DNA from: a virus
Virus record (IMG/VR): IMGVR_UViG_3300025669_000046
Location: 1 to 50,826 of that record
DNA length: 50,826 nucleotides
Direction: 5' to 3' (one strand)
Under the pieces are notes generated by a model. The model saw only the letters and a program-made list of their open reading frames with translations. It was not told the origin of the DNA and made no database searches. The position numbers were made by a program, and so were the translations under genes. Shown here piece after piece: positions 1 through 50,826 of this stretch (positions are counted from its first letter, which is position 1; the number at the start of each line of letters is the position of its first letter).

Positions 1-240
1 TAGAACTATAATACCAACTTCGCCATTCACACTTGTAACTGGAGCCACATCAGAACCAATCTCCCATTGTGTGTTAGTTAAGTTATACTTTAAAATTGAA
101 TTACTAATAGGAGTTAATGTAGAATCTACATCATTTAAGTTTTTCAGTCCACCAAAGGATACACTCGAAGCAATTAATACATTTGTTGTTTCTTCCTCGA
201 TGCTAACAGTGTTCGAATCCTCTACAATTTCAATATTCAT
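1..240 (-). CDS. Tail-fibre-type protein, N-terminal 80 residues (runs off window)
   Basis: This gene starts with ATG at 240 and stays open to the left window edge, so only its first 80 codons are visible. The translation begins MNIEIVEDSNTVSIEEETTN and reaches a PVTSVNGEVGIIVL segment. The 'VTSVNGxxGxVxL' pattern is common where phage fibre or collagen-like receptor-binding proteins change from an N-terminal attachment part to their shaft. It follows the stop of the upstream gene by 5 nt and has GAGTGAT as ribosome binding site, so it is in the same late operon. Role (host recognition fibre) is inferred from the motif and from its place after other adhesin genes. The C-terminal receptor-binding part lies outside the window. 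Confidence 0.65.
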   Translation of the reverse strand, partial: MNIEIVEDSNTVSIEEETTNVLIASSVSFGGLKNLNDVDSTLTPISNSILKYNLTNTQWEIGSDVAPVTSVNGEVGIIVL

Positions 241-245
241 ATTTA

Positions 246-608
246 TCACTCATCAATTGTTATGCTTCTATTTATTTCTACCTTACCCTCTAGTATGTAT
301 GATGCATCTAAAGTCACAGGTTTTATAAATCTTATATCATACATGGCATCTGAAAAATCATAAGTAACAGTATCAGTTTTTGCAATGATTAAATATACAA
401 TTCCAGATATCGCTTCAGACATATCAATTCCATTATTCGCGATTGTAAGCTCTTGTATAACTGTATCATTATAATATTGCCTAATCTGCATTTTAACTAA
501 GTAATCAGTTAAATTAATAACCGATCCATCATCCTCAGTCAGGGTCAATTTAATTTTCCAGGACTCACCTTGGACAATTGATATATCATAACTTCCTACT
601 TCACTCAT
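246..608 (-). CDS. Fibre/baseplate-associated beta-sandwich protein
   Basis: A protein of 120 residues. The segment from 'SIVQGESWKIKLTLTEDDGS' through 'LTDYLVKMQIR' matches a pattern often seen in phage baseplate or fibre-associated Ig-like proteins (BppU N-terminal-like: 'QG-(D/S)-W-L-TL---DG---LTGY---MQIR'). That family sits between the baseplate and the receptor-binding proteins. A GTG start 6 nt upstream is possible, but AGGTG lies about 7 nt before the ATG at 608, so ATG is preferred. It lies between a coiled-coil membrane protein and the fibre gene at the left edge. The family assignment rests on motif recognition only. Confidence 0.55.
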   Translation of the reverse strand: MSEVGSYDISIVQGESWKIKLTLTEDDGSVINLTDYLVKMQIRQYYNDTVIQELTIANNGIDMSEAISGIVYLIIAKTDTVTYDFSDAMYDIRFIKPVTLDASYILEGKVEINRSITIDE

Positions 609-620
609 TTTCACACCTAA

Positions 621-968
621 TTAAATTACCTCAATAAATAAATAAACCACAGCAGTTAAAAATGTAACTACACCAGCCACAATTCCTGTGTATGCTAATG
701 CCTTTCCTTCTTTTTTATCTATCCAGCTCTGTTGTGTTCTATCCCGTACATCGAGAATCTGGATCTTCTTGCAATGATCCTTTGTTTCGCTTTCTAACTT
801 TACAACCTTACCATTAGTCTTTGTTGCCTGGATCTTCACATCATTGACTTTTGTGTCAATGATGTCAGTCTTATCATGAAGCCTATCAATCTTTATGTCT
901 AAATTTTTTATGTTATCATTAATTAAAAATATTACATCTTTATATGAAATATCATTGCTTTCCATCAT
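621..968 (-). CDS. Coiled-coil protein with C-terminal membrane anchor (XhlA-like)
   Basis: 115 residues: an amphipathic coiled coil (about residues 10-85, with repeats such as 'NLDIKIDRLHDKTDIIDTKV') followed by one hydrophobic segment at 92-113. Small coiled-coil proteins with a single C-terminal membrane helix are found in phage lysis regions (haemolysin XhlA family) and near tail genes. Two ATG codons in a row open the gene, preceded by AGGTG; the first is used here. It sits between the LamG adhesin gene and the baseplate-like gene. A lysis or membrane-association function is possible, but only the architecture is certain. Confidence 0.55.
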   Translation of the reverse strand: MMESNDISYKDVIFLINDNIKNLDIKIDRLHDKTDIIDTKVNDVKIQATKTNGKVVKLESETKDHCKKIQILDVRDRTQQSWIDKKEGKALAYTGIVAGVVTFLTAVVYLFIEVI

Positions 969-1013
969 ACTTTTACACCTTTATACTTTATATCCTTATA
1001 TCTTTATATTTCT

Positions 1014-2750
1014 CTATTGCTCCACTATATTCTTCATTTTTATATTAGCTATTCTATCACCGTCATCTAAGTCGGCTACAAAGTACTCGCTTGTGGTATA
1101 GGTTGTGTCTTGTACTGGATTAGTTCCTGAACCACCGCTTGGGTCTACTAATGTCCAGTTAGTGTCACCAAAATCACCACCTTTTATGAACACAGCGAAT
1201 GTATTAGCAGGATAAACAACACTTCCACCTGCTCCTGAGATGTCCGGGAACACACCCTCGCTGGATAGTCGTGCGACTTTTAGTCTGTAATAAGTGTTGT
1301 TGTCGATGTAAGATGCTGCTGTTACAAATAAAATAGAAATTCCAGAATTAATTAATGAAAGTTTCTCATCTGAACTTATGTTTATTCTATATCCCCCATT
1401 ATCTGCTGAGTTCGTATTTGAATCTAAAAATGAAACTGATATTGAATTTCCAGCTCCACCTTTATACAAATCAAATTCCCATTCACCATAGGCTTGTTTG
1501 CTCTGTACAGCAGTTGTGCCTGCACTGTCACACTCTAGGTACTTAGTCCCAACCTTCAAGTCTGTAAGCACAGAGTCTGCTATTGCCATTTCATCTGTAA
1601 AATAAGTACCAGTGCCAGTTATGAAGGGGTCTTTAGTTCCAACAATGCCATCAGCACCGTCGTAGATCATGTTGTCTCTAAAGTACACCTCTTGAAAGGA
1701 ATTGTGGTATGCCTTAGCCTGAGTTGGTGTTAGTTCATAATTATAAAAATTCAAGTCAGCAATATCAAATGCACCATAGGATGTATCATTCAGAGCTAGT
1801 GTACACGCACTCATATCTACATCAGTTGAGCTGGTAATTACCACATTATGCCAAAGCCCAGCTGAGATTGTATCATTATCACTACCATTAATATAAGCAT
1901 TATCAAACTCTGCATAGGTTAATGTTCCTGCACTTGCTAGTATTAATTTATCATTAGCTGCACCCTCGAGTATTTGCTCAGTTGTAGTCGCTAGTTTAAT
2001 TCTGAAAGACACAGACTTTACATTGCCTAGATTTCCTAAAACTTCTTTGTCATCCACGCCATCAAACACAAGGCTGCCTTTGCCATCACTCAATGCACCA
2101 GAGATGGTACCAGTATTCCCATTCCCTGAGGTGTCAGTTAGAACACCATCCCCGCTTGGGATCATGTTATAAGATGCTACTAGACCAGTCTCCTTGCTCA
2201 GGTCAGCCTGCTTAAGAACTGGACTTGGGGCGTACTTAGTTTCATATAAGTTAAAAGAGTGTTGAAACTCCTCCATTAAATCGTTTCTTTCTTGTGTGGT
2301 TAGAAGTGCATCAAAACAAATGATTCTAGCAATATAAGTTTTTGTAGTTGGTGTAACTTCTAGGTCTGTTGAGAAATCTATACCACCACTAAATTGGCTT
2401 TCGGACATCTGCCATTCATTCAATACAGCAACATCACTATCTAAGTTATTAACATAATTCTCGGTTAGTCCAGTTCCTGAATATGAACCACCAGTAATTT
2501 CGAGCTTATCAGAACCATCATCTAAAAGAATTTTAGTGTTATCTATTGGTTTTATAAACATTATAATGGTCTTAACCCCAGTTAAAGTTACACCACTATC
2601 AATATCAGTAGCACTACCATCAAACAGCATAGCCTGACCCTTCTCGGTCTGCTTAAACCCACCAGTACCTGCTGTTAGTGTGCCTTTTATATTACTTACA
2701 GTATCTCGTAAACTCCCAAGTCGTGCATCAAAATTAAAAATCATAGACAT
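1014..2750 (-). CDS. LamG/concanavalin-fold adhesin or fibre protein
   Basis: 578 residues. It contains at least one clear LamG-type (concanavalin A-like) unit: 'TGLVASYNMIPSGDGVLTDT' then 'GNGNTGTISGA' and 'GSLVFDGVDDKE' around residues 188-235, followed by a Trp-His pair and a 'NFYNYELTPTQAKAYHNSF' segment about 110 residues later. The N-terminal 170 residues look like a second, diverged copy ('MIFNFDARLGSLRDTVSNIKG', 'GQAMLFDGSATDID'). The C-terminal 180 residues resemble another jelly-roll. LamG domains bind carbohydrate or protein, so this is probably a virion surface adhesin. ATG at 2750 has GAGGGAT upstream. The first 10 nt overlap the end of the HNH gene, which appears to have inserted between this gene and the lectin-fold gene. 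Confidence 0.7.
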   Translation of the reverse strand: MSMIFNFDARLGSLRDTVSNIKGTLTAGTGGFKQTEKGQAMLFDGSATDIDSGVTLTGVKTIIMFIKPIDNTKILLDDGSDKLEITGGSYSGTGLTENYVNNLDSDVAVLNEWQMSESQFSGGIDFSTDLEVTPTTKTYIARIICFDALLTTQERNDLMEEFQHSFNLYETKYAPSPVLKQADLSKETGLVASYNMIPSGDGVLTDTSGNGNTGTISGALSDGKGSLVFDGVDDKEVLGNLGNVKSVSFRIKLATTTEQILEGAANDKLILASAGTLTYAEFDNAYINGSDNDTISAGLWHNVVITSSTDVDMSACTLALNDTSYGAFDIADLNFYNYELTPTQAKAYHNSFQEVYFRDNMIYDGADGIVGTKDPFITGTGTYFTDEMAIADSVLTDLKVGTKYLECDSAGTTAVQSKQAYGEWEFDLYKGGAGNSISVSFLDSNTNSADNGGYRINISSDEKLSLINSGISILFVTAASYIDNNTYYRLKVARLSSEGVFPDISGAGGSVVYPANTFAVFIKGGDFGDTNWTLVDPSGGSGTNPVQDTTYTTSEYFVADLDDGDRIANIKMKNIVEQ

Positions 2751-3511
2751 ATTATATCCCTCATAAATTTTTCATAATAATCTTGCCATTTACTTCTATT
2801 CCAATTTGTTTTAGCATGACAAACATTACATAAGGTTATTAAATTAATTAATTCATTATTATTTTTATTATAATCTATATGATGAATATGAAGTATTCTT
2901 TCTTTATCTGATATTCCACATTCTTGACAAATATAATTATCTCTTTCTCTAATTAACTGTTTTAATTTATTATTCCATTCTTTAGGATAAATTTCAAAAG
3001 AAATACCTCCTTTCCATCCTGGTGCATTTTCTCCTTTATATATTTCTCCAAAATGTTTTGACATACAATCTTTAGAACAATAAGGTAAATGATGTCTTAC
3101 ACTTAAACTTCTTTTTATAATACTTTTACCACAATAAGTGCATTCTACTTCTGAATATTTTCGTTCTATTCTATAATTATCATAACACTTTCTATTACAA
3201 AAATGTATTGAATGTCTATTATCTTCATTATTAGTAATCAATACTTTTTCACCACAATAATTACACATAACAAGTTTACCAGTGAATCTTATACTATCCA
3301 CACCAGAAGGTTGAGGATTTTTAATTTGATACTTTTTTTGTGCATCGTGTAATTTTTGTTTAGTTTCGTCTGTCATGGGATTTTCTTCCTTCCATTTATA
3401 TAAACATTCTTTACAACAAAAATGGTGACTATCTCTTTTACATCTAAATGGTTTCTTGTTAAACCTAGTTTTACATTGATCACATTCTACCATGTTTGCT
3501 ACTTTATTCAT
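2741..3511 (-). CDS. HNH homing endonuclease with N-terminal zinc fingers
   Basis: 256 residues. The N-terminal half has three Cys-rich zinc-ribbon-like units (CDQC...CCKEC, CNYCGEK...CNRKC, CTYCGKS...CSKDC), probably for DNA binding. After a NUMOD-like linker with 'GENAPGWKGG' comes an HNH nuclease: 'CQECG' then 'LHIHHIDYNKNNN' and 'NLITLCNVCHAKTN'. This arrangement is that of phage homing endonucleases that cut a specific site and copy themselves into genomes lacking them. It stands free between the lectin-fold and LamG genes and has no structural role. Its base composition is more AT-rich than the flanking adhesin genes, which supports separate origin. Confidence 0.85.
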   Translation of the reverse strand: MNKVANMVECDQCKTRFNKKPFRCKRDSHHFCCKECLYKWKEENPMTDETKQKLHDAQKKYQIKNPQPSGVDSIRFTGKLVMCNYCGEKVLITNNEDNRHSIHFCNRKCYDNYRIERKYSEVECTYCGKSIIKRSLSVRHHLPYCSKDCMSKHFGEIYKGENAPGWKGGISFEIYPKEWNNKLKQLIRERDNYICQECGISDKERILHIHHIDYNKNNNELINLITLCNVCHAKTNWNRSKWQDYYEKFMRDIICL

Positions 3512-3587
3512 TTCTTTTCACATTTAAACACAAAATTCCGATAGCCGATAACCGATTACCAGATAAAATATTATATTTTTTGAAATA

Positions 3588-5060
3588 TTATGGTACTACT
3601 GCACAACGCAGCCCGAGGCCGGTGCTCAAGGTCGAAGGACCATCGTTCAGGAGCAAGGCCAAAGACCCAGCATAAGAACCAGAGCCCCAGGAACCACTCC
3701 GCAGGAACCCACGCACTGTCGTTGATGCACTTGATCTATTACTATTGGTGTATATTCTACCCACACCATTGCTTGAGTTGTAATTCCCACGCATAAACAA
3801 ATCATTCCTACTCAAAGTAGTGTTACCTAAGTCAGTTTCATCTATATATTTTACATCACTATCAGCCTGGTTGTATCCAAACCAATTAAACCCAGCATTA
3901 TTCTCAGTACCATCATCATTGAACCCATCAGGCTGGTCTTTGCTTTGGATTGTATCACTGCACCAATTCCATACATTCCCTGCAAAGTCCCAAATGCACT
4001 GACCATTACTCAAAAATAAAGTACGTCTTTGGTATCCTGAGCTCTGACCAGTTCCTGAGTATCCATCATTATCATCCGTGCTCGCTGCTAGACTGTTTGC
4101 TGGAGTTCCGTCATTGTGCCCACTATAAATATAACCAGTTCCCACTGTTCCTGAGCTCCAGTTAGACTTGACATTTTCTATGTTCCTGGCAATGGACATC
4201 CATTGTGTGTTTGTAATTAATTGAACAGTGCAAGTTGCAAGGTCTGAGTCCAGTGCTCTAAAGCTATCTTGAAGTGCTGCACACTCTGCTATGCTCGCAG
4301 TTTGGGTTATGTTCACCCAGGGAGTTCCGTCTGCCCTGCTCTCTGCCTCATAAGCTGAGTCATAAGCTATATTCCCATCAGCAATACCCTTAATCTTCAT
4401 ATCATACTTAGACACAAAGAAACCCTTAGCGCCTGTTATGTAATCCGCTGGGACATACACAAATCCTTTATCTGCCATTTTCCGCATTATATGCTCTGAG
4501 GTTCTGCCTCTGTACTTTCTTTTGTGGTACATCGCCTCTACTTCACCAGGAGTCAGTGTGCCTTGATATATCTCAACTAAGTCCATTGTGCCTAGAAATT
4601 CATCTGAATTAGAAAATCTTGAACCAATTAATGTTTTATTGGCACCAGTTCCTTCTATTAAAGTTATTCCAGTTATAATTATTTCATTATTAACTCCTGC
4701 TACTGTAGTAGTAGTTGCAACACCATTAACATAAGCAGTCCCACTTTGAGCACTTAAATTTCCAGTAGTTACATCAAATCTAACAAAACCAACTCCATCA
4801 ACATTAGTCCCTTCACAGGTAAATAAATATCTATAACCTGCAAAACTCGTAGGATTACATCTAATCCTCACACTATAAGTACCATTCAAATCAAGGTCAT
4901 AATTTATCTTAGAGCTTGTACCATTAAATGTTCCCTTTCCATTACTGAAGTCTACATCGGTTGGTACACCATTATTTATTTTTCTTGTTATTTGTTCTGA
5001 TTCAAAGGTTTCCTTAAAAATAAGAGAACTACTTATACCATAACGTGATTCTTTAGTCAT
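3588..5060 (-). CDS. LamG + formylglycine-generating-enzyme/C-type-lectin-fold receptor-binding protein (likely DGR target)
   Basis: 490 residues from the ATG at 5060; GAGGG lies 9 nt upstream, so the upstream TTG is not preferred. Residues about 10-170 form a LamG-like unit ('NGKGTFNGTSSKINYDLDLN', 'LVEIYQGTLTPGEVEAMYH'). Residues 185-490 carry the FGE-sulfatase/C-type-lectin fold: 'GFVYVPADYITG', 'FFVSKYDMKIKG', 'LITNTQWMSIARNIE', 'CIWDFAGNVWNWCSD' and a C-terminal 'GLGLRCAVVP' matching the family's 'GFRCA'. In viruses this fold is the usual target of diversity-generating retroelements, where the last ~40 codons vary to change host binding. Here the last ~120 nt change sharply in composition (see 3600-3716). 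No reverse transcriptase or template repeat is visible in this window. The first 8 nt overlap the end of a homing-endonuclease fragment. Confidence 0.8.
   Translation of the reverse strand: MTKESRYGISSSLIFKETFESEQITRKINNGVPTDVDFSNGKGTFNGTSSKINYDLDLNGTYSVRIRCNPTSFAGYRYLFTCEGTNVDGVGFVRFDVTTGNLSAQSGTAYVNGVATTTTVAGVNNEIIITGITLIEGTGANKTLIGSRFSNSDEFLGTMDLVEIYQGTLTPGEVEAMYHKRKYRGRTSEHIMRKMADKGFVYVPADYITGAKGFFVSKYDMKIKGIADGNIAYDSAYEAESRADGTPWVNITQTASIAECAALQDSFRALDSDLATCTVQLITNTQWMSIARNIENVKSNWSSGTVGTGYIYSGHNDGTPANSLAASTDDNDGYSGTGQSSGYQRRTLFLSNGQCIWDFAGNVWNWCSDTIQSKDQPDGFNDDGTENNAGFNWFGYNQADSDVKYIDETDLGNTTLSRNDLFMRGNYNSSNGVGRIYTNSNRSSASTTVRGFLRSGSWGSGSYAGSLALLLNDGPSTLSTGLGLRCAVVP
3600..3716 (-). other. 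Candidate DGR variable region (adenine-depleted 3' end of lectin-fold gene)
   Basis: On the coding strand these 117 nt hold 9 A, 36 T and 72 G+C by my count (about 62% GC, under 8% A). The surrounding gene and whole window are strongly AT-rich. The encoded segment (VRGFLRSGSWGSG... to ...GLRCA) aligns with the usual variable region of C-type-lectin DGR targets, whose template would typically read 'RGGSWNNG-NAG-FALNLNNAP-N-NTNIGFRCA'. Adenine-directed mutagenesis removes A from variable regions, which would produce exactly this skew. Just downstream of the stop, 'ATCGGTTATCGGCTATCGG' (minus strand, about 3536-3556) is a short heptad-type repeat. The retroelement assignment is inference. Confidence 0.6.
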
Positions 5061-5241
5061 ATTTATTACCCTCAAATATATTATAAATCTTACTAATATG
5101 TTCTTTAAATTCTTTAGTCATATTACCACAAATACATTTACATAACCATTTATTACTACCATTATTAGTTTTACCATTTAATTCAATAACCGTTAAATCA
5201 CCAAATTGTTTTCCAGTTAAATCATGTGCTTTTCTTGGCAT
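5053..5241 (-). pseudogene. Truncated homing-endonuclease N-terminal domain
   Basis: 62 residues: 'DLTGKQFGDLTVIELNGK' and 'WLCKCICGNMTKEF'. This is the N-terminal DNA-binding motif ('DLTGQ-FGRLTV-E ... WLC-C-CGN') that precedes HNH or AP2 domains in many phage homing endonucleases. The usual continuation (a 'SGNTKSCGC' Cys pair and the nuclease) is missing; the frame stops inside the ribosome binding region of the lectin-fold gene. It therefore looks like a degraded endonuclease, not a working gene, although expression as a short peptide cannot be excluded. Confidence 0.65.
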
Positions 5242-5360
5242 ATCATCACTTTATAAGTATCATCCAGCGTCATCTGGTCTCCATCGAGTCCGTCATATCA
5301 ACACTGGGGTTCATTGTAGCTATGCGTTATGCTCAACACACAATGCATAGGTCTATAGAT
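5242..5360. other. Short intergenic stretch with weak inverted repeat
   Basis: About 120 nt between the endonuclease fragment and the next late gene. I find no convincing gene; the longest minus-strand peptides are under 20 codons. 'ATGCGTT...AATGCAT' near 5320-5347 is a weak inverted repeat with one mismatch. The stretch is less AT-rich than its neighbours and may be a leftover of the insertion that brought the endonuclease. Confidence 0.35.
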
Positions 5361-5783
5361 TTATTCTTGTTGAGTATAATGTGCTTTAAGTTCTTCCCAG
5401 GTCATGTCGCCCTTGAGTTCATTAAAGACTTCTTCAACTCCCCAGTGTTGGTACACATCAAAGTCTTCTAAAAACTTAACTTGTGTAGTAGGGGTATAAT
5501 AAACTACAGCACTTATCAGTTCATTAGTATCCACATCATACTCAGCTGGAGTGATAATGTGTTTACCTTTTAGCTTTAATTCCATATCTGACACTAACAT
5601 TTGTTTAGCAGATTTTACTTCATTATAAATAGCCTGGATATCTTCAACCTTCAAGTGTACATTGCCTGGGTTATCAGTAATATAACTATTCATAATTGTC
5701 ATTGCGTTAAAGTCATTATTCCCAAAGTTAGCATAACCATCTTTAATTTGTTGCACTATTTTTATTTTTATTGCATCTTCCAT
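5361..5783 (-). CDS. Unknown late protein, possibly fibre-associated
   Basis: 140 residues from ATG at 5783; AGGTGA lies 6 nt upstream, whereas the in-frame GTG at 5792 lies inside that site and is unlikely. The protein is acidic, has no membrane segment or signal peptide, and ends 'WGVEEVFNELKGDMTWEELK'. The C-terminal half ('IITPAEYDVDTNELISAVVY') suggests a small folded domain. I do not recognise the family. Its position in the fibre cluster suggests a chaperone or fibre-linked role, but this rests only on context. Confidence 0.6.
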   Translation of the reverse strand: MEDAIKIKIVQQIKDGYANFGNNDFNAMTIMNSYITDNPGNVHLKVEDIQAIYNEVKSAKQMLVSDMELKLKGKHIITPAEYDVDTNELISAVVYYTPTTQVKFLEDFDVYQHWGVEEVFNELKGDMTWEELKAHYTQQE

Positions 5784-5809
5784 ATCATTCACCTATTAAT
5801 ATATATTAT

Positions 5810-5953
5810 TTAAGGATACTCGTGATAGTATACCTTTACGTCTGTTGTATTTGCTATAGTATTACCTGAGCTATCCGCAGTTAGTGTAGTACCAATACCA
5901 TCAAGAATGTCTTGTGATAAAGTACCACCTTCACTTTCTTTAATACCGTTCAT
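5810..5953 (-). CDS. Small late protein, 47 residues
   Basis: A small gene (MNGIKESEGGTLSQDILDGI ... DVKVYYHEYP) whose ATG lies 8 nt after the stop of the upstream structural gene, which suggests translational coupling; there is no clear ribosome binding site of its own. The pattern 'TLTADSSGNTIANTTDVKVYY' resembles a beta-strand-rich stretch found at the ends of phage structural proteins. It may have separated from the upstream protein by a stop codon. Function unknown. Confidence 0.5.
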   Translation of the reverse strand: MNGIKESEGGTLSQDILDGIGTTLTADSSGNTIANTTDVKVYYHEYP

Positions 5954-5961
5954 ATAAATTG

Positions 5962-6849
5962 TTATACTAGATAACCACCATCTACACAAGACATATATTC
6001 AATTGTTACTGTTAGGTCTGTTGCGGTTGCTCCTGTTCCTTGTAGGTCAATTGCTATGGTCTTTGTTGCGGCAAGTCGTACTGCACCAGTCCAGCCTACT
6101 TGTTTATCAGCTGCGTCCAGGTTTGCCTGTATAGCATCAGTAGTACCAATAAATTCTACTACTTGATTCACTCCACCCTCAACTGCACAGGTTGTCATAT
6201 CTGCTGTTTGTGCTGCATCAGCGTGAATTGTCACTGACTTAATCATACAAGGCTGTGTAGTAATTGTTGCAACTGTAGTTACTCCTGCATTAGCTGCTGC
6301 TGTAATACTTACTTCTTTAACTTGAATTACACCGTATTCTCTTCTATAAGCAGTTGGGGTTGCTGTTGTCCCGTCCAAGAAATCTTGATTTGTGTCTACT
6401 ACTGTGTCAATAGTTACTAAACTTGCTGGTATATCAGTTACCACTGCTGTGTTTAAAGTTGTAATTGTAGCAGGAATTGTTGTACCAGTATCTGCAAGAA
6501 TATCTGTAACATTACTTTGAAGTGTAGTTAATGCACCAGCATCAGGAATTACATCAGTTACTGCTTTTACAGCAGTCACATCACTTTGAAGTGTTGTGAT
6601 TGTGCCTGGAATTGTTGTTCCTGTGTCATTTAAAATATGTGTAATATCACTTTGAGCTGTTGTAATTGTTCCAGGAATTGTAGTTCCTGTATCTAACACA
6701 ATTTGCTTAGATACGGCTACTAATGAATCACCCGCAGTTGTGTCAGATTTCTTACCTACTACATCAACAACGTTTACATCATCAGCAGAGTCCTCTGCTG
6801 GGACTGCAATCTCAGTTGTGAAGTCGGTCTTAGTTAATTGATTTTTCAT
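5962..6849 (-). CDS. Repeat-containing virion structural protein
   Basis: 295 residues. The first half has at least three copies of a 'DTGTTIP(G/A)TITT' unit spaced by short 'LQSDVT' linkers (about residues 50-150), typical of fibrous or trimeric coiled segments in phage fibres. The second half (about 165-295) is a Thr/Ala-rich beta domain ('TPTAYRREYGVIQVKEVSIT', 'SVTIHADAAQTADMTTCAVE', 'TVTIEYMSC'). GGGTGAT precedes the ATG by 7 nt. It is separated from the 557-residue structural gene by a homing endonuclease gene. A shaft or decoration role is inferred from repeats and neighbours; no enzyme motif is visible. Confidence 0.6.
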   Translation of the reverse strand: MKNQLTKTDFTTEIAVPAEDSADDVNVVDVVGKKSDTTAGDSLVAVSKQIVLDTGTTIPGTITTAQSDITHILNDTGTTIPGTITTLQSDVTAVKAVTDVIPDAGALTTLQSNVTDILADTGTTIPATITTLNTAVVTDIPASLVTIDTVVDTNQDFLDGTTATPTAYRREYGVIQVKEVSITAAANAGVTTVATITTQPCMIKSVTIHADAAQTADMTTCAVEGGVNQVVEFIGTTDAIQANLDAADKQVGWTGAVRLAATKTIAIDLQGTGATATDLTVTIEYMSCVDGGYLV

Positions 6850-6861
6850 TCATAATCACCC

Positions 6862-7572
6862 TTAATAACTCTTTATTATATTATCATTTATAATATTAAT
6901 ACATTTATCTATATTATTTATTATATCATGTTCCCAAAATCTTAATAATACCCAACCACATTTAAATATATATGCATTTTTAGATTTATCACGATTTTTA
7001 ACATCTGTTCTATTATGCCAATAATCACCATCACACTCAATTATTATTTTATCTTTAATAATAGCAAAATCACAAACAAATTTATTCTTAAAATTATATT
7101 GATGTATATAATTTATACCACACTTTTTTAATTTATTTTTCATTATAATTTCTATATTAGTATTTATTTGTTTATATTTACCATTAATTAAGTTTTTAAT
7201 AGTTGCATTTCGCATCAATTGCTTTGATGCCTCAGTGTGTTTTTTATCTTTCATACCAGAAACTCTACCAGTCATTATTTTACTTTGACGTGCTCTTTGT
7301 GTTAATGATATAATTTTACCTTTATGTATTTTACTTATCTTTTGTTTAAAACTTAATGATTTGGGTCTTCCTTTTAATGTTACACTTATTTTTTGTTTAA
7401 CACTTTCAGGCATAGATTTTCCTTTCAACCAATTATTAGCACCAACTTTCAATTTTGTTTCTTCAGAAAGATGTTTACCTAAACGTGATTGTCTTAATTT
7501 TTCTTTAGAAACATCATTATGTCTAAAATATATAGGATGACCTTTTTGAAAACCTTTAAGTCCTTTTGTCAT
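6862..7572 (-). CDS. Free-standing homing endonuclease, NUMOD3 repeats + Vsr/DUF559-like nuclease
   Basis: 236 residues. Residues 20-125 hold NUMOD3-type DNA-binding repeats ('LSEETKLKVGANNWLKGKSM', 'SFKQKISKIHKGKI'). Residues 135-236 form a PD-(D/E)XK-type fold of the Vsr/DUF559 kind: 'FVCDFAIIKDKIIIECDGDY' with acidic residues near D168, E179 and D181, then 'WHN' and 'LLRFWEHDI'. Such proteins (the EDxHD-like family) cut DNA and spread as free-standing genes. It lies in the late block between two structural genes with 6-12 nt spacing on either side, which is typical of a seamless insertion. It shares its architecture with three other genes in this window. Confidence 0.85.
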   Translation of the reverse strand: MTKGLKGFQKGHPIYFRHNDVSKEKLRQSRLGKHLSEETKLKVGANNWLKGKSMPESVKQKISVTLKGRPKSLSFKQKISKIHKGKIISLTQRARQSKIMTGRVSGMKDKKHTEASKQLMRNATIKNLINGKYKQINTNIEIIMKNKLKKCGINYIHQYNFKNKFVCDFAIIKDKIIIECDGDYWHNRTDVKNRDKSKNAYIFKCGWVLLRFWEHDIINNIDKCINIINDNIIKSY

Positions 7573-7578
7573 ATATCA

Positions 7579-9252
7579 TTACCAACTTTTTCTCTGTTTT
7601 ATGATGAATGTATTTGTAGCACCATTATTGATTACTTTATACCTATAATATTTATAGTTGAGATTATCAAAGTCCCATGCAAAGGTTAAAGTGCCATTAG
7701 TCACAGCCATACTATTCACTGTGCTGTCGTTCTCTGCATCATAACCATAAATTGAAATCCAATCCCTGTTAGCTGCAGTTGCGTCTTCGTCATTTGTGGC
7801 TTCAATGGTCATTGTAATTACACCATCACCGTCAATGAACTTACCAGTCACACTTAGATTCTTATAACCATCCATTGTTGAACCACTTGAGCTTGGGTAG
7901 TAGTTTGTTGCAGCTGCCACGTCTGTGGTGTCAACTACCGATTCTGTTACATATCTTGCATAAGCTGGGTTCTGCACACTATTCTTCTGTACATCTAAGC
8001 CATAATCCATACTCACTAATGGAGCATTGATTCCTAGTTCATAAACATCACCACTTGCGAATGGTGTGCCTGCACCGTTAATTGTTAATACGCCTGAGCT
8101 AATTGTTAATGTTACTCCATTCAGACCACTCACATAATAAACTGCACCACTTCCTGCGGTTGGGATTATCTTAACATATACTAATTGTGCATTGCTTGTT
8201 ATGGCTGGATAATCTCCAGTTAGTGTGGCTGTTACATTAGAAGTGTACGCAATTGCTCCACCTTCAGTTCCTACTCTGAAATTAGCAAATGGAATTGGTA
8301 ACTCAGCGTCTAAGCTTGCATCTACCTTTAGCTTGCCTGAGCTTGTGTATTGTTGGATTACTCTATCACCATCAGTAAAGGTTGGGGCTGTAGCATTGTA
8401 CTGTCCACCAATTGGAACTGGATAATCTGTTCCTGGATAAGCTGCATTATCTGCTACTAAAGCTACACCAGCGATTGAGCTTACATCACTTTTTAATGAA
8501 TTAATAGTTGCTATAATATCTACTTCACTTGTGCCATCTGTAAGTGTTACAAAACCTGGTCTGGCTGTTGCGTCCATAGTTGGCATTGTGTTAGTACCAT
8601 CTGTTATATATTGATAACCTGCTCTTCCTACAGCATCCATTGTGTTTGCAGTGTTTGTGCCATCTGTCAAATAAAAATAACCAGCTCGACCAACAGCATC
8701 AAGAGTAGGCATATCATTAGTTCCATCAGTAACATTTACATTTAATGCTTTCTTAGATCCTGTAGACTCTACTACAACCTCAGTTGTACCATCAGTTATG
8801 TTTGTCATTTGTGTTTTATCAGTAAATCTGCTTGTGCCTCTATACACAATCTCGAATTCATCAGTACTCAATGGTAACGGTGTACCAGGTTCTTGATTCG
8901 CTATTATAATTTTTAAAGTTGTAGCAGTTACAACTGCACCTTTAGTGTTATAAACCCAACCTTGAGTTTTATTTTCTACTTTAATTATATCTTCTAACAC
9001 TAATCCTGCTACACTATCAAATCCAATTATATCTGTGTCATCACCTAGATTTGTAGTTGTTACATAATAATCATGCCCAGAGGCCTCACTCATCTCTGCT
9101 GTGATAGACATAGAGTCTACGGTTACAACTGCATCAACTGGTAACGGATTTGTGGCAGTTGCCATGTTTATTCCGTCTTTTCCAAGAACTAGAGTTTTCT
9201 TAACACCACTGGAATAATCCTGTGTTCCAGGAGTGTCTGTTTTTTTTGCCAT
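7579..9252 (-). CDS. Large repeat-containing virion structural protein
   Basis: 557 residues. Residues about 160-245 contain a repeated 'DGTN(T)xPTxDAxGRxGYxxxT' unit (four copies), a repeat often seen in phage structural/fibre proteins. N-terminal residues 60-155 and the C-terminal 320-557 look like beta-rich domains ('SGAVYYVSGLNGVTLTISSG', 'YKNLSVTGKFIDGDGVITMT', 'LNYKYYRYKVINNGATNTF'). The C-terminal part resembles a discoidin/carbohydrate-binding-like sandwich, but this is weak. The ATG has GGTGATT upstream, and a late-type promoter lies about 110 nt upstream at 9362-9385. No catalytic motif seen. Confidence 0.65.
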   Translation of the reverse strand: MAKKTDTPGTQDYSSGVKKTLVLGKDGINMATATNPLPVDAVVTVDSMSITAEMSEASGHDYYVTTTNLGDDTDIIGFDSVAGLVLEDIIKVENKTQGWVYNTKGAVVTATTLKIIIANQEPGTPLPLSTDEFEIVYRGTSRFTDKTQMTNITDGTTEVVVESTGSKKALNVNVTDGTNDMPTLDAVGRAGYFYLTDGTNTANTMDAVGRAGYQYITDGTNTMPTMDATARPGFVTLTDGTSEVDIIATINSLKSDVSSIAGVALVADNAAYPGTDYPVPIGGQYNATAPTFTDGDRVIQQYTSSGKLKVDASLDAELPIPFANFRVGTEGGAIAYTSNVTATLTGDYPAITSNAQLVYVKIIPTAGSGAVYYVSGLNGVTLTISSGVLTINGAGTPFASGDVYELGINAPLVSMDYGLDVQKNSVQNPAYARYVTESVVDTTDVAAATNYYPSSSGSTMDGYKNLSVTGKFIDGDGVITMTIEATNDEDATAANRDWISIYGYDAENDSTVNSMAVTNGTLTFAWDFDNLNYKYYRYKVINNGATNTFIIKQRKSW

Positions 9253-9361
9253 CTTTAATCACCATTTTTTTTATTTGAGTATACATACCCATAGGATTAT
9301 GAATCCCAATATAAATTGTAAATATTAATGCTATATATTATATATATTTAACATAATTTAA

Positions 9362-9385
9362 TTTATAAATATATTTAATATTTTA
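9362..9385 (-). promoter_or_regulatory. Late-type archaeal promoter
   Basis: On the minus strand: TAAAATATTAAATA directly upstream of a TTTATAAA TATA box (box at 9362-9369). The same two-part signal precedes the terminase, the portal region and the scaffold gene. Expected start near 9337-9340, leaving a leader of about 85-90 nt before the 557-residue structural gene. Confidence 0.65.
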
Positions 9386-9724
9386 TTACTTTTTTACTTT
9401 TTCTTCTGATTTAAGTGCAATATTCTTCTTAACTTCTTTTTTTAATGGTTCTTTCTTTACTTCTTCTTTAACTTCTTCTTTAACCTCATTCTTCAATTCT
9501 TCTTTAATTTCTTTCTTTATTTCTTCTTTAATGTCTTCTTTCTTTTTAATTAAAATACCTTGCTTAACTAAGCTTTTTAGTTCTATGCTTTTATTATAAA
9601 AATCATCTTTAATCTCTACATACTCAGGTTGTTTTTGTTTAATCCAATCCCTGAAAAAAGACTCACCATTTACTGTTGTTAAAAATGTGTTACTATAATT
9701 CTCATTCAATTTTAAATTTACCAT
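9386..9724 (-). CDS. Small protein with long charged (KE-rich) helix
   Basis: 112 residues from ATG at 9724 (AGGTG about 9 nt upstream). The N-terminal 50 residues look like a small domain ('GESFFRDWIKQKQPEYVEIK'), followed by about 55 residues of alternating Lys/Glu ('KEEIKKEIKEELKNEVKEEV') that should form a stable single alpha helix. The KE repeat is shared in style with the 79-residue protein near 16.9 kb and with the scaffold region of the protease gene. It could be a capsid-associated or assembly protein; no family recognised. Confidence 0.55.
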   Translation of the reverse strand: MVNLKLNENYSNTFLTTVNGESFFRDWIKQKQPEYVEIKDDFYNKSIELKSLVKQGILIKKKEDIKEEIKKEIKEELKNEVKEEVKEEVKKEPLKKEVKKNIALKSEEKVKK

Positions 9725-9764
9725 GTGTATATTCACCTAATTCCCTAATCCTTTTATGCATTCT

Positions 9765-9818
9765 TTTATAACAAATGATGCAAACGAGGTATGGTATTCA
9801 CATCATTTATTATAAAAA
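9765..9818 (-). terminator. Intergenic stem-loop, 17-bp arms
   Basis: Inverted repeat TTTTATAACAAATGATG (9765-9781) and its near-perfect complement (9802-9818), one mismatch (a G:U pair in RNA), 20-nt loop. It lies directly downstream of the decoration-like gene and upstream of the KE-rich gene. There is no clear U-run on the minus strand, so it may be an RNA processing or stability hairpin and not a terminator. Confidence 0.5.
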
Positions 9819-9829
9819 TATTAATCGAT

Positions 9830-10330
9830 TTAAACAAACTTAGCTGAGCCTCTGAAATAAAATAGACCTTTTCTTAAGATTGTTGCTGATGTTGGTAATG
9901 CTTGAGTTGATAAACTTGTGAATGTTCTGTTTCCTGCTGTTCCAGTTGCTACAACTGCTGTTCCTGTTGCTGCGGTTGTACCACCGTCACCACCAACTCC
10001 ACAACTTGAACCAACTGCGAATACATCATCCCAATCACCAGTTGCTCCACATAAACAATCTACCCAGATGTTTCCTCTTAGTAATACAGGTACATTAACT
10101 GCGTCTGCTGCACCATCTGAGTTGTCTACACCTGCTACTACAATTCCATCGATCTTTGCATCATTAGCTGCAACTGCTGTTACTCTACCAGCGGTGTCTA
10201 TTGTGACAAAGTCACCATATGTGTATTCTGTTGATGCTAATGCTCTGAATGTCTTTATTATTTGGTCGTTTGCACTACCAATCTCTCTATGTGGTGTTGT
10301 TACGTATGTTGTATCTGATGTAACTGCCAT
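9830..10330 (-). CDS. Capsid decoration-like protein (DUF2190-type)
   Basis: 166 residues, Gly/Ala/Thr-rich. The run 'GSANDQIIKTFRALASTEYT' then 'YGDFVTIDTAGRVTAVAAND' and 'IDGIVVAGVDN' has the pattern of small head-stabilising proteins (DUF2190/lambda gpD-like SH3 barrel: 'Y-GD-V------G-V-----D---GI----'). Such proteins cement the capsid surface and are usually encoded beside the major capsid protein, as here (interrupted by an endonuclease gene and a small gene). AAGGAG lies 8 nt before the ATG. The C-terminal half is unusually rich in Gly/Thr/Ala and contains two Cys near 'DCLCGATGDW'. Confidence 0.6.
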   Translation of the reverse strand: MAVTSDTTYVTTPHREIGSANDQIIKTFRALASTEYTYGDFVTIDTAGRVTAVAANDAKIDGIVVAGVDNSDGAADAVNVPVLLRGNIWVDCLCGATGDWDDVFAVGSSCGVGGDGGTTAATGTAVVATGTAGNRTFTSLSTQALPTSATILRKGLFYFRGSAKFV

Positions 10331-10453
10331 TTATTATCTTTCTCCTTGCGGTTCTTCCACAATCTTTATATTACTATCTTAGTCATAAAAATTCTTTTCC
10401 CATGACTTCATTGATGCATTAATTTATTACTTTAATCATAATCATTTACATAA

Positions 10454-10738
10454 CTATGATGATACTGTATGCACTGTATATTGAATTGTTACTGCTGGTG
10501 TCTGCATTGTATCAGCTTTTACAACTATTTTATTGGTTACTGTGTCAATTGAATATACATATACACCAAATCTCTGTCCTGCTGTTGTCATTGGTCTTGT
10601 TGTTCCACTAATTGAAACAACAACAATGTCTGTTGCTGCTAAGGATGAAATTGTGCCCGATGTTATGCTGGCATAATCCCCAGGTCCACTCGCTGCTAAG
10701 GTCAAAGTACCTGTCCATCTTTCTACACCTACTCCCAA
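10454..10738 (-). CDS. Small beta-rich virion protein, TTG start
   Basis: 94 residues: 'RWTGTLTLAASGPGDYASIT', 'LAATDIVVVSISGTTRP', 'VTNKIVVKADTMQTPAVTIQ'. An in-frame stop lies two codons upstream of the TTG at 10738 and there is no early ATG or GTG; AAGGAGTGAT is 8-10 nt upstream, so TTG initiation is well supported. The composition (Thr, Val, Ala) and position between the major capsid and decoration-like genes suggest a head or head-tail protein. Family unknown. Confidence 0.6.
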   Translation of the reverse strand: MGVGVERWTGTLTLAASGPGDYASITSGTISSLAATDIVVVSISGTTRPMTTAGQRFGVYVYSIDTVTNKIVVKADTMQTPAVTIQYTVHTVSS

Positions 10739-10783
10739 ATATTATCACTCCTTTTATATTTTTTTTCTAAACTATGTTTAGTA

Positions 10784-11644
10784 TTATTTTATTGATTCTA
10801 TAACTTTTTTAAATAATTCTTCATTCTTTATTTTTACATCAATAATTTTTACATTATATCCTAATTTCTTCAATTCTTTTTTTCTATAATTATCCTTTTC
10901 TATTCTATCTTTTTTAGTATGCCAATAACCATTAATCTCAATTATTAAATTTTGTTTTATAATATAAAAATCACAAACAAATCTATTATCAATTGATTTT
11001 TGAAACTCATATTGTATATTATTTCTTTCTAATAATATAATAAATAATAATTCTGGTTTTGATGCATTATCTAATTTTTTTATTCTTTCTGAATTTATTA
11101 AGGAATATTTCATTTTTTCAATTTGCTTTATCTTTTTTTCATTATTATTAGGATTGCTCCAATATTTTTGTCGCCCTATACTTATTTTTCTACATCTTTC
11201 TGGATTTCTTAATGATGTAAGTAAATTTTTATATGAATCTGATTTTTTCCATTCTTTACTATGCTTTGTTTTACTTTGTGATATTGCATATTTTTTTACA
11301 GATGCACTTGTTTCTTTAGTTAATCCTTTATTCCAAGCAACTTTTCCTTTACGATATTCACTTATTTTTTTTCTTATTTCTTTTGATATATTACTTTTTG
11401 ATTTTTTGATTTTTTCTATTGTTTCTTGTGAATGCTTTTTACCTTTATTCCAAGCAACTTTTCCTTTATGAGATTCACTCATTTTTTTCCTTGATTCTAA
11501 TGAATTTTTTTTACCCTTTCTTGGGGATATCCTACCTAATGCTCTTTTACTCAATTTTTCTTTTATTTGATTAACCTTTTCAATTGAAAAACATTCACTT
11601 AATTTCTTTCCTTTATTCCAAGCAACTTTTTTCTTCTTTTCCAT
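10784..11644 (-). CDS. Free-standing homing endonuclease, NUMOD3 repeats + DUF559-like nuclease
   Basis: 286 residues from ATG 11644 (a TTG 9 nt upstream is possible; ribosome binding site weak). Residues 1-120 carry several NUMOD3 units with 'KVAWNKGKKHSQETIEKIKK'-type repeats. The C-terminal 110 residues hold a nuclease core: 'FVCDFYIIKQNLIIEINGYW', 'H', and 'KKLGYNVKIIDVK'. Compared with its relatives the usual 'ECDG' is 'EING', and the Trp-Glu-His motif at the end is replaced, so activity may differ. It follows the terminator of the capsid gene, so it may be expressed poorly or only by read-through. Confidence 0.8.
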   Translation of the reverse strand: MEKKKKVAWNKGKKLSECFSIEKVNQIKEKLSKRALGRISPRKGKKNSLESRKKMSESHKGKVAWNKGKKHSQETIEKIKKSKSNISKEIRKKISEYRKGKVAWNKGLTKETSASVKKYAISQSKTKHSKEWKKSDSYKNLLTSLRNPERCRKISIGRQKYWSNPNNNEKKIKQIEKMKYSLINSERIKKLDNASKPELLFIILLERNNIQYEFQKSIDNRFVCDFYIIKQNLIIEINGYWHTKKDRIEKDNYRKKELKKLGYNVKIIDVKIKNEELFKKVIESIK

Positions 11645-11671
11645 ATATCTCAAATTAAAAAAATAAATAAA

Positions 11672-11697
11672 TCAAAGAGAAAATTAATTCTCTTTGA
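11672..11697 (-). terminator. Terminator after the major capsid gene
   Basis: Perfect 10-bp stem (TCAAAGAGAA / TTCTCTTTGA) with a 6-nt loop, located 16 nt after the capsid stop codon and followed on the minus strand by a T-rich run (complement of 11641-11671). It looks like a hairpin-plus-U terminator or attenuator, which would raise capsid mRNA relative to downstream genes. Confidence 0.7.
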
Positions 11698-11712
11698 AGT
11701 TTATGCAATGAT

Positions 11713-12744
11713 CTAACTTGTAATTTTTGCGATTGCATAAGGTCTTATGATTGCAAGAACTTCTGAAATTAAGGCAAGAATTTCTGTGTCTGGTGAACCT
11801 GGTAGTCTACCTTCGAAGAATTCGTGCTCAGCTTCTTTACAAAGCATTCCAGCATTCTTAGAATCTAATACTAATGCATATGCACCTGTTAATAATGGTG
11901 TTTCCCAAATTGTACAATCTAAAACTCTCATTGGTGATAGAATACCCATCTCTGATTTTTGAACTCCAGAGTTTGCGTTCCCAGGGAACATAGATTTTTG
12001 GAATGATTCGTCTAACACAATGTCATTGTAATATGTTGCACTTACAACGAAAAAGTTTGGATAGAAATTGTACTTAACTCCATTGCTTGCTGCTGCATCT
12101 CTAATTGCAAGTCTTGCTGCTAAGAAGTTTGCATAACTTAATCCACCAGTTACTGTAGTTCCAGCACCAGTTGCTAGACCATTTACGATGTTAGAAATTC
12201 TCTTTCTTACTAATGCATCCTTTGCATTTCCAAGTATATAATTCATTAATGAACCCATACCTCTCTTTCTAACTTCCCAAGTAATCTTTGTTGATGCAAG
12301 ATATTTCTTTGGTGTAACTGTGATTGGATCCACACCCTCTTCGAAGTAGCCTACTACGGATCCTTCTCCGATCTCTAATGCGATTGTTGGTTCTCCTCTT
12401 GGTATTTGGTATGCACCATATCCTGAGTTCTTAATCATATCATCATTGATATATACTAATGCCTCAGCCATTTGAAGTTCCTTATCACTAATCATTGCTG
12501 TTTGTATGATTTGGTGTAATAGAGTAGTATATGCACCTGTATTATTTGCTACAGTTTGTCCATCAGATTCTTTTAAATTAAGACTCTCTTTCAGGATTTT
12601 ACCATACTTAGGGTCATTACTTAAAGCTTCCTTGAATAAACCATTAATATTGCTTGCTAATTCTGTGTTTACAATATCATACTTTGGTGCTACATACTTT
12701 TCTACTTTAAATTTTGTTTTAAAAACATTACTTTTTTCTGTCAT
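11713..12744 (-). CDS. Major capsid protein (HK97 fold)
   Basis: 343 residues. Features of HK97-type capsid proteins with an N-arm: 'ISDKELQMAEALVYINDDM', 'GEPTIALEIGEGSVVGYFEE' followed by a 'TVTPKKYLASTKITWEVRKR' E-loop/P-domain segment, 'GANVVSATYYNDIV'-like P-domain spine ('NFFVVSATYYNDIVLDESFQ'), and a C-terminal 'YALVLDSKNAGMLCKEAEHE' A-domain strand. A strong GGAGGA site precedes the ATG. It follows the protease/scaffold gene by 22 nt, the order expected for HK97-type head modules, and is followed by a hairpin terminator. The N-terminal ~70 residues are polar and could be removed on maturation ('ILKESLNLKES' near residue 50). Confidence 0.85.
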   Translation of the reverse strand: MTEKSNVFKTKFKVEKYVAPKYDIVNTELASNINGLFKEALSNDPKYGKILKESLNLKESDGQTVANNTGAYTTLLHQIIQTAMISDKELQMAEALVYINDDMIKNSGYGAYQIPRGEPTIALEIGEGSVVGYFEEGVDPITVTPKKYLASTKITWEVRKRGMGSLMNYILGNAKDALVRKRISNIVNGLATGAGTTVTGGLSYANFLAARLAIRDAAASNGVKYNFYPNFFVVSATYYNDIVLDESFQKSMFPGNANSGVQKSEMGILSPMRVLDCTIWETPLLTGAYALVLDSKNAGMLCKEAEHEFFEGRLPGSPDTEILALISEVLAIIRPYAIAKITS

Positions 12745-12766
12745 TTCTGATTCCTCCGATAAAAAT

Positions 12767-14218
12767 TTATATTTTTAGTCTGTCATTTACAAATCCTGCA
12801 AATGCCTCTTTATAAGTCATTTCAGGCTTTGTTGTTATTGTCTCTTTCAAGCTTTGATTCAATTTCGAACTCTCTGTTTTTGGTGGGATTGGGGCATTAA
12901 CTTTGTCCTTATCCTTATCCTCTTTATCCTTATCCTCGTCAGCTTCTTTCTTAGTATCTTTTGTAGAATCTTCTTTACTATCTTCTGATTCTTTAATCAC
13001 TTTATCTTCAACAGTTTTTTCTTCAGGAACCACCTTATCATCTGCATCCTCAGACTCAGTCAATTTCTTTTCTTTGTCTTTGTCTTTGTCTTTGTCTTCT
13101 TCTACAGCTTCTTTTTTATCTTTATCTAAATCCTTGTCATCATCTAGAGCTTCCTTTTTTATGGTCTTGTCCTTTGGAACTTGTTCCTTAGGAACTGGTT
13201 CCTTTGAATCTTCGTCCTTTGGAAGTTTAGTCTTAATCATGTCTAATTCTTCTTTTAAAGATTTATTGTCATCCTTAATTAATTCTAGAGCTTCAACAAT
13301 TTTTGTCATGTCATCATTATATTCTTCTTTCAACACATTATCTTTCTTTTCTGTGTCCTCATTTTCTTTAATGACTTCTTCGTCTTGCTTAGGCTTAGTA
13401 ACTTTATCAGGATCTTGGTATGTTTCTTTCTTTATTTTTTTGTCCATTATTTCATCCTCCATATTGGAATCGTTACTGCTATCTTTTTTCATTATTGTCG
13501 GAGCTATTGCTCCAGATACATTCGCTGTGTTGATGTCTTCTTTCTTATTCTCATTACTATAATAAGCATTATCTTTTTTCAAATGATCAATCACTAACTG
13601 CTTGATCGCGGTATCCTTCAATTCTGGGTGCTCTCCTTTCTCGATCTTGAATCCCATATTGAACTCGTCATTGTAATCCTCAATAAATTTATTATTTTTA
13701 TAAGCCTCTGCAATTAAAGTTTCAATTGAAGTTTGGTCATACCCAGCGACATTAACTCCACTTGCTTCAAGAATATCACTAATATATGCTCTTTCATATT
13801 CCTTACCATCTTTAAATTCAGGACTTACTTCTGAAGCATTCAATTGAATACTTACTTTATTTATAAATCCTTCTACTACATCATTATAATATTGTGAACG
13901 TGGATTCAATTTGGATTTATAATACCACCCCGCGATATTTTCACCCTCATCATCTTCTTGAAGCCAAGAATCTACAAACTTACCAACTGGTCTATCAGTA
14001 GTTTCTAAGTCATGATTAAATAACATTGGTTTCCCAATCAATTCTTTATAATGATCTTTAATTGAACCCCAATCGTATAAAACTTTATTTCTTGAAACCA
14101 CATCCTTTGGAAGTAGTAATCCTTGAATATATGTATCTTTATTTTTATTTTCTTTTAATAAAGAAAATGTATCATTAGAAATATACCAACCTTTAATATT
14201 CGTTAATCCATTCACCAT
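12767..14218 (-). CDS. Prohead protease fused to a charged scaffold domain
   Basis: 483 residues. Residues 1-190 resemble a phage prohead serine protease: 'YIQGLLLPKDVVSRNKVLYD', 'KPMLFNHDLETTDRPVGKFV' with candidate catalytic His69, and 'INKVSIQLNASEV' with candidate Ser123. Residues about 220-455 are extremely rich in Lys/Glu/Asp ('DKDLDKDKKEAVEEDKDKDK'), as expected of an internal scaffold that is removed after assembly. The last 17 residues (MTYKEAFAGFVNDRLKI) return to ordinary composition and resemble the capsid-targeting-like motif of the 583-residue protein. It is directly upstream of the major capsid gene. GGTGA lies before the ATG. Assignment of the catalytic residues is by pattern only. 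Confidence 0.75.
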   Translation of the reverse strand: MVNGLTNIKGWYISNDTFSLLKENKNKDTYIQGLLLPKDVVSRNKVLYDWGSIKDHYKELIGKPMLFNHDLETTDRPVGKFVDSWLQEDDEGENIAGWYYKSKLNPRSQYYNDVVEGFINKVSIQLNASEVSPEFKDGKEYERAYISDILEASGVNVAGYDQTSIETLIAEAYKNNKFIEDYNDEFNMGFKIEKGEHPELKDTAIKQLVIDHLKKDNAYYSNENKKEDINTANVSGAIAPTIMKKDSSNDSNMEDEIMDKKIKKETYQDPDKVTKPKQDEEVIKENEDTEKKDNVLKEEYNDDMTKIVEALELIKDDNKSLKEELDMIKTKLPKDEDSKEPVPKEQVPKDKTIKKEALDDDKDLDKDKKEAVEEDKDKDKDKEKKLTESEDADDKVVPEEKTVEDKVIKESEDSKEDSTKDTKKEADEDKDKEDKDKDKVNAPIPPKTESSKLNQSLKETITTKPEMTYKEAFAGFVNDRLKI

Positions 14219-14263
14219 AAAGTTTCACCATTTATTATATATATATTATTTAAATAATTAACA

Positions 14264-14288
14264 TTTTTAAACATATTTAATATTTTTA
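14264..14288 (-). promoter_or_regulatory. Late-type archaeal promoter (scaffold/capsid)
   Basis: Minus strand AAAATATTAAATA followed by a TATA-like TTTAAAAA. Same layout as the other late promoters with one base change in the TATA box. Expected start is about 20-25 nt before the protease/scaffold ATG at 14218, giving a short leader. Confidence 0.55.
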
Positions 14289-14293
14289 ATTAT

Positions 14294-14560
14294 TTATATT
14301 TTAATCTCATTCTTCGAAGTGCCTATAATCTCGTTATTATTTATATGAATATACATTTTTGTGCTTGTGTCATATATAACTTCTTCATTATTATTCTTTT
14401 TAATAATCCTAATATTTTCTATGAATGATGCATTATTGATTGATTCCTTCTTTATATATTTTCCTAGTAATCTATATATCAAATATGCAATTGCACCGAC
14501 CATGATAGGATTCTTGATCTTCCCACCTAAAAACATTCGAATATCACTCAATAACGCCAT
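14294..14560 (-). CDS. Small membrane-anchored late protein
   Basis: 88 residues. A hydrophobic segment at about residues 17-34 ('NPIMVGAIAYLIYRLLGKYI') is followed by a positively charged patch and a soluble C-terminal part with 'IIKKNNNEEVIYDTSTKMYI'. AAGGAATGAT precedes the ATG. It lies in the head module between two unknown proteins. Possible roles are an internal virion protein or a membrane docking factor; no family recognised. Confidence 0.55.
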   Translation of the reverse strand: MALLSDIRMFLGGKIKNPIMVGAIAYLIYRLLGKYIKKESINNASFIENIRIIKKNNNEEVIYDTSTKMYIHINNNEIIGTSKNEIKI

Positions 14561-14566
14561 GTATTA

Positions 14567-15046
14567 TCATTCCTTTTTATCTTCTTTTTTATAGAACTTC
14601 TTCCAAATTTTTAATGTATTGCTAGAATTCTGAACTGCTTTTAATGACATGGACTTTTCTGGTTCAAGCTTCTTCTTTAATCCCTTGTATGTCTCTTTAA
14701 TAATATTTTTATAATTCTTAATTATATTCTCATGCCCAGCAATTAGTCTATCTAAGTATTCTATTGCGAGTTTAGATTTATTCTTATCATTTATGCTTGC
14801 TAAGAACTCCTCTGATTCCTTCTTTCTTTTATCAATGTTCGCCTTTGCAACCTTCTTTTGATTCTTCGTGTACTGATCAAATGCACTAACAAATTCCTTA
14901 GCTCTGGCATTCAGGTTTGTATTCGATTCCACAATTGCATTCACATTACTCTGTCCGAGTTCCTGGACTAGCACATGCTCAAACACATAGTCCCCTTTTT
15001 TATTCTGACTTATGTTCTTTTCATTCTTTAATACTTTAAGACTCAT
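14567..15046 (-). CDS. Unknown helical head-module protein
   Basis: 159 residues from ATG 15046; GGAG is 7 nt upstream of this ATG but only 1 nt from the ATG two codons earlier. The protein is largely helical and Lys-rich ('FDQYTKNQKKVAKANIDKRK', 'IIKNYKNIIKETYKGLKKKL'). The segment 'GDYVFEHVLVQELGQSNVNA' is the only part that looks like a folded domain. Its place between the targeting-repeat protein and the scaffold suggests an internal head protein, possibly packaged with DNA given its positive charge. Family not recognised. Confidence 0.55.
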   Translation of the reverse strand: MSLKVLKNEKNISQNKKGDYVFEHVLVQELGQSNVNAIVESNTNLNARAKEFVSAFDQYTKNQKKVAKANIDKRKKESEEFLASINDKNKSKLAIEYLDRLIAGHENIIKNYKNIIKETYKGLKKKLEPEKSMSLKAVQNSSNTLKIWKKFYKKEDKKE

Positions 15047-15070
15047 ATTCATTCTCCTTTATTTCTTAAT

Positions 15071-16822
15071 TTAACTTTTATTTTTATCAATCCATTTAAT
15101 CATATTATCTAATGATTTTGAGGACATTGTATCATTAACAGTTGATGCCCAATATAAATTGTTGTCATCTTTATAAATTCTTATTCCATTATGATTCATT
15201 ACTTCGTCTAGCTTCTCTTCAAGATTGTCTTCTGTATTGTCCTTAATTCCTTCTGTCAGTCTATAATTAATCCCCATGTTCTTAAGATTGCCTAAGAACT
15301 CGTTAATCTCTCTTTTCAATAAACTCTTGTTATCATTGAAATCTATCTTACCATTGTCTTGAAGATTCAATCCGAAGTCGTTACATGTCTGTCCAAGCTT
15401 AGCCTTAAGCTTAGGTATGTTATAAGCCCCAACCAACTGAATCGATGATTCCTTTTTGTTTAAATTGTTCAATCTCTCTTTATAGGATTCTTTTTTTAAG
15501 TTTTTAGGTGGAAAATATAAGATTTCACCATCATTTAAATCTTTTACTTTTATTTCATCATTAGAAATTTTAATAACTTTATATCTATATTTCTTACCCA
15601 TAGGACTAATAACAACATCACCTACTTTATAATCAAACTTTCCAAAATCAAAATATTCTCTCAAATTACTTAATCTCTCTTTGTAGGATTCTAAAGTATA
15701 AGGTGAACTCGTTCTTTTCATTTTATCTTTATAAAAATTAATTATATCAATCAATGTTTGTTTTGATGCTGTTGAATTTTTTAATTTATCTAAAATTTCA
15801 TTATCAGATTTTCCTTGCTTTAACATTGATGCTATAATTTGATCCTCTAAAGCTTCTTTCTTTATAAATTTCTCTTTCAATTTTTGTAATGCTTCTTTTT
15901 TAGTTCCGCACTTCTCGTCATACTCGGATTCATCATTCCATTCTGAATAGAAATAGTTCGCTTCGCTCTTCTCTGCATCAGATAAATCACTGAAGTTCTT
16001 TTTAAACTTCTTCTGTGATACATCGTCAAGTGTTAATACCTCTGTGTAGGATTCTTTTTTCAATTCTGAGTCATAATATTTATCAGTTCTTATTATTCCA
16101 CCAGCTGTTTTATACTCAACCTCAAATGAATCTGATCCAATTTTCTTTTTAATTGTACCAATTCTCTGAGGAAAATCAGAACCAACCTTTACTTTATCAC
16201 CAACTTCTAATGCCTCTTTGTAGGATTCTTTTTTTGATTTTATTATTTCAAAATCTTTTATTTGTCTATCTTTTGCAAATCTCTTTACTTCTTCTTCAGA
16301 ATCAAAAGGACCTCTTTGAAAAGTTACACCATCATCTTTATATTTTATTTTAAAACCGCTTGGTAAATAAGCTTCTCTGAAGTTATTCAATTTCTCTCTG
16401 AATGATTCTCCTAAGTAATTGTTCATTCCGTCGTTAATTATATACTCATCAACTGATGGGTACTTAGTTAGCATCTTCTTCTTAACCTCTATCTTAGGCA
16501 AGCCACTCTGGAATAATTCGTTTATCTCTTGCTGTATGTCACCCATAATAGATTCTTTTATGCCTTTTAATCTCTCTTTGTAATTCTCTAATTTCACACC
16601 AAAATTTTTTACTAACTTAGTTACTTCATTTGGATATAACAATTTCAAATTCTTTTTAATTACTATACTTTGTTCACTATTATCTTTATCTTTATATTTA
16701 TTATATAAATTCATGCCTAACAATAAATCATTCTTACTTACTTGTTTCATAATTATATTGATCTGATCATCATTTAATTTATTATTACTCATAAATTCTT
16801 TTAATCTCTCTTTGTAATTCAC
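15071..16822 (-). CDS. Modular head protein with seven capsid-targeting-like repeats
   Basis: 583 residues, GTG start at 16822 with AAGGTG about 6 nt upstream (the GTG overlaps the previous stop). Seven copies of a short motif, [E][S/N][Y/F]xE[x]L, occur: NYKERLKEF at the N-terminus, NYKERLKGIKES, ESFREKLNNFRE, ESYKEALEVG, ESYTEVLTLDD, ESYKERLSNLRE and ESYKERLNNLNKKES. They separate unlike small domains, two of which look like SH3/KOW barrels ('VGDKVKVGSDFPQRIGTIKK' and 'YKVGDVVISPMGKKYRYKVI'). The N-terminal motif resembles the phage T4 capsid-targeting sequence (MKTYQEFIAE) that carries internal proteins into the prohead and is then cut off by the prohead protease. I infer a polyprotein-like internal head protein processed by the protease encoded at 12767-14218. 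It is Lys-rich and lies between portal and scaffold. Confidence 0.6.
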   Translation of the reverse strand: MNYKERLKEFMSNNKLNDDQINIIMKQVSKNDLLLGMNLYNKYKDKDNSEQSIVIKKNLKLLYPNEVTKLVKNFGVKLENYKERLKGIKESIMGDIQQEINELFQSGLPKIEVKKKMLTKYPSVDEYIINDGMNNYLGESFREKLNNFREAYLPSGFKIKYKDDGVTFQRGPFDSEEEVKRFAKDRQIKDFEIIKSKKESYKEALEVGDKVKVGSDFPQRIGTIKKKIGSDSFEVEYKTAGGIIRTDKYYDSELKKESYTEVLTLDDVSQKKFKKNFSDLSDAEKSEANYFYSEWNDESEYDEKCGTKKEALQKLKEKFIKKEALEDQIIASMLKQGKSDNEILDKLKNSTASKQTLIDIINFYKDKMKRTSSPYTLESYKERLSNLREYFDFGKFDYKVGDVVISPMGKKYRYKVIKISNDEIKVKDLNDGEILYFPPKNLKKESYKERLNNLNKKESSIQLVGAYNIPKLKAKLGQTCNDFGLNLQDNGKIDFNDNKSLLKREINEFLGNLKNMGINYRLTEGIKDNTEDNLEEKLDEVMNHNGIRIYKDDNNLYWASTVNDTMSSKSLDNMIKWIDKNKS

Positions 16823-17058
16823 ATTTTCACCTTTTTAAATAAATCCTTTAACTTAGGCTTAGTATTAATCTTATCTTTCTTAACTTCTTTCTTGACTTCT
16901 TTCTTAACTTCTTTCTTAACTTCTTTCTTAACTTCTTTCTTTTTAGGCTTTAAGCTCTCTATGTGCTCCGACCATTTTTTTTGGAAATCATCAGGTCCTA
17001 AGCCTATAATAATTTTGCCTGTTAATTGGCATTTCTCTTTTATGTATTCATTATCCAT
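16819..17058 (-). CDS. Small protein with KKEV tandem repeat
   Basis: 79 residues. The N-terminal 38 residues ('CQLTGKIIIGLGPDDFQKKW') look like a small folded unit; the next 25 are five exact or near-exact KKEV tetrads encoded by a 12-bp tandem DNA repeat (about 16876-16940). Such a repeat forms a highly charged helix and its copy number is prone to change by slippage. The gene overlaps the start of the modular head protein by 4 nt (GTGA). Position in the head module suggests an assembly role; function unknown. Confidence 0.55.
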   Translation of the reverse strand: MDNEYIKEKCQLTGKIIIGLGPDDFQKKWSEHIESLKPKKKEVKKEVKKEVKKEVKKEVKKDKINTKPKLKDLFKKVKM

Positions 17059-17084
17059 TATTTTTCACCCTTTACTTTTTTTAC

Positions 17085-17897
17085 TTATATATTTATTTGA
17101 TTATAATATGATTCTTTAAATATATTTAAAAAATCAATTTTATTCATTTTATTAATTTGATGTTCCCATAATCTTAAAATTTTATATTCTGCATTTTTCA
17201 ATTCAATATTTCTAAATTTATCATTTTTTGTACCTAATGGATAATTATGCCAATAATTTCCATCACATTCAATTATCATATTTAAATCTTGTATATAAAT
17301 ATCACATTGATATTTATGTTCTATATTTAATATTGGTTTATGCTTAATAAATGGAATATTTAATTCTTTTAAAATAATTTGAATCTTTTTTTCTATTGAA
17401 GTTTCCCATGTATGTTTTTGTAATAATCTTGCTTTTTTTATTTTTCTTCTTGCTTCTTTCGTAACAATATGACCTTCTAAATTATTTGCATATTTATTTA
17501 CTCGTAAATCTGTTTCTTTTGTTAATCCCTTATTCCAAGTAATATTTCCTTTATGAGAATCACTTAATTTTTTTCTTGTTTCTTTAGAACATATTTTTCC
17601 TTTATTTGCAATACCAATTTTTTTCTTTTGCTCCTCTGACATTTTTTGTCCTTTATTTGGTGAAACTCTACCTTTTAATGATTTATGTACCTTTTCTTCA
17701 TAAGATTTTACATCTTTATAAAATAATTTAGAACTTTTACCTTTCCAAATACATGATCTTGATAATCCTAAATCTTTATTTTTTAAATTAAATTTGTTTG
17801 TATATTCTTTAATAGTCATATTATGTTTTTTTAAATGCTTATGCGTAATACTTTTAAAACATTTCCCACAAATTTTACAATATAATTTAATATCCAT
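17085..17897 (-). CDS. Free-standing homing endonuclease, zinc finger + NUMOD3 + DUF559-like nuclease
   Basis: 270 residues. An N-terminal C2H2-like unit ('LYCKICGKCFKSITHKHLKK' with a following His) precedes NUMOD3 repeats ('GRVSPNKGQKMSEEQKKKIG', 'KICSKETRKKLSDSHKG', 'ITWNKGLTKETD'). The C-terminal 100 residues form the nuclease: 'YQCDIYIQDLNMIIECDGNY', 'WHN' and 'ILRLWEHQI', the same signature as the endonuclease at 6862-7572. It stands 2 nt downstream of the portal gene, a common insertion place for such elements, and has no structural function. Confidence 0.85.
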   Translation of the reverse strand: MDIKLYCKICGKCFKSITHKHLKKHNMTIKEYTNKFNLKNKDLGLSRSCIWKGKSSKLFYKDVKSYEEKVHKSLKGRVSPNKGQKMSEEQKKKIGIANKGKICSKETRKKLSDSHKGNITWNKGLTKETDLRVNKYANNLEGHIVTKEARRKIKKARLLQKHTWETSIEKKIQIILKELNIPFIKHKPILNIEHKYQCDIYIQDLNMIIECDGNYWHNYPLGTKNDKFRNIELKNAEYKILRLWEHQINKMNKIDFLNIFKESYYNQINI

Positions 17898-17899
17898 AA

Positions 17900-19708
17900 T
17901 TATTTCTTCTTTTTTATTTTAGTTTCTTCAACAAGTTCCCCAGTACAAAGGCAACGATTAGCCCAACCCATCCACTCAATTTTTTTATCTACCATATCTT
18001 TAATTTTATACATTTTACCATGCTTATTTATATGATATATTCTTGGATTTTCTGATTTATTATGTCTCCAAATTACATCTCTATATCCATCATTATATGA
18101 TTTTTTTAACCAATTATACATTTTCTTTGCATGCACGTTCGGTGTGGAGTCCTTGACGTCCTTGTTCTTTTCCTCTAGGACTTTTTCTTGAAACGCAGCA
18201 GCAGGAGATTCTTCTTTCACCTCTGATTGATCAGACTTAGTCTGTTGTTCTTCATTCTCTTCAATTTTATTCTTCTCAGAATTTTTAATATATGGATTAT
18301 CAAATTGCTTGTATTCATTCTCATCCATACCATACTTCTGTTGTAGCAATGCATTCCATTGAGCTTGGAATAGATCTCCATTCGTAATAATCTCGTATCC
18401 TAGTCCCTTAAGTAACTGATTCAGTGTAATTGCATTGTTGTTATACAACTGTATTATTGATTCTTGTGTGTCCTTAGAATCATCTAATGTAACCTCACCG
18501 AACTCGAAGGTTGCATCCTTTAGCTTAGGATCTTGCTTCATTACGTGCTTTAGAATATTTTTATTAAGTAACTTAATATATTTATTTCTCTTATTCTCTA
18601 GACTTAATTCGAAAGGTATCTTCGCATTCGTGCTCGATGCATATGTGACTGTATCACTCCACGGGGTCATGAATGCTGGAGTTAATCCTGAACTTACTTC
18701 CTTTCTATTATACTCTAATCCATTCGGCATCTCGTTGAACTGAGTTGGTGTGATCTCTGTGCTACCAATTTTCTTGTTTATAATTACATGCTCCTCATCC
18801 TCTGGGGAGTTTAAAATGTCAGTTATAGTCTTTAGCTCTGTTGGATCAGGTCGGTCATTCTCGTCACCGACACTGAATATCTTCTTTCCGAATGCCATGA
18901 ACCGACTCGCGATCGCGTAATTCTTAAGTATCTGTGTGATGATCTCACTCGAATTAATTGTGGAGGCTAGATAGCTTCGACCATAATAACCATATCTTGA
19001 TAATCCGATCTTCATATGTATCAAGTCATCCTCTTTCAAGCCGACACCATAAACAGTCTCCTGCCAAGCAATACCATTTTTGACATAACTAATTAAATAC
19101 TGCTTAAGAACCATGTCACCATACTTTCTAAAAATATATGGAACTTGATAAATCCAGAACTCGTTTTCTTTATTCGCGACCTGGGCGAGATTATAATACA
19201 CCCTAGAAGAATCTGGTGAGACCTTAAAGTCGTTCATGTACTTTATACCACCTGTAATTGTGTCCCATACTGGTTCGATCCAGCTATTCCCACAGACCTC
19301 GCATTGAGTTATTATATTTTGAACTGATTCTGTTACATGGTCCCTTTGCTCGAGCCATTTACCAAACCAATCATTTGTATACTTATCTTTACTCGTAATC
19401 TTAATCTCGTTTCCTGTGATGAACAACACAATCTGATTCACACCAGAGTTTATATTCGGGATGTCCTCATAATTCTCTAAATTCCTCTGAATCTCATAAT
19501 GAGGTGTTCTCAAGGAATTTTTAAATAAAGTAGTTCTAAATGTATATGCACCAAGATCTGAAACAGTAAAGTTCTTTTCCTTTAAATTCTTCTCGATCTC
19601 GTCCACTCTATATGCTTTAGAATAAGCCCTGTTACTAGACTCCTTACTAATAGGCTTAATATTCTCGGTTCTAATACTATTATCTCTAAATAATTCTTTA
19701 ATTCTCAT
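17900..19708 (-). CDS. Portal protein with C-terminal MuF-like extension
   Basis: 602 residues. Residues about 60-440 match portal proteins: 'NINSGVNQIVLFITGNEIKI', 'ITQCEVCGNSWIEPVWD', 'DDLIHMKIGLSRYGYYGRSY' and 'LNSPEDEEHVIINKKIGS', then 'SGLTPAFMTPWSDTVTYASS'. The portal forms the dodecameric DNA gate and terminase dock. After an acidic linker, residues 520-602 ('HAKKMYNWLKKSYNDGYRDV', 'IWRHNKSENPRIYHINKHGK', 'MGWANRCLCTGELV') resemble the C-terminal part of SPP1 gp7/MuF head-morphogenesis proteins ('WRH...RP-H...G----NCRCT'). Fusion of the two is uncommon but known. Upstream are two small genes and the terminase; downstream an inserted endonuclease. Confidence 0.85.
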   Translation of the reverse strand: MRIKELFRDNSIRTENIKPISKESSNRAYSKAYRVDEIEKNLKEKNFTVSDLGAYTFRTTLFKNSLRTPHYEIQRNLENYEDIPNINSGVNQIVLFITGNEIKITSKDKYTNDWFGKWLEQRDHVTESVQNIITQCEVCGNSWIEPVWDTITGGIKYMNDFKVSPDSSRVYYNLAQVANKENEFWIYQVPYIFRKYGDMVLKQYLISYVKNGIAWQETVYGVGLKEDDLIHMKIGLSRYGYYGRSYLASTINSSEIITQILKNYAIASRFMAFGKKIFSVGDENDRPDPTELKTITDILNSPEDEEHVIINKKIGSTEITPTQFNEMPNGLEYNRKEVSSGLTPAFMTPWSDTVTYASSTNAKIPFELSLENKRNKYIKLLNKNILKHVMKQDPKLKDATFEFGEVTLDDSKDTQESIIQLYNNNAITLNQLLKGLGYEIITNGDLFQAQWNALLQQKYGMDENEYKQFDNPYIKNSEKNKIEENEEQQTKSDQSEVKEESPAAAFQEKVLEEKNKDVKDSTPNVHAKKMYNWLKKSYNDGYRDVIWRHNKSENPRIYHINKHGKMYKIKDMVDKKIEWMGWANRCLCTGELVEETKIKKKK

Positions 19709-19718
19709 TACTAATCAC

Positions 19719-20054
19719 TCATTTTCTTACTTTATTTATTTTAATAAATGAATTTTCTATCTTCAAATATACTAAATACCCAAAAAAACCGATTACAAAA
19801 GCTTTAAACCAAGGCATATAGAACATAAGAATGAAAAATACGAAAACACCAGTCAAATTGAATACCTCTATGTTAGATATAACTTTAACTAATTTCCTAA
19901 TAAATAATATTAATTTACTTTTGAATGTCAAATTCCTAGTAAATATAGTCTTAACATTCTTCTCGACATTTTTAATTTTTTTCAGGATTTTATTATTCTG
20001 TTCTTTATTCTGTTCAGAATCCCTGAGCTTTCGAATATCATCAAGTTTACTCAT
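19719..20054 (-). CDS. Small protein with two membrane segments
   Basis: 111 residues. A polar, helical N-terminus (1-45), then a basic amphipathic part, then two hydrophobic segments at about 67-82 ('LTGVFVFFILMFYMPWF') and 84-97 ('AFVIGFFGYLVYLKI'). It is the first gene after the late promoter at 20188-20212 and lies 10 nt upstream of the portal gene. A membrane protein at this place could be a virion or membrane-docking component. Not recognised. Confidence 0.55.
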   Translation of the reverse strand: MSKLDDIRKLRDSEQNKEQNNKILKKIKNVEKNVKTIFTRNLTFKSKLILFIRKLVKVISNIEVFNLTGVFVFFILMFYMPWFKAFVIGFFGYLVYLKIENSFIKINKVRK

Positions 20055-20187
20055 TCATTACCACACATTTAATTAGAATATCCCAAGAAGGGATAATTAC
20101 ATCAAAAACATATCAATGTTGATGTAACTATATTTTACGCAATTCATATATTATGTATTAATTACAAATATATTAAAGTTATTAATA

Positions 20188-20212
20188 TTTATAAATATAT
20201 TTAATATTTTAT
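20188..20212 (-). promoter_or_regulatory. Late-type archaeal promoter (portal block)
   Basis: Minus strand AAAATATTAAATATA followed by TTTATAAA (box at 20188-20195). Expected transcription start about 20163, leaving a leader near 110 nt before the two-membrane-segment gene at 20054. The region 20055-20226 otherwise holds no gene; it is almost purely A/T. Confidence 0.65.
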
Positions 20213-20226
20213 CAAAATTTATGGTA

Positions 20227-20490
20227 TTATAGCTTAATTATATACATTTTATATGTTCCTTTTATTGTTTTATTAAATTCCATCCTGAATCCCTCATTAC
20301 TACACATCACATTTTTATTAAACCCATTCGTGCAGAGATTCTTTTTTATGTACCATAGCAACTTATCGACTAACATACTTGTCAGTCCGATTTTGTACTT
20401 AATCTGTTCTCGCGTGATGATGTCATTAGGCTTCATGCAATCAAGAACATCGTCCTTGAATTTATTATAGATCACATTTTCTATTTTCAT
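20227..20490 (-). CDS. Small winged-helix-like protein
   Basis: 87 residues from ATG 20490, with GGAGGGT 7 nt upstream; the in-frame ATG at 20511 lies before that site and is unlikely. The pattern 'KPNDIITREQIKYKIGLTSM' followed by 'LVDKLLWYIKKNLCTNGF' suggests a helix-turn-helix/winged helix of about 70 residues. It stands between terminase and portal genes, so it could be a small terminase-like or regulatory DNA-binding protein; no small terminase is otherwise evident. Tentative. Confidence 0.5.
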   Translation of the reverse strand: MKIENVIYNKFKDDVLDCMKPNDIITREQIKYKIGLTSMLVDKLLWYIKKNLCTNGFNKNVMCSNEGFRMEFNKTIKGTYKMYIIKL

Positions 20491-20551
20491 AATATATACC
20501 CTCCAGTCCATTATTATTATGATTAAATAAATATAAAATATAATATAGGAC

Positions 20552-23356
20552 TTAAAACAAATTGTTCATTTTCGCCTTTGATACGAGTTTATACATCTTC
20601 AACTTCTCTTCGATTGTAATCTCTTTATTCTTAATATCTACATCTTTCTTGCTTTCTTCAATCCTTGCCTCTCTAGATAACTGATTCCCGATCAATATAC
20701 CAGACCCTGACATCAGGCTGTTTAGATTCTTAGGCAATAATGCATGAGCATTAGATATTGTAGTGTCTCCATGCGCCATGTCATCAGTCAAATCCGATTC
20801 GACCTTCTCGAAGTTATAATCATACTGCCAACCACTGAAGTGCATTAACTGCACACTATCCCGAAGATAAGTCACTTTCTTATTCATTTGCTTTTCGAGT
20901 TGGTTTGTATGCAGATATTCCTTAATCCCGACTGATTGTTTTCTATTTATCTTAATTCTATTCCCACGAACCACACGCACATGATGAGGGAACAACTTCT
21001 TTAAGTAATTAGACAACTGCACTCCTAGTCCATTTCCATCAATGTTCATCATTTCCAGACCGAGTGGCATGAAATGCTCAGACAAGTCCTGACAGACATC
21101 CTGCATGTAAGTCAAGTCCACACCTATTTTGTAATATAACCCCTCTTGGTTATAATTTATGTCATCGTCATTGAACACAGAAATAGAAAACATATCATTC
21201 GAGTACGCGGGATCGATGCCAATGTGCCATTTGCCTTGCTTATTCGGCCATTGGGATTTATCTAGACTGAATCGATCCTCGCTATTCAAAAAGAAGTTCT
21301 TATTATTATTTAATAAATTATCACGAATGAATTGTATGTCATAAAGCTTGTCGGTCTCGTCCACAAGCATTGCCATGTACTCTTCCTTGAACCGATTCAG
21401 ATTCATTCTTCGTCTTTTTTCGAGCTCAACAAGAGTAAGCCAAGGCACTATAGGGACAAGATCTTGCTTTGTTAGATCTTCATTCAGATTCACCTTCTTC
21501 GGATCCAATGCTGGCCACTTTCGTATTATAAACCCAGAATCGAAGCCTGTGTTGTTAAGCATCTCTATATTCTCTAACCAAAGATTGAAGCTCGTGAACC
21601 TACCTTTCCTTGTAGTCCCATATGTAAGTTGCAATGCCTTTTTCCCGATGTTCTCTCCGGATATAGTAGCACCTCTGGATGCGTCCTGCATTGCGATGTC
21701 TATGTTCTGGAACTCAATCTCGAAGTTACAATTATGTGAGAGTAACTTCATGCCACTAACTAAATAATTATGATTATTTTCTACTTCAAAATTATATACT
21801 ACTCGCCTTTCATTCTTTATAACAATATCTTTAATTTTATATATTTTATAATTATTTTTATTTATTTTTATTTCTTTATAATCATTATAATCTTTTGACA
21901 ATTTATACTTCATTGAAGGAATAATATATGGTGATATAATTTTACTTAACTTTAATGCATTTTTTTTATTGAATTTTATAAATGCTTTATTGCATCTTTT
22001 ATCTTTTAATAAAACAACATCAATATCATATTTATTTTTAAACCAATTCTTAATCAATATATTTTCTGCATATGAAAATGAATGAGTTGCTAATGTTGCT
22101 CCCCATATAACCCTACAACCATCATCCATAAACCAATATGCTAATGATATGTCTGTTAATTTATTTAAATAATTACTAGAAATAGTCTTTTTATTCTTTA
22201 TATATAATTTATTATATACATCTTTATATTCATTACTAATTTTTGAATATGCCTTTATAACATTACCACCAAAGGATGTCTTTTTTACTTTTTCTTTTTT
22301 TAAATTGAATATATCCACAATATGATCTAAATATTTCATTTGCTTTATTGAATGGCATGTTGAAAATATTGCAGACTTATATTTATTATATAATGAAATA
22401 TTTCCATCACCTAATAAAACACCATACAATATTTCTAATTGTATCTTATTTAATTTATATGAATTCTTATTTGTAAATGATATTAAATTATCATTTACTT
22501 TAAATTCTGAAATTGGTTTTATTTTAAATGTATCATCATAAAATGGATGAGTATCAGTGCACTTTATTGAATAACCTTGATTATGCATTTTAACATAATA
22601 AACATTACCATTATATGTTCTTTTATTTTTATGTACTATTTCCTTAAATTCTACTTTATTATTATTTAAGTTATAACTTGCTAATTTATAATTATCTATA
22701 TTTTTATAAATACCCGAGCATACTACTACTCCTTTATTGGTTACTAATTTTACATTACCTAACAAACATTCGTCATTAAATCCATAATTAATTCTTAGTC
22801 CTCTGATGTTCTCCGAGGATCTCGAGCTCGATGGATACCCAGTGATTGTCACATCCCTATCCGGGATCGTGATCTCATGTGCAGTAAATCTCACGAGCTT
22901 ATTATTAAATGGCCAATAAATCACAGACCCATCGTCTTGTGTGTATGTTAATGGTGTCATTTTCTCGATTATTTCTTTCATCTCTTTACTAATAAGCTCC
23001 ATGACTTTTTTATCATTGATTCTAACTATTGGAGCGATCTGATCTTTAAATTCATAAGTATTAGTACAAAATCTAATTACACCATCTGTGGTTAGTGATG
23101 TATTTCTAGACTTAATTATTACTTCAGAAAGAGCATTATATTGCTTTATCACTAAATCATCTTTATGAAACTCGGCTTGATGATTAGTTAGTTTAATTGG
23201 TCCCCATGTACCATCTGGGTATTTTACTTTAAAAACAGACTCTATCATTTTCAGATAGACTTCTTCTTTTTTTGTTACTTCCGGTGCAGGATACCAGCTC
23301 GGATAAACCGATTGCCATATATGATAATCACTAGGACTATCATTCACGCTTGGCAT
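20552..23356 (-). CDS. terL: Large terminase subunit, interrupted by an intein
   Basis: 934-residue precursor; 588 residues remain after removal of the intein (residues 197-542). ATPase part: a Walker A-like 'IIKSRNTSLTT' at about 80-90 (no classical GKT/S) and Walker B 'YGFNDE' at 191-196. The coupling region reads 'LTYGTTRKGRFTSFNLW'. The RNase H-like nuclease has 'HIGIDPAYSND' (D715), 'MMNIDGNGLGVQLS' (D773) and 'SDLTDDMAHGDTTIS' (D858/D859), so all three acidic positions are present. The protein packages DNA through the portal and cuts it. The gene is first in the late block, behind the promoter at 23426-23449, and its product needs protein splicing to restore the ATPase site. Confidence 0.9.
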   Translation of the reverse strand: MPSVNDSPSDYHIWQSVYPSWYPAPEVTKKEEVYLKMIESVFKVKYPDGTWGPIKLTNHQAEFHKDDLVIKQYNALSEVIIKSRNTSLTTDGVIRFCTNTYEFKDQIAPIVRINDKKVMELISKEMKEIIEKMTPLTYTQDDGSVIYWPFNNKLVRFTAHEITIPDRDVTITGYPSSSRSSENIRGLRINYGFNDECLLGNVKLVTNKGVVVCSGIYKNIDNYKLASYNLNNNKVEFKEIVHKNKRTYNGNVYYVKMHNQGYSIKCTDTHPFYDDTFKIKPISEFKVNDNLISFTNKNSYKLNKIQLEILYGVLLGDGNISLYNKYKSAIFSTCHSIKQMKYLDHIVDIFNLKKEKVKKTSFGGNVIKAYSKISNEYKDVYNKLYIKNKKTISSNYLNKLTDISLAYWFMDDGCRVIWGATLATHSFSYAENILIKNWFKNKYDIDVVLLKDKRCNKAFIKFNKKNALKLSKIISPYIIPSMKYKLSKDYNDYKEIKINKNNYKIYKIKDIVIKNERRVVYNFEVENNHNYLVSGMKLLSHNCNFEIEFQNIDIAMQDASRGATISGENIGKKALQLTYGTTRKGRFTSFNLWLENIEMLNNTGFDSGFIIRKWPALDPKKVNLNEDLTKQDLVPIVPWLTLVELEKRRRMNLNRFKEEYMAMLVDETDKLYDIQFIRDNLLNNNKNFFLNSEDRFSLDKSQWPNKQGKWHIGIDPAYSNDMFSISVFNDDDINYNQEGLYYKIGVDLTYMQDVCQDLSEHFMPLGLEMMNIDGNGLGVQLSNYLKKLFPHHVRVVRGNRIKINRKQSVGIKEYLHTNQLEKQMNKKVTYLRDSVQLMHFSGWQYDYNFEKVESDLTDDMAHGDTTISNAHALLPKNLNSLMSGSGILIGNQLSREARIEESKKDVDIKNKEITIEEKLKMYKLVSKAKMNNLF
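21731..22768 (-). mobile_element. Intein with LAGLIDADG homing endonuclease inside the terminase
   Basis: 346 residues within the terminase reading frame, inserted exactly after Walker B Asp-Glu. The N-terminal residue is Cys ('CLLGNVKLVTNKGVVV'), splicing block B is 'TDTHPFY', and the C-terminal block is 'HNYLVSGMKLLSHN' followed by Cys+1, so all splicing residues (C1, B-block T/H, penultimate H, terminal N, C+1) are present. The endonuclease has two LAGLIDADG-type helices ('LEILYGVLLGDGNIS' and 'SLAYWFMDDGCRV'), both with an acidic residue, so it may still be active. Terminase ATPase motifs are known intein insertion points. Confidence 0.9.
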
Positions 23357-23425
23357 CTGTTTATCACTCCACTAAAATATAAATATTATATAAATATTAT
23401 ATAAATATATTTTATAGTAAATAGG

Positions 23426-23449
23426 TTTATAAAGGTATTTAATATTTTA
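23426..23449 (-). promoter_or_regulatory. Late-type archaeal promoter (terminase)
   Basis: Minus strand TAAAATATTAAATA, then TTTATAAA at 23426-23433. Expected start around 23401-23405, about 45 nt before the terminase ATG at 23356. It lies just downstream of the tRNA gene, so the tRNA and terminase are separate units. Confidence 0.65.
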
Positions 23450-23481
23450 AAAATTAGACATTCATGTTCTATTTATTCTCA

Positions 23482-23553
23482 AGCCCCTGAACGGACTCGA
23501 ACCGCTAACAATTTCCTTACAAGGGAAGCACTCTACCATTGAGCTACAAGGGC
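23482..23553 (-). tRNA. tRNA-Thr (anticodon UGU)
   Basis: 72 nt cloverleaf: acceptor GCCCTTG/CAGGGGC, D stem GCTC/GAGT, anticodon stem-loop CTTCC-CTTGTAA-GGAAA (anticodon TGT; the outermost pair is C-A mismatched), T arm AGCGG-TTCGAGT-CCGTT. The discriminator is U and no CCA is encoded, which fits archaeal tRNA-Thr. It decodes ACA, a codon used often in this AT-rich genome. Viral tRNAs usually compensate codon bias or survive host tRNA cleavage; tRNA genes are also common integration sites. Confidence 0.9.
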
Positions 23554-23567
23554 AATAGTGGTATATA

Positions 23568-23894
23568 TTAAATTTGTTTGTTCTTCTTTTCTTCAAATTC
23601 TTTAATCAGTTCTTTTCTTTGTTCATCAGTTACCTTATTTCCTTGCATATGTATATACAATTCCATTGAGTTATCTGATTCAATATTAATCTTCTGTGGA
23701 ATATAAAACAAGATTTGTTTCATTACAATCTTATCCTTATATGTATACTCTTTAATCGTAATTGGCTTAGACTTATATGTTTTATCCCATTGATCTTCAA
23801 TCTGTTTAGGATCTGCAGTCCTACAATCAAGATAGGATACCATATAACCATCTTCTTTAATCTTATTTGCTATGTCTTGTATATTCTTATTCAT
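23568..23894 (-). CDS. Unknown small protein
   Basis: 108 residues, starting MNKNIQDIANKIKEDGYMVS, with AGGAGTGAT before the ATG. The middle is beta-rich ('PITIKEYTYKDKIVMKQILF') and the end is a charged helix ('DEQRKELIKEFEEKKNKQ'). No membrane segment or known motif. It is the last gene of the accessory block before the tRNA. Function unknown. Confidence 0.55.
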   Translation of the reverse strand: MNKNIQDIANKIKEDGYMVSYLDCRTADPKQIEDQWDKTYKSKPITIKEYTYKDKIVMKQILFYIPQKINIESDNSMELYIHMQGNKVTDEQRKELIKEFEEKKNKQI

Positions 23895-23910
23895 TCCTTA
23901 TCACTCCTAT

Positions 23911-24063
23911 TTAATATTTATTATTATCATTCCAAGCTTTCAATTCTTTTTCTAACTTCTCAAGTCTATCCTTCTGCCAGAGGATGATCTCCTTTAGAAA
24001 GTCCTCGTTATAATTATCCAAATCCATTATATAAAAATGTGGCTTTTCATTCATATTAGTCAT
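23911..24063 (-). CDS. Small coiled-coil protein, 50 residues
   Basis: A small gene (MTNMNEKPHFYIMDLDNYNE ... LKAWNDNNKY) whose ATG overlaps the stop of the upstream gene (ATGA), a sign of translational coupling. The C-terminal half is a charged helix ('FLKEIILWQKDRLEKLEKEL'). No family recognised. Confidence 0.55.
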   Translation of the reverse strand: MTNMNEKPHFYIMDLDNYNEDFLKEIILWQKDRLEKLEKELKAWNDNNKY

Positions 24064-24788
24064 TCTTCATCAATCTCCAGAAGTTCTAAAACTTTATATA
24101 ATATTTTATATTTAGTTCTAGCTTCAAATGAAGAAATACCTTTTTTAACTTCATCTTTATCTATTTCTGCTGATGCATGTTCTATAGCAACTAAATCCAT
24201 TTCTAATCTTATCTTATTAACTAACTTATCCCTCTTCACATATCCTGCTTTCTTATACTCTGACTCTTCCATGTCATTATATGCTTCTGTTAATGCTTTT
24301 TTATCAATAATATCTGAATTTTTATCAGGTATAATATCACTAGGTTTGCATTCTATACCTATCATTAATATTTTATTTTGTATTTTTAATAACCTTCTAA
24401 GATTCAATTCAAGTGCTTCCTCGTCGTCCTTGTTGATGAATTGATGGTCTAAATATACTATTTTATCTTCATCAATATTATTATAATCACCTAATCTCTC
24501 CCAACTACAACCACCATCTGTAATTAATTCTATTCGCTCTAAATACTCACTAGCAATTTCAAACTTCTTCTCTTTATTCATAGACTCGTCTAGCACTTTA
24601 TCGGCTTCTTGAACATCAAGAATAGTTATGCCTCTATTCTTCGCACTTCTTGTGCCTATATCAGCCTTGTCCAATCCAACACTTGACTCTGATTCATTCA
24701 TCTTATCAATAAGAGTTATTTGTTCTCTAAACTCTTTTGTAGTTCCTATATGTAAATTACCCTTTTTATCTTTAATCATCTCACTCAT
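24060..24788 (-). CDS. Unknown 242-residue acidic protein
   Basis: Soluble, acidic, mostly helical protein with AGGTG before the ATG. Segments: 'KEFREQITLIDKMNESESSV' near the N-terminus, 'ITDGGCSWERLGDYNNIDED' in the middle, and a C-terminal 'SSFEARTKYKILYKVLELLE' helix. No membrane segment, zinc site or nucleotide-binding loop visible. It is translationally coupled to the 50-residue gene downstream. As it is near the terminase it could be a packaging or regulatory protein, but there is no direct sign of this. Confidence 0.55.
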   Translation of the reverse strand: MSEMIKDKKGNLHIGTTKEFREQITLIDKMNESESSVGLDKADIGTRSAKNRGITILDVQEADKVLDESMNKEKKFEIASEYLERIELITDGGCSWERLGDYNNIDEDKIVYLDHQFINKDDEEALELNLRRLLKIQNKILMIGIECKPSDIIPDKNSDIIDKKALTEAYNDMEESEYKKAGYVKRDKLVNKIRLEMDLVAIEHASAEIDKDEVKKGISSFEARTKYKILYKVLELLEIDEE

Positions 24789-24802
24789 ATTTTACACCTT
24801 CT

Positions 24803-24955
24803 TTATATTTTTATATAGTATACTTTATAACAATCAAGGCATTCTATACAAATGTGTATTCTACCACCCTTGATATCTAATGCATCACCATATTTAATAT
24901 TGCTTGAATTACAAAAGTTGCACTTTAAACTTATAATACAATCATTATCTTCCAT
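24803..24955 (-). CDS. Small zinc-binding protein, 50 residues
   Basis: Translation MEDNDCIISLKCNFCNSSNI ... CIECLDCYKVYYIKI. Two Cys pairs (CNFC at 12-15 and CIEC at 36-39) form a zinc-ribbon pattern. It is part of a row of short genes on this strand. Likely a small nucleic-acid- or protein-binding zinc protein; role unknown. Confidence 0.55.
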   Translation of the reverse strand: MEDNDCIISLKCNFCNSSNIKYGDALDIKGGRIHICIECLDCYKVYYIKI

Positions 24956-24959
24956 AATC

Positions 24960-25121
24960 TCACCTTATATTTTTTACCATTGATATAAAAAACTTAGCAA
25001 TAGTATCTGCGTGTTTATCAATTAACTCCTTTCTATGAGGCATATAATTTTGTTCTAATAATTGTGCACATTCTATTGCTTTAGATAATTCCGAATACTC
25101 ATCTTCTTTTTTAATATCCAT
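24960..25121 (-). CDS. Small helical protein, 53 residues
   Basis: Translation MDIKKEDEYSELSKAIECAQ ... KFFISMVKNIR; AGGTG lies 6 nt before the ATG. Predicted to be helical throughout with no membrane segment. It is followed after 4 nt by the zinc-binding gene. No family recognised. Confidence 0.5.
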   Translation of the reverse strand: MDIKKEDEYSELSKAIECAQLLEQNYMPHRKELIDKHADTIAKFFISMVKNIR

Positions 25122-25140
25122 AACACACCTCATTTCTTCC

Positions 25141-25257
25141 TTATATCAATACATTAATTGCAATAACTGCAGTAATAAATACTGCTATAAATAAAGTTAT
25201 ATATAATGATTTATACATTGCTAATTCATTTATTAATTCATCTGTAAATTTATCCAT
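25141..25257 (-). CDS. Small single-pass membrane protein, 38 residues
   Basis: Translation MDKFTDELINELAMYKSLYI followed by a hydrophobic segment 'TLFIAVFITAVIAINVLI' to the end. The short acidic N-terminus and a single C-terminal membrane helix are clear. Function unknown; gene of this size is supported by position in the tightly packed row and by the clean coding pattern. Confidence 0.45.
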   Translation of the reverse strand: MDKFTDELINELAMYKSLYITLFIAVFITAVIAINVLI

Positions 25258-25262
25258 ACCAA

Positions 25263-25418
25263 TCACTTCTTTATTTGATACACATCTACCATGTTAGGTA
25301 TTACTATACAATCTTTAAAGCCCTTCTTTTTAAGTTCTTTTCTGACCTCACTACAAACACCAGCACCTGCATTGTCAATACCAATTATTGTAATCTTACT
25401 TTTCTTTTTCCAAAACAT
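25263..25418 (-). CDS. Small alpha/beta protein, 51 residues
   Basis: Translation begins MFWKKKSKITIIGIDNAGAG and continues 'VCSEVRKELKKKGFKDCIVI'. AAGGAGTGAT precedes the ATG. The beta-strand, Gly-rich turn, helix, beta-strand order suggests half of a Rossmann-like or Toprim-like fold, with two Cys. Too short for a confident family. Confidence 0.5.
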   Translation of the reverse strand: MFWKKKSKITIIGIDNAGAGVCSEVRKELKKKGFKDCIVIPNMVDVYQIKK

Positions 25419-25423
25419 ATTAA

Positions 25424-25600
25424 TCACTCCTTTGTATAATATTTAAGTATAAACTTTTTCAACCCATATTTTAATAAAAAACAATTTTCTTTAAATTTAA
25501 TATCATATTCATTATTAACATCAGATTTAATACATTTATCTATACTATATATTGTATCATTAATCTTTGCAAGTATATCACAATATTCAATATCACTCAT
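25424..25600 (-). CDS. Unknown small protein, 58 residues
   Basis: ATG at 25600 has AAGGAG 8-9 nt upstream; an in-frame GTG inside that site is less likely. Translation MSDIEYCDILAKINDTIYSI continues to a Lys/Tyr-rich end. Helical, no known motif. Confidence 0.5.
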   Translation of the reverse strand: MSDIEYCDILAKINDTIYSIDKCIKSDVNNEYDIKFKENCFLLKYGLKKFILKYYTKE

Positions 25601-25625
25601 ATCAATCACTCCTTTGTTAGCTTAA

Positions 25626-25769
25626 CTATTTAACCAACTTATTCTTTTTAATAAACACATCTCTGCATTTGTTGCTACAAAAACTTCCTATCGGAGTATC
25701 TTTATTGCCATCAGAAACTATAATTTTGCCACAGCTATTACAAAATTCAATTCTGCATCTCTCACACAT
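25626..25769 (-). CDS. Small zinc-finger protein, 47 residues
   Basis: Translation MCERCRIEFCNSCGKIIVSD ... FCSNKCRDVFIKKNKLVK. Cys pairs CERC/CNSC and CSNKC resemble a FLZ/MYM-type zinc finger or the 'C-x2-C ... F-C-S-x-x-C' unit common in small phage and archaeal zinc proteins. The leader sequence 'GGATTAAGTGGAATTATG' is almost identical to that of the gene at 26547-26663. Its stop codon lies inside one arm of an intergenic hairpin. Confidence 0.55.
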   Translation of the reverse strand: MCERCRIEFCNSCGKIIVSDGNKDTPIGSFCSNKCRDVFIKKNKLVK

Positions 25770-25783
25770 AATTCCACTTAATC

Positions 25784-25966
25784 CTACTTTTTATTAGTGT
25801 TAATCTCTACCCAATCTTTACTACTTTTCCTTCCAAAGATTTTTATAACTGGGAGATTTTCATTTAACTTAAATTCATTATCACCAATTTTAATTAAAGG
25901 GGACATATAGCAAAGTTCATAATACTCCTTCCTAGTCATTGTTACTAATCCTAATAATTTTATCAT
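25784..25966 (-). CDS. Unknown small protein, 60 residues
   Basis: Translation MIKLLGLVTMTRKEYYELCY and 'IKIFGRKSSKDWVEINTNKK'. AAGGTAG precedes the first ATG; an internal ATG at codon 10 is an alternative. Mixed alpha/beta, basic C-terminus, no known motif. It begins 2 nt before the stop of the upstream zinc-finger gene. Confidence 0.5.
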   Translation of the reverse strand: MIKLLGLVTMTRKEYYELCYMSPLIKIGDNEFKLNENLPVIKIFGRKSSKDWVEINTNKK

Positions 25967-25967
25967 A

Positions 25968-26096
25968 TCAATCTACCTTTATAATTTTTGATTTACCACA
26001 TTTATTGCATACACAAAATGGTACACAAATAGGAGGACTTATACTATAAAACTTATTAGGATAATATATCTTCCACTTGTGATTACAAAATAACAT
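25968..26096 (-). CDS. Small zinc-binding protein, 42 residues
   Basis: Translation MLFCNHKWKIYYPNKFYSIS ... CVCNKCGKSKIIKVD. The pattern 'CNHKW ... C-x-C-x2-CGK' is seen in small archaeal and phage zinc proteins. The frame extends upstream without ATG (possible non-ATG start near GTG at about 26129), so the start is uncertain. Confidence 0.4.
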   Translation of the reverse strand: MLFCNHKWKIYYPNKFYSISPPICVPFCVCNKCGKSKIIKVD

Positions 26097-26141
26097 TCTA
26101 ATTAATCTTAATCTACCAATATCAATCACTCTTTTGTCGAC

Positions 26142-26501
26142 TTAACTATTATACCGACTTATTCTTTTCTTTAAATAAATTAATATTATAGTTATTATAT
26201 CAGCATCCATATCTGAAGTATAAATTAATGTTTTATATTTGTTATAAATTTTAAAATAATTTGTACTATCATTACGCATCCTATTAGGTTCACTTCCATT
26301 TGCATTCCACCAACTACAATAATAAAACTTAGCATAGTAATTATGTTTTTTTAAATATTTTTGTAATTTATATAATGTATTAATTATTAAATCATTAGTA
26401 ACAGATATTTTATCATAATCTATATTTATATTATTTAAATTATGATTTAATTCTAATTTTATTTTATCTCCAATTATATCTTCTTTTAAACTATAATCCA
26501 T
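26142..26501 (-). CDS. Unknown 119-residue protein
   Basis: GAGGG precedes the ATG. Translation starts MDYSLKEDIIGDKIKLELNH; the middle has 'YYAKFYYCSWWNANGSEPNR', an aromatic-rich stretch, and the end is 'TIILIYLKKRISRYNS'. Highly AT-rich with Asn/Tyr/Ile bias. No family recognised; soluble by appearance. Confidence 0.5.
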   Translation of the reverse strand: MDYSLKEDIIGDKIKLELNHNLNNINIDYDKISVTNDLIINTLYKLQKYLKKHNYYAKFYYCSWWNANGSEPNRMRNDSTNYFKIYNKYKTLIYTSDMDADIITIILIYLKKRISRYNS

Positions 26502-26546
26502 ACCATTCCCTCTTCATTTTGTTGGCTTAACTATTTAACCAACTTT

Positions 26547-26663
26547 TTATTTTTCAAACTCTTCTTCTCTTTTATATATCTCTTTTTTATAATAATTATA
26601 TCTATTATCTTGCTTTCTTTTTACCTTTTTAGGAACTTTACCTAATTTGAGCCATAATTCCAC
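26547..26663 (-). CDS. Possible small basic protein, 38 residues, GTG start
   Basis: Translation MELWLKLGKVPKKVKRKQDN ... YKREEEFEK, starting at a GTG with GAGGGATTA upstream. Very basic, helical. No ATG is available in frame. It is weakly supported because of its size and start, but the stretch is otherwise unoccupied and the codon pattern is clean. Confidence 0.35.
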   Translation of the reverse strand: MELWLKLGKVPKKVKRKQDNRYNYYKKEIYKREEEFEK

Positions 26664-26709
26664 TTAATCCCTCTCCCTCTTCATTTGGTAGGCTTAAACA
26701 GTGTTAAGC

Positions 26710-26988
26710 CTACTTTTCATTCTTTTTAATTAATTCTTTTAATTCATTAAAATGTTTAGGACAAGCACAAATATAAATACACACACCTTTAAATCTTAAT
26801 CCTGTAAGTAATCCTTTTTGTTGTATGTCATAACAATAATCACAACCAACATATTTTCTTTCTTTTTCATTCTTTACTTCTTCCTTAGTAGGAAATGTCT
26901 TAGTAGGAAATGTATATCCATAATTTTCTGATACCCCTTTATCATAGTTACTAAATAAAGATCCATATCCACCATGACTATTTTCCAT
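26710..26988 (-). CDS. Small zinc-binding protein, 92 residues
   Basis: AGGTGAT precedes the ATG. The N-terminal 35 residues are flexible and aromatic ('MENSHGGYGSLFSNYDKGVS'), with a 'TFPTK' pair repeated back to back. The C-terminal part carries 'VGCDYCYDIQQKGLL' and 'IYICACPKHFNELKEL', a CxxC ... CxCPxH zinc-site pattern. Possibly a small regulator; no specific family. Confidence 0.55.
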   Translation of the reverse strand: MENSHGGYGSLFSNYDKGVSENYGYTFPTKTFPTKEEVKNEKERKYVGCDYCYDIQQKGLLTGLRFKGVCIYICACPKHFNELKELIKKNEK

Positions 26989-26992
26989 ACCA

Positions 26993-27175
26993 TCACCTCT
27001 TTAACTTCTTACGTTTGGTGTCATAGTTATTCACAACCATCATGTCCAGAACAAATCCACCAACCATGAATCCGCTCAGAAAGACCCAGTCGCTTATGAT
27101 TATGCAGTAGACTATGATAAACAACGCTAGTACACCGAATATAATGTTCAACTCTTTTGATATACCTATTTTCAT
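26993..27175 (-). CDS. Small membrane protein with two hydrophobic segments
   Basis: 60 residues, AGGTGAGGAT before the ATG. Hydrophobic segments at about 10-28 ('NIIFGVLALFIIVYCIIISD') and 31-47 ('FLSGFMVGGFVLDMMVV'), then a basic end 'TKRKKLKR'. Topology with both ends in the cytoplasm is likely from the charge distribution. Function unknown. Confidence 0.55.
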   Translation of the reverse strand: MKIGISKELNIIFGVLALFIIVYCIIISDWVFLSGFMVGGFVLDMMVVNNYDTKRKKLKR

Positions 27176-27183
27176 ATCCTCAC

Positions 27184-28245
27184 CTATTCAGTATCCTCGA
27201 AGTACACCTTTTGGTAATGTTTCCAGGCATCACCAGTTGTATTATTATTTATTATATTATATTTTTTAAAATTTATACAATATATATCACCATAATTATT
27301 ATGATATCTAATATTAATAATCATTTTTATACCTTTATTATTAAGTTTATTGTGTATATTCCAATCATCATTATCTGTGTACCTGAAGAAATCACCGACC
27401 TTTAAGTCCTTGAACTCACAATCACGTAAGACTGCCTTTTTATTAGAATCTTTTAAATCTGCAATCCATTCATTAGAACTTGTGTCAATTTGCAATCCAT
27501 TCTTATTAGTATACATTATTTGTTTTTTATTATATGGATTGATTAAACTTGTTTCACTAAGCCCATAAAACAACTCACTCACGTCCAGCTCATCCTTAAC
27601 CGTGTCCTCGAAGGCTTTATAACTCTCTTCAGAAATAAAAACCTCATTACCATTCTCTAAAACTATCTTCTTACTCATACTTAATTTCTCCTTTTTTATA
27701 TTATTAAATTTCACAAAACATTCTGGAAAAAATTTATGATAAAAATCCAATATTCCTGGATTTGGACCTATACAAAATTCTTTAACCAATGGGTGTTCAT
27801 CTCCAAGAATATCCTGCCAAGTCACTTCTTTATTTTTATGATTATCAAAGAATACAGAATCGCTATATGTATAATATATTCTAGTGTTCATGATATAAAA
27901 ACACAAATCATCATGATCAAAATTTAATACTCTTTTATCATCATAACACCATTCATATCCACATCTGAACAACTTCTCCTGGACTGCCATGCTGATCTCT
28001 TTGCTCGGGATCTTGATCTTTATATCCTCATAAATCTTAAAGGGTAACATAGGCTTTGATTCTTTTGCTAACTCTAACTGATCATCAAACCAACACCAAT
28101 CAGCATCCTCATTTAATTTATAAGACCCATCAATATTCACATTTTTAATTTCATACATTCTATCATAATATTTTTCAATATTACATATGTCATAATCATC
28201 ACAGCCTTTTATAACCCTAACTCTATCACCAATCTTAAATCTCAT
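27184..28245 (-). CDS. Unknown 353-residue protein with N-terminal SH3-like domain
   Basis: AAGGTGGG precedes the ATG. Residues 1-58 resemble a small SH3/KOW-like barrel often found in phage accessory proteins ('RFKIGDRVRVIKG', 'YEIKNVN', 'DWCWFDDQLEL'). Residues 70-190 contain 'IPSKEISMAVQEKLFRCGYE', 'TWQDILGDEHPLVKEF' and are probably a second domain. Residues 190-353 hold 'KIVLENGNEVFISEESYKAF' and 'CEFKDLKVGDFFRYTDN', a further barrel-like part. No catalytic motif visible. Largest gene of the accessory block; it overlaps the upstream 62-residue gene by 11 nt. Confidence 0.55.
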   Translation of the reverse strand: MRFKIGDRVRVIKGCDDYDICNIEKYYDRMYEIKNVNIDGSYKLNEDADWCWFDDQLELAKESKPMLPFKIYEDIKIKIPSKEISMAVQEKLFRCGYEWCYDDKRVLNFDHDDLCFYIMNTRIYYTYSDSVFFDNHKNKEVTWQDILGDEHPLVKEFCIGPNPGILDFYHKFFPECFVKFNNIKKEKLSMSKKIVLENGNEVFISEESYKAFEDTVKDELDVSELFYGLSETSLINPYNKKQIMYTNKNGLQIDTSSNEWIADLKDSNKKAVLRDCEFKDLKVGDFFRYTDNDDWNIHNKLNNKGIKMIINIRYHNNYGDIYCINFKKYNIINNNTTGDAWKHYQKVYFEDTE

Positions 28246-28423
28246 CTTTTCCCACCTTCACTAACGCTTTATAAATTAACTTATTATTAATATACCCAAT
28301 CAAATCAGCATCATTCATTTTCTTAATCTTCCCACACTCAGCAATCTCAGCCTGAGTCAAAACTAATGTAGGAATAGTCTCTACAGATTTTTGAATATTA
28401 TAATTATCTTTATCCTTCTTCAT
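28235..28423 (-). CDS. Unknown small protein, 62 residues
   Basis: Translation MKKDKDNYNIQKSVETIPTL; 'VLTQAEIAECGKIKKMNDAD' and 'IYKALVKVGKDEI' follow. Helical with a basic N-terminus. It begins 2 nt after the upstream gene and overlaps the downstream one, so all three are one operon. Family not recognised. Confidence 0.5.
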   Translation of the reverse strand: MKKDKDNYNIQKSVETIPTLVLTQAEIAECGKIKKMNDADLIGYINNKLIYKALVKVGKDEI

Positions 28424-28425
28424 CT

Positions 28426-28611
28426 CTATCTCTCTCTGAGCTCGACACTCTGGTAATTAAATACAGAATTTAAATAAATAGTACTACTTTTAATTGTATG
28501 TTCTTCATCAAAAAATACATAATAAATCTTTTCATTCTCAACCTTAGTTATTAAACATATATTTTTATTATCTTTATTATTTTCATAATTCCAATCATTC
28601 TTATCCACCAT
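28426..28611 (-). CDS. Unknown small protein, 61 residues
   Basis: Translation MVDKNDWNYENNKDNKNICL, then 'ITKVENEKIYYVFFDEEHTI', a beta-rich small domain. It is the first gene behind the early-type promoter at 28641-28674, from which transcription should begin about 20-25 nt before this ATG. Function unknown. Confidence 0.5.
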   Translation of the reverse strand: MVDKNDWNYENNKDNKNICLITKVENEKIYYVFFDEEHTIKSSTIYLNSVFNYQSVELRER

Positions 28612-28640
28612 ACTTAATCATTTCCTAATGTCATATATAA

Positions 28641-28674
28641 TTATATACCAAAACATTTATAAACATATTTATTT
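28641..28674 (-). promoter_or_regulatory. Early-type archaeal promoter
   Basis: Minus strand AAATATG-TTTATAAA-TGTTTTGGTATATAA: TATA box at 28656-28663 followed by the shared TTTTGGTATATAA downstream element. Drives the gene at 28611 and probably the genes below it. Confidence 0.7.
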
Positions 28675-28706
28675 ATGTAAATAATATTCATTATCAATAA
28701 TTGATA

Positions 28707-29033
28707 TTATCTATTTAAGTATATAATCAACCCGACTATTATGATCGAAAGCAATGTAATTAGTATGTACAGGTTCTGGAAATTATAACTCACGATCTCG
28801 TTCAGGTTATGCTGAAGATTGAAGATCTCGGAGTTAGCATCACAGGTCGATGTAGTCCAACCATGAACAGCTAATCCATTAAGCTCATAACTTATTTCTG
28901 CATCACAACCATAACTCTCAAATATAGCCTTATGAATATTCTCATGCGAGTCCAGATGTATCATACTCACAACCATGTACACAACAATGATCGCACCTAT
29001 ATAAAAAATTATACTCTTAGTATACTCGTTCAT
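28707..29033 (-). CDS. Membrane protein with two hydrophobic segments
   Basis: 108 residues from ATG 29033 (MNEYTKSIIFYIGAIIVVYM). An in-frame ATG at 29051 lies upstream of the start expected from the TATA box at 29056-29063, so the mRNA should begin close to 29033 and be leaderless or nearly so. Hydrophobic segments: about 7-25 and 84-106 ('YILITLLSIIIVGLIIYL'). The 60-residue loop between them contains two Cys and 'IHLDSHENIHKAIFESYGCD', so it may be an exported disulfide-bearing domain. Function unknown. Confidence 0.6.
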   Translation of the reverse strand: MNEYTKSIIFYIGAIIVVYMVVSMIHLDSHENIHKAIFESYGCDAEISYELNGLAVHGWTTSTCDANSEIFNLQHNLNEIVSYNFQNLYILITLLSIIIVGLIIYLNR

Positions 29034-29040
29034 ATATATA

Positions 29041-29074
29041 TTACGTACCAAAACATTTATAAAGGTATTTATTT
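29041..29074 (-). promoter_or_regulatory. Early-type archaeal promoter
   Basis: Minus strand AAATACC-TTTATAAA-TGTTTTGGTACGTAA; TATA box at 29056-29063. Same architecture as the plus-strand replication promoters. It sits between the membrane-protein gene and the iteron array. Confidence 0.7.
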
Positions 29075-29109
29075 ACATAAATGTTTTATATAAAGGATCT
29101 CAAGCATTT

Positions 29110-29213
29110 ATGCTACGCATGTATGCTACGCATGTATGCTACGCATGTATGCTATGCATGTATGCTATGCATGTATGCTACGCATGTATGCTACGCATAT
29201 ATGCTATGCATGT
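29110..29213. repeat. Eight tandem 13-bp repeats (iteron-like)
   Basis: Eight head-to-tail copies of ATGCTACGCATGT with C/T variation at one place (ATGCTATGCATGT in copies 4, 5 and 8; copy 7 ends AT). Each copy holds the inverted repeat ATGC-TAC-GCAT. The array runs straight into a GC-rich palindrome region. Such arrays usually bind a replication initiator or a partition protein. Confidence 0.85.
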
Positions 29214-29216
29214 ATG

Positions 29217-29278
29217 CACCCCTATAAAGATCTTAATCCAGGGGGTACAGCACCCCTATAAAGATCTTTATAGGGGTG
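29217..29278. other. Perfect 28-bp palindrome with adjacent half-site
   Basis: 29251-29278 is a perfect palindrome (CACCCCTATAAAGA and its complement). The first 18 bases of it occur once more at 29217-29234, separated by AATCCAGGGGGTACAG. The sequence is far more GC-rich at its arms than its surroundings. It could be an operator, a resolution or replication site, or part of a partition locus. Confidence 0.8.
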
Positions 29279-29395
29279 TAATATGCATAAATATGTATAA
29301 ATATATACATATATAAAGATCTTAAACAAATAAGTGAAATATAACACACCTACACCTAATTGGGTATAATAGATGTAAAAATATAAGAGTGTCTA

Positions 29396-29473
29396 AAAAC
29401 ATAACACACCCATACCAAAATATGTGATCAATAGGAACTGACAATATAAATCAGTATGGGTGTGTTATGTTTT
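29396..29473. other. Perfect 20-bp inverted repeat (stem-loop)
   Basis: Left arm AAAACATAACACACCCATAC at 29396-29415; right arm at 29454-29473 is its exact complement. The 38-nt loop contains a further small stem (CTGA...TCAG). On the minus strand it lies downstream of the gene at 29552-30226 and ends in TTTTT, so it could be a terminator or a structured RNA. ATAACACACC is repeated once more at 29341-29350. Confidence 0.7.
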
Positions 29474-29488
29474 ATATGGGGTAACTAT

Positions 29489-29544
29489 AACCTGTAAATC
29501 TCAGGTACTTAGTAACTATGTACTGAGTAATATGTACTAAGTAC
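29489..29544. other. Two further inverted repeats downstream of the 224-residue gene
   Basis: ACCTG...CAGGT (about 29490-29506) and GTACTTAGTA/TACTAAGTAC (29505-29514 and 29535-29544, 20-nt spacer). They fill the space between the long stem-loop and the stop codon at 29552. Together with the iterons, the whole of 29052-29551 has no plausible gene. Confidence 0.55.
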
Positions 29545-29551
29545 TAAGCAA

Positions 29552-30226
29552 TTATTTAGTATTGAATTTGTCCATGAACTCGTCCATTGACACGGTCTCG
29601 CTGTTTACATTGATGTTCACATTCTTCGATCCTTCAATTATACGATCCAGCTTCTCGATTGCGTCGATCGTGAGTTTACTCAGATCCACCTTCAGTCTCT
29701 CAATTGGGTTCAGTACGAAACTAGAATTCTCGTTCTTGTCATAAACCCTCTGGAGCATGCCGTGCTTGTGACTGTATATATTAGCTCGGATCAGATCGGA
29801 CTTACTCATTAATAAATTATTCACAATCTCATAAACTCGAGGATCATCCAGGTCATACTTATTATTGAATCGTATCACTGTTTTATTCAACTCATCCTCT
29901 TGGTATTTGCATTTAATATGATTCTCTGTGCAGTAATCAGCCGCGTTATGAAGTGCCTTGCTTTTTATTTTATTCCAGACATTTAAAAATAAAGGTTCAT
30001 TATCATCATAAATCTCTTTCACATCATTATCCTTTAATGATTCCTCATATGCCTCATGCTTGAATCGTAAAATTAAATCATGTTGACAATCACAATTTAA
30101 TAAATGTTGATAATCACAATTTGGTAATAATGAATCTACTAAATTATTCTGAAATTGTGTCTTTAAATTTATACTCTCTTTCTTTAATTCTATATTAATA
30201 TTATCATTATTAATTACATTACTCAA
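29552..30226 (-). CDS. Unknown 224-residue protein beside the iteron region
   Basis: TTG start at 30226 with GGTGAT about 5-6 nt upstream; no early ATG exists. Soluble and mainly helical. N-terminal part contains 'CDYQHLLNCDCQHDLILRFK' with three Cys and three His, a possible metal site; the C-terminal 'VDLSKLTIDAIEKLDRIIEG' helix resembles an oligomerisation part of small terminases or partition proteins. It is the first gene on the minus side of the divergent intergenic region and lies next to the iteron/palindrome region, so it is a candidate for the protein that binds there. No family recognised. Confidence 0.55.
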   Translation of the reverse strand: MSNVINNDNINIELKKESINLKTQFQNNLVDSLLPNCDYQHLLNCDCQHDLILRFKHEAYEESLKDNDVKEIYDDNEPLFLNVWNKIKSKALHNAADYCTENHIKCKYQEDELNKTVIRFNNKYDLDDPRVYEIVNNLLMSKSDLIRANIYSHKHGMLQRVYDKNENSSFVLNPIERLKVDLSKLTIDAIEKLDRIIEGSKNVNINVNSETVSMDEFMDKFNTK

Positions 30227-30265
30227 AAATTATCACCAAATATAGATAATATATGAATAAAAATA

Positions 30266-30290
30266 TTTATAAATATATTTATTTTTTTAG
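30266..30290 (-). promoter_or_regulatory. Candidate archaeal promoter for the 224-residue gene
   Basis: Minus strand AAATAAATATATTTATAAATA: TATA box at 30266-30273, about 40 nt before the TTG start. It has neither the full AAAATATTAAATA upstream element nor the TTTTGGTATATAA downstream element, so it belongs to neither class clearly. Confidence 0.45.
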
Positions 30291-30679
30291 GCTTATATAA
30301 TATATAAAATATATTATACTCATTATCTCTTTTCTCATTTCACAAAAAAAAAAAAGAAAAAGTATATCAAAAGCTTATATTAGATTTATTCTATTTATTT
30401 CATTTATTCCTTAATAATAAATAGAATAAATAAAATAAATTTATTTTTATTTATTTATTATTATTATTATAATAATAAATAAGGTTAATATATGTATTAA
30501 TTATACAAAATTAATACAAATTTATGTAGATAAATATGTTTAAACTTAGTGTTTATAATACATTTATGTATTAATTTACACTTATAAATATGACCATTAA
30601 TTATTTATAATTAACTAATTTCCCAACTTTTTCATCAAATTAATTTAATAACCCTATAAAATTAACCTATTTTCAGAAA

Positions 30680-30790
30680 GAATAAATGACGAATAAATGA
30701 AGAATAAATGGAAAATATTAATTTATTAATTATATACAATTAACAATTTATTCACCATTTATTCTTCATTTATTTTGGTTTATTCACCTA
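30680..30790. repeat. Inverted iteron array GAATAAATGA
   Basis: Three 11-bp direct repeats GAATAAATGA(C/A) at 30680-30711 are mirrored by ATTCACCATTTATTCTTCATTTATTTTGG at about 30751-30780. The arms AATAAATGAAGAATAAATGG (30692-30711) and its exact complement (30755-30774) are 20 bp perfect with a 43-nt A/T spacer. Direct plus inverted iterons around a melting-prone core is an origin-like layout. Confidence 0.6.
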
Positions 30791-30904
30791 TAATTATTCA
30801 TGGTTACTAAATTAATTTAGGTTTTTCATAGATATTACTAAAGTATTATTAATATAATAACAATAAAACCCCAACAATTTCTATTATAATTTATAATTTA
30901 TTAT

Positions 30905-30934
30905 AATAACCTTTATAAACATTTTGGTATATAA
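30905..30934 (+). promoter_or_regulatory. Early-type archaeal promoter (replication block)
   Basis: AACC-TTTATAAA-CATTTTGGTATATAA; TATA box at 30912-30919. Drives the ribbon-helix-helix gene at 30976 and the MCM-like gene. Confidence 0.7.
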
Positions 30935-30975
30935 TTATATTAAATAATTCAATAATATTATCAGGAGGAATTAAT

Positions 30976-31191
30976 ATGGTTCAGAACTTAATATTTTTAG
31001 ATAATGATTTAAACAATAAATTAAAGGTTTATGCGAGTATGAAATCTATGTCTAAGAATGATTGCATTATATACATTTTAAAGGAATATTTGGATAACAA
31101 TTTAGATTATAAGTCTTTAGAGTTACAATCTGGTAATTCGCAATCGAGTATTTCAGAGCTTAATATAGAATCAGAAGAAAAAACTAAGTAA
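30976..31191 (+). CDS. Ribbon-helix-helix (CopG-like) DNA-binding protein
   Basis: 71 residues. Residues 4-45 fit a ribbon-helix-helix: strand 'NLIFLDND', helix 'LNNKLKVYASMKS', turn 'MSKNDC', helix 'IIYILKEYLDNNL'. The rest is an acidic, Ser/Glu-rich tail. Such proteins bind DNA as dimers and often repress their own promoter. AGGAGGA lies 7 nt before the ATG. As first gene of the replication block it could control the early promoters that share TTTTGGTATATAA. The gene that follows starts 62 nt downstream. Confidence 0.7.
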   Translation: MVQNLIFLDNDLNNKLKVYASMKSMSKNDCIIYILKEYLDNNLDYKSLELQSGNSQSSISELNIESEEKTK

Positions 31192-31253
31192 TAATATAGA
31201 ATATATAATAATATAGAATATATAATATATATATGAGATATAGATGATAATTA

Positions 31254-34127
31254 ATGGGCAATAATTTAAATACAAATCATATAGTTAGAAATGAAATGAT
31301 GAATTTGTTTCCGCAGATTAAGAAGTATTGTGGGAACACGACTGGGTCATTTCTAAACACACCAATTTTTGTTATATTATATTTATTATACAGTGATAAT
31401 AGATTTAATAGTATAAAAAATCATGTGTATAAAGAAGATGGGATGATATATTTATATTATCATCAATATAATAGCATAGAAGATTTTAATAAAATGTCTA
31501 AAAAAGATAAAATTGAAGAGAATATAATATTTTATAAATTTCTAAATAATAATGGGAATAAGAACCAAACAAAGAGAGTAATGAATTTATTAAATCAGTA
31601 CCAAGGAAATAAGGATTTAATGGATATTAAGCTTGACCATTCGAACTTTGCGTATTATATAAGATTCAATGAGAATATTAGTAATATATTCATAAACTAT
31701 TTCGAAAGAATTATAAAGAATAATGGGAGATATAACAATCCGAATAATGAGATTAGAACTAGCATGGATGATGAAAATGATAATAATGAAAATGAAAATA
31801 ATGAAAATATAAATAAAGAGAATATAAATAGCATAATAAAGAATAATATTGTAACAGTGACTGATTATTTTATTGATAAAAAATTTAAGACATTACAAGA
31901 GGCTAAGGATATATATAAAAATAAATGTATATACATTCCGAATAGATTCAAGGAAGATCCACAATGCATACTTAATAATTATTATAATTATTACATTCCT
32001 AAGATTGCGTTTTCGATGATGGACTTTCATAAATTAATAAATTCTAATGATGATTGTAGATTTATAATGAATCCCGAAATTAAGATATCCACGTTCGATT
32101 ATAATGCACTCGGGATGGTGCAGAATGTGCAATTTAGAATTGATGAGATAATAGAAATTAATGAATCATCTGGAGAAAAGTTCGTAGCAATGTATAAATA
32201 TATCTGCCCGAGAAAAGAATGCCACGAGAGTGTGCAGATTCTACCAGAGGACATTCATCAAGAACTTCTACATGGATGTAAGAATTATATAACAGAAGAT
32301 AATAGACAAAAGTTTACGAAAATTAAACCTTCTGCATTGAAAAATGATAAAATGAAGTATATATATCTATATAAATGTAAGATTAAAATTGCTGAGAATA
32401 AAGGGAAAAAGAATTGGAAGGAGATATATATATATAGCTTTAATAATGATATGAAAATTGGTAGATATTATGGGAATATAATTGTGTTTGATGATAAATT
32501 GAATAAAGATGAATCTAAAAATCGGACATTAGTGTTCTTACTCGGATATAACATGATTAAACCAGATGCGAATATAGAAATGATAAATAATGAGACTGTA
32601 CAGAGTGCTAGCAAAAGTTTCTGTGAGAAGATCGGAATGCCACATATTAGACTTATAGATACTGTGTTCGGTGTAAGGTATGTATACAAAAAGTTCACGA
32701 ACTTCGATTTCGAGGATAAAGGGATGTGGCTACAGATTATCACGACCATATCAGAACTCGCAAGGAATCTTTTCGAGCATGAGAAGTTCGGGATTAATGT
32801 GATTAGTAACATGTCACTCGGAAAAACTTTCATTGCGACTAAGTTCGCGCAAATGCTGGACTTGAAGTTCAAGCATTCACCAGATATATCATCGAACATG
32901 AGCGAAAAGGGATTCACGGGTGGAATTAATAATAATGGAATGAACATTAATGGTGTGAATATCAAGACTTTTCAGAAGGGTATTGTTTCATTTGGGGGTA
33001 CAATTGTCATGGATGAAGCGACTAAATTCTTTACTGATAGTAACTATAACATGGCATTAAAAGGATTCTTTAATAAGAATATAGACATTGCCAAGATTGG
33101 GGGGAAGACACTTGAGGTTGATTATACACCGATTATGCTTTCGAACTTCGATAGAATTGATAAAGAATATAGAAATGATATATATAAATATTATAAAACT
33201 AAATGCTTCAAAAATAATGAAGAAGAGATTAATATTCATGAAAATTCGAACACTGAGATCCTGAGATATTTAAATAAAATAGATTTATATTTACCAATAT
33301 CATATTACCAAAATAGTCCGATTGAGAATAAAATACTCGCAGAGTCTGTGTATTATGTTCGGAATGTCTGGACAAAGAATAAGAAGCTAGACTATAAAAA
33401 TGGGGGATTAATTGAGGCAATGAATAGAATATTCTTTAATGTCTCGGTTTGGAATACATTGAATGTAAAAAAGAAGAAGTTTAAATCTGCACATAATATG
33501 CTATGTGACATTGAGGATGAGATATTACCAATAAATGAATTTATTGATCAGATTCATGAATATTATAATCCTGAGAATAAGAATATACAATTATTTTATG
33601 AATATAAAATGTCCGGGAGCAAGGAAGAAAAGCAGATAAAGAAGTTATATAGTAGTATAGAGAAATGGCTCGAGGGCAAGGACTGCGAGAACATGATTGA
33701 GTTTATTACAAACAGCACATATGAAATAGACCCAAAGACAGAGTCGTTATTGCATTCTATGATTGCAGTGATTCAGTTATGTGAGGACATAAATTCAACA
33801 GAAATTTCTGAGAACGTGAAAAAGTGGGTTGTGTTATTAGTTCTGAAAAATAATAGAGGAATTTCAGAGAGAGAATATAATTTTGAAAAGAACTTAATGC
33901 ATATTGATGTTGTGAATTATGATGTGATTGAGCTTGAGGAAGAATTAAAAGAAATTACTGAAGAGAATAAAATTAATGAAAAAGCTAGAATTGAATTACA
34001 AAAAGAGAAGATACAGAAAAAAGAAGAAAATATAAATAATCCGAATGAAAATGAATTGAATGAAAATAAAGACATGAGCATTGAAATTAATAATATAAAC
34101 GAAAAAGAATTTAATGAAATAGAATAA
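31254..34127 (+). CDS. Divergent MCM-like AAA+ replicative helicase
   Basis: 957 residues. AAA+ core: Walker A 'SNMSLGKTFIATKFAQML' (G523 K524 T525), Walker B 'GGTIVMDEATKFF' (D587 E588), then 'MALKGFFNKNIDIAKIGGKT' and sensor-1 'YTPIMLSNFDRI'. The order Walker B, helix with '-DIAKIGG-', then sensor Asn matches the MCM pattern ('IDEFDKM ... SIAKAGI ... AANP'). A Cys-rich element 'CPRKECHESV ... GCKN' at about 318-345 could be the zinc site of the MCM N-terminal domain. Residues 350-500 and the long C-terminal region are not alignable by eye. The tail is very acidic. Main replicative helicase is the best inference, given the adjacent primase and polymerase. Confidence 0.6.
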   Translation: MGNNLNTNHIVRNEMMNLFPQIKKYCGNTTGSFLNTPIFVILYLLYSDNRFNSIKNHVYKEDGMIYLYYHQYNSIEDFNKMSKKDKIEENIIFYKFLNNNGNKNQTKRVMNLLNQYQGNKDLMDIKLDHSNFAYYIRFNENISNIFINYFERIIKNNGRYNNPNNEIRTSMDDENDNNENENNENINKENINSIIKNNIVTVTDYFIDKKFKTLQEAKDIYKNKCIYIPNRFKEDPQCILNNYYNYYIPKIAFSMMDFHKLINSNDDCRFIMNPEIKISTFDYNALGMVQNVQFRIDEIIEINESSGEKFVAMYKYICPRKECHESVQILPEDIHQELLHGCKNYITEDNRQKFTKIKPSALKNDKMKYIYLYKCKIKIAENKGKKNWKEIYIYSFNNDMKIGRYYGNIIVFDDKLNKDESKNRTLVFLLGYNMIKPDANIEMINNETVQSASKSFCEKIGMPHIRLIDTVFGVRYVYKKFTNFDFEDKGMWLQIITTISELARNLFEHEKFGINVISNMSLGKTFIATKFAQMLDLKFKHSPDISSNMSEKGFTGGINNNGMNINGVNIKTFQKGIVSFGGTIVMDEATKFFTDSNYNMALKGFFNKNIDIAKIGGKTLEVDYTPIMLSNFDRIDKEYRNDIYKYYKTKCFKNNEEEINIHENSNTEILRYLNKIDLYLPISYYQNSPIENKILAESVYYVRNVWTKNKKLDYKNGGLIEAMNRIFFNVSVWNTLNVKKKKFKSAHNMLCDIEDEILPINEFIDQIHEYYNPENKNIQLFYEYKMSGSKEEKQIKKLYSSIEKWLEGKDCENMIEFITNSTYEIDPKTESLLHSMIAVIQLCEDINSTEISENVKKWVVLLVLKNNRGISEREYNFEKNLMHIDVVNYDVIELEEELKEITEENKINEKARIELQKEKIQKKEENINNPNENELNENKDMSIEINNINEKEFNEIE

Positions 34128-34199
34128 ATAGAATATAAAAAATGGAGATGCAGAATTAAATAGTATGAATAGTGAGGAATTCGAAGACATACAATAATA
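34128..34199 (+). other. Remnant resembling the MCM-like C-terminal tail
   Basis: Just after the stop codon a second short open segment (about 34148-34198) would encode DAELNSMNSEEFEDIQ-stop, matching the gene's own end SIEINNINEKEFNEIE-stop position by position. It lacks a start and lies out of the gene. It looks like a displaced or duplicated copy of the acidic tail left by a small duplication or by recombination. Confidence 0.45.
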
Positions 34200-34203
34200 A
34201 ATT

Positions 34204-34234
34204 AAATACATTTAAAAAGGTTTTTATATATAAT
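34204..34234 (+). promoter_or_regulatory. Degenerate early-type promoter
   Basis: AAATACA-TTTAAAAA-GGTTTTTATATATAA aligns with the early promoter consensus with a changed TATA box and weaker downstream element. It precedes the 38-residue regulator gene at 34284. Confidence 0.45.
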
Positions 34235-34283
34235 ATTATTATAATAGTAGTATTATATTAATATATAGTATGGAGAATATAAT

Positions 34284-34400
34284 ATGAACTTAACACAAAT
34301 ACAAGTAACAGTAAAAACTAGAGAATTATTGAAATCAAAAAAGATTACAAATAGAGAATCTTATGATGAAATAATTAATAGATTAATAAAAATTAATTGA
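34284..34400 (+). CDS. Small ribbon-helix-helix antitoxin-like protein, 38 residues
   Basis: Translation MNLTQIQVTVKTRELLKSKK and 'ITNRESYDEIINRLIKIN'. This is the archaeal VapB-antitoxin-like/DUF7557 pattern ('VxVxxxTxxxL---K----ESYD-VI-RL'). GGAG precedes the ATG. No toxin gene follows; the next gene is a homing endonuclease. It is therefore more likely a solo regulator. Confidence 0.6.
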   Translation: MNLTQIQVTVKTRELLKSKKITNRESYDEIINRLIKIN

Positions 34401-34406
34401 GAATAA

Positions 34407-35252
34407 ATGAGAAAAGGACAGAAAATTTCAGAAGAAACAAGAAAAAAAATGAGTGAATGGCATAAAGGAAAAATATGTTCTAAAGAAACACGAAAAAAAA
34501 TGAGTATAGTAAATAAAGGAAAAATATTATCAGAAGAAACAAAAAATAAAATAAGTATAGCAAAGAAAGGACATAAAGTTTCAGAAGAAACAAAAATAAA
34601 GATTGGATTAGCAAATAAGGGGCATATAGCTTGGAATAAAGGAAAAGAACGTTCAAAAGAAACAAGACAAAAAATAAGTAAATCAAATAAAGGTAGAATT
34701 TCACCAATGAAAGGTAAAAACCATTTAGAAGAAACAAAAAGAAAAATGAGTTTAGTTCATAAAGGAAAAATAATGTCACAAGAAGCAAAAAAAAAAATGA
34801 GTATTGTAAAAAAAGGATGTATTCCTTGGATTAAAGGTAAAACACATTCAATAGAAACAAAAAAAAAATTAAGTGAATATCGTAAAGGTAAAACACATTC
34901 AATAGAAACAAAAAAAAAATTAAGAATTATACGTTTAGAACAAATTAAAAAATATTTTAATTCTCAACCATATATAAATGTAGGAGGAAAGAATGAAAGT
35001 CAGATATTAGATAATATTGAAAATATTGATAATATTATTATTAATAGAGATTTTACATGTATAGGTTATCATCCTGACGGTTATTGTAAAGAAACAAATA
35101 CAATATATGAAATTGATGAAAAATATCATTTTGATTATAATGGGAATATAAATAAGAAAGATATAATAAGACAGAATAATTTAATTGAGAAATTGAATTG
35201 TGAGTTTGTTAGGATAAAGGATTTTGAAGATTCTAAATATTTTAAGGTGTAA
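34407..35252 (+). CDS. Homing endonuclease with about ten NUMOD3 repeats
   Basis: 281 residues. Residues 1-175 are about ten NUMOD3-type units of about 17-18 residues ('ISEETRKKMSEWHKGKICSK' and similar), an unusually long array encoded by imperfect 50-60 bp DNA repeats. The C-terminal 100 residues have 'ESQILDNIENIDNIIINRDF', 'GYHPDGYCKETNTIYEIDEK' with D and ExD acidic residues, and 'LNCEFVRIKDF', consistent with a PD-(D/E)XK nuclease. It starts 6 nt after the 38-residue regulator and its stop abuts the primase ATG, so it has inserted into the replication operon without visibly breaking neighbours. Confidence 0.8.
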   Translation: MRKGQKISEETRKKMSEWHKGKICSKETRKKMSIVNKGKILSEETKNKISIAKKGHKVSEETKIKIGLANKGHIAWNKGKERSKETRQKISKSNKGRISPMKGKNHLEETKRKMSLVHKGKIMSQEAKKKMSIVKKGCIPWIKGKTHSIETKKKLSEYRKGKTHSIETKKKLRIIRLEQIKKYFNSQPYINVGGKNESQILDNIENIDNIIINRDFTCIGYHPDGYCKETNTIYEIDEKYHFDYNGNINKKDIIRQNNLIEKLNCEFVRIKDFEDSKYFKV

Positions 35253-36539
35253 ATGAATATGAATGAAAATTATATATATTTTTTTAATAATATTATAACA
35301 TTCCAAAAATTCATAGAAATAAGGATTTTTGGTGTGAAATCTTACCCAATTATGAAATATGCACAAAATATGGAAGAATTACAAAAATACATTAAATTAC
35401 ACAATAGGTCTAACCTATATTGTAGTATTAACCCAAGAGTTACTAAAAGTGGTAAAAGCATTAATGTTAGTTATAGAAAAAACATATTCTTCGACATTGA
35501 GGGTATTAAAAACAAGCCCGTACTTACTGATTTAGGGTATTATAATAAGCTTAAAGATACAATAAACTATATTTCTAAATTATTCAATGAAAAATATGGT
35601 ATGAATGTGAATTGCGTGGTTAAATCTGGACGTGGAATGCATGTATATTTCACAATACAGAATTTAGATAATAAATATCAAATTAAATACATAAAATGGT
35701 ATAATGAAATTGTGAAATTTATAAACGAGAATTCACCCTATCATAATGAAATTAAATGTGACCCGCCAGTCAAGGATCTTCCGAGAATAGCAGGACTGCC
35801 AGGAACAATAAACTGGAAATATCCGGAAAAGCCTGTAAGGGAGATTGTGTATATTAATGAAAAGATTAATACAGGGTTTGAAAGTGTCTTAGATAATATA
35901 AAAGAGACTAAAACTAAGATGATCACAGAAAAAAGGACAATTAAAAAGTGCGGGAATAAAAAGAGATACACGAATGCAGACATTCTCGATGCACCGGAGT
36001 TCCAGGTCTGGAAGTTCAAGCCAAAGCAAGGAACTTCATTAAATAATATTCTGCGGTTAGTTGGGAAACTTCTAATTGATCGAGATAGCATAACCGATAC
36101 ATCTAAGATTTCTGAGTTCATACAGGATTGTGGTTATCCTTGGAAAGAAATGAATTTCGATCGGAGTCAATATCCTGATTATGAGTATAGTGAATCGATT
36201 CTTAATAAATATGTGATTCATAACATGCAATGGTCAGTCAATGTTGGATTTAAACTCCCATATAAACTATTTGAGGAAAAAGTTATAGATAATTCAATCT
36301 CGCACATTGAAATTGATTATGATACAGAATTTATTGGTTATAATATAAATACTTTGAATGACTTAATTGGGTTCATAAAAGTATTTAATAAAAAATATTG
36401 TGATAATAGAGTTAATAATGGGATGAAATATTATACAAAGGCATTAGAGCAAAATATAGAAATTAATATAAAGAGTGAAATATTAAGAAAGTTTATAGAA
36501 TTTAATAATTTAATTGAAAGATTAAAATACATTATATAA
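35253..36539 (+). CDS. Archaeo-eukaryotic-type (AEP) primase
   Basis: 428 residues; ATG directly follows the previous stop, with an alternative ATG 9 nt later. The three AEP motifs are present: 'KNIFFDIEGIKNK' (D81, E83), 'VVKSGRGMHVYFTIQ' (H130) and 'VKDLPRIAGLPGTINWKYP' (D175). It makes RNA or DNA primers. The C-terminal 180 residues ('SLNNILRLVGKLLIDRDSIT', 'CGYPWKEMNFDRSQYPDYEY') look like a PriCT-type helical region. It is next to the MCM-like helicase (split only by the endonuclease), which is consistent with a primase-helicase pair. No zinc site visible. Confidence 0.8.
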   Translation: MNMNENYIYFFNNIITFQKFIEIRIFGVKSYPIMKYAQNMEELQKYIKLHNRSNLYCSINPRVTKSGKSINVSYRKNIFFDIEGIKNKPVLTDLGYYNKLKDTINYISKLFNEKYGMNVNCVVKSGRGMHVYFTIQNLDNKYQIKYIKWYNEIVKFINENSPYHNEIKCDPPVKDLPRIAGLPGTINWKYPEKPVREIVYINEKINTGFESVLDNIKETKTKMITEKRTIKKCGNKKRYTNADILDAPEFQVWKFKPKQGTSLNNILRLVGKLLIDRDSITDTSKISEFIQDCGYPWKEMNFDRSQYPDYEYSESILNKYVIHNMQWSVNVGFKLPYKLFEEKVIDNSISHIEIDYDTEFIGYNINTLNDLIGFIKVFNKKYCDNRVNNGMKYYTKALEQNIEINIKSEILRKFIEFNNLIERLKYII

Positions 36540-36550
36540 ATTTACATTAA

Positions 36551-36583
36551 TAAATATGTTTATAAATGTTTTGGTATATAAAT
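36551..36583 (+). promoter_or_regulatory. Early-type archaeal promoter
   Basis: AAATATG-TTTATAAA-TGTTTTGGTATATAA with TATA box at 36559-36566; identical over its core to the minus-strand promoter at 28641-28674. Confidence 0.75.
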
Positions 36584-36616
36584 ATGTATATAAACAACTA
36601 AATTTATGGTGAAATT

Positions 36617-36835
36617 ATGAATAAAAATGAATTAGTATATAGTGATTATTTTAACACTATGTTTACTGTTAAAGTAAATGGAAAATTGAAGGATAAAATA
36701 AAAAAGCATATTAAGGATAGTAAAGGTCTTTGGCAAAACTTGTTTGATGACTTTTTAAGGGATTATGCTAAACAGAACAATATAGAATTCAACACCCTCA
36801 AGGTTAGAAAGATCGAATCAATCATAACTGACTAG
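36617..36835 (+). CDS. Small DNA-binding-like protein (possible RHH), 72 residues
   Basis: Translation MNKNELVYSDYFNTMFTVKV then 'NGKLKDKIKKHIKDSKGLWQ' and 'NLFDDFLRDYAKQNN'. Strand 'FTVKVNG' followed by two helices fits a ribbon-helix-helix, though weaker than the gene at 30976. It is alone behind its own early-type promoter. Likely a regulator; GGTGAAATT lies before the ATG. Confidence 0.5.
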   Translation: MNKNELVYSDYFNTMFTVKVNGKLKDKIKKHIKDSKGLWQNLFDDFLRDYAKQNNIEFNTLKVRKIESIITD

Positions 36836-36922
36836 AACTTCAATGTTTTAATTTTTTCTTAATTCGGTTTTTCTAATCTTATTTATAGTTAATAACTAAT
36901 AGTTATCAAATAAAAAAAAGAC

Positions 36923-36943
36923 TGCCAGGATTGGCAATGGAGG
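36923..36943 (+). promoter_or_regulatory. Leader hairpin directly before a ribosome binding site
   Basis: TGCCA-GGAT-TGGCA (36923-36936) is followed one base later by TGGAGGA. A similar hairpin/RBS pair precedes the gene at 43517. It may protect the 5' end of the mRNA. Confidence 0.45.
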
Positions 36944-36950
36944 AATTAAC

Positions 36951-37700
36951 ATGACAACAAATAAAACAAATCTGAATGGGGATAAAGTCGAGATTCTTGA
37001 GGCGAATGAGAACATAGAAATTTTCAAGTCTGAAGAAGTCAAAGCTGAATCTAATTCTAATTCTAAAGAACAAGGTTCTGAAGCAGATGAAATAAGTAAA
37101 ATAGACTCTGTGGATAAAATAACTTTTAATGATGAAACAGAACCTAAATCAGATCCTATGGAGCTTCAAGACTTTGCAGATTCTATTAATTATGATATAG
37201 AATTTAATGAAGATGAAGAGCTTGAAGAAGACAAGGAAACTAAAGAGAAATATACAAAAAAGATATATACAATAGATAGAGTTGAAGTTGGTCAACCTAA
37301 GCAATTTGATAATGAAGGAAATAAAATTGCACCATTAATTAGTGATAATGGAGCTTTATTCTATGAATCGAAATTGATTGTGTTCTATAAGGATTCTACT
37401 TATAAATCTGTGATACCAAAAATTAAGTGGTATGTGAATAAAGATATTACAACTGGAAAAGAAACTCTAACACCTTGGTTTGCAATTAAAGAAGATTCAA
37501 CAATTGAGGAACAATTTATTTCGGTACTTTCTAAAGTGTATTATAAATTTTGTAAATATATGAATTTAGAATCTGGTAAGGTTTCAATGAAAGACTTTAT
37601 TACTAAGCTTCCTGGATTAAAGGTTAATCTTTATAATACAAAAGGTAAGTTTAAAGGAACTACATGGAATAGAATTGATATTGTGAAATTTGTAAAATAA
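36951..37700 (+). CDS. Candidate ssDNA-binding or replication accessory protein
   Basis: 249 residues. The first 95 residues are highly acidic and Ser-rich (no fold expected). Residues 100-249 form a compact domain: 'YTKKIYTIDRVEVGQPKQFD', 'ALFYESKLIVFYKDSTYKSV', 'PKIKWYVNKDITTGKETLTP', ending 'FKGTTWNRIDIVKFVK'. The many aromatic residues in beta strands and the place between primase and helicase suggest a single-strand DNA-binding protein, but unlike the usual SSB the acidic part is at the N-terminus. Strong GGAGG site, own hairpin leader, and a strong terminator follow. Function is inference only. Confidence 0.5.
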   Translation: MTTNKTNLNGDKVEILEANENIEIFKSEEVKAESNSNSKEQGSEADEISKIDSVDKITFNDETEPKSDPMELQDFADSINYDIEFNEDEELEEDKETKEKYTKKIYTIDRVEVGQPKQFDNEGNKIAPLISDNGALFYESKLIVFYKDSTYKSVIPKIKWYVNKDITTGKETLTPWFAIKEDSTIEEQFISVLSKVYYKFCKYMNLESGKVSMKDFITKLPGLKVNLYNTKGKFKGTTWNRIDIVKFVK

Positions 37701-37728
37701 GTTTTACAATTATTTTTTTTCTTTTTTA
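37690..37728 (+). terminator. Intrinsic-type terminator
   Basis: TTGTAAAA-TAAG-TTTTACAA (37690-37709, 8-bp stem that includes the stop codon) followed by a T-rich run of about 16 nt. Ends the transcript of the candidate ssDNA-binding gene. Confidence 0.65.
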
Positions 37729-37756
37729 TTTATTTATTTATTAGGTATGAAAATAT

Positions 37757-39976
37757 ATGAGTTTGAAGTTTAATTTATCCGCGAGTAGCGTGTCGAAATA
37801 TAAGGAATCACAATTAGACTTTTATTATACATATATAGAAAAGTCTAAACCTGATACTCAAATTCTATCAGTTTATGGTAATGCTGGGAATATTGTTCAT
37901 TCTTCCTTAGAGAATTATATTACTTTATTAAAGAATAAGGATGTAACTAAGGGCTATGCAAAGACAGAAGTCGAGAAGTATTTTAGTACTCAATGGTTTG
38001 AAAAGAATATATCACAAATGCAGACGAAAAATAATAAACCCCTTGATATAAATAAATATTTTAATGGATTAAGGAATGCGTTTGTATATATAAATAAAAA
38101 TATTAATATAAGTAATAACTTAATTCCGGAACAGAAGTTCATTTTCCCAATAGTTAATACTAAAGATGCAGTTATAAATTTCAAGGGATTCATAGATCTT
38201 GTGGATGAAACTACTGATATAATTTACGACTGGAAGACAAACTCATCTATTCAGAACTTCAACCTACATGCTAGAATTTATTGCTATGCATATTGGAAAA
38301 TGTATAATAGAATTCCAAAGGCTATATATTATTATTGTAATGTAGATAAGCCAAAAATATATTATTTCACAAAAGATGAAGTTCTAGAAACTGAAACTGA
38401 ATTGAATGATCTATGCAAAGAAATCATAGGTAAAGGACATGACATTTCTAAGTACGATCTAGGTAACTATAATCATATATTCAATGTACATTTACAGAAG
38501 TGCAAAAGAGAGGCATTGAATAGACAGGACTCTGATGTGATACAATACAATATTGAAAAGAATAATATAATATTCAGAAATTTAAACAACAATTTAAAGA
38601 ATATAATTGATAAAAAATTTAGTTATTATATAAACGGTCATGAGTTTAGTGACTTATTTAAAAAGAGAATATGGGATGGCAAAACTCATTTATTTAGTAT
38701 AAAAAGTAACAAATTACCTATTGGTTTATTTACGATTTTCAAAAAATTACTTAATCAATATAATAAATATTCAGAAAGGGACTATAAATTAGAACTAAAG
38801 TATGATTTAAGAAATAAAGATATAATGTCTAATCAATTCGAGACTAAGTTTAAGGACAATAAAGATATAGAATTAAGATATTACCAAAATGATGCAATAA
38901 AAAGTGCGATAGAAAACAAGATAGGAATTATATATGGCGGAACTGGTTGTGGTAAGTCTATCATTTCAGCAGAGATTATTAAGAATATAAATAAAAGAAG
39001 TTTATATATTATAAATAGAATAGAACTTGTTGATCAAACTGCAGAGGTCTTTGAGGAATATTTAGGAATAGAAATTGGGAAAATGTCTGAGGGGAATCTG
39101 GATATAAATAAACAGGTCACAATCGCATCAATTCAAACGGTTAATAGCCTCTTAAAACAGAGCTCTGAGAATTCGAAATTACTAAAAAAGTATTTATACA
39201 ATACAAACATCTGTATTTTTGATGAATGCCAGAACGTGAAAGACGATGGGTGCTATAAATTGTTATCGAATAACTTAACTAATTGTGAGTATTTAATAGG
39301 CATGACAGGAAGTCCATTTAGGAACGATGAGCACACACTTAAAATGAAGGCATTAGTCGGTGATGTTATTTATAGTAAAACTACAAAAGATCTAGTATCC
39401 GAGAATTACTTAGTTCCGACTAAGGTTTATTTTTTAGAGTACGATACAATTTTTGATAGAAATTATCAAAGCTACTCTGACGCATACACAGATCTCATTG
39501 TAGGAAACATTGAGAGAAATAATTTAATTAAAGACATTGTAAGTAAGTTCGAGAATAAAAAGATCTTAATTATCACAAAATTAATAAAGCATGGAAAGTT
39601 ACTCGAAGAACTTATCCCAGATAGCTTTTTAATCACAAGCCAAACAAAAAAGGATATACGAAAGCAAAAGTTTAAGGACTTCAAGGACAATAAATTTAAT
39701 ATTCTTATCGGATCGGCTCAGATATTCTCGACCGGAATTGATATTCCCGATCTTGATATAATTCTAAACAGTAGTGGTCATCGTTCAGATGTTTTATCAA
39801 CTCAAATTATAGGACGAGTTATGCGTAAGTCTAAAAATAAAGAATTTGGATACTACATAGACTTTATAGACGACACGAGTGTATATTTCAGGCAAGCAAC
39901 TAAGCAACGAATTCAGATTCTAACAGAATTCGGGCACGAAATTTTAAAAATTAATGATATAAAGGACATACAATAA
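37757..39976 (+). CDS. Fusion of Cas4/RecB-like nuclease and UvsW/Rad25-like SF2 helicase
   Basis: 739 residues. Residues 1-215 match RecB-family PD-(D/E)XK nucleases: 'SASSVSKYKESQLDFYYTYI', 'GNAGNIVHSSLENYITLL', 'INFKGFIDLVDETTDIIYDW' with D147 and D158-W-K160, then 'HARIYCYAYWKMY'. No Cys cluster for an iron-sulfur site is evident. Residues 265-330 ('KKRIWDGKTHLF') resemble the N-terminal part of T4 UvsW. Residues 375-739 form an SF2 helicase: 'GIIYGGTGCGKSIISAEII' (K400), 'DECQ' (D489), 'GMTGSPFR', 'GSAQIFSTGIDIPDLD' and 'QIIGRVMRKSK'. Together they could process recombination or stalled-fork DNA. Fusion of the two activities in one chain is notable. Confidence 0.8.
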   Translation: MSLKFNLSASSVSKYKESQLDFYYTYIEKSKPDTQILSVYGNAGNIVHSSLENYITLLKNKDVTKGYAKTEVEKYFSTQWFEKNISQMQTKNNKPLDINKYFNGLRNAFVYINKNINISNNLIPEQKFIFPIVNTKDAVINFKGFIDLVDETTDIIYDWKTNSSIQNFNLHARIYCYAYWKMYNRIPKAIYYYCNVDKPKIYYFTKDEVLETETELNDLCKEIIGKGHDISKYDLGNYNHIFNVHLQKCKREALNRQDSDVIQYNIEKNNIIFRNLNNNLKNIIDKKFSYYINGHEFSDLFKKRIWDGKTHLFSIKSNKLPIGLFTIFKKLLNQYNKYSERDYKLELKYDLRNKDIMSNQFETKFKDNKDIELRYYQNDAIKSAIENKIGIIYGGTGCGKSIISAEIIKNINKRSLYIINRIELVDQTAEVFEEYLGIEIGKMSEGNLDINKQVTIASIQTVNSLLKQSSENSKLLKKYLYNTNICIFDECQNVKDDGCYKLLSNNLTNCEYLIGMTGSPFRNDEHTLKMKALVGDVIYSKTTKDLVSENYLVPTKVYFLEYDTIFDRNYQSYSDAYTDLIVGNIERNNLIKDIVSKFENKKILIITKLIKHGKLLEELIPDSFLITSQTKKDIRKQKFKDFKDNKFNILIGSAQIFSTGIDIPDLDIILNSSGHRSDVLSTQIIGRVMRKSKNKEFGYYIDFIDDTSVYFRQATKQRIQILTEFGHEILKINDIKDIQ

Positions 39977-40004
39977 ATACGTTTATAAATATTTTGGTAT
40001 ATAA
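39973..40004 (+). promoter_or_regulatory. Early-type archaeal promoter
   Basis: ATAAATACG-TTTATAAA-TATTTTGGTATATAA; TATA box at 39982-39989. The expected start near 40008-40012 lies before the methyltransferase ATG at 40026, so the clamp-loader-like N-terminus is transcribed. Confidence 0.7.
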
Positions 40005-40025
40005 ATATATAAAATGTGAATACAT

Positions 40026-41642
40026 ATGAATTTAAATTTGAATAACATTGCATGGTCAGAAAAATACAGACCGAAGAATGTCGATGCTGTGGTTTCGGAT
40101 AGTAAGCAGAAGATAAAGAAATACCTAGAGAACCCTGAGAGCATCGAGATAAATAAAATATATTGTATGGATTGTATTGATGGCATGAAGCAGCTAGAAG
40201 CTAATAGTGTAGACTCAATAGTAACTGATCCACCCTATGAATTAGGTTTCATGGGTAAGTCTTGGGATGGAACAGGAATTGCATTTAAACCAGAAGTTTG
40301 GAAACAAGCTCTACGAGTATTAAAACCAGGAGGACATCTTTTAGGTTTTGGTGGAACTAGGACTTATCACCGTATGGCCTGTGCAATTGAGGATGCTGGG
40401 TTTGAGATAAGAGACCAGATACAATGGATTTATTCTACTGGATTCCCTAAGTCACTGAATATTGGAAAAGCTATTGATAAAGTTAGTAAAAGATTAAATT
40501 TATTCACACCATTTGCTAGGTACTTAAAAGAGCAAAGACTAAAAAAAGGTTTTGTGATAACTGATGTTTCAAAGCATTTTATGAGCAAAACTGGGGGTGT
40601 GACTGGTTGTGTTAGTAATTGGGAATTAGGATATAGTACTCCAACTAAGACACAATTTATAATTCTAAAGCAATTATTAGACCTAGAAGATACTTTTGAT
40701 GACTTGATAAATAGGGTTGAAGCAGAAAGAAAAGTAATTGGAGAACAACATAGATCTGCTGGGAATGATGTAAATATACCATTTTCTGCTTGTCATACAA
40801 ATAAAAATAATGGTTGGTTTAATATTACAGCCCCATCCACAGACCAGGCTAAGAAGTATGATGGTTGGGGTACAAATTTAAAACCTGCCAATGAACCAAT
40901 TTGTGTAGCGAGGAAGCCTTTAGAGGAAAAGACTGTTGCTGCTAATGTTCTAAAATATGGTACTGGTGGTATTAACATCGATGACTGCAGGATTGGAACT
41001 GATGAAAATATAGAATTAGGCAGAAATAATAGAAAGGAATGTATTTCTAATTCATTTGGTCGAAAATTACTGGGTATAGATAGGAGTGGATTAAATCAAG
41101 GTCGTTTTCCTTCTAATGTGATTCTTGATGGTTCAGAAGAAGTTACTAATTTATTTCCTAATAGTAAATCAACTGGTAGTGATGGATCTAAATTTAATAA
41201 TTCTTGTTTTAAAGGATTAGAAAAAGATGTTATTAAAAAAGATGGACTTGGTTTTGGTGATGATGGTTCAGCTTCTCGTTTCTTTTACTGTGCAAAGGCA
41301 AGTAAGTCTGAGAGGAATAAAGGGCTTGAGGGATTTGATGATGTAAAAGGTGGTTCAATGGAAGGTGGAAATGATAAAAGAAATGGGTTAAATAAACCAC
41401 AATTGAAATTAACAAAAAATATTCATCCTACTATAAAACCAGTTAAGTTAATAGAATATTTAATCAGGCTTGTGACTCCAAAGGGTGGGGTTGTTTTAGA
41501 CCCTTTCATGGGTAGTGGCACGACTGGAATGGCTGCTAAGGCTCAGGGGTTCAATTACATTGGGTTTGACATGACTAAAGAATACTGTGAAATAGCAGAA
41601 GCCAGAATTAAGAGTGTAGATCACCAAATGAAATTATTTTAA
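40026..41642 (+). CDS. DNA methyltransferase fused to a clamp-loader (RFC-like) N-terminus
   Basis: 538 residues. Residues 9-40 read 'AWSEKYRPKNVDAVVSDSKQ' and 'KIKKYLENPES', the hallmark N-terminus of RFC/T4 gp44 clamp-loader small subunits ('WVEKYRPK-LDD-V'), yet no AAA+ domain follows. At about 44 a complete DNA methyltransferase begins: 'IYCMDCIDGMKQLEANSVDS', DPPY at 68-71 ('TDPPYELGFMGKSWDG'), and a C-terminal 'GVVLDPFMGSGTTGMAAKAQ'. The DPPY-before-FMGSGTT order is that of beta-class N6-adenine/N4-cytosine enzymes. A helix-turn-helix-like insertion lies at about 155-240 ('ARYLKEQRLKKGFVITDVSK', 'VSNWELGYSTPTKTQFIILK'). Probably modifies viral DNA against restriction. Confidence 0.8.
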   Translation: MNLNLNNIAWSEKYRPKNVDAVVSDSKQKIKKYLENPESIEINKIYCMDCIDGMKQLEANSVDSIVTDPPYELGFMGKSWDGTGIAFKPEVWKQALRVLKPGGHLLGFGGTRTYHRMACAIEDAGFEIRDQIQWIYSTGFPKSLNIGKAIDKVSKRLNLFTPFARYLKEQRLKKGFVITDVSKHFMSKTGGVTGCVSNWELGYSTPTKTQFIILKQLLDLEDTFDDLINRVEAERKVIGEQHRSAGNDVNIPFSACHTNKNNGWFNITAPSTDQAKKYDGWGTNLKPANEPICVARKPLEEKTVAANVLKYGTGGINIDDCRIGTDENIELGRNNRKECISNSFGRKLLGIDRSGLNQGRFPSNVILDGSEEVTNLFPNSKSTGSDGSKFNNSCFKGLEKDVIKKDGLGFGDDGSASRFFYCAKASKSERNKGLEGFDDVKGGSMEGGNDKRNGLNKPQLKLTKNIHPTIKPVKLIEYLIRLVTPKGGVVLDPFMGSGTTGMAAKAQGFNYIGFDMTKEYCEIAEARIKSVDHQMKLF

Positions 41643-41660
41643 TAAAATAGGGTATAAATT

Positions 41661-43403
41661 ATGAATTACATTAATGATTATTTAGGCTTAAATGAATTAA
41701 AGGTGTTTGCATTTGACACAGAGACGTACGGTCTAGAATTTGATACAATAAACCTAAAAGACATAAGCTTTAGTGATGGTACTAATTCATATTACTTCGA
41801 TAAGGATCATTTAGATATCGAAAAATTAAAGAATGTACTAATTAACGCGGATTTAATAATCGGGCATAATCTAATATTCGACTTGACTGTGATGTCTAAG
41901 TTCTTTGGTCGAAGCTTTTTATTCGAGATAAATAATGTACCACTATTTGATACCATGCTAGCACAATATATACTAAACGAAAATGCTAAGAAGGGATTAA
42001 AGCATCTAAGTGAGACTATTTTGGGATATAAAATGCAGACTTACGAGGAATCTGTTAATAGCCTGAATAAAGAAACTTGGATTAAGTATAGTCTAGAGGA
42101 TTCAATTCAGACATTTAAACTGTATAAATATTTTAAAAATAAAGTTAATAATAATAAAGTATTCAAGAGAGAATGTAAGGCTATACTCCCAATCGTGGAC
42201 ATGCAACTCGAGGGCTTTCTCGTGGACAAGACTAAATTTAAGGACATAAAAGAAAAAATGGAGAATAGACTCAAGGAAATTGAGGATGAGTTTATATCGG
42301 TTTTTAAGAAATATGGATTAAAACAAAATAGCCTGTTCGGTAGCATTATCCCGATAAACCTAAATTCACCAAAGCAGTTAAAGAAGTTTATTAATAACAA
42401 ATTAAAAATAAAAATTGAGGATACAAGTGTTAAGACACTAAAGAATTATAAAACGAAGCATAAGTTTTTTGAATTGTTATTGGATTATAGGCATATTTAT
42501 AAGTTATACAATAGCTATATTAAGCCTTTTGAAGAAAAACACATACAATCAGATGGTAAAATACACGCGAGTTTTAATCCAACTGGAACAGTAACCGGCA
42601 GATATTCAAGTTCTTCTCCAAATCTTCAACAAATCCCATCCTTTGACGAGTTTGGTATGAGGGAACTATTTATAGCAGATAAGGGTTATAAAATAGCTTG
42701 TTTGGACTATGCCGGACAAGAGATTAGGCTCGCAGCCATTATTTCTAATGATAGGAATATGAAAGATGCACTTTTGAATAATAAAGATATACATCTAATG
42801 ACTGCTAATAGTGTTTATAACTTAGGCATACCCTCTGAATGTCTAAAGACTAATCATAAAGATTACAAAATGTATAAAGATAAGTTCAATGCATACAGAA
42901 AAAAGGCGAAGATGGTGAACTTCGGTGTTCTCTATGGCGCAGGTGCGATGGGTGTTTCTAACCTCACAGGTGAGTCCGAGGATAAGGCACAGGAAATGAT
43001 TGATAATTTTTTTGAATTTTATACAGGAATAAAATTAAAAATTAATAAAAATTCTAATTATTTATATAAATATAATGAGGTTATAAATTTATTTGGTAGA
43101 CAAAGGAGATTTGAATTGATTGACAGTAAAGCAAAAAGACAATCATTCAATTTCTTAATTCAAGGTACAGCTGGGGATATGTTAAAGATAGACTTATATA
43201 GAGTTTGGAATGAAGTTGTATTAAAATATAAAGATAATATTAAATTAAAAGCTACAGTACATGATGAAATAATATTTATGATTAAAGAAAATATGATAGA
43301 CGAAATATTACCACAATTAGTTAATATCATGCAAGACTTTAAATTTGAAATCCCAATAATAGTAGATTATAATATAGGAAATAATTATGGTTCAGCTCAT
43401 TAA
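41661..43403 (+). CDS. Family A DNA polymerase with 3'-5' exonuclease
   Basis: 580 residues. Exonuclease motifs: 'VFAFDTETYGLEF' (D19, E21), 'LIIGHNLIFDLTVMSK' (N70, D74) and 'YSLEDSIQTF' (Y143, D147). Polymerase motifs: 'TGTVTGRYSSSSPNLQQIPS' (311-326), motif A 'ACLDYAGQEIRLAA' (D349), motif B 'RKKAKMVNFGVLYGAGAM' (R413, K417, Y425) and motif C 'ATVHDEIIFM' (H534, D535, E536). All catalytic residues are present, so it should be an active proofreading replicase; no 5' nuclease domain is present. AGGGT lies before the ATG. Archaeal cells lack family A polymerases, so this viral gene is notable next to archaeal-type replication proteins. Confidence 0.9.
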   Translation: MNYINDYLGLNELKVFAFDTETYGLEFDTINLKDISFSDGTNSYYFDKDHLDIEKLKNVLINADLIIGHNLIFDLTVMSKFFGRSFLFEINNVPLFDTMLAQYILNENAKKGLKHLSETILGYKMQTYEESVNSLNKETWIKYSLEDSIQTFKLYKYFKNKVNNNKVFKRECKAILPIVDMQLEGFLVDKTKFKDIKEKMENRLKEIEDEFISVFKKYGLKQNSLFGSIIPINLNSPKQLKKFINNKLKIKIEDTSVKTLKNYKTKHKFFELLLDYRHIYKLYNSYIKPFEEKHIQSDGKIHASFNPTGTVTGRYSSSSPNLQQIPSFDEFGMRELFIADKGYKIACLDYAGQEIRLAAIISNDRNMKDALLNNKDIHLMTANSVYNLGIPSECLKTNHKDYKMYKDKFNAYRKKAKMVNFGVLYGAGAMGVSNLTGESEDKAQEMIDNFFEFYTGIKLKINKNSNYLYKYNEVINLFGRQRRFELIDSKAKRQSFNFLIQGTAGDMLKIDLYRVWNEVVLKYKDNIKLKATVHDEIIFMIKENMIDEILPQLVNIMQDFKFEIPIIVDYNIGNNYGSAH

Positions 43404-43433
43404 AATATACAATAAATATATATATAAATATAC

Positions 43434-43470
43434 AAATAAATACCTTTATAAATATATTGGTATATATATT
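43434..43470 (+). promoter_or_regulatory. Early-type archaeal promoter
   Basis: AATAAATACC-TTTATAAA-TATATTGGTATATATA; TATA box at 43445-43452. Expected start about 43470-43480, just before the leader hairpin GCCT-GAAT-AGGC (43483-43494). Confidence 0.65.
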
Positions 43471-43516
43471 ATATATATAATAGCCTGAATAGGCAAAGGA
43501 GAAAATGTGAAAAAAT

Positions 43517-43870
43517 ATGGAAAAAAGTGTAAATACACAAAGTGTAAATACAAAAAATATAAATATACAGAATGTAAATATAAAAGAAAAATTAAAAATG
43601 TATTTTGATTTGTCTAATGACATAGAAACTTTAGACGAGCAAAGGAAAATTATTAAAGAAGACTTAGAAATTGTACTAACACAAAGTGGGGTTGATTCAT
43701 TATCTACTTCTTTAGGATCAATTAGTTATGTTCATAGAAATTATACATCAATTGATAAAATATTTATTGAATCAATTCTTACAATTGAACAAAAAGAAAA
43801 AGCATACACACAAAAAGAGTCTAAATTTATAAAAATTACTAAATCTAAAAAAGAGAGTGACCAGAAATGA
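43517..43870 (+). CDS. Unknown 117-residue protein; leader has a start-stop and an overlapping reading frame
   Basis: Translation begins MEKSVNTQSVNTKNINIQNV, a short (V/I)N(T/I) repeat, followed by a coiled-coil part ('YFDLSNDIETLDEQRKIIKE') and a Lys-rich end. The repeat comes from a 13-16 bp DNA repeat (about 43526-43590). Upstream, AAGGAG is followed by ATG-TGA (43505-43510), a minimal open frame, and by GTG at 43508 that opens a 33-codon overlapping frame rich in Cys-Lys-Tyr. The ATG at 43517 is chosen because its frame is long and its end overlaps the next gene (ATGA). Function unknown. Confidence 0.5.
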   Translation: MEKSVNTQSVNTKNINIQNVNIKEKLKMYFDLSNDIETLDEQRKIIKEDLEIVLTQSGVDSLSTSLGSISYVHRNYTSIDKIFIESILTIEQKEKAYTQKESKFIKITKSKKESDQK

Positions 43871-44139
43871 AGCTCGAGATTTCTATTTGCTTGAAAAAAG
43901 ACGAGTGTGACTTCTTCTATTTCGAGGATCAATTCGATACTGAGGTTGCTACAATTAAGGGATACAAGGACACCGATGACGCGGGGTTATATTTCTATAC
44001 ATTATTTGAGGTTGTAGACTCAATCTTTAACGAGAAAAGCACACTAAAATTAATAAATGATAAGTGCAGTTTCGAGATGGAACTCTCAGAGGCTGATGAA
44101 AAGATATACAAAGAATGCTTTGGAGATGATCTAGAATGA
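43867..44139 (+). CDS. Unknown acidic protein, 90 residues
   Basis: ATG overlaps the previous stop by 4 nt. Translation MKLEISICLKKDECDFFYFE, with 'DTDDAGLYFYTLFEVVDSIF' and an acidic end 'KIYKECFGDDLE'. Alpha/beta, no known motif. Its coupling to both neighbours (ATGA on either side) shows one operon. Function unknown. Confidence 0.55.
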   Translation: MKLEISICLKKDECDFFYFEDQFDTEVATIKGYKDTDDAGLYFYTLFEVVDSIFNEKSTLKLINDKCSFEMELSEADEKIYKECFGDDLE

Positions 44140-44324
44140 ATAAAGAATTAAAAAAACAATTTCAGGCAATATTTAATATTATAAACTCAAAGATTAAAAT
44201 ACAATCACAAATTGAGTTATGCAAGGATTCCTGGAAGGACTTTGAGAACACGAATTATTTTATAAACACAAGGGACATAAATTTAGTTGATTTATACAAT
44301 GAAGAATTCAAGAAAGTGAAATAG
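44136..44324 (+). CDS. Unknown small protein, 62 residues
   Basis: ATG overlaps the previous stop by 4 nt. Translation MNKELKKQFQAIFNIINSKI ... LYNEEFKKVK. Helical, basic at both ends, no motif recognised. Operon with the genes on either side. Confidence 0.5.
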   Translation: MNKELKKQFQAIFNIINSKIKIQSQIELCKDSWKDFENTNYFINTRDINLVDLYNEEFKKVK

Positions 44325-44326
44325 AT

Positions 44327-44770
44327 ATGAAAAAGCAAATTAAAAATATATGTAATAATTTAATTAGTATACATGAAAATCATTTTAGAAAAAATGATAA
44401 CTTAGAATTTATAGGATATAAATATGTCGATGGATTAACAAAAAAGAAGTTCCTAAAAAATTTCACAATAAAGACATTTATTGAAAGATTCTATACACTA
44501 TATTGGTTTAAATTAAATTATCACTATTTAATATTAAACAGAAATGATTTTCATATTACTCGAATTAAAGCATTGAAAAGTGTATTTAAGGAATGTACAA
44601 CAAATATTGATTATAAAAAGATATCTACAGAAGTTATTTATTATGAAGACAATGACTTTCAAGTATCAGTATTTCATTCAATGATAATTGATAATAAAAC
44701 ATATAGAATAGAATTATTATATCAACATAATGAATTGCTTTTTAGGGTTTGTTGTATGGATATAATTTAA
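44327..44770 (+). CDS. Unknown 147-residue protein
   Basis: Starts 2 nt after the previous stop. Translation MKKQIKNICNNLISIHENHF; notable segments are 'FIERFYTLYWFKLNYHYLIL' and 'YRIELLYQHNELLFRVCCMD'. The mix of aromatic and basic residues suggests a small alpha/beta nucleic-acid-associated protein, but I recognise no family. Very AT-rich. Confidence 0.5.
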   Translation: MKKQIKNICNNLISIHENHFRKNDNLEFIGYKYVDGLTKKKFLKNFTIKTFIERFYTLYWFKLNYHYLILNRNDFHITRIKALKSVFKECTTNIDYKKISTEVIYYEDNDFQVSVFHSMIIDNKTYRIELLYQHNELLFRVCCMDII

Positions 44771-44806
44771 TATATAAAAATAAAAGTATTAGAAAGTGAA
44801 ATAGGT

Positions 44807-46054
44807 ATGATTGATATAAATAGTATGATACAACAGGTATTACAAAGCGAGATTCTAAGTGGTGCATTATTTATTAGCGTTTTCATGGGATTAATATATT
44901 CATTAAAAGGATTACCCCTTAAATTCTGGAATTGGATAAAGAAATATATATATTATGAAGTTTATATATATGAAACTGATAATTTGTTTGTATATTTTGA
45001 GAAATTCTTAAATAAGAATTACAATAAAAAATATAGAAAAGTTGAGGCAGTTACAGAATTTAATAAATTAGACACAGATATAGGTTATGATAAAGCACCC
45101 GAATCAGACTCGAATATAAATAAAAAACAAAAAAAGAAAAATGTGTTTATGAAGCAATATCAAATGATATTCACAATTAAGTATAATAAAAAATATTATA
45201 TTATAAATAAAGGTCGTGAGAAATTCGAGAATACAAACAATTTAAAAAATGCGTACATGAATCATTATAACATAAAAACTTTATTTTATAATAAAAGGTA
45301 TATAAATAAGTTATTGAATGAGTTAGTCGAAAAGAATATTAAAAAAAAAGTGACAAACACAATTTATGCAAACAATTCTGATTATTGGATTAGAGCTTGT
45401 GAGAAGAATCTTAGGAGTCTAAAAACAGTTGTGTTAAACAATAAAATAAAGAATGAAGTTATTAATGCATTAAAGAAATTTAACTCGAATAAGTCATGGT
45501 ACAAAAAGCGTGGGATTCCTTATAAACTAGGAATACTATTGCATGGTCCACCAGGGAATGGAAAGACGTCATTGATTCAAGCAATAGCGAATGAATTTAA
45601 AAAAGACATTTATTATCTAAATCTAGGAAACACAAAGGACGATTATTTAGCTAGATTGTTTAGGTGCATTAATGAAAATAGTATAATTATAATTGAGGAC
45701 ATTGATGCATTATTCAAGTCAAAAAGAGAAATGAATAATAAGGATTTAACATTCAGTGGGTTTATTAATGTCCTAGATGGTCTGATGTCCTCAGAGAATG
45801 TAGTATCGATCTTCACAACAAATAAAAAATTGAGCTTAGACGAGGCTCTAATGCGACCAGGCAGGATCGATTTTAAGATTGAGATCCCGAATCCGACAAT
45901 TAATGAAATTAAAGAATATTATAAATTATTTTTTAATACAAATATTAAAATTAAAAAATTAATTAAGAATATTAGCATGGCAGAAGTACAGGATATATTC
46001 CTAAAAAATTTAGAAAATAAAGATAGAATAAATAAGTTATTAGAAGGAAAATGA
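44807..46054 (+). CDS. BCS1-like membrane-anchored AAA+ ATPase
   Basis: 415 residues. A single hydrophobic segment at about 17-33 ('LSGALFISVFMGLIYSL') is followed by a BCS1-type middle domain (about 45-225) and a AAA+ module: 'YKLGILLHGPPGNGKTSLIQ' (K253), Walker B 'SIIIIEDIDALF' (E297, D298), 'GFINVLDGLMSSENVVSIFT', sensor 'TTNKKLSLDEALMRPGRIDF' with the arginine-finger region, and 'KIEIPNPTINEIKEYYKLFF'. Mitochondrial BCS1 moves a folded protein across a membrane; homologues in prokaryotes and phages are mostly of unknown role. Here it could remodel membrane or virion proteins. The stop overlaps the next ATG. Confidence 0.8.
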   Translation: MIDINSMIQQVLQSEILSGALFISVFMGLIYSLKGLPLKFWNWIKKYIYYEVYIYETDNLFVYFEKFLNKNYNKKYRKVEAVTEFNKLDTDIGYDKAPESDSNINKKQKKKNVFMKQYQMIFTIKYNKKYYIINKGREKFENTNNLKNAYMNHYNIKTLFYNKRYINKLLNELVEKNIKKKVTNTIYANNSDYWIRACEKNLRSLKTVVLNNKIKNEVINALKKFNSNKSWYKKRGIPYKLGILLHGPPGNGKTSLIQAIANEFKKDIYYLNLGNTKDDYLARLFRCINENSIIIIEDIDALFKSKREMNNKDLTFSGFINVLDGLMSSENVVSIFTTNKKLSLDEALMRPGRIDFKIEIPNPTINEIKEYYKLFFNTNIKIKKLIKNISMAEVQDIFLKNLENKDRINKLLEGK

Positions 46055-46503
46055 TAGATATGACAAAGCAACATTTAGAGAGTTACTTAAGCAGGAGTCT
46101 GAAGCAGTACAATGATTTATGGTACTTGAAGCTTCAGGTAATGCCTTTGGCACACACACAGACACCCGCGGATTACATTGTGCTCTCAAAGGATAATAAA
46201 TATTTAGTTGAATGTAAGGAATGCAAGAACGATATTTTCAGTTTCGATCGACTCACTCAGGAGCATGAGTTAAGTGTGTTCCAGAGTAAGTTCAAGAGCA
46301 ATCGGAGTTATTTACTATTAATGTTCTGGAAAGAAAGATTGAATAAGTCATCTATATACCTAATTCCAATCAATGCATATTTAAGACATAAGTCCCGGAC
46401 GAAAAAGAGATCTATAAATCTTAAAGAATGCCAAGATCAATTTATGATTTATAAAGTAATGCTAACCGAGAACAATTTATTAAATTTAAATGACCTGAGA
46501 TGA
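46051..46503 (+). CDS. RecU/Hjc-like PD-(D/E)XK nuclease
   Basis: 150 residues. Core motif 'HTQTPADYIVLSKDNKYLVE' then 'CKECKN' (Asp in PADY, E-x-K in VECKECK), followed by 'FSFDRLTQEHELSVFQSKF' and 'RSYLLLMFWKERL'. This matches RecU-type Holliday junction resolvases and related nucleases, including the conserved Q/H region after the E-x-K. An N-terminal helix 'MTKQHLESYLSRSLKQYND' fits the family start. A second ATG at 46060 is possible. It is coupled to the BCS1-like gene. Recombination or packaging-related junction resolution is the likely job. Confidence 0.7.
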   Translation: MIDMTKQHLESYLSRSLKQYNDLWYLKLQVMPLAHTQTPADYIVLSKDNKYLVECKECKNDIFSFDRLTQEHELSVFQSKFKSNRSYLLLMFWKERLNKSSIYLIPINAYLRHKSRTKKRSINLKECQDQFMIYKVMLTENNLLNLNDLR

Positions 46504-46510
46504 ATTATGT

Positions 46511-46663
46511 ATGTTTAAGTATGTGTATTTATGTGAGATTTATATTGGCCTTGAGGTGTACAAGCACAAGATTTTCAATTCAAAAGTTAATGCAACACGA
46601 TGGGTACAGAATAACGCGAGCATAATGGAAGATTACCAGATTAAAGAAATGCAGGTGTATTGA
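46511..46663 (+). CDS. Unknown small protein, 50 residues
   Basis: Translation MFKYVYLCEIYIGLEVYKHK ... DYQIKEMQVY. Pattern 'YVYLCEIYIGLEVYKHKIFN' followed by 'NATRWVQNNA' resembles small phage proteins with a strand-strand-helix unit. No clear ribosome binding site. Less AT-rich than its neighbours. Function unknown. Confidence 0.45.
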   Translation: MFKYVYLCEIYIGLEVYKHKIFNSKVNATRWVQNNASIMEDYQIKEMQVY

Positions 46664-46669
46664 TAATTC

Positions 46670-46861
46670 ATGGTAGTAAGGGGAGATCACATAGACTCGG
46701 GATTAAAGATTCATAACTCGGGAAAGACACAGGGATCGAGTTGTAGTATAATTCATAAAATGCGAGCGAACAGACTTATGAAGTTTATATTTCAAAAGGA
46801 TTTAACAGATGAAGAATTACAGGATTACATTTTATATGATAAAATTAAAAAGGAGAAATAA
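46670..46861 (+). CDS. Unknown small protein, 63 residues
   Basis: Translation MVVRGDHIDSGLKIHNSGKT; 'SIIHKMRANRLMKFIFQKDL' then an acidic helix 'DEELQDYILYDKIKKEK'. Basic, His-containing N-terminus. Starts 6 nt after the previous stop. Not recognised. Confidence 0.45.
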   Translation: MVVRGDHIDSGLKIHNSGKTQGSSCSIIHKMRANRLMKFIFQKDLTDEELQDYILYDKIKKEK

Positions 46862-46864
46862 TTT

Positions 46865-47236
46865 ATGTTACTAGAAAAAATACAAAATCAAGAAAAAGAG
46901 ATTGAAAGCAATAATACAAGATTGCTAAATGTAAAGCGTGAATTTCAGGACAAAATTGAGACACTAAAAAAGAAGTTCAGTAATAAAGACACTAAAGAAT
47001 TTTGTGATATATTTTTCAGAGCACCCTCAGCAGAGAAGTATAGCTTCGAAGAATCTCAGATTAATATTATTAAGTATAAAATAATTAAACAAGATATTAA
47101 AACAAATAAAGGCGATTCTAAGATTGATAAAAATGTAGTGTTATTTTCAATTAATGTAACTATAAATCAATTCAAGGAAAGATTTGATGAAATCAATAAT
47201 ATTTTAGTAAACTTAAAAGATATAATGGAGGAATGA
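46865..47236 (+). CDS. Coiled-coil protein, 123 residues
   Basis: AAGGAG precedes the ATG. Residues 1-45 are a coiled coil ('KIQNQEKEIESNNTRLLNVK'); the middle 'CDIFFRAPSAEKYSFEESQI' looks like a short ordered part; residues 85-123 are a second helix pair. The gene ends overlapping the next start. Function unknown. Confidence 0.5.
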   Translation: MLLEKIQNQEKEIESNNTRLLNVKREFQDKIETLKKKFSNKDTKEFCDIFFRAPSAEKYSFEESQINIIKYKIIKQDIKTNKGDSKIDKNVVLFSINVTINQFKERFDEINNILVNLKDIMEE

Positions 47237-47238
47237 AT

Positions 47239-47502
47239 ATGGTAAAAAAGAAAATAGTAAAAAGAAAGAAAAAGAATGATATGGTTGTATTAAATCAAAA
47301 GAATATAATCAAGAGTTTAGAGCATGAAATTGATACAGACATACAAACTGTTTTAAAAAATAAAGTAAAAAATAAGTTAAAACAAATCAGAAAGACAAAG
47401 AAGATATTATCAATGCAAGAAATCGATTTACAAGACATTTTAACAGGAAAAAAGAACTTCTCGGAGTCTGACTTACTTTTTGAAGATTCTGAAGAATGGT
47501 GA
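47239..47502 (+). CDS. Basic small protein, 87 residues
   Basis: ATG at 47239 lies 9 nt after GGAGG; the ATG two codons earlier is too close to it. Translation starts MVKKKIVKRKKKNDMVVLNQ, a Lys-rich N-terminus, with an acidic C-terminus 'SDLLFEDSEEW'. The basic start may bind nucleic acid. No family recognised. Confidence 0.5.
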   Translation: MVKKKIVKRKKKNDMVVLNQKNIIKSLEHEIDTDIQTVLKNKVKNKLKQIRKTKKILSMQEIDLQDILTGKKNFSESDLLFEDSEEW

Positions 47503-47507
47503 TTTTA

Positions 47508-47849
47508 ATGAGAACATCAATGGGATTTAATACAAAAAATATAGAAGATAAGTTTTATATATTTAATAAAACTGCATATGTTTCGATGTATGATACTATG
47601 TATATACTAAAAGATATTAAAGTACAAAATATAGATGTTACAATTGATAATGGAATACAACCATATTATACATTAAACGATAGGGTTGAGCATAGAAAAG
47701 AATTCAATTTAACAAATATGAATTTTAGTATTACTGGTGAAAAGCTAGAAGTTTCACAGGGTGAAGATTACATTGATGTTTTAGTTAAGAACATTAGCAC
47801 TGATAAATTGCTTAATATGCTATATAAAAAAATGAAGACTAGAAAATAA
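47508..47849 (+). CDS. Unknown 113-residue protein
   Basis: ATG at 47508 with GGTGAT 4-5 nt upstream (the upstream ATG at 47496 is inside the previous gene's end). Translation MRTSMGFNTKNIEDKFYIFN; beta-rich middle 'YILKDIKVQNIDVTIDNGIQ' and 'SITGEKLEVSQGEDYIDVLV'. Soluble; no motif recognised. Confidence 0.5.
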   Translation: MRTSMGFNTKNIEDKFYIFNKTAYVSMYDTMYILKDIKVQNIDVTIDNGIQPYYTLNDRVEHRKEFNLTNMNFSITGEKLEVSQGEDYIDVLVKNISTDKLLNMLYKKMKTRK

Positions 47850-47863
47850 TAAAGTGAATAATT

Positions 47864-49345
47864 ATGAAGATTGAGGTTTCAATGATTGTTAAGAATGAAG
47901 AAGCAGTGCTAGAGCGTTGTCTCGAGTCAGTCAAGGATGCGGATTTGATTACGATAATCGACACAGGATCGACTGATAAAACAATTAAGATCGGTAAGAA
48001 GTACACAAGCAAGATTTATTATGGTGATAGATACAAATGGCGAGGAGATTTTGCATTCCATAGAAATCAGGCATTGAATAAATGCAAGAAAGGAAATTGG
48101 ATATTAATAATTGACGCAGACGAGGTCCTAGAAAAAGGTGGTATTCAGAAAATTAGAGAATTTATAAAGGGCATAAATCCAGATATAAAAAAAGGTATAA
48201 TATTCAATACAATTTCGTCTACAATTCAGAACACACAGAATAGACAAGTCCGGATGTTTTACAATGATGGGAGCATTAAATGGCATGGGGTTGCACATAA
48301 CTATTTAGACGCAAAAGAATCTGAGAAGATTGATAGTGACTTAACAATTCATTATGGTCATTCACCGACTCATGCAAAAGACCCAGATCGGACATTTAAA
48401 ATTTTAAAAAAGTATGTAAAGAATAATATAAATTGTACAAGAGAGAAGTATTATTTAGCCAAGGAATATTATTATAGAAGAGACACAGACAAAGCTCTTA
48501 TGTATTTTGATGAATATACCAATGAATCTAATCATATAGCAGAGGTAGCTGATGCATACATGATATCTGCGTACTGCTTTTATAACACAGGCAAGTTCCA
48601 GGACGCCAAAGCATGCTGCATCAAAGCAATTCTATGCAATGCAGACTTCAAGGAACCATTTATTTTAATGTCCAAGATCTCAGGTTCACAGAGGAACAAC
48701 AAAAAGTGGCTCGAGTTTAGTGAACTTTGTAATAACAAAGATGTTTTGTTTGTTCGAACTAAGAATTCTAAACCAATTAAAAAAGAAGAAAAGACAGAGG
48801 AATACTACAATCAATTATTCAGCAATGATTATGACATGTCGAGGTATGAAAGAATATTTAGTAAAATTAAAAATATAACAGGTGAAACAAAAATTCTAGA
48901 CATTGGTTGTGGGACTGGTAAATTAAGTACATATTACAAGTCAGTAAATGACTATCATGGATTTGATTTTAGTAAAGTAGCAATCGATAAAGCAAATAAA
49001 AAGTATAAAAATAAAATGTTTTGGATTAGTGATGTATACAATAAAATTAATTATAGTCTTCAGTATAATTATTATATTTGCACAGAGGTCTTTGAGCATG
49101 TGAATGACTTAAAACTCTTAGAGAATGTAGATTCAGGACAAAAGATTATTTTCTCAGTCCCATCATTTAATGATCCCGCACATTTAAGAACATATACTGA
49201 GGAATTAGTTAAAAGTAGATACAAAGGTATTTTAGACATAAAGAGTATTATGAGATTCAATTGGGATTTAAAAAATAAAAAATGGGATAGTGCAATATCA
49301 AATACAGACTTGTACATTTTATTAGTTAATGCGATTAAGAAATAG
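47864..49345 (+). CDS. Glycosyltransferase (GT2) - TPR - SAM methyltransferase fusion
   Basis: 493 residues. Residues 1-190 are a family 2 glycosyltransferase: 'VSMIVKNEEAVLERCLESVK', 'IIDTGSTDKTIKI', 'HRNQALNKCKKGNWILIIDA' with D84-x-D86, and 'WHGVAHNYLD'. Residues about 195-290 are TPR-like helical repeats ('YLAKEYYYRRDTDKALMYFD', 'AYCFYNTGKFQDAKACCIKA'). Residues 320-493 are a class I methyltransferase: 'ETKILDIGCGTGKLSTYYKS' (D346), 'YHGFDFSKVAIDKA' and 'CTEVFEHVNDL'. The first two parts resemble SunS-type GT-TPR enzymes. It could decorate virion or host surface glycans or proteins. Substrate unknown. Less AT-rich than surrounding small genes in parts. Confidence 0.8.
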   Translation: MKIEVSMIVKNEEAVLERCLESVKDADLITIIDTGSTDKTIKIGKKYTSKIYYGDRYKWRGDFAFHRNQALNKCKKGNWILIIDADEVLEKGGIQKIREFIKGINPDIKKGIIFNTISSTIQNTQNRQVRMFYNDGSIKWHGVAHNYLDAKESEKIDSDLTIHYGHSPTHAKDPDRTFKILKKYVKNNINCTREKYYLAKEYYYRRDTDKALMYFDEYTNESNHIAEVADAYMISAYCFYNTGKFQDAKACCIKAILCNADFKEPFILMSKISGSQRNNKKWLEFSELCNNKDVLFVRTKNSKPIKKEEKTEEYYNQLFSNDYDMSRYERIFSKIKNITGETKILDIGCGTGKLSTYYKSVNDYHGFDFSKVAIDKANKKYKNKMFWISDVYNKINYSLQYNYYICTEVFEHVNDLKLLENVDSGQKIIFSVPSFNDPAHLRTYTEELVKSRYKGILDIKSIMRFNWDLKNKKWDSAISNTDLYILLVNAIKK

Positions 49346-49355
49346 GTGATTTAGA

Positions 49356-49628
49356 ATGATGAAGATTATATATTTTTATGCAGAGGGATATTCTGAGTGC
49401 AAGGTATTAAGTGCAATCTTGAATGAGATTGAAAAGGAACAGAGTTTAATCATCGCTAGAATTAATTGCGATGTGAATAAAGAATTAATAGATGTGTATA
49501 GCATTACAATAGTCCCGACATTAATATTCTTAGATAATGATAATAACATAGTAAAGCGAGTAGCAGGATTTATTTCTAAAGAAGTTATAATAGAGATATT
49601 AAAGTATCATAACCCAAAAATTAATTAA
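49356..49628 (+). CDS. Thioredoxin-like protein with altered active site
   Basis: 90 residues. The fold pattern is clear: strand 'KIIYFYAEGYSECK', helix, strand 'SLIIARINCDVN', 'YSITIVPTLIFLDNDNNIVK' with the cis-Pro, and 'RVAGFISKEVIIEILKYH'. The usual WCGPC is replaced by YSECK, so only the second Cys (C15) remains; it cannot form the standard disulfide but might act as a monothiol or in a protein complex. GGTGATT precedes the ATG. Follows the glycosyltransferase by 10 nt. Confidence 0.75.
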   Translation: MMKIIYFYAEGYSECKVLSAILNEIEKEQSLIIARINCDVNKELIDVYSITIVPTLIFLDNDNNIVKRVAGFISKEVIIEILKYHNPKIN

Positions 49629-49652
49629 ATATAAAACAAGGAGAAATAGAAT

Positions 49653-49814
49653 ATGAATAAAACATGTTGTAATTACGACCAGAATTGCGCGAAGATAATT
49701 GTGCAGTGTGGGTTTGTGTATATAGCGGATGACTATGGTAGCATGGTCAAGATTGAAGAAAAAGATTTTAATAATTTAATGCAAAGATATAAAGATTATA
49801 AGAAGGAGGAATAG
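49653..49814 (+). CDS. Small Cys-containing protein, 53 residues
   Basis: Translation MNKTCCNYDQNCAKIIVQCG ... QRYKDYKKEE; four Cys in the first 19 residues. AAGGAG precedes the ATG. Overlap-free, 2 nt before the next gene. Possibly a small zinc or redox protein; unrecognised. Confidence 0.55.
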   Translation: MNKTCCNYDQNCAKIIVQCGFVYIADDYGSMVKIEEKDFNNLMQRYKDYKKEE

Positions 49815-49816
49815 AT

Positions 49817-50020
49817 ATGGATAAAAGAAGCGATACATTATTTAAGTATACAAATAGTGGATTTCAAATGGTAAGTGACGATGGTAAGGGTTTTACATTT
49901 AGAAAGAAGTTCAATAACTGGGCATTCATTTTGTTACTAATTTTCACATTTTTTGGTGGAATTATTTATTTAATTTATCATTTCACAAAAAAAACAATGT
50001 ATATTAAGTATAAAAAATAA
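49817..50020 (+). CDS. Small membrane protein, 67 residues
   Basis: GGAGG precedes the ATG. Translation MDKRSDTLFKYTNSGFQMVS, a hydrophobic segment at about 35-54 ('WAFILLLIFTFFGGIIYLIY') and a basic end. The N-terminal 30 residues could be a small cytoplasmic domain. Last gene of the plus-strand block, followed directly by the bidirectional terminator. Confidence 0.55.
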   Translation: MDKRSDTLFKYTNSGFQMVSDDGKGFTFRKKFNNWAFILLLIFTFFGGIIYLIYHFTKKTMYIKYKK

Positions 50021-50041
50021 ACACCTAATACTCACCATTTT

Positions 50042-50071
50042 TGTAGGGGTATATTGCCTATTACCCCTACA
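50042..50071. terminator. Bidirectional terminator between converging operons
   Basis: TGTAGGGGTA (50042-50051) and its exact complement TACCCCTACA (50062-50071), 10-nt loop. It lies between the last plus-strand gene (stop 50020) and the stop of the minus-strand holin-like gene (50087). T-rich on the upstream side (ATTTTTG). Confidence 0.7.
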
Positions 50072-50086
50072 CCTAACACCATATAT

Positions 50087-50278
50087 TCAATACTTAATTA
50101 ATCCTTTATTTGTGAAATATCTTATTATGAAATTAGCAATAGATGCAAATCCTAATGTGATTCCTGCTTCTAATTGACCAACAATAAAGCTTAATACTGC
50201 TAATACAAATAGACCTGCATTAATCCATAATGTCTTTGACTTCCACCATTCCTTAACTAAAATTATTTCTTTAACCAT
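50087..50278 (-). CDS. Holin-like small membrane protein
   Basis: 63 residues. N-terminal polar 'VKEIILVKEWWKSKTLWINA', then hydrophobic segments at about 18-34 and 38-53 ('ITLGFASIANFIIRYF'), and a basic end. The 'KEWWKSKT-W-N----L' opening is seen in several phage holin-like proteins of about this size. GGAG precedes the ATG. It is last in the presumed lysis cassette. Holin function is inferred from size, topology and place. Confidence 0.55.
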   Translation of the reverse strand: MVKEIILVKEWWKSKTLWINAGLFVLAVLSFIVGQLEAGITLGFASIANFIIRYFTNKGLIKY

Positions 50279-50303
50279 GTTAAATCATCTCCTTTATATT
50301 TTT

Positions 50304-50414
50304 TCAATATATTTTACATAGAATTATAAAAATTAGAATTAATACAAAAAATAAATATAAATATATCAAATCCAATTCTATCTTCTTAATCTGTCTATAT
50401 CTTGTATAATACAT
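50304..50414 (-). CDS. Small single-pass membrane protein, 36 residues
   Basis: Translation MYYTRYRQIKKIELDLIYLY followed by a hydrophobic stretch 'LFFVLILIFIILCKIY'. Its ATG lies 1 nt after the stop of the upstream transglutaminase-like gene, suggesting coupling. Basic N-terminus, one membrane helix: could be a holin/antiholin-type helper. Function unknown. Confidence 0.45.
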   Translation of the reverse strand: MYYTRYRQIKKIELDLIYLYLFFVLILIFIILCKIY

Positions 50415-50415
50415 T

Positions 50416-50826
50416 TTAGAACTGCTCCTGTTTAGATTTTCCTGAGAAAAACCAATTGCTTAGTCCATTTAGCATACTGCCTTGTGTTATTTTATACTTA
50501 CTACCCTGTAACAGAATAGGCTTTCTCTTTGAAGTAGTTTCTATCACATACCATTTACCATCTTCAAATTTAGCAAGTCCAAAGCTATGACCAACTTCTT
50601 TATTATTCTGTGTTAGATAACCTGTTGCATTGAACACTCTTTCAGGATTAACACCACAGATGTTACAAGCAGTAATCCAAAGAATTGTAGAGTCCTCACA
50701 GTCACCAAGTCTACCATAGTATGTCTCAGTCGGCATTCTCCAGTTCTCACCAGCCTTACCAAGTCTAGACACGTCAGTTTCATACTTACAAATATCACAA
50801 GACAAATCCCTTAGTTTAATAATTAA
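50416..50826 (-). CDS. Transglutaminase-like cysteine enzyme, possible endolysin (5' end outside window)
   Basis: The frame is open to the right window edge, so the N-terminus is missing; 137 codons are visible. Core 'YYGRLGDCEDSTILWITACN' gives the nucleophile Cys in the 'GDCED' motif of transglutaminase-like proteases; 'VGHSFGLAKFEDGKWYVIET' supplies the His and a following acidic residue. Enzymes with this Cys-His-Asp arrangement include pseudomurein endoisopeptidases of methanogen viruses and other wall- or peptide-cleaving proteins. Two small membrane-protein genes follow, as in a lysis cassette. Which bond it cuts cannot be told from this fragment. Confidence 0.65.
   Translation of the reverse strand, partial: LIIKLRDLSCDICKYETDVSRLGKAGENWRMPTETYYGRLGDCEDSTILWITACNICGVNPERVFNATGYLTQNNKEVGHSFGLAKFEDGKWYVIETTSKRKPILLQGSKYKITQGSMLNGLSNWFFSGKSKQEQF

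Follow-up and report, generated by a model that had tools for sequence, protein, structure and literature searches.

An adenine-poor, GC-rich stretch at the 3' end of a gene in a virus contig raises the question of whether it is the variable region (VR) of a DGR target and, if so, where the template repeat (TR) and the reverse transcriptase that rewrote it reside. The contig, a linear record of 50,826 bases with 34% A and 30% G+C overall, is referred to in its entirety as the window. Among its 70 listed ORFs, those at both contig ends are cut, and no terminal repeat was found in the 50,826-base record. The gene at issue, the domains of its product and the segment under study are as follows.

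3588..5075, minus strand: target gene, an ORF of 495 aa with a TTG start at 5075 and an alternative ATG start at 5060.
Residues about 104-179 of the target protein: N-terminal LamG-like domain (Pfam Laminin_G_3, E 7.9e-5, below the curated cut-off).
Residues about 190-495 of the target protein: C-terminal FGE-type C-type-lectin domain (Pfam FGE-sulfatase, E 2.7e-4, below the curated cut-off).
3597..3713, minus strand: putative DGR VR, RGFLRSGSWGSGSYAGSLALLLNDGPSTLSTGLGLRCAV, of 117 nt encoding 39 aa, in register with known TRs.

The first-pass annotation of this DNA had counted 9 A and 72 G+C in the 117 nt at 3600-3716, and a recount of the coding (minus) strand gave exactly these figures (A 9, C 31, G 41, T 36). 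Compared with 11,525 in-frame 117-nt stretches drawn from 37 ORFs picked out of the 70 listed, this segment has both the lowest A content (mean 47.0, sd 8.4; minimum outside the segment 25) and the highest G+C content (mean 36.8, sd 9.1; maximum outside the segment 62). The adenine-depleted segment is found where VRs are expected, at the end of a C-type-lectin/FGE target.

The lectin fold that had been attributed to the target holds as an FGE-type assignment only: the Pfam matches of the window protein itself lie below cut-off, and it is through homologues that the FGE assignment of the C-terminal domain becomes firm at the sequence level. A PDB search with a nine-row profile matched FGE structures at E 1.9e-9 and weaker, and gave as its best match TaqVP (PDB 5VF4, E 2.1e-55), a score probably driven by L001, L004 and L005; the window protein alone does not find TaqVP in the PDB search. 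According to the available part of its description (PMC6328139), TaqVP belongs to a Thermus aquaticus prophage DGR and has an FGE-subtype fold with a C-terminal VR. Predicted models of the target had mean pLDDT values of 31.6 and 33.9, too low for use as fold evidence. PHROG 2889, whose function is unassigned, matches target residues 453-494, which is the A-poor segment itself. The GLRCA string with which the segment had been said to end does occur near the end of the gene, although the very terminus reads GLRCAVVP followed by the stop codon. No relatives of the whole target, the capsid protein or the C-terminus of the terminase were found in viral_contigs, and none of the target and the capsid protein among phage records.

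To compare the segment with TRs, we designed search motifs from the peptide that it encodes, with AAY put at the codons that looked variable. Matches were obtained in seven viral stretches, in a further two by means of a proline-type motif, and in one genome (a Patescibacteria MAG), and all ten stretches proved to be TRs with a second, mutated copy nearby; L004 and L007 have one TR in common, hence nine distinct TRs among the ten. Each of these TRs differs from its own VR at 13-21 positions in 22-28 A columns and at 0-3 positions in 79-95 non-A columns. RVT_1 is present in nine of the ten TR-bearing records, and in the tenth the contig ends soon after the TR. The window segment aligns without gaps to all ten motif-found TRs and departs from them preferentially at TR adenines. 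The nearest viral TR is that of L008 (IMGVR_UViG_3300028272_000244), RGFIRGGNWNNGSNAGSFALNLNNAPSNTNNNIGFRCAR, from which the window VR differs at 18 of 25 A columns and at 24 of 92 non-A columns (p 4.2e-5). Third codon positions account for 17 of these 24 non-A mismatches, and at codon positions 1-2 only the counts are 18/25 for A versus 7/53 for non-A columns (p 4.6e-7). Furthermore, the window has NNY at 11/11 AAY codons of the L008 TR. L008 also resembles the window in its register, in the FGE-type end of its target and in ATCTG/ATCTA repeats after the stop codon, but it carries TR and reverse transcriptase beside its VR and differs at the non-A positions counted above.

At the protein level, an HMM built from 18 TR/VR peptides of nine viral loci finds the window at E 2.9e-9. 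The residues W, G, A-G, A-L, L, G and R are invariant across all nine aligned rows, and residues that are usually fixed in TRs are altered in the window (F to L twice, G to S).

The motif search is partly circular, the window itself and knowledge of DGRs having gone into the design of the TR motif. A less circular test is provided by the TRs of L047, L055, L056 and L058, which were found by FGE homology with no motif, and here p ranges from 1.3e-6 to 0.0037. The lower value is the A-column bias of the window VR against the L056 TR, with a relative's TR as reference. These four and L010/L018, which is common to the motif-found ten, constitute the five Patescibacterial TRs. The window aligns gap-free to these five and differs from them at 73-80% of their A columns, compared with 30-43% of the other columns. 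The adenine depletion, the NNY codons, the gap-free TR register, the concentration of departures at adenines and the homology to DGR targets together bear out the earlier identification of the segment as a DGR variable region in an FGE/C-type-lectin target; 3597-3713 is very probably the VR of a DGR target.

As a system, the window represents a known kind, a DGR target, and we consider it highly probable that the gene at 3588-5075 ends, on its 3' side, in a VR rewritten by mutagenic retrohoming from an AAY-rich template. In the proposed mechanism, a TR RNA rich in AAY codons would be copied by an error-prone DGR reverse transcriptase, and the adenine-mutated cDNA would replace the VR, scrambling about 11 codons on the binding face of the FGE-type C-type-lectin domain. 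In the virion, the FGE domain would be borne by a LamG-containing protein, probably for host-cell binding. The rewriting appears to have been recent, because the stretch has retained its low-A, high-GC character in a genome of 30% GC. A DGR of the archaeal virus ANMV-1 is described, in the available part of the report (PMC4372165), as acting on the tail-fibre C-type-lectin protein AdtA; unlike the window, ANMV-1 has a complete local cassette, with TR and VR found beside the reverse transcriptase.

The location of the template and the enzyme is a separate matter. The first-pass annotation had stated that no reverse transcriptase or second VR copy lies in the window, and we confirmed this: RVT_1 gave 0 matches in the record, tblastn of the relatives' reverse transcriptases against the window returned nothing credible (best E 0.010 over 35 aa), and repeat searches returned only the VR itself. 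No TR was found in the window, the best copy having 23 non-A mismatches of 117, and two nucleotide TR patterns gave 0 matches each in viral_contigs. The absence of TR and reverse transcriptase from the record proves little, because it is linear, has cut end genes and no terminal repeat, and because PHROGs, applied to 20 of its proteins, recognised no tape-measure or tail-tube protein. The earlier proposal of a DGR acting in trans is therefore supported as to its VR, while a TR and reverse transcriptase in trans would be hypothetical, neither having been found for this linear record with cut genes at both ends.

Our first choice, to which we assign slightly less than an even chance, is a complete cassette with its TR and reverse transcriptase in the part of the genome that this contig lacks. 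They would have been separated from the VR, with the HNH gene that now follows it as one possible cause.

2741..3511, minus strand: HNH endonuclease gene (Pfam HNH, E 2.5e-5, over the cut-off).

This gene fills the place directly after the VR where the motif-found relatives carry TR and reverse transcriptase. The signs of incompleteness just listed speak for a missing cassette, as does the regular presence of the reverse transcriptase in the TR-bearing records. However, the TR-VR distance in the motif-found cassettes is 0.5-1.3 kb, the 3.6 kb downstream of the VR gene in the window have an HNH gene and tail-like genes in their place, and the remaining 47 kb contain neither TR nor reverse transcriptase.

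Considerably less probable, in our estimate, is that the virus keeps only the VR and relies on a TR and reverse transcriptase supplied by its host or by a co-resident element. The lineage motif RGFxRxGxWxxGxxAGxxAL returned, in addition to L008, two further viral contigs, G011 (38.7 kb) and G012 (46.9 kb), which carry A-poor VRs of the same lineage as the window. Both are linear, RVT_1 was found in neither and no TR in either, and a second copy of the G011 VR was not found in its contig. G012 contains two VRs 21 kb apart, at the following loci.

G012, 3436-6348 (L012): gene for a 970-aa LamG+FGE protein, VR-bearing.
G012, 18729-19244 (L015): gene for a 171-aa FGE-like protein, VR-bearing.

The two G012 VRs differ at 23/117 positions. 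At 19 of these positions the L008 TR, which has 25 A columns, carries A (p 3.6e-13), and the remaining four are columns 0, 2, 115 and 116, the extreme ends. Since the differences are confined to A columns bar the ends, the simplest reading is that one TR, missing from the record, wrote both VRs. Such patterns of substitution make it possible to demonstrate that a lone VR in a viral contig has been rewritten, and the window is not an isolated case. The G012 target is also like that of the window in having LamG-like parts (by reading of its sequence results), and G012 is unlike the window in its two VRs and in the absence of a GGTG-type start-site motif. The weight of these contigs as examples of VRs served from outside is reduced by the fact that the window, G011 and G012 are all linear and may be incomplete.

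Supply by a host is also favoured by the FGE domain of the window, which, within the collections searched, has its nearest matches among Patescibacterial targets. At E<=1e-10 it was found in 13 of 379 Patescibacteria genomes, with a best match of 47% identity over 290 residues (E 1.1e-44); with the same domain as query, 50,697 phage records gave no match at E values up to 1, and 72,556 plasmid records gave two weak ones. The cellular genomes sampled were those of Patescibacteria only, and other phyla may hold the FGE family too. The Patescibacterial FGE-type targets (e.g. G290, G139, G010) differ from the target of the window in belonging to cellular genomes and in having a local cassette at five loci: a local TR and reverse transcriptase are present at 5/14 FGE loci, with TRs showing 0-3 non-A mismatches in 105 nt, and the other 9/14 have no TR within the 7-18 kb examined. 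These nine (L048-L054, L057 and L059) are FGE genes with VR-like ends that could represent remote VRs, relics or ordinary FGE proteins. Six of the 13 genomes with an FGE match show no RVT_1 match, and no matching TR was found beside the reverse transcriptases of two Patescibacteria genomes with lone VRs.

Action in trans between loci of one bacterial genome has been reported for Thiohalocapsa PB-PSB1, where remote VRs are diversified according to the available part of the source (PMC10907252), and remote variable proteins are described in cyanobacteria (PMC7517822). In both cases the VR lies away from TR and reverse transcriptase, as in the window, but the parts share one cellular genome and the TR is known, whereas the window is a virus record without a TR. 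In our search of the open-licence literature, no account was found of a host DGR diversifying the VR of a virus. Against a host-supplied template, a fully degenerate TR pattern gave 0 matches in the 379 Patescibacteria genomes, and the start-site motifs of the window point away from Patescibacteria as host.

GGTG-type start-site motifs precede 11/40 window genes (control position 1/40), compared with 7/179 in Patescibacteria loci (control 5/179), 5/41 in ANMV-1 (control 1) and 6/40 versus 4 at the control in bacterial phage DGR regions. Patescibacteria had been considered as host on account of the FGE domain, but these motifs are unlike those of Patescibacteria loci and more similar to those of the archaeal virus ANMV-1, which makes such a host less likely; the capsid protein, for its part, has 0 matches in the 379 Patescibacteria genomes. 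As far as sequence goes, the FGE domain points to Patescibacteria or to something sharing genes with them. A 35-nt TATA-rich element, mostly intergenic, occurs four times in the window with 0 expected, at 28639-28673 on the minus strand and at 36549-36583, 39972-40006 and 43435-43469 on the plus strand. The TATA-rich elements and the GGTG-type start-site motifs suggest archaeal-like promoters, and repeated TATA-like intergenic elements would fit an archaeal virus.

We give about the same low probability as to supply from outside to a third explanation, in which the VR was captured with its gene from a DGR-bearing element and its rewriting has ended. No TR or reverse transcriptase is in reach, and the loci without a TR in the stretch examined and the genomes without an RVT_1 match among the Patescibacteria would be in keeping with such a relic. 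The window VR has non-A mismatches to every known TR (at best, among viral TRs, the 24/92 of L008), including the F to L and G to S changes, and these differences leave room for relic drift. They may, however, belong to the window's own unseen TR, and the composition, A-poor and GC-rich without drift towards that of the 30% GC genome, and the open frame also argue against a relic. That the segment is no DGR product at all, and that the composition jump at the end of the gene reflects chance, a GC-rich insertion or an assembly artefact, is very improbable and was rejected, since the segment is a composition extreme of the 11,525 stretches, keeps the reading frame, shows homology to DGR targets from one end to the other with invariant residues in nine rows, is found by the VR HMM, and shows FGE homology and the TR-adenine bias.

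Downstream of the VR, the window also contains short repeats.

3538..3564, minus strand: cluster of short, degenerate direct repeats, ATCTGGTAATCGGTTATCGGCTATCGG, located 26 nt beyond the stop codon's first base.

These 27 nt contain four ATC[TG]G units, and four in 75 nt are reached by 0.1% of window 75-mers; the lag-7 identity of the post-stop flank is 0.63 (p 0.015). ATCTG or ATCTA units also follow the stop codon in L005, L006, L008, L009 and Bacillus phage BalMu-1; in cyanobacterial plasmid DGRs, CCCTTTA-like units take the place of the ATCTG repeats. A periodicity test at lags 7-9 gave p<0.05 in 13/28 VR flanks, that of the window included, in a set that omits L031, one of two L028 flanks and the 264-nt L027 row; the TR/VR rows L019, L031 and 264-nt L027 are probably in the wrong frame or direction. 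BalMu-1 fails this test, and the ANMV-1 and BPP-1 flanks show no such short direct repeats. Post-stop repeats of 7-8 nt were observed in many DGR targets, namely the window, L005, L006, L008, L009, L021, L026, L027 and L029, the ATCTG type being that of phage-like loci. Because the motif was picked after looking, the finding is exploratory and serves as a lead; the repeats might represent a cis element not described before or a scar left by retrohoming. In BPP-1-like phages, the available part of the source (PMC3240598) defines targets by a GC-rich hairpin 4-34 bp after the VR. The window has no GC-rich post-VR hairpin, its flank offering only an AT hairpin of 6 bp, and a clear GC-rich hairpin is present in 5/10 cassette loci (script 4; L005 by eye, with one G-T pair), about half being without.

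Several other features of the record were observed. The load of homing-type genes is heavy: besides the HNH gene at 2741-3511, three genes match NUMOD3 (Pfam) at 6862-7572, 10784-11653 and 34407-35252, a similar-looking one lies at 17085-17897, and an intein with a LAGLIDADG endonuclease sits inside the terminase (20552-23356). A DNA methylase (Pfam N6_N4_Mtase) is encoded at 40026-41642 on the plus strand, and its N-terminal 40 or so residues, judged by eye, resemble the beginning of a clamp-loader small subunit, as if the methylase gene had been fused in.

DGR surveys that start from the reverse transcriptase miss stand-alone VRs; a reverse-transcriptase-centred survey would miss remote targets, as noted in the available part of Roux et al. 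2021 (PMC8144416). The window and its two companion contigs indicate that lone VRs can be found from the VR outward, with the variable codons reverted to AAY. If the template lies on the missing part of the contig, the window adds one more phage DGR. We think it improbable, but worth stating, that some viruses, the window, G011 and G012 among them, carry only the DGR landing site, in a tail protein with an FGE domain of a cellular family, and that the TR and reverse transcriptase of the host randomise its receptor-binding face. If the template is in the host, the virus would be using the hypermutation machine of its host to alter receptor binding.

Follow-up and report, generated by a model that had tools for sequence, protein, structure and literature searches.

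In the 50,826-nucleotide record IMGVR_UViG_3300025669_000046 of IMG/VR, which comes from a tailed virus and is analysed over its whole length and referred to below as the window, the reading frame at 15071–16822 (− strand) codes for a protein of 583 residues in which seven copies of one short motif stand between mutually unrelated segments. On the basis of this motif and of the gene position, we lean, by a modest degree, towards a modular prohead core or cargo protein of polyprotein-like build, whose independent modules would be joined by core-binding helix tags lying between protease sites, freed by cutting, and exchangeable via the linker DNA.

Motif copies and modules

The reading frame is real, with a GTG start at 16822 and a GGTGA Shine-Dalgarno-like stretch just 5' of it. 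The motif [SNM][YF][KRT]E[RKAV]L occurs at residues 2, 80, 140, 200, 258, 379 and 446, where composition-preserving shuffles of the protein give an expectation of 0.0048 copies and a maximum of one in 20,000 shuffles, which confirms the sevenfold recurrence claimed in an earlier note on this DNA. That note had also described a leading Glu, which holds for all six internal copies, of the form E-[SN]-[YF]-x-E-x-L with Glu directly before the motif, but not for the N-terminal copy, which reads M-NYKERL. All copies lie on the − strand (arrows mark candidate cuts): copy 1 is the N-terminus itself (MNYKERLKEFMS, 16787–16822), followed by copy 2 (E↓NYKERLKGIKE↓SI, 16547–16588), copy 3 (E↓SFREKLNNFRE↓AY, 16367–16408), copy 4 (KKE↓SYKEAL, 16199–16228), copy 5 (KKE↓SYTEVL, 16025–16054), copy 6 (E↓SYKERLSNLRE↓YF, 15650–15691) and copy 7 (KKE↓SYKERLNNLNKKE↓S, 15446–15490). 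In copies 2, 3 and 6, the motif extends to a further Glu, within [LFI][KR]E. Two looser copies at 15839–15901 (−), KKEALQKL at residue 308 and KKEALED at residue 321 (KKE↓ALQKL and KKE↓ALEDQ), may split the longest inter-motif interval.

An unbiased repeat scan of 609 ORFs of at least 250 residues, taken from about 120 viral loci, ranked this protein first, with seven copies and dissimilar flanks, and no other ORF within 1.35 Mb held at least two copies of the loose motif. The sole other clear copy in the window is the C-terminus of the protease/scaffold ORF at 12767–14218, which ends on EMTYKEAFAGFVNDRLKI and the stop codon, TYKEAF (12800–12817) being the motif that closes its tail.

Compared with one another, the inter-repeat segments gave no significant similarity, in agreement with the earlier claim that each repeat is followed by a different small domain. 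The whole protein gave no significant match in searches of Pfam, PHROG, phage and PDB sequences, and single modules returned, at best, weak matches to unknown families. In the Pfam searches of the analysis as a whole, matches to chalcone synthase and phosphomannomutase were rejected as weak or implausible. With regard to structure, the model of the whole protein, computed without an alignment, is poor (pLDDT 44, pTM 0.21), and several motif copies appear in it as short helices. All modules being read from the − strand, module 1 (16592–16786) is modelled as all helical and module 2 (16415–16546) as helical, module 3 (16235–16366) as a beta-beta-alpha-beta domain, and module 4 (16061–16207) as an SH3-like five-strand barrel. 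Module 5b (15698–15853) is predicted as a helical domain (pLDDT 76–79), module 6 (15497–15649) is probably SH3-like (YKVGDVVISP...) at low model confidence, and the C-terminal module or modules 7 occupy 15074–15445. The fragment of residues 137–260, modelled on its own, gave two domains (pLDDT ~80 for module 3 and ~75 for the second, 71–81 within the barrel; pTM 0.38), with pLDDT below 50 for fragment residues 61–67, which hold the start of motif copy 4. In this model, modules 3 and 4 are two beads on a string, separately folded, with the motif in a low-confidence linker; the structure prediction that the earlier note had suggested thus speaks against one continuous fold for the modelled part. 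Fold searches with the barrel returned SH3/Tudor/PWWP-like matches, all weak, and the SH3-like and small alpha/beta modules perhaps bind nucleic acid or a host protein.

Position in the head gene cluster

The 583-residue gene belongs to a cluster in the order portal, homing endonuclease, 79-residue protein, 583-residue protein, 161-residue protein, 88-residue protein, protease/scaffold and capsid, which matches the T4 order 20-67-68-21-22-23. Its place between the portal and the protease/scaffold/capsid genes is that of the prohead core (T4 gp67/gp68). From this T4-like order and the motif common to the scaffold C-terminus we infer the head or core location that the earlier note had proposed.

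The genes of the cluster are on the − strand. The portal gene (17900–19708) is recognised by its match to the portal of the relative described below and by gene order. The product of 16819–17058, in the T4 gp67 slot, is a lysine/glutamate-repeat protein of 79 residues, while the 161-residue protein (14567–15052) occupies a core-gene slot and holds the sites KKE↓S and IKE↓T. The 88-residue product (14294–14560) is a one-helix membrane protein with KKE↓S behind the helix, and is possibly a prohead membrane anchor cut on maturation. The ORF at 12767–14218 combines a Peptidase_S78-like N-terminus with a charged scaffold-like tail. It matched Pfam S78 at E=0.003, below the cutoff, and the PHROG head maturation protease at 0.006, and has candidate His and Ser residues in LFNHD and KVSIQL; these weak profile matches and 33% identity to the same-place protein of the relative suggest that it is the prohead protease. 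The major capsid protein of HK97 fold is encoded at 11713–12744.

Other features were noticed in and around the cluster. KEVKKE-type repeats are present in the two small proteins flanking it (9386–9736 and 16819–17058, −). The terminase large subunit gene (20552–23356, −) contains an intein with a LAGLIDADG endonuclease right behind the Walker-B-like NDE, and a single tRNA gene, tRNA-Thr(UGU), adjoins it at 23482–23553 (−), its CCA end not being encoded.

Candidate cleavage sites and fate of the chain

According to the passages cited here, prohead proteases cut after Glu, in the contexts L/I-x-E (T4), S/A-x-E (phiKZ) and A-x-E↓S (SPN3US) (PMC9026906, PMC10052503). In the 583-residue protein, a P1-type Glu stands before six of the six internal motif copies; KKE precedes only three of them, the others having KLE, LGE and TLE. 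For a T4-like cut after [LI]xE at the tag end, copy 1 offers LKE as a candidate, and copies 2, 3 and 6 have IKE, FRE and LRE in that place; no site of this type was found right behind copies 4 and 5. The proposal of a T4-like LxE directly after the tag in every copy was dropped, since only some copies carry it.

The tripeptide KE[STA] was observed 8 times in the 583-residue protein against 1.0 expected, 7 times in the protease/scaffold against 1.4, and 4 times in the capsid against 0.4, three of these four lying in the N-arm as KE↓[AS] at residues 39, 53 and 59. With the 583-residue protein left out, KE was followed by S, T or A in 14 of 29 cases in the other four head proteins and in 14 of 99 elsewhere (p 2.6e-4), a test that is only semi-independent because the motif had been noticed beforehand, having been read off the repeats first and tried on the other proteins afterwards. 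The same head-versus-elsewhere test found no significant difference for EK, KK, EE and KD. In a T4 control, counts of [LI]xE[AGSTN] picked out the known substrates gp22, gp68, gp21 and gp23, with gp18, gp19, gp20 and lysozyme flat. In the relative, the KE↓[STA] enrichment is weaker (7/25 vs 4/48, p 0.03). The KE[STA] count of the homing endonuclease (17085–17897) was set aside as probably arising from its own SxET/TxET repeats. Glu at P1 and an enrichment of KE↓[STA] confined to head substrates make cutting by the protease at the repeats likely. The earlier note's reading of a packed chain cut by the protease at 12767–14218 is thus borne out in part, while ejection of the pieces into the host would be a further conjecture of that note.

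In the mechanism that we propose, small independent modules would be made as one chain, an internal prohead (core) protein, in which a helix-forming tag, E↓[SN][YF]KERLxxLxE, would join the modules and, by analogy with the T4 capsid-targeting sequence, bind the scaffold or core. The tags would draw the chain into the prohead, probably through the scaffold. At maturation, the head protease would cut beside the tags, given that T4/phiKZ-type prohead proteases cleave behind Glu, and the modules would thus be set loose within the head and the tags stripped off; in T4, as stated in the passage cited, removal of the capsid-targeting sequence (CTS) releases internal proteins from the core (PMC9026906).

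Alternatively, the seven helices could be scaffold- or capsid-binding sites that keep the core together, in a multivalent core protein that stays whole or is degraded, like T4 gp22, gp67 and gp68. We judge this unlikely, yet a serious contender, as it would agree with the gp67/gp68 slot of the gene, with the recurrence of the motif at the scaffold C-terminus, and with the T4 core proteins, which in the passage cited are cut to several fragments, most of them lost from the head (PMC9026906). Folded, mutually unrelated modules would however be unexpected for a disposable core, and Glu occupies P1 in every internal copy.

Kinship of the copies and a distant relative

Among the motif copies, the same residue is written with an identical codon in 76 of 101 pairs, against 47.8 +/- 6.7 expected (p ~0.0006), and this signal is driven by the rare codons TCC and TAC. 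Ser is encoded by TCC in four of five cases (4.7% of Ser codons in the virus), Tyr by TAC in five of six (18.6% of Tyr codons in the virus), and Glu by GAG in seven of seven; the DNA of copy 6, for example, reads GAATCCTACAAAGAGAGATTA. Because rare codons are common to them, the copies are kin at the DNA level; most likely they arose by copying of one another's DNA, as opposed to convergent protein drift.

GTDB contigs were scanned for the degenerate DNA of ESYKERL, which yielded 13 loci. Twelve of these, like 33 viral loci from motif DNA scans, were unrelated single matches. The thirteenth, RZYO01000188.1 (L137), placed in a Spirochaetia MAG, opens inside an ORF that carries KESYKERLNRLKETF and a small module, and continues with a protease (33% identity), scaffold, capsid (29%) and small head genes in the order of the window. 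Its tag is a copy of ESYKERLNRLKE with the rare codons identical to those of the window, and the tag DNA, GAATCCTACAAAGAGAGATTG, is identical at synonymous sites to window copies, which has a probability of ~0.0016 when the codon usage of the contig and the pattern searched for are taken into account; such identity was absent from all other pattern-matched loci. The contig begins almost exactly at the tag, as expected of an assembly broken at a repeat.

Another contig of the same MAG (L143) carries a terminase (34% identity), a portal, a homologue of the homing endonuclease of the window and a homologue of the 88-residue membrane protein, in which HKE↓S stands at the aligned position. Past its portal, the contig contains the first part of a cargo-like ORF, in which FLKE↓S, an SH3-like stretch and ESFKEL can be read. 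We infer that the two contigs adjoin and that the cargo gene is split across both; the gene order is common to the window and the relative, in the latter across the two contigs. In both viruses, the homologous homing endonuclease genes lie directly behind the portal gene and just upstream of the cargo region (window 17085–17897, −; L143 13145–14002), and [KH]KE↓SI is conserved just behind the helix of the membrane protein (L143 14314–14781).

A search of 395 genomes of the relative's class with the terminase profile and the tag DNA returned only the same MAG, plus three DNA matches with two mismatches, at about control level. A capsid alignment scan found no further relatives, and nothing was returned by single-protein searches with capsid, terminase, portal and cargo against viral contigs, against phage records, or with cargo against GTDB contigs. 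The sampled head regions of the marine T4-like HTVC008M and Syn9 held no repeated tag, the repeats there being in tail-type proteins.

Since the tag-coding DNA is conserved, recombination between one tag copy and another could duplicate modules, delete them or swap them. A bolder version, which we regard as possible but on balance doubtful, sees the gene as a head-packaged polyprotein cassette array, in which the tag DNA GAATCCTACAAAGAGAGATT would be at once core-targeting signal, protease site and recombination joint, and viruses too distant to have much else in common would trade, add or drop modules; this would resemble the trading of gene cassettes in integrons, but inside one reading frame. 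Recombination might also have done no more than fuse formerly separate tagged proteins at their tag DNA, leaving the inner tags as uncut relics. The copying of rare-codon tag DNA within the gene, and its identity in a virus whose terminase is 34% identical, would suit such fusions; relics should decay, yet all six internal copies retain E-[SN]-[YF]-x-E-x-L and the relative retains one copy, and we hold this origin to be improbable. Less credible still is that the motif, in a modular virion protein of DNA-binding or other function, is a structural linker or helix cap with no part in targeting or cleavage: S/N-x-x-E is a classical helix capping box and the modules have weak SH3-like matches, but the leading Glu, the match at the scaffold C-terminus, the head-restricted KE↓[STA] enrichment and the codon conservation would be left unexplained.

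Comparison with known head proteins

The tagged cargo chain favoured here would resemble the T4 internal proteins IPI, IPII and IPIII in the pattern of its short tag (there [ST]-Y-x-E, within the CTS), in the Glu at the cut, here a predicted one, in the unrelated mature parts behind a common tag and in the small folded cargo. It differs from them in that each T4 protein has one N-terminal tag and its own gene, whereas a single chain has seven tags here, every internal one preceded by Glu and several followed by it. The link to the T4 targeting sequence drawn by the earlier note stands as a common pattern, [ST]-Y-x-E plus a hydrophobic residue, but not as demonstrated homology, the protein having given no match to any phage record at E<=1 and none in the whole-protein PHROG search. 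Set against the T4 tag (X04567), the N-terminus MNYKERLKEF has N instead of T/S, and its hydrophobic residue comes one position further on, a resemblance of pattern only; the similarity spans few residues and might reflect just a helix N-cap. A 57-residue IPII query matched T4 records at 100%, and later comparisons were made on the database sequence.

The T4 core proteins gp67, gp68 and gp22 share the gene slot and cleavage-site enrichment by the same kind of test, and are cut into several fragments, as is proposed here. They differ in being small or highly charged and in losing most of their pieces from the head, in place of folded modules between repeated tags. The head proteins of phiKZ and SPN3US, as presented in the passages cited above, are likewise cut after Glu (S/A-x-E, A-x-E↓S), with several sites per propeptide and packaged ejection proteins; there, the cuts remove propeptides, and those passages describe no repeated tag between unrelated modules. 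In phage P1, an N-terminal capsid-targeting signal puts DarB into the head and is able to bring a reporter along (PMC9024508), but this is a single signal without a module chain. Multiple cutting as such has precedents in T4 gp22, gp67 and gp68, which are known to yield several pieces; the novelty lies in a unit of tag and site that recurs between unrelated modules.

Host and further loci

The earlier note had called this an archaeal virus, a label that no test supported: the only relative sits in a bacterial (Spirochaetia) MAG, where viral contigs can be misbinned, and the replication genes of the window, with a family A polymerase and a weak RFC-like N-terminus, do not settle the host. A DNA-polymerase alignment led to two UViGs (3300005915_002008 and 3300022890_001509; replication half only, no host given), which share more than 99.9% identity with stretches of the window's right half; the same virus is therefore present in further metagenomes. 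A distant virus from that alignment was discarded, its head genes being of another kind.

The RFC-like stretch consists of the first 40 residues of a DNA methylase ORF (40026–41642, +), which resemble the start of the replication factor C small subunit (E ~0.07), as would be seen after insertion of a methylase into a clamp-loader gene. The product of 3588–5075 (−) combines Laminin-G and FGE-sulfatase (C-type-lectin-like) domains and its C-terminus resembles targets of diversity-generating retroelements; in the window, a reverse transcriptase was not noticed. A BCS1-like AAA+ ATPase, of a kind otherwise found mostly in jumbo phages, is encoded at 44807–46054 (+).

Implications for internal head proteins

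The internal proteins that tailed viruses are known to carry into the host have individual tags. If the proposed mechanism is true, one gene stringing modules behind tag copies at protease sites would provide compact packing, a fixed ratio of the modules and their swapping in frame. The tag together with the KE↓[STA] rule would offer a sequence test for such cargo in uncultured viruses, and changes in cargo repertoire would become directly testable from metagenome reads.
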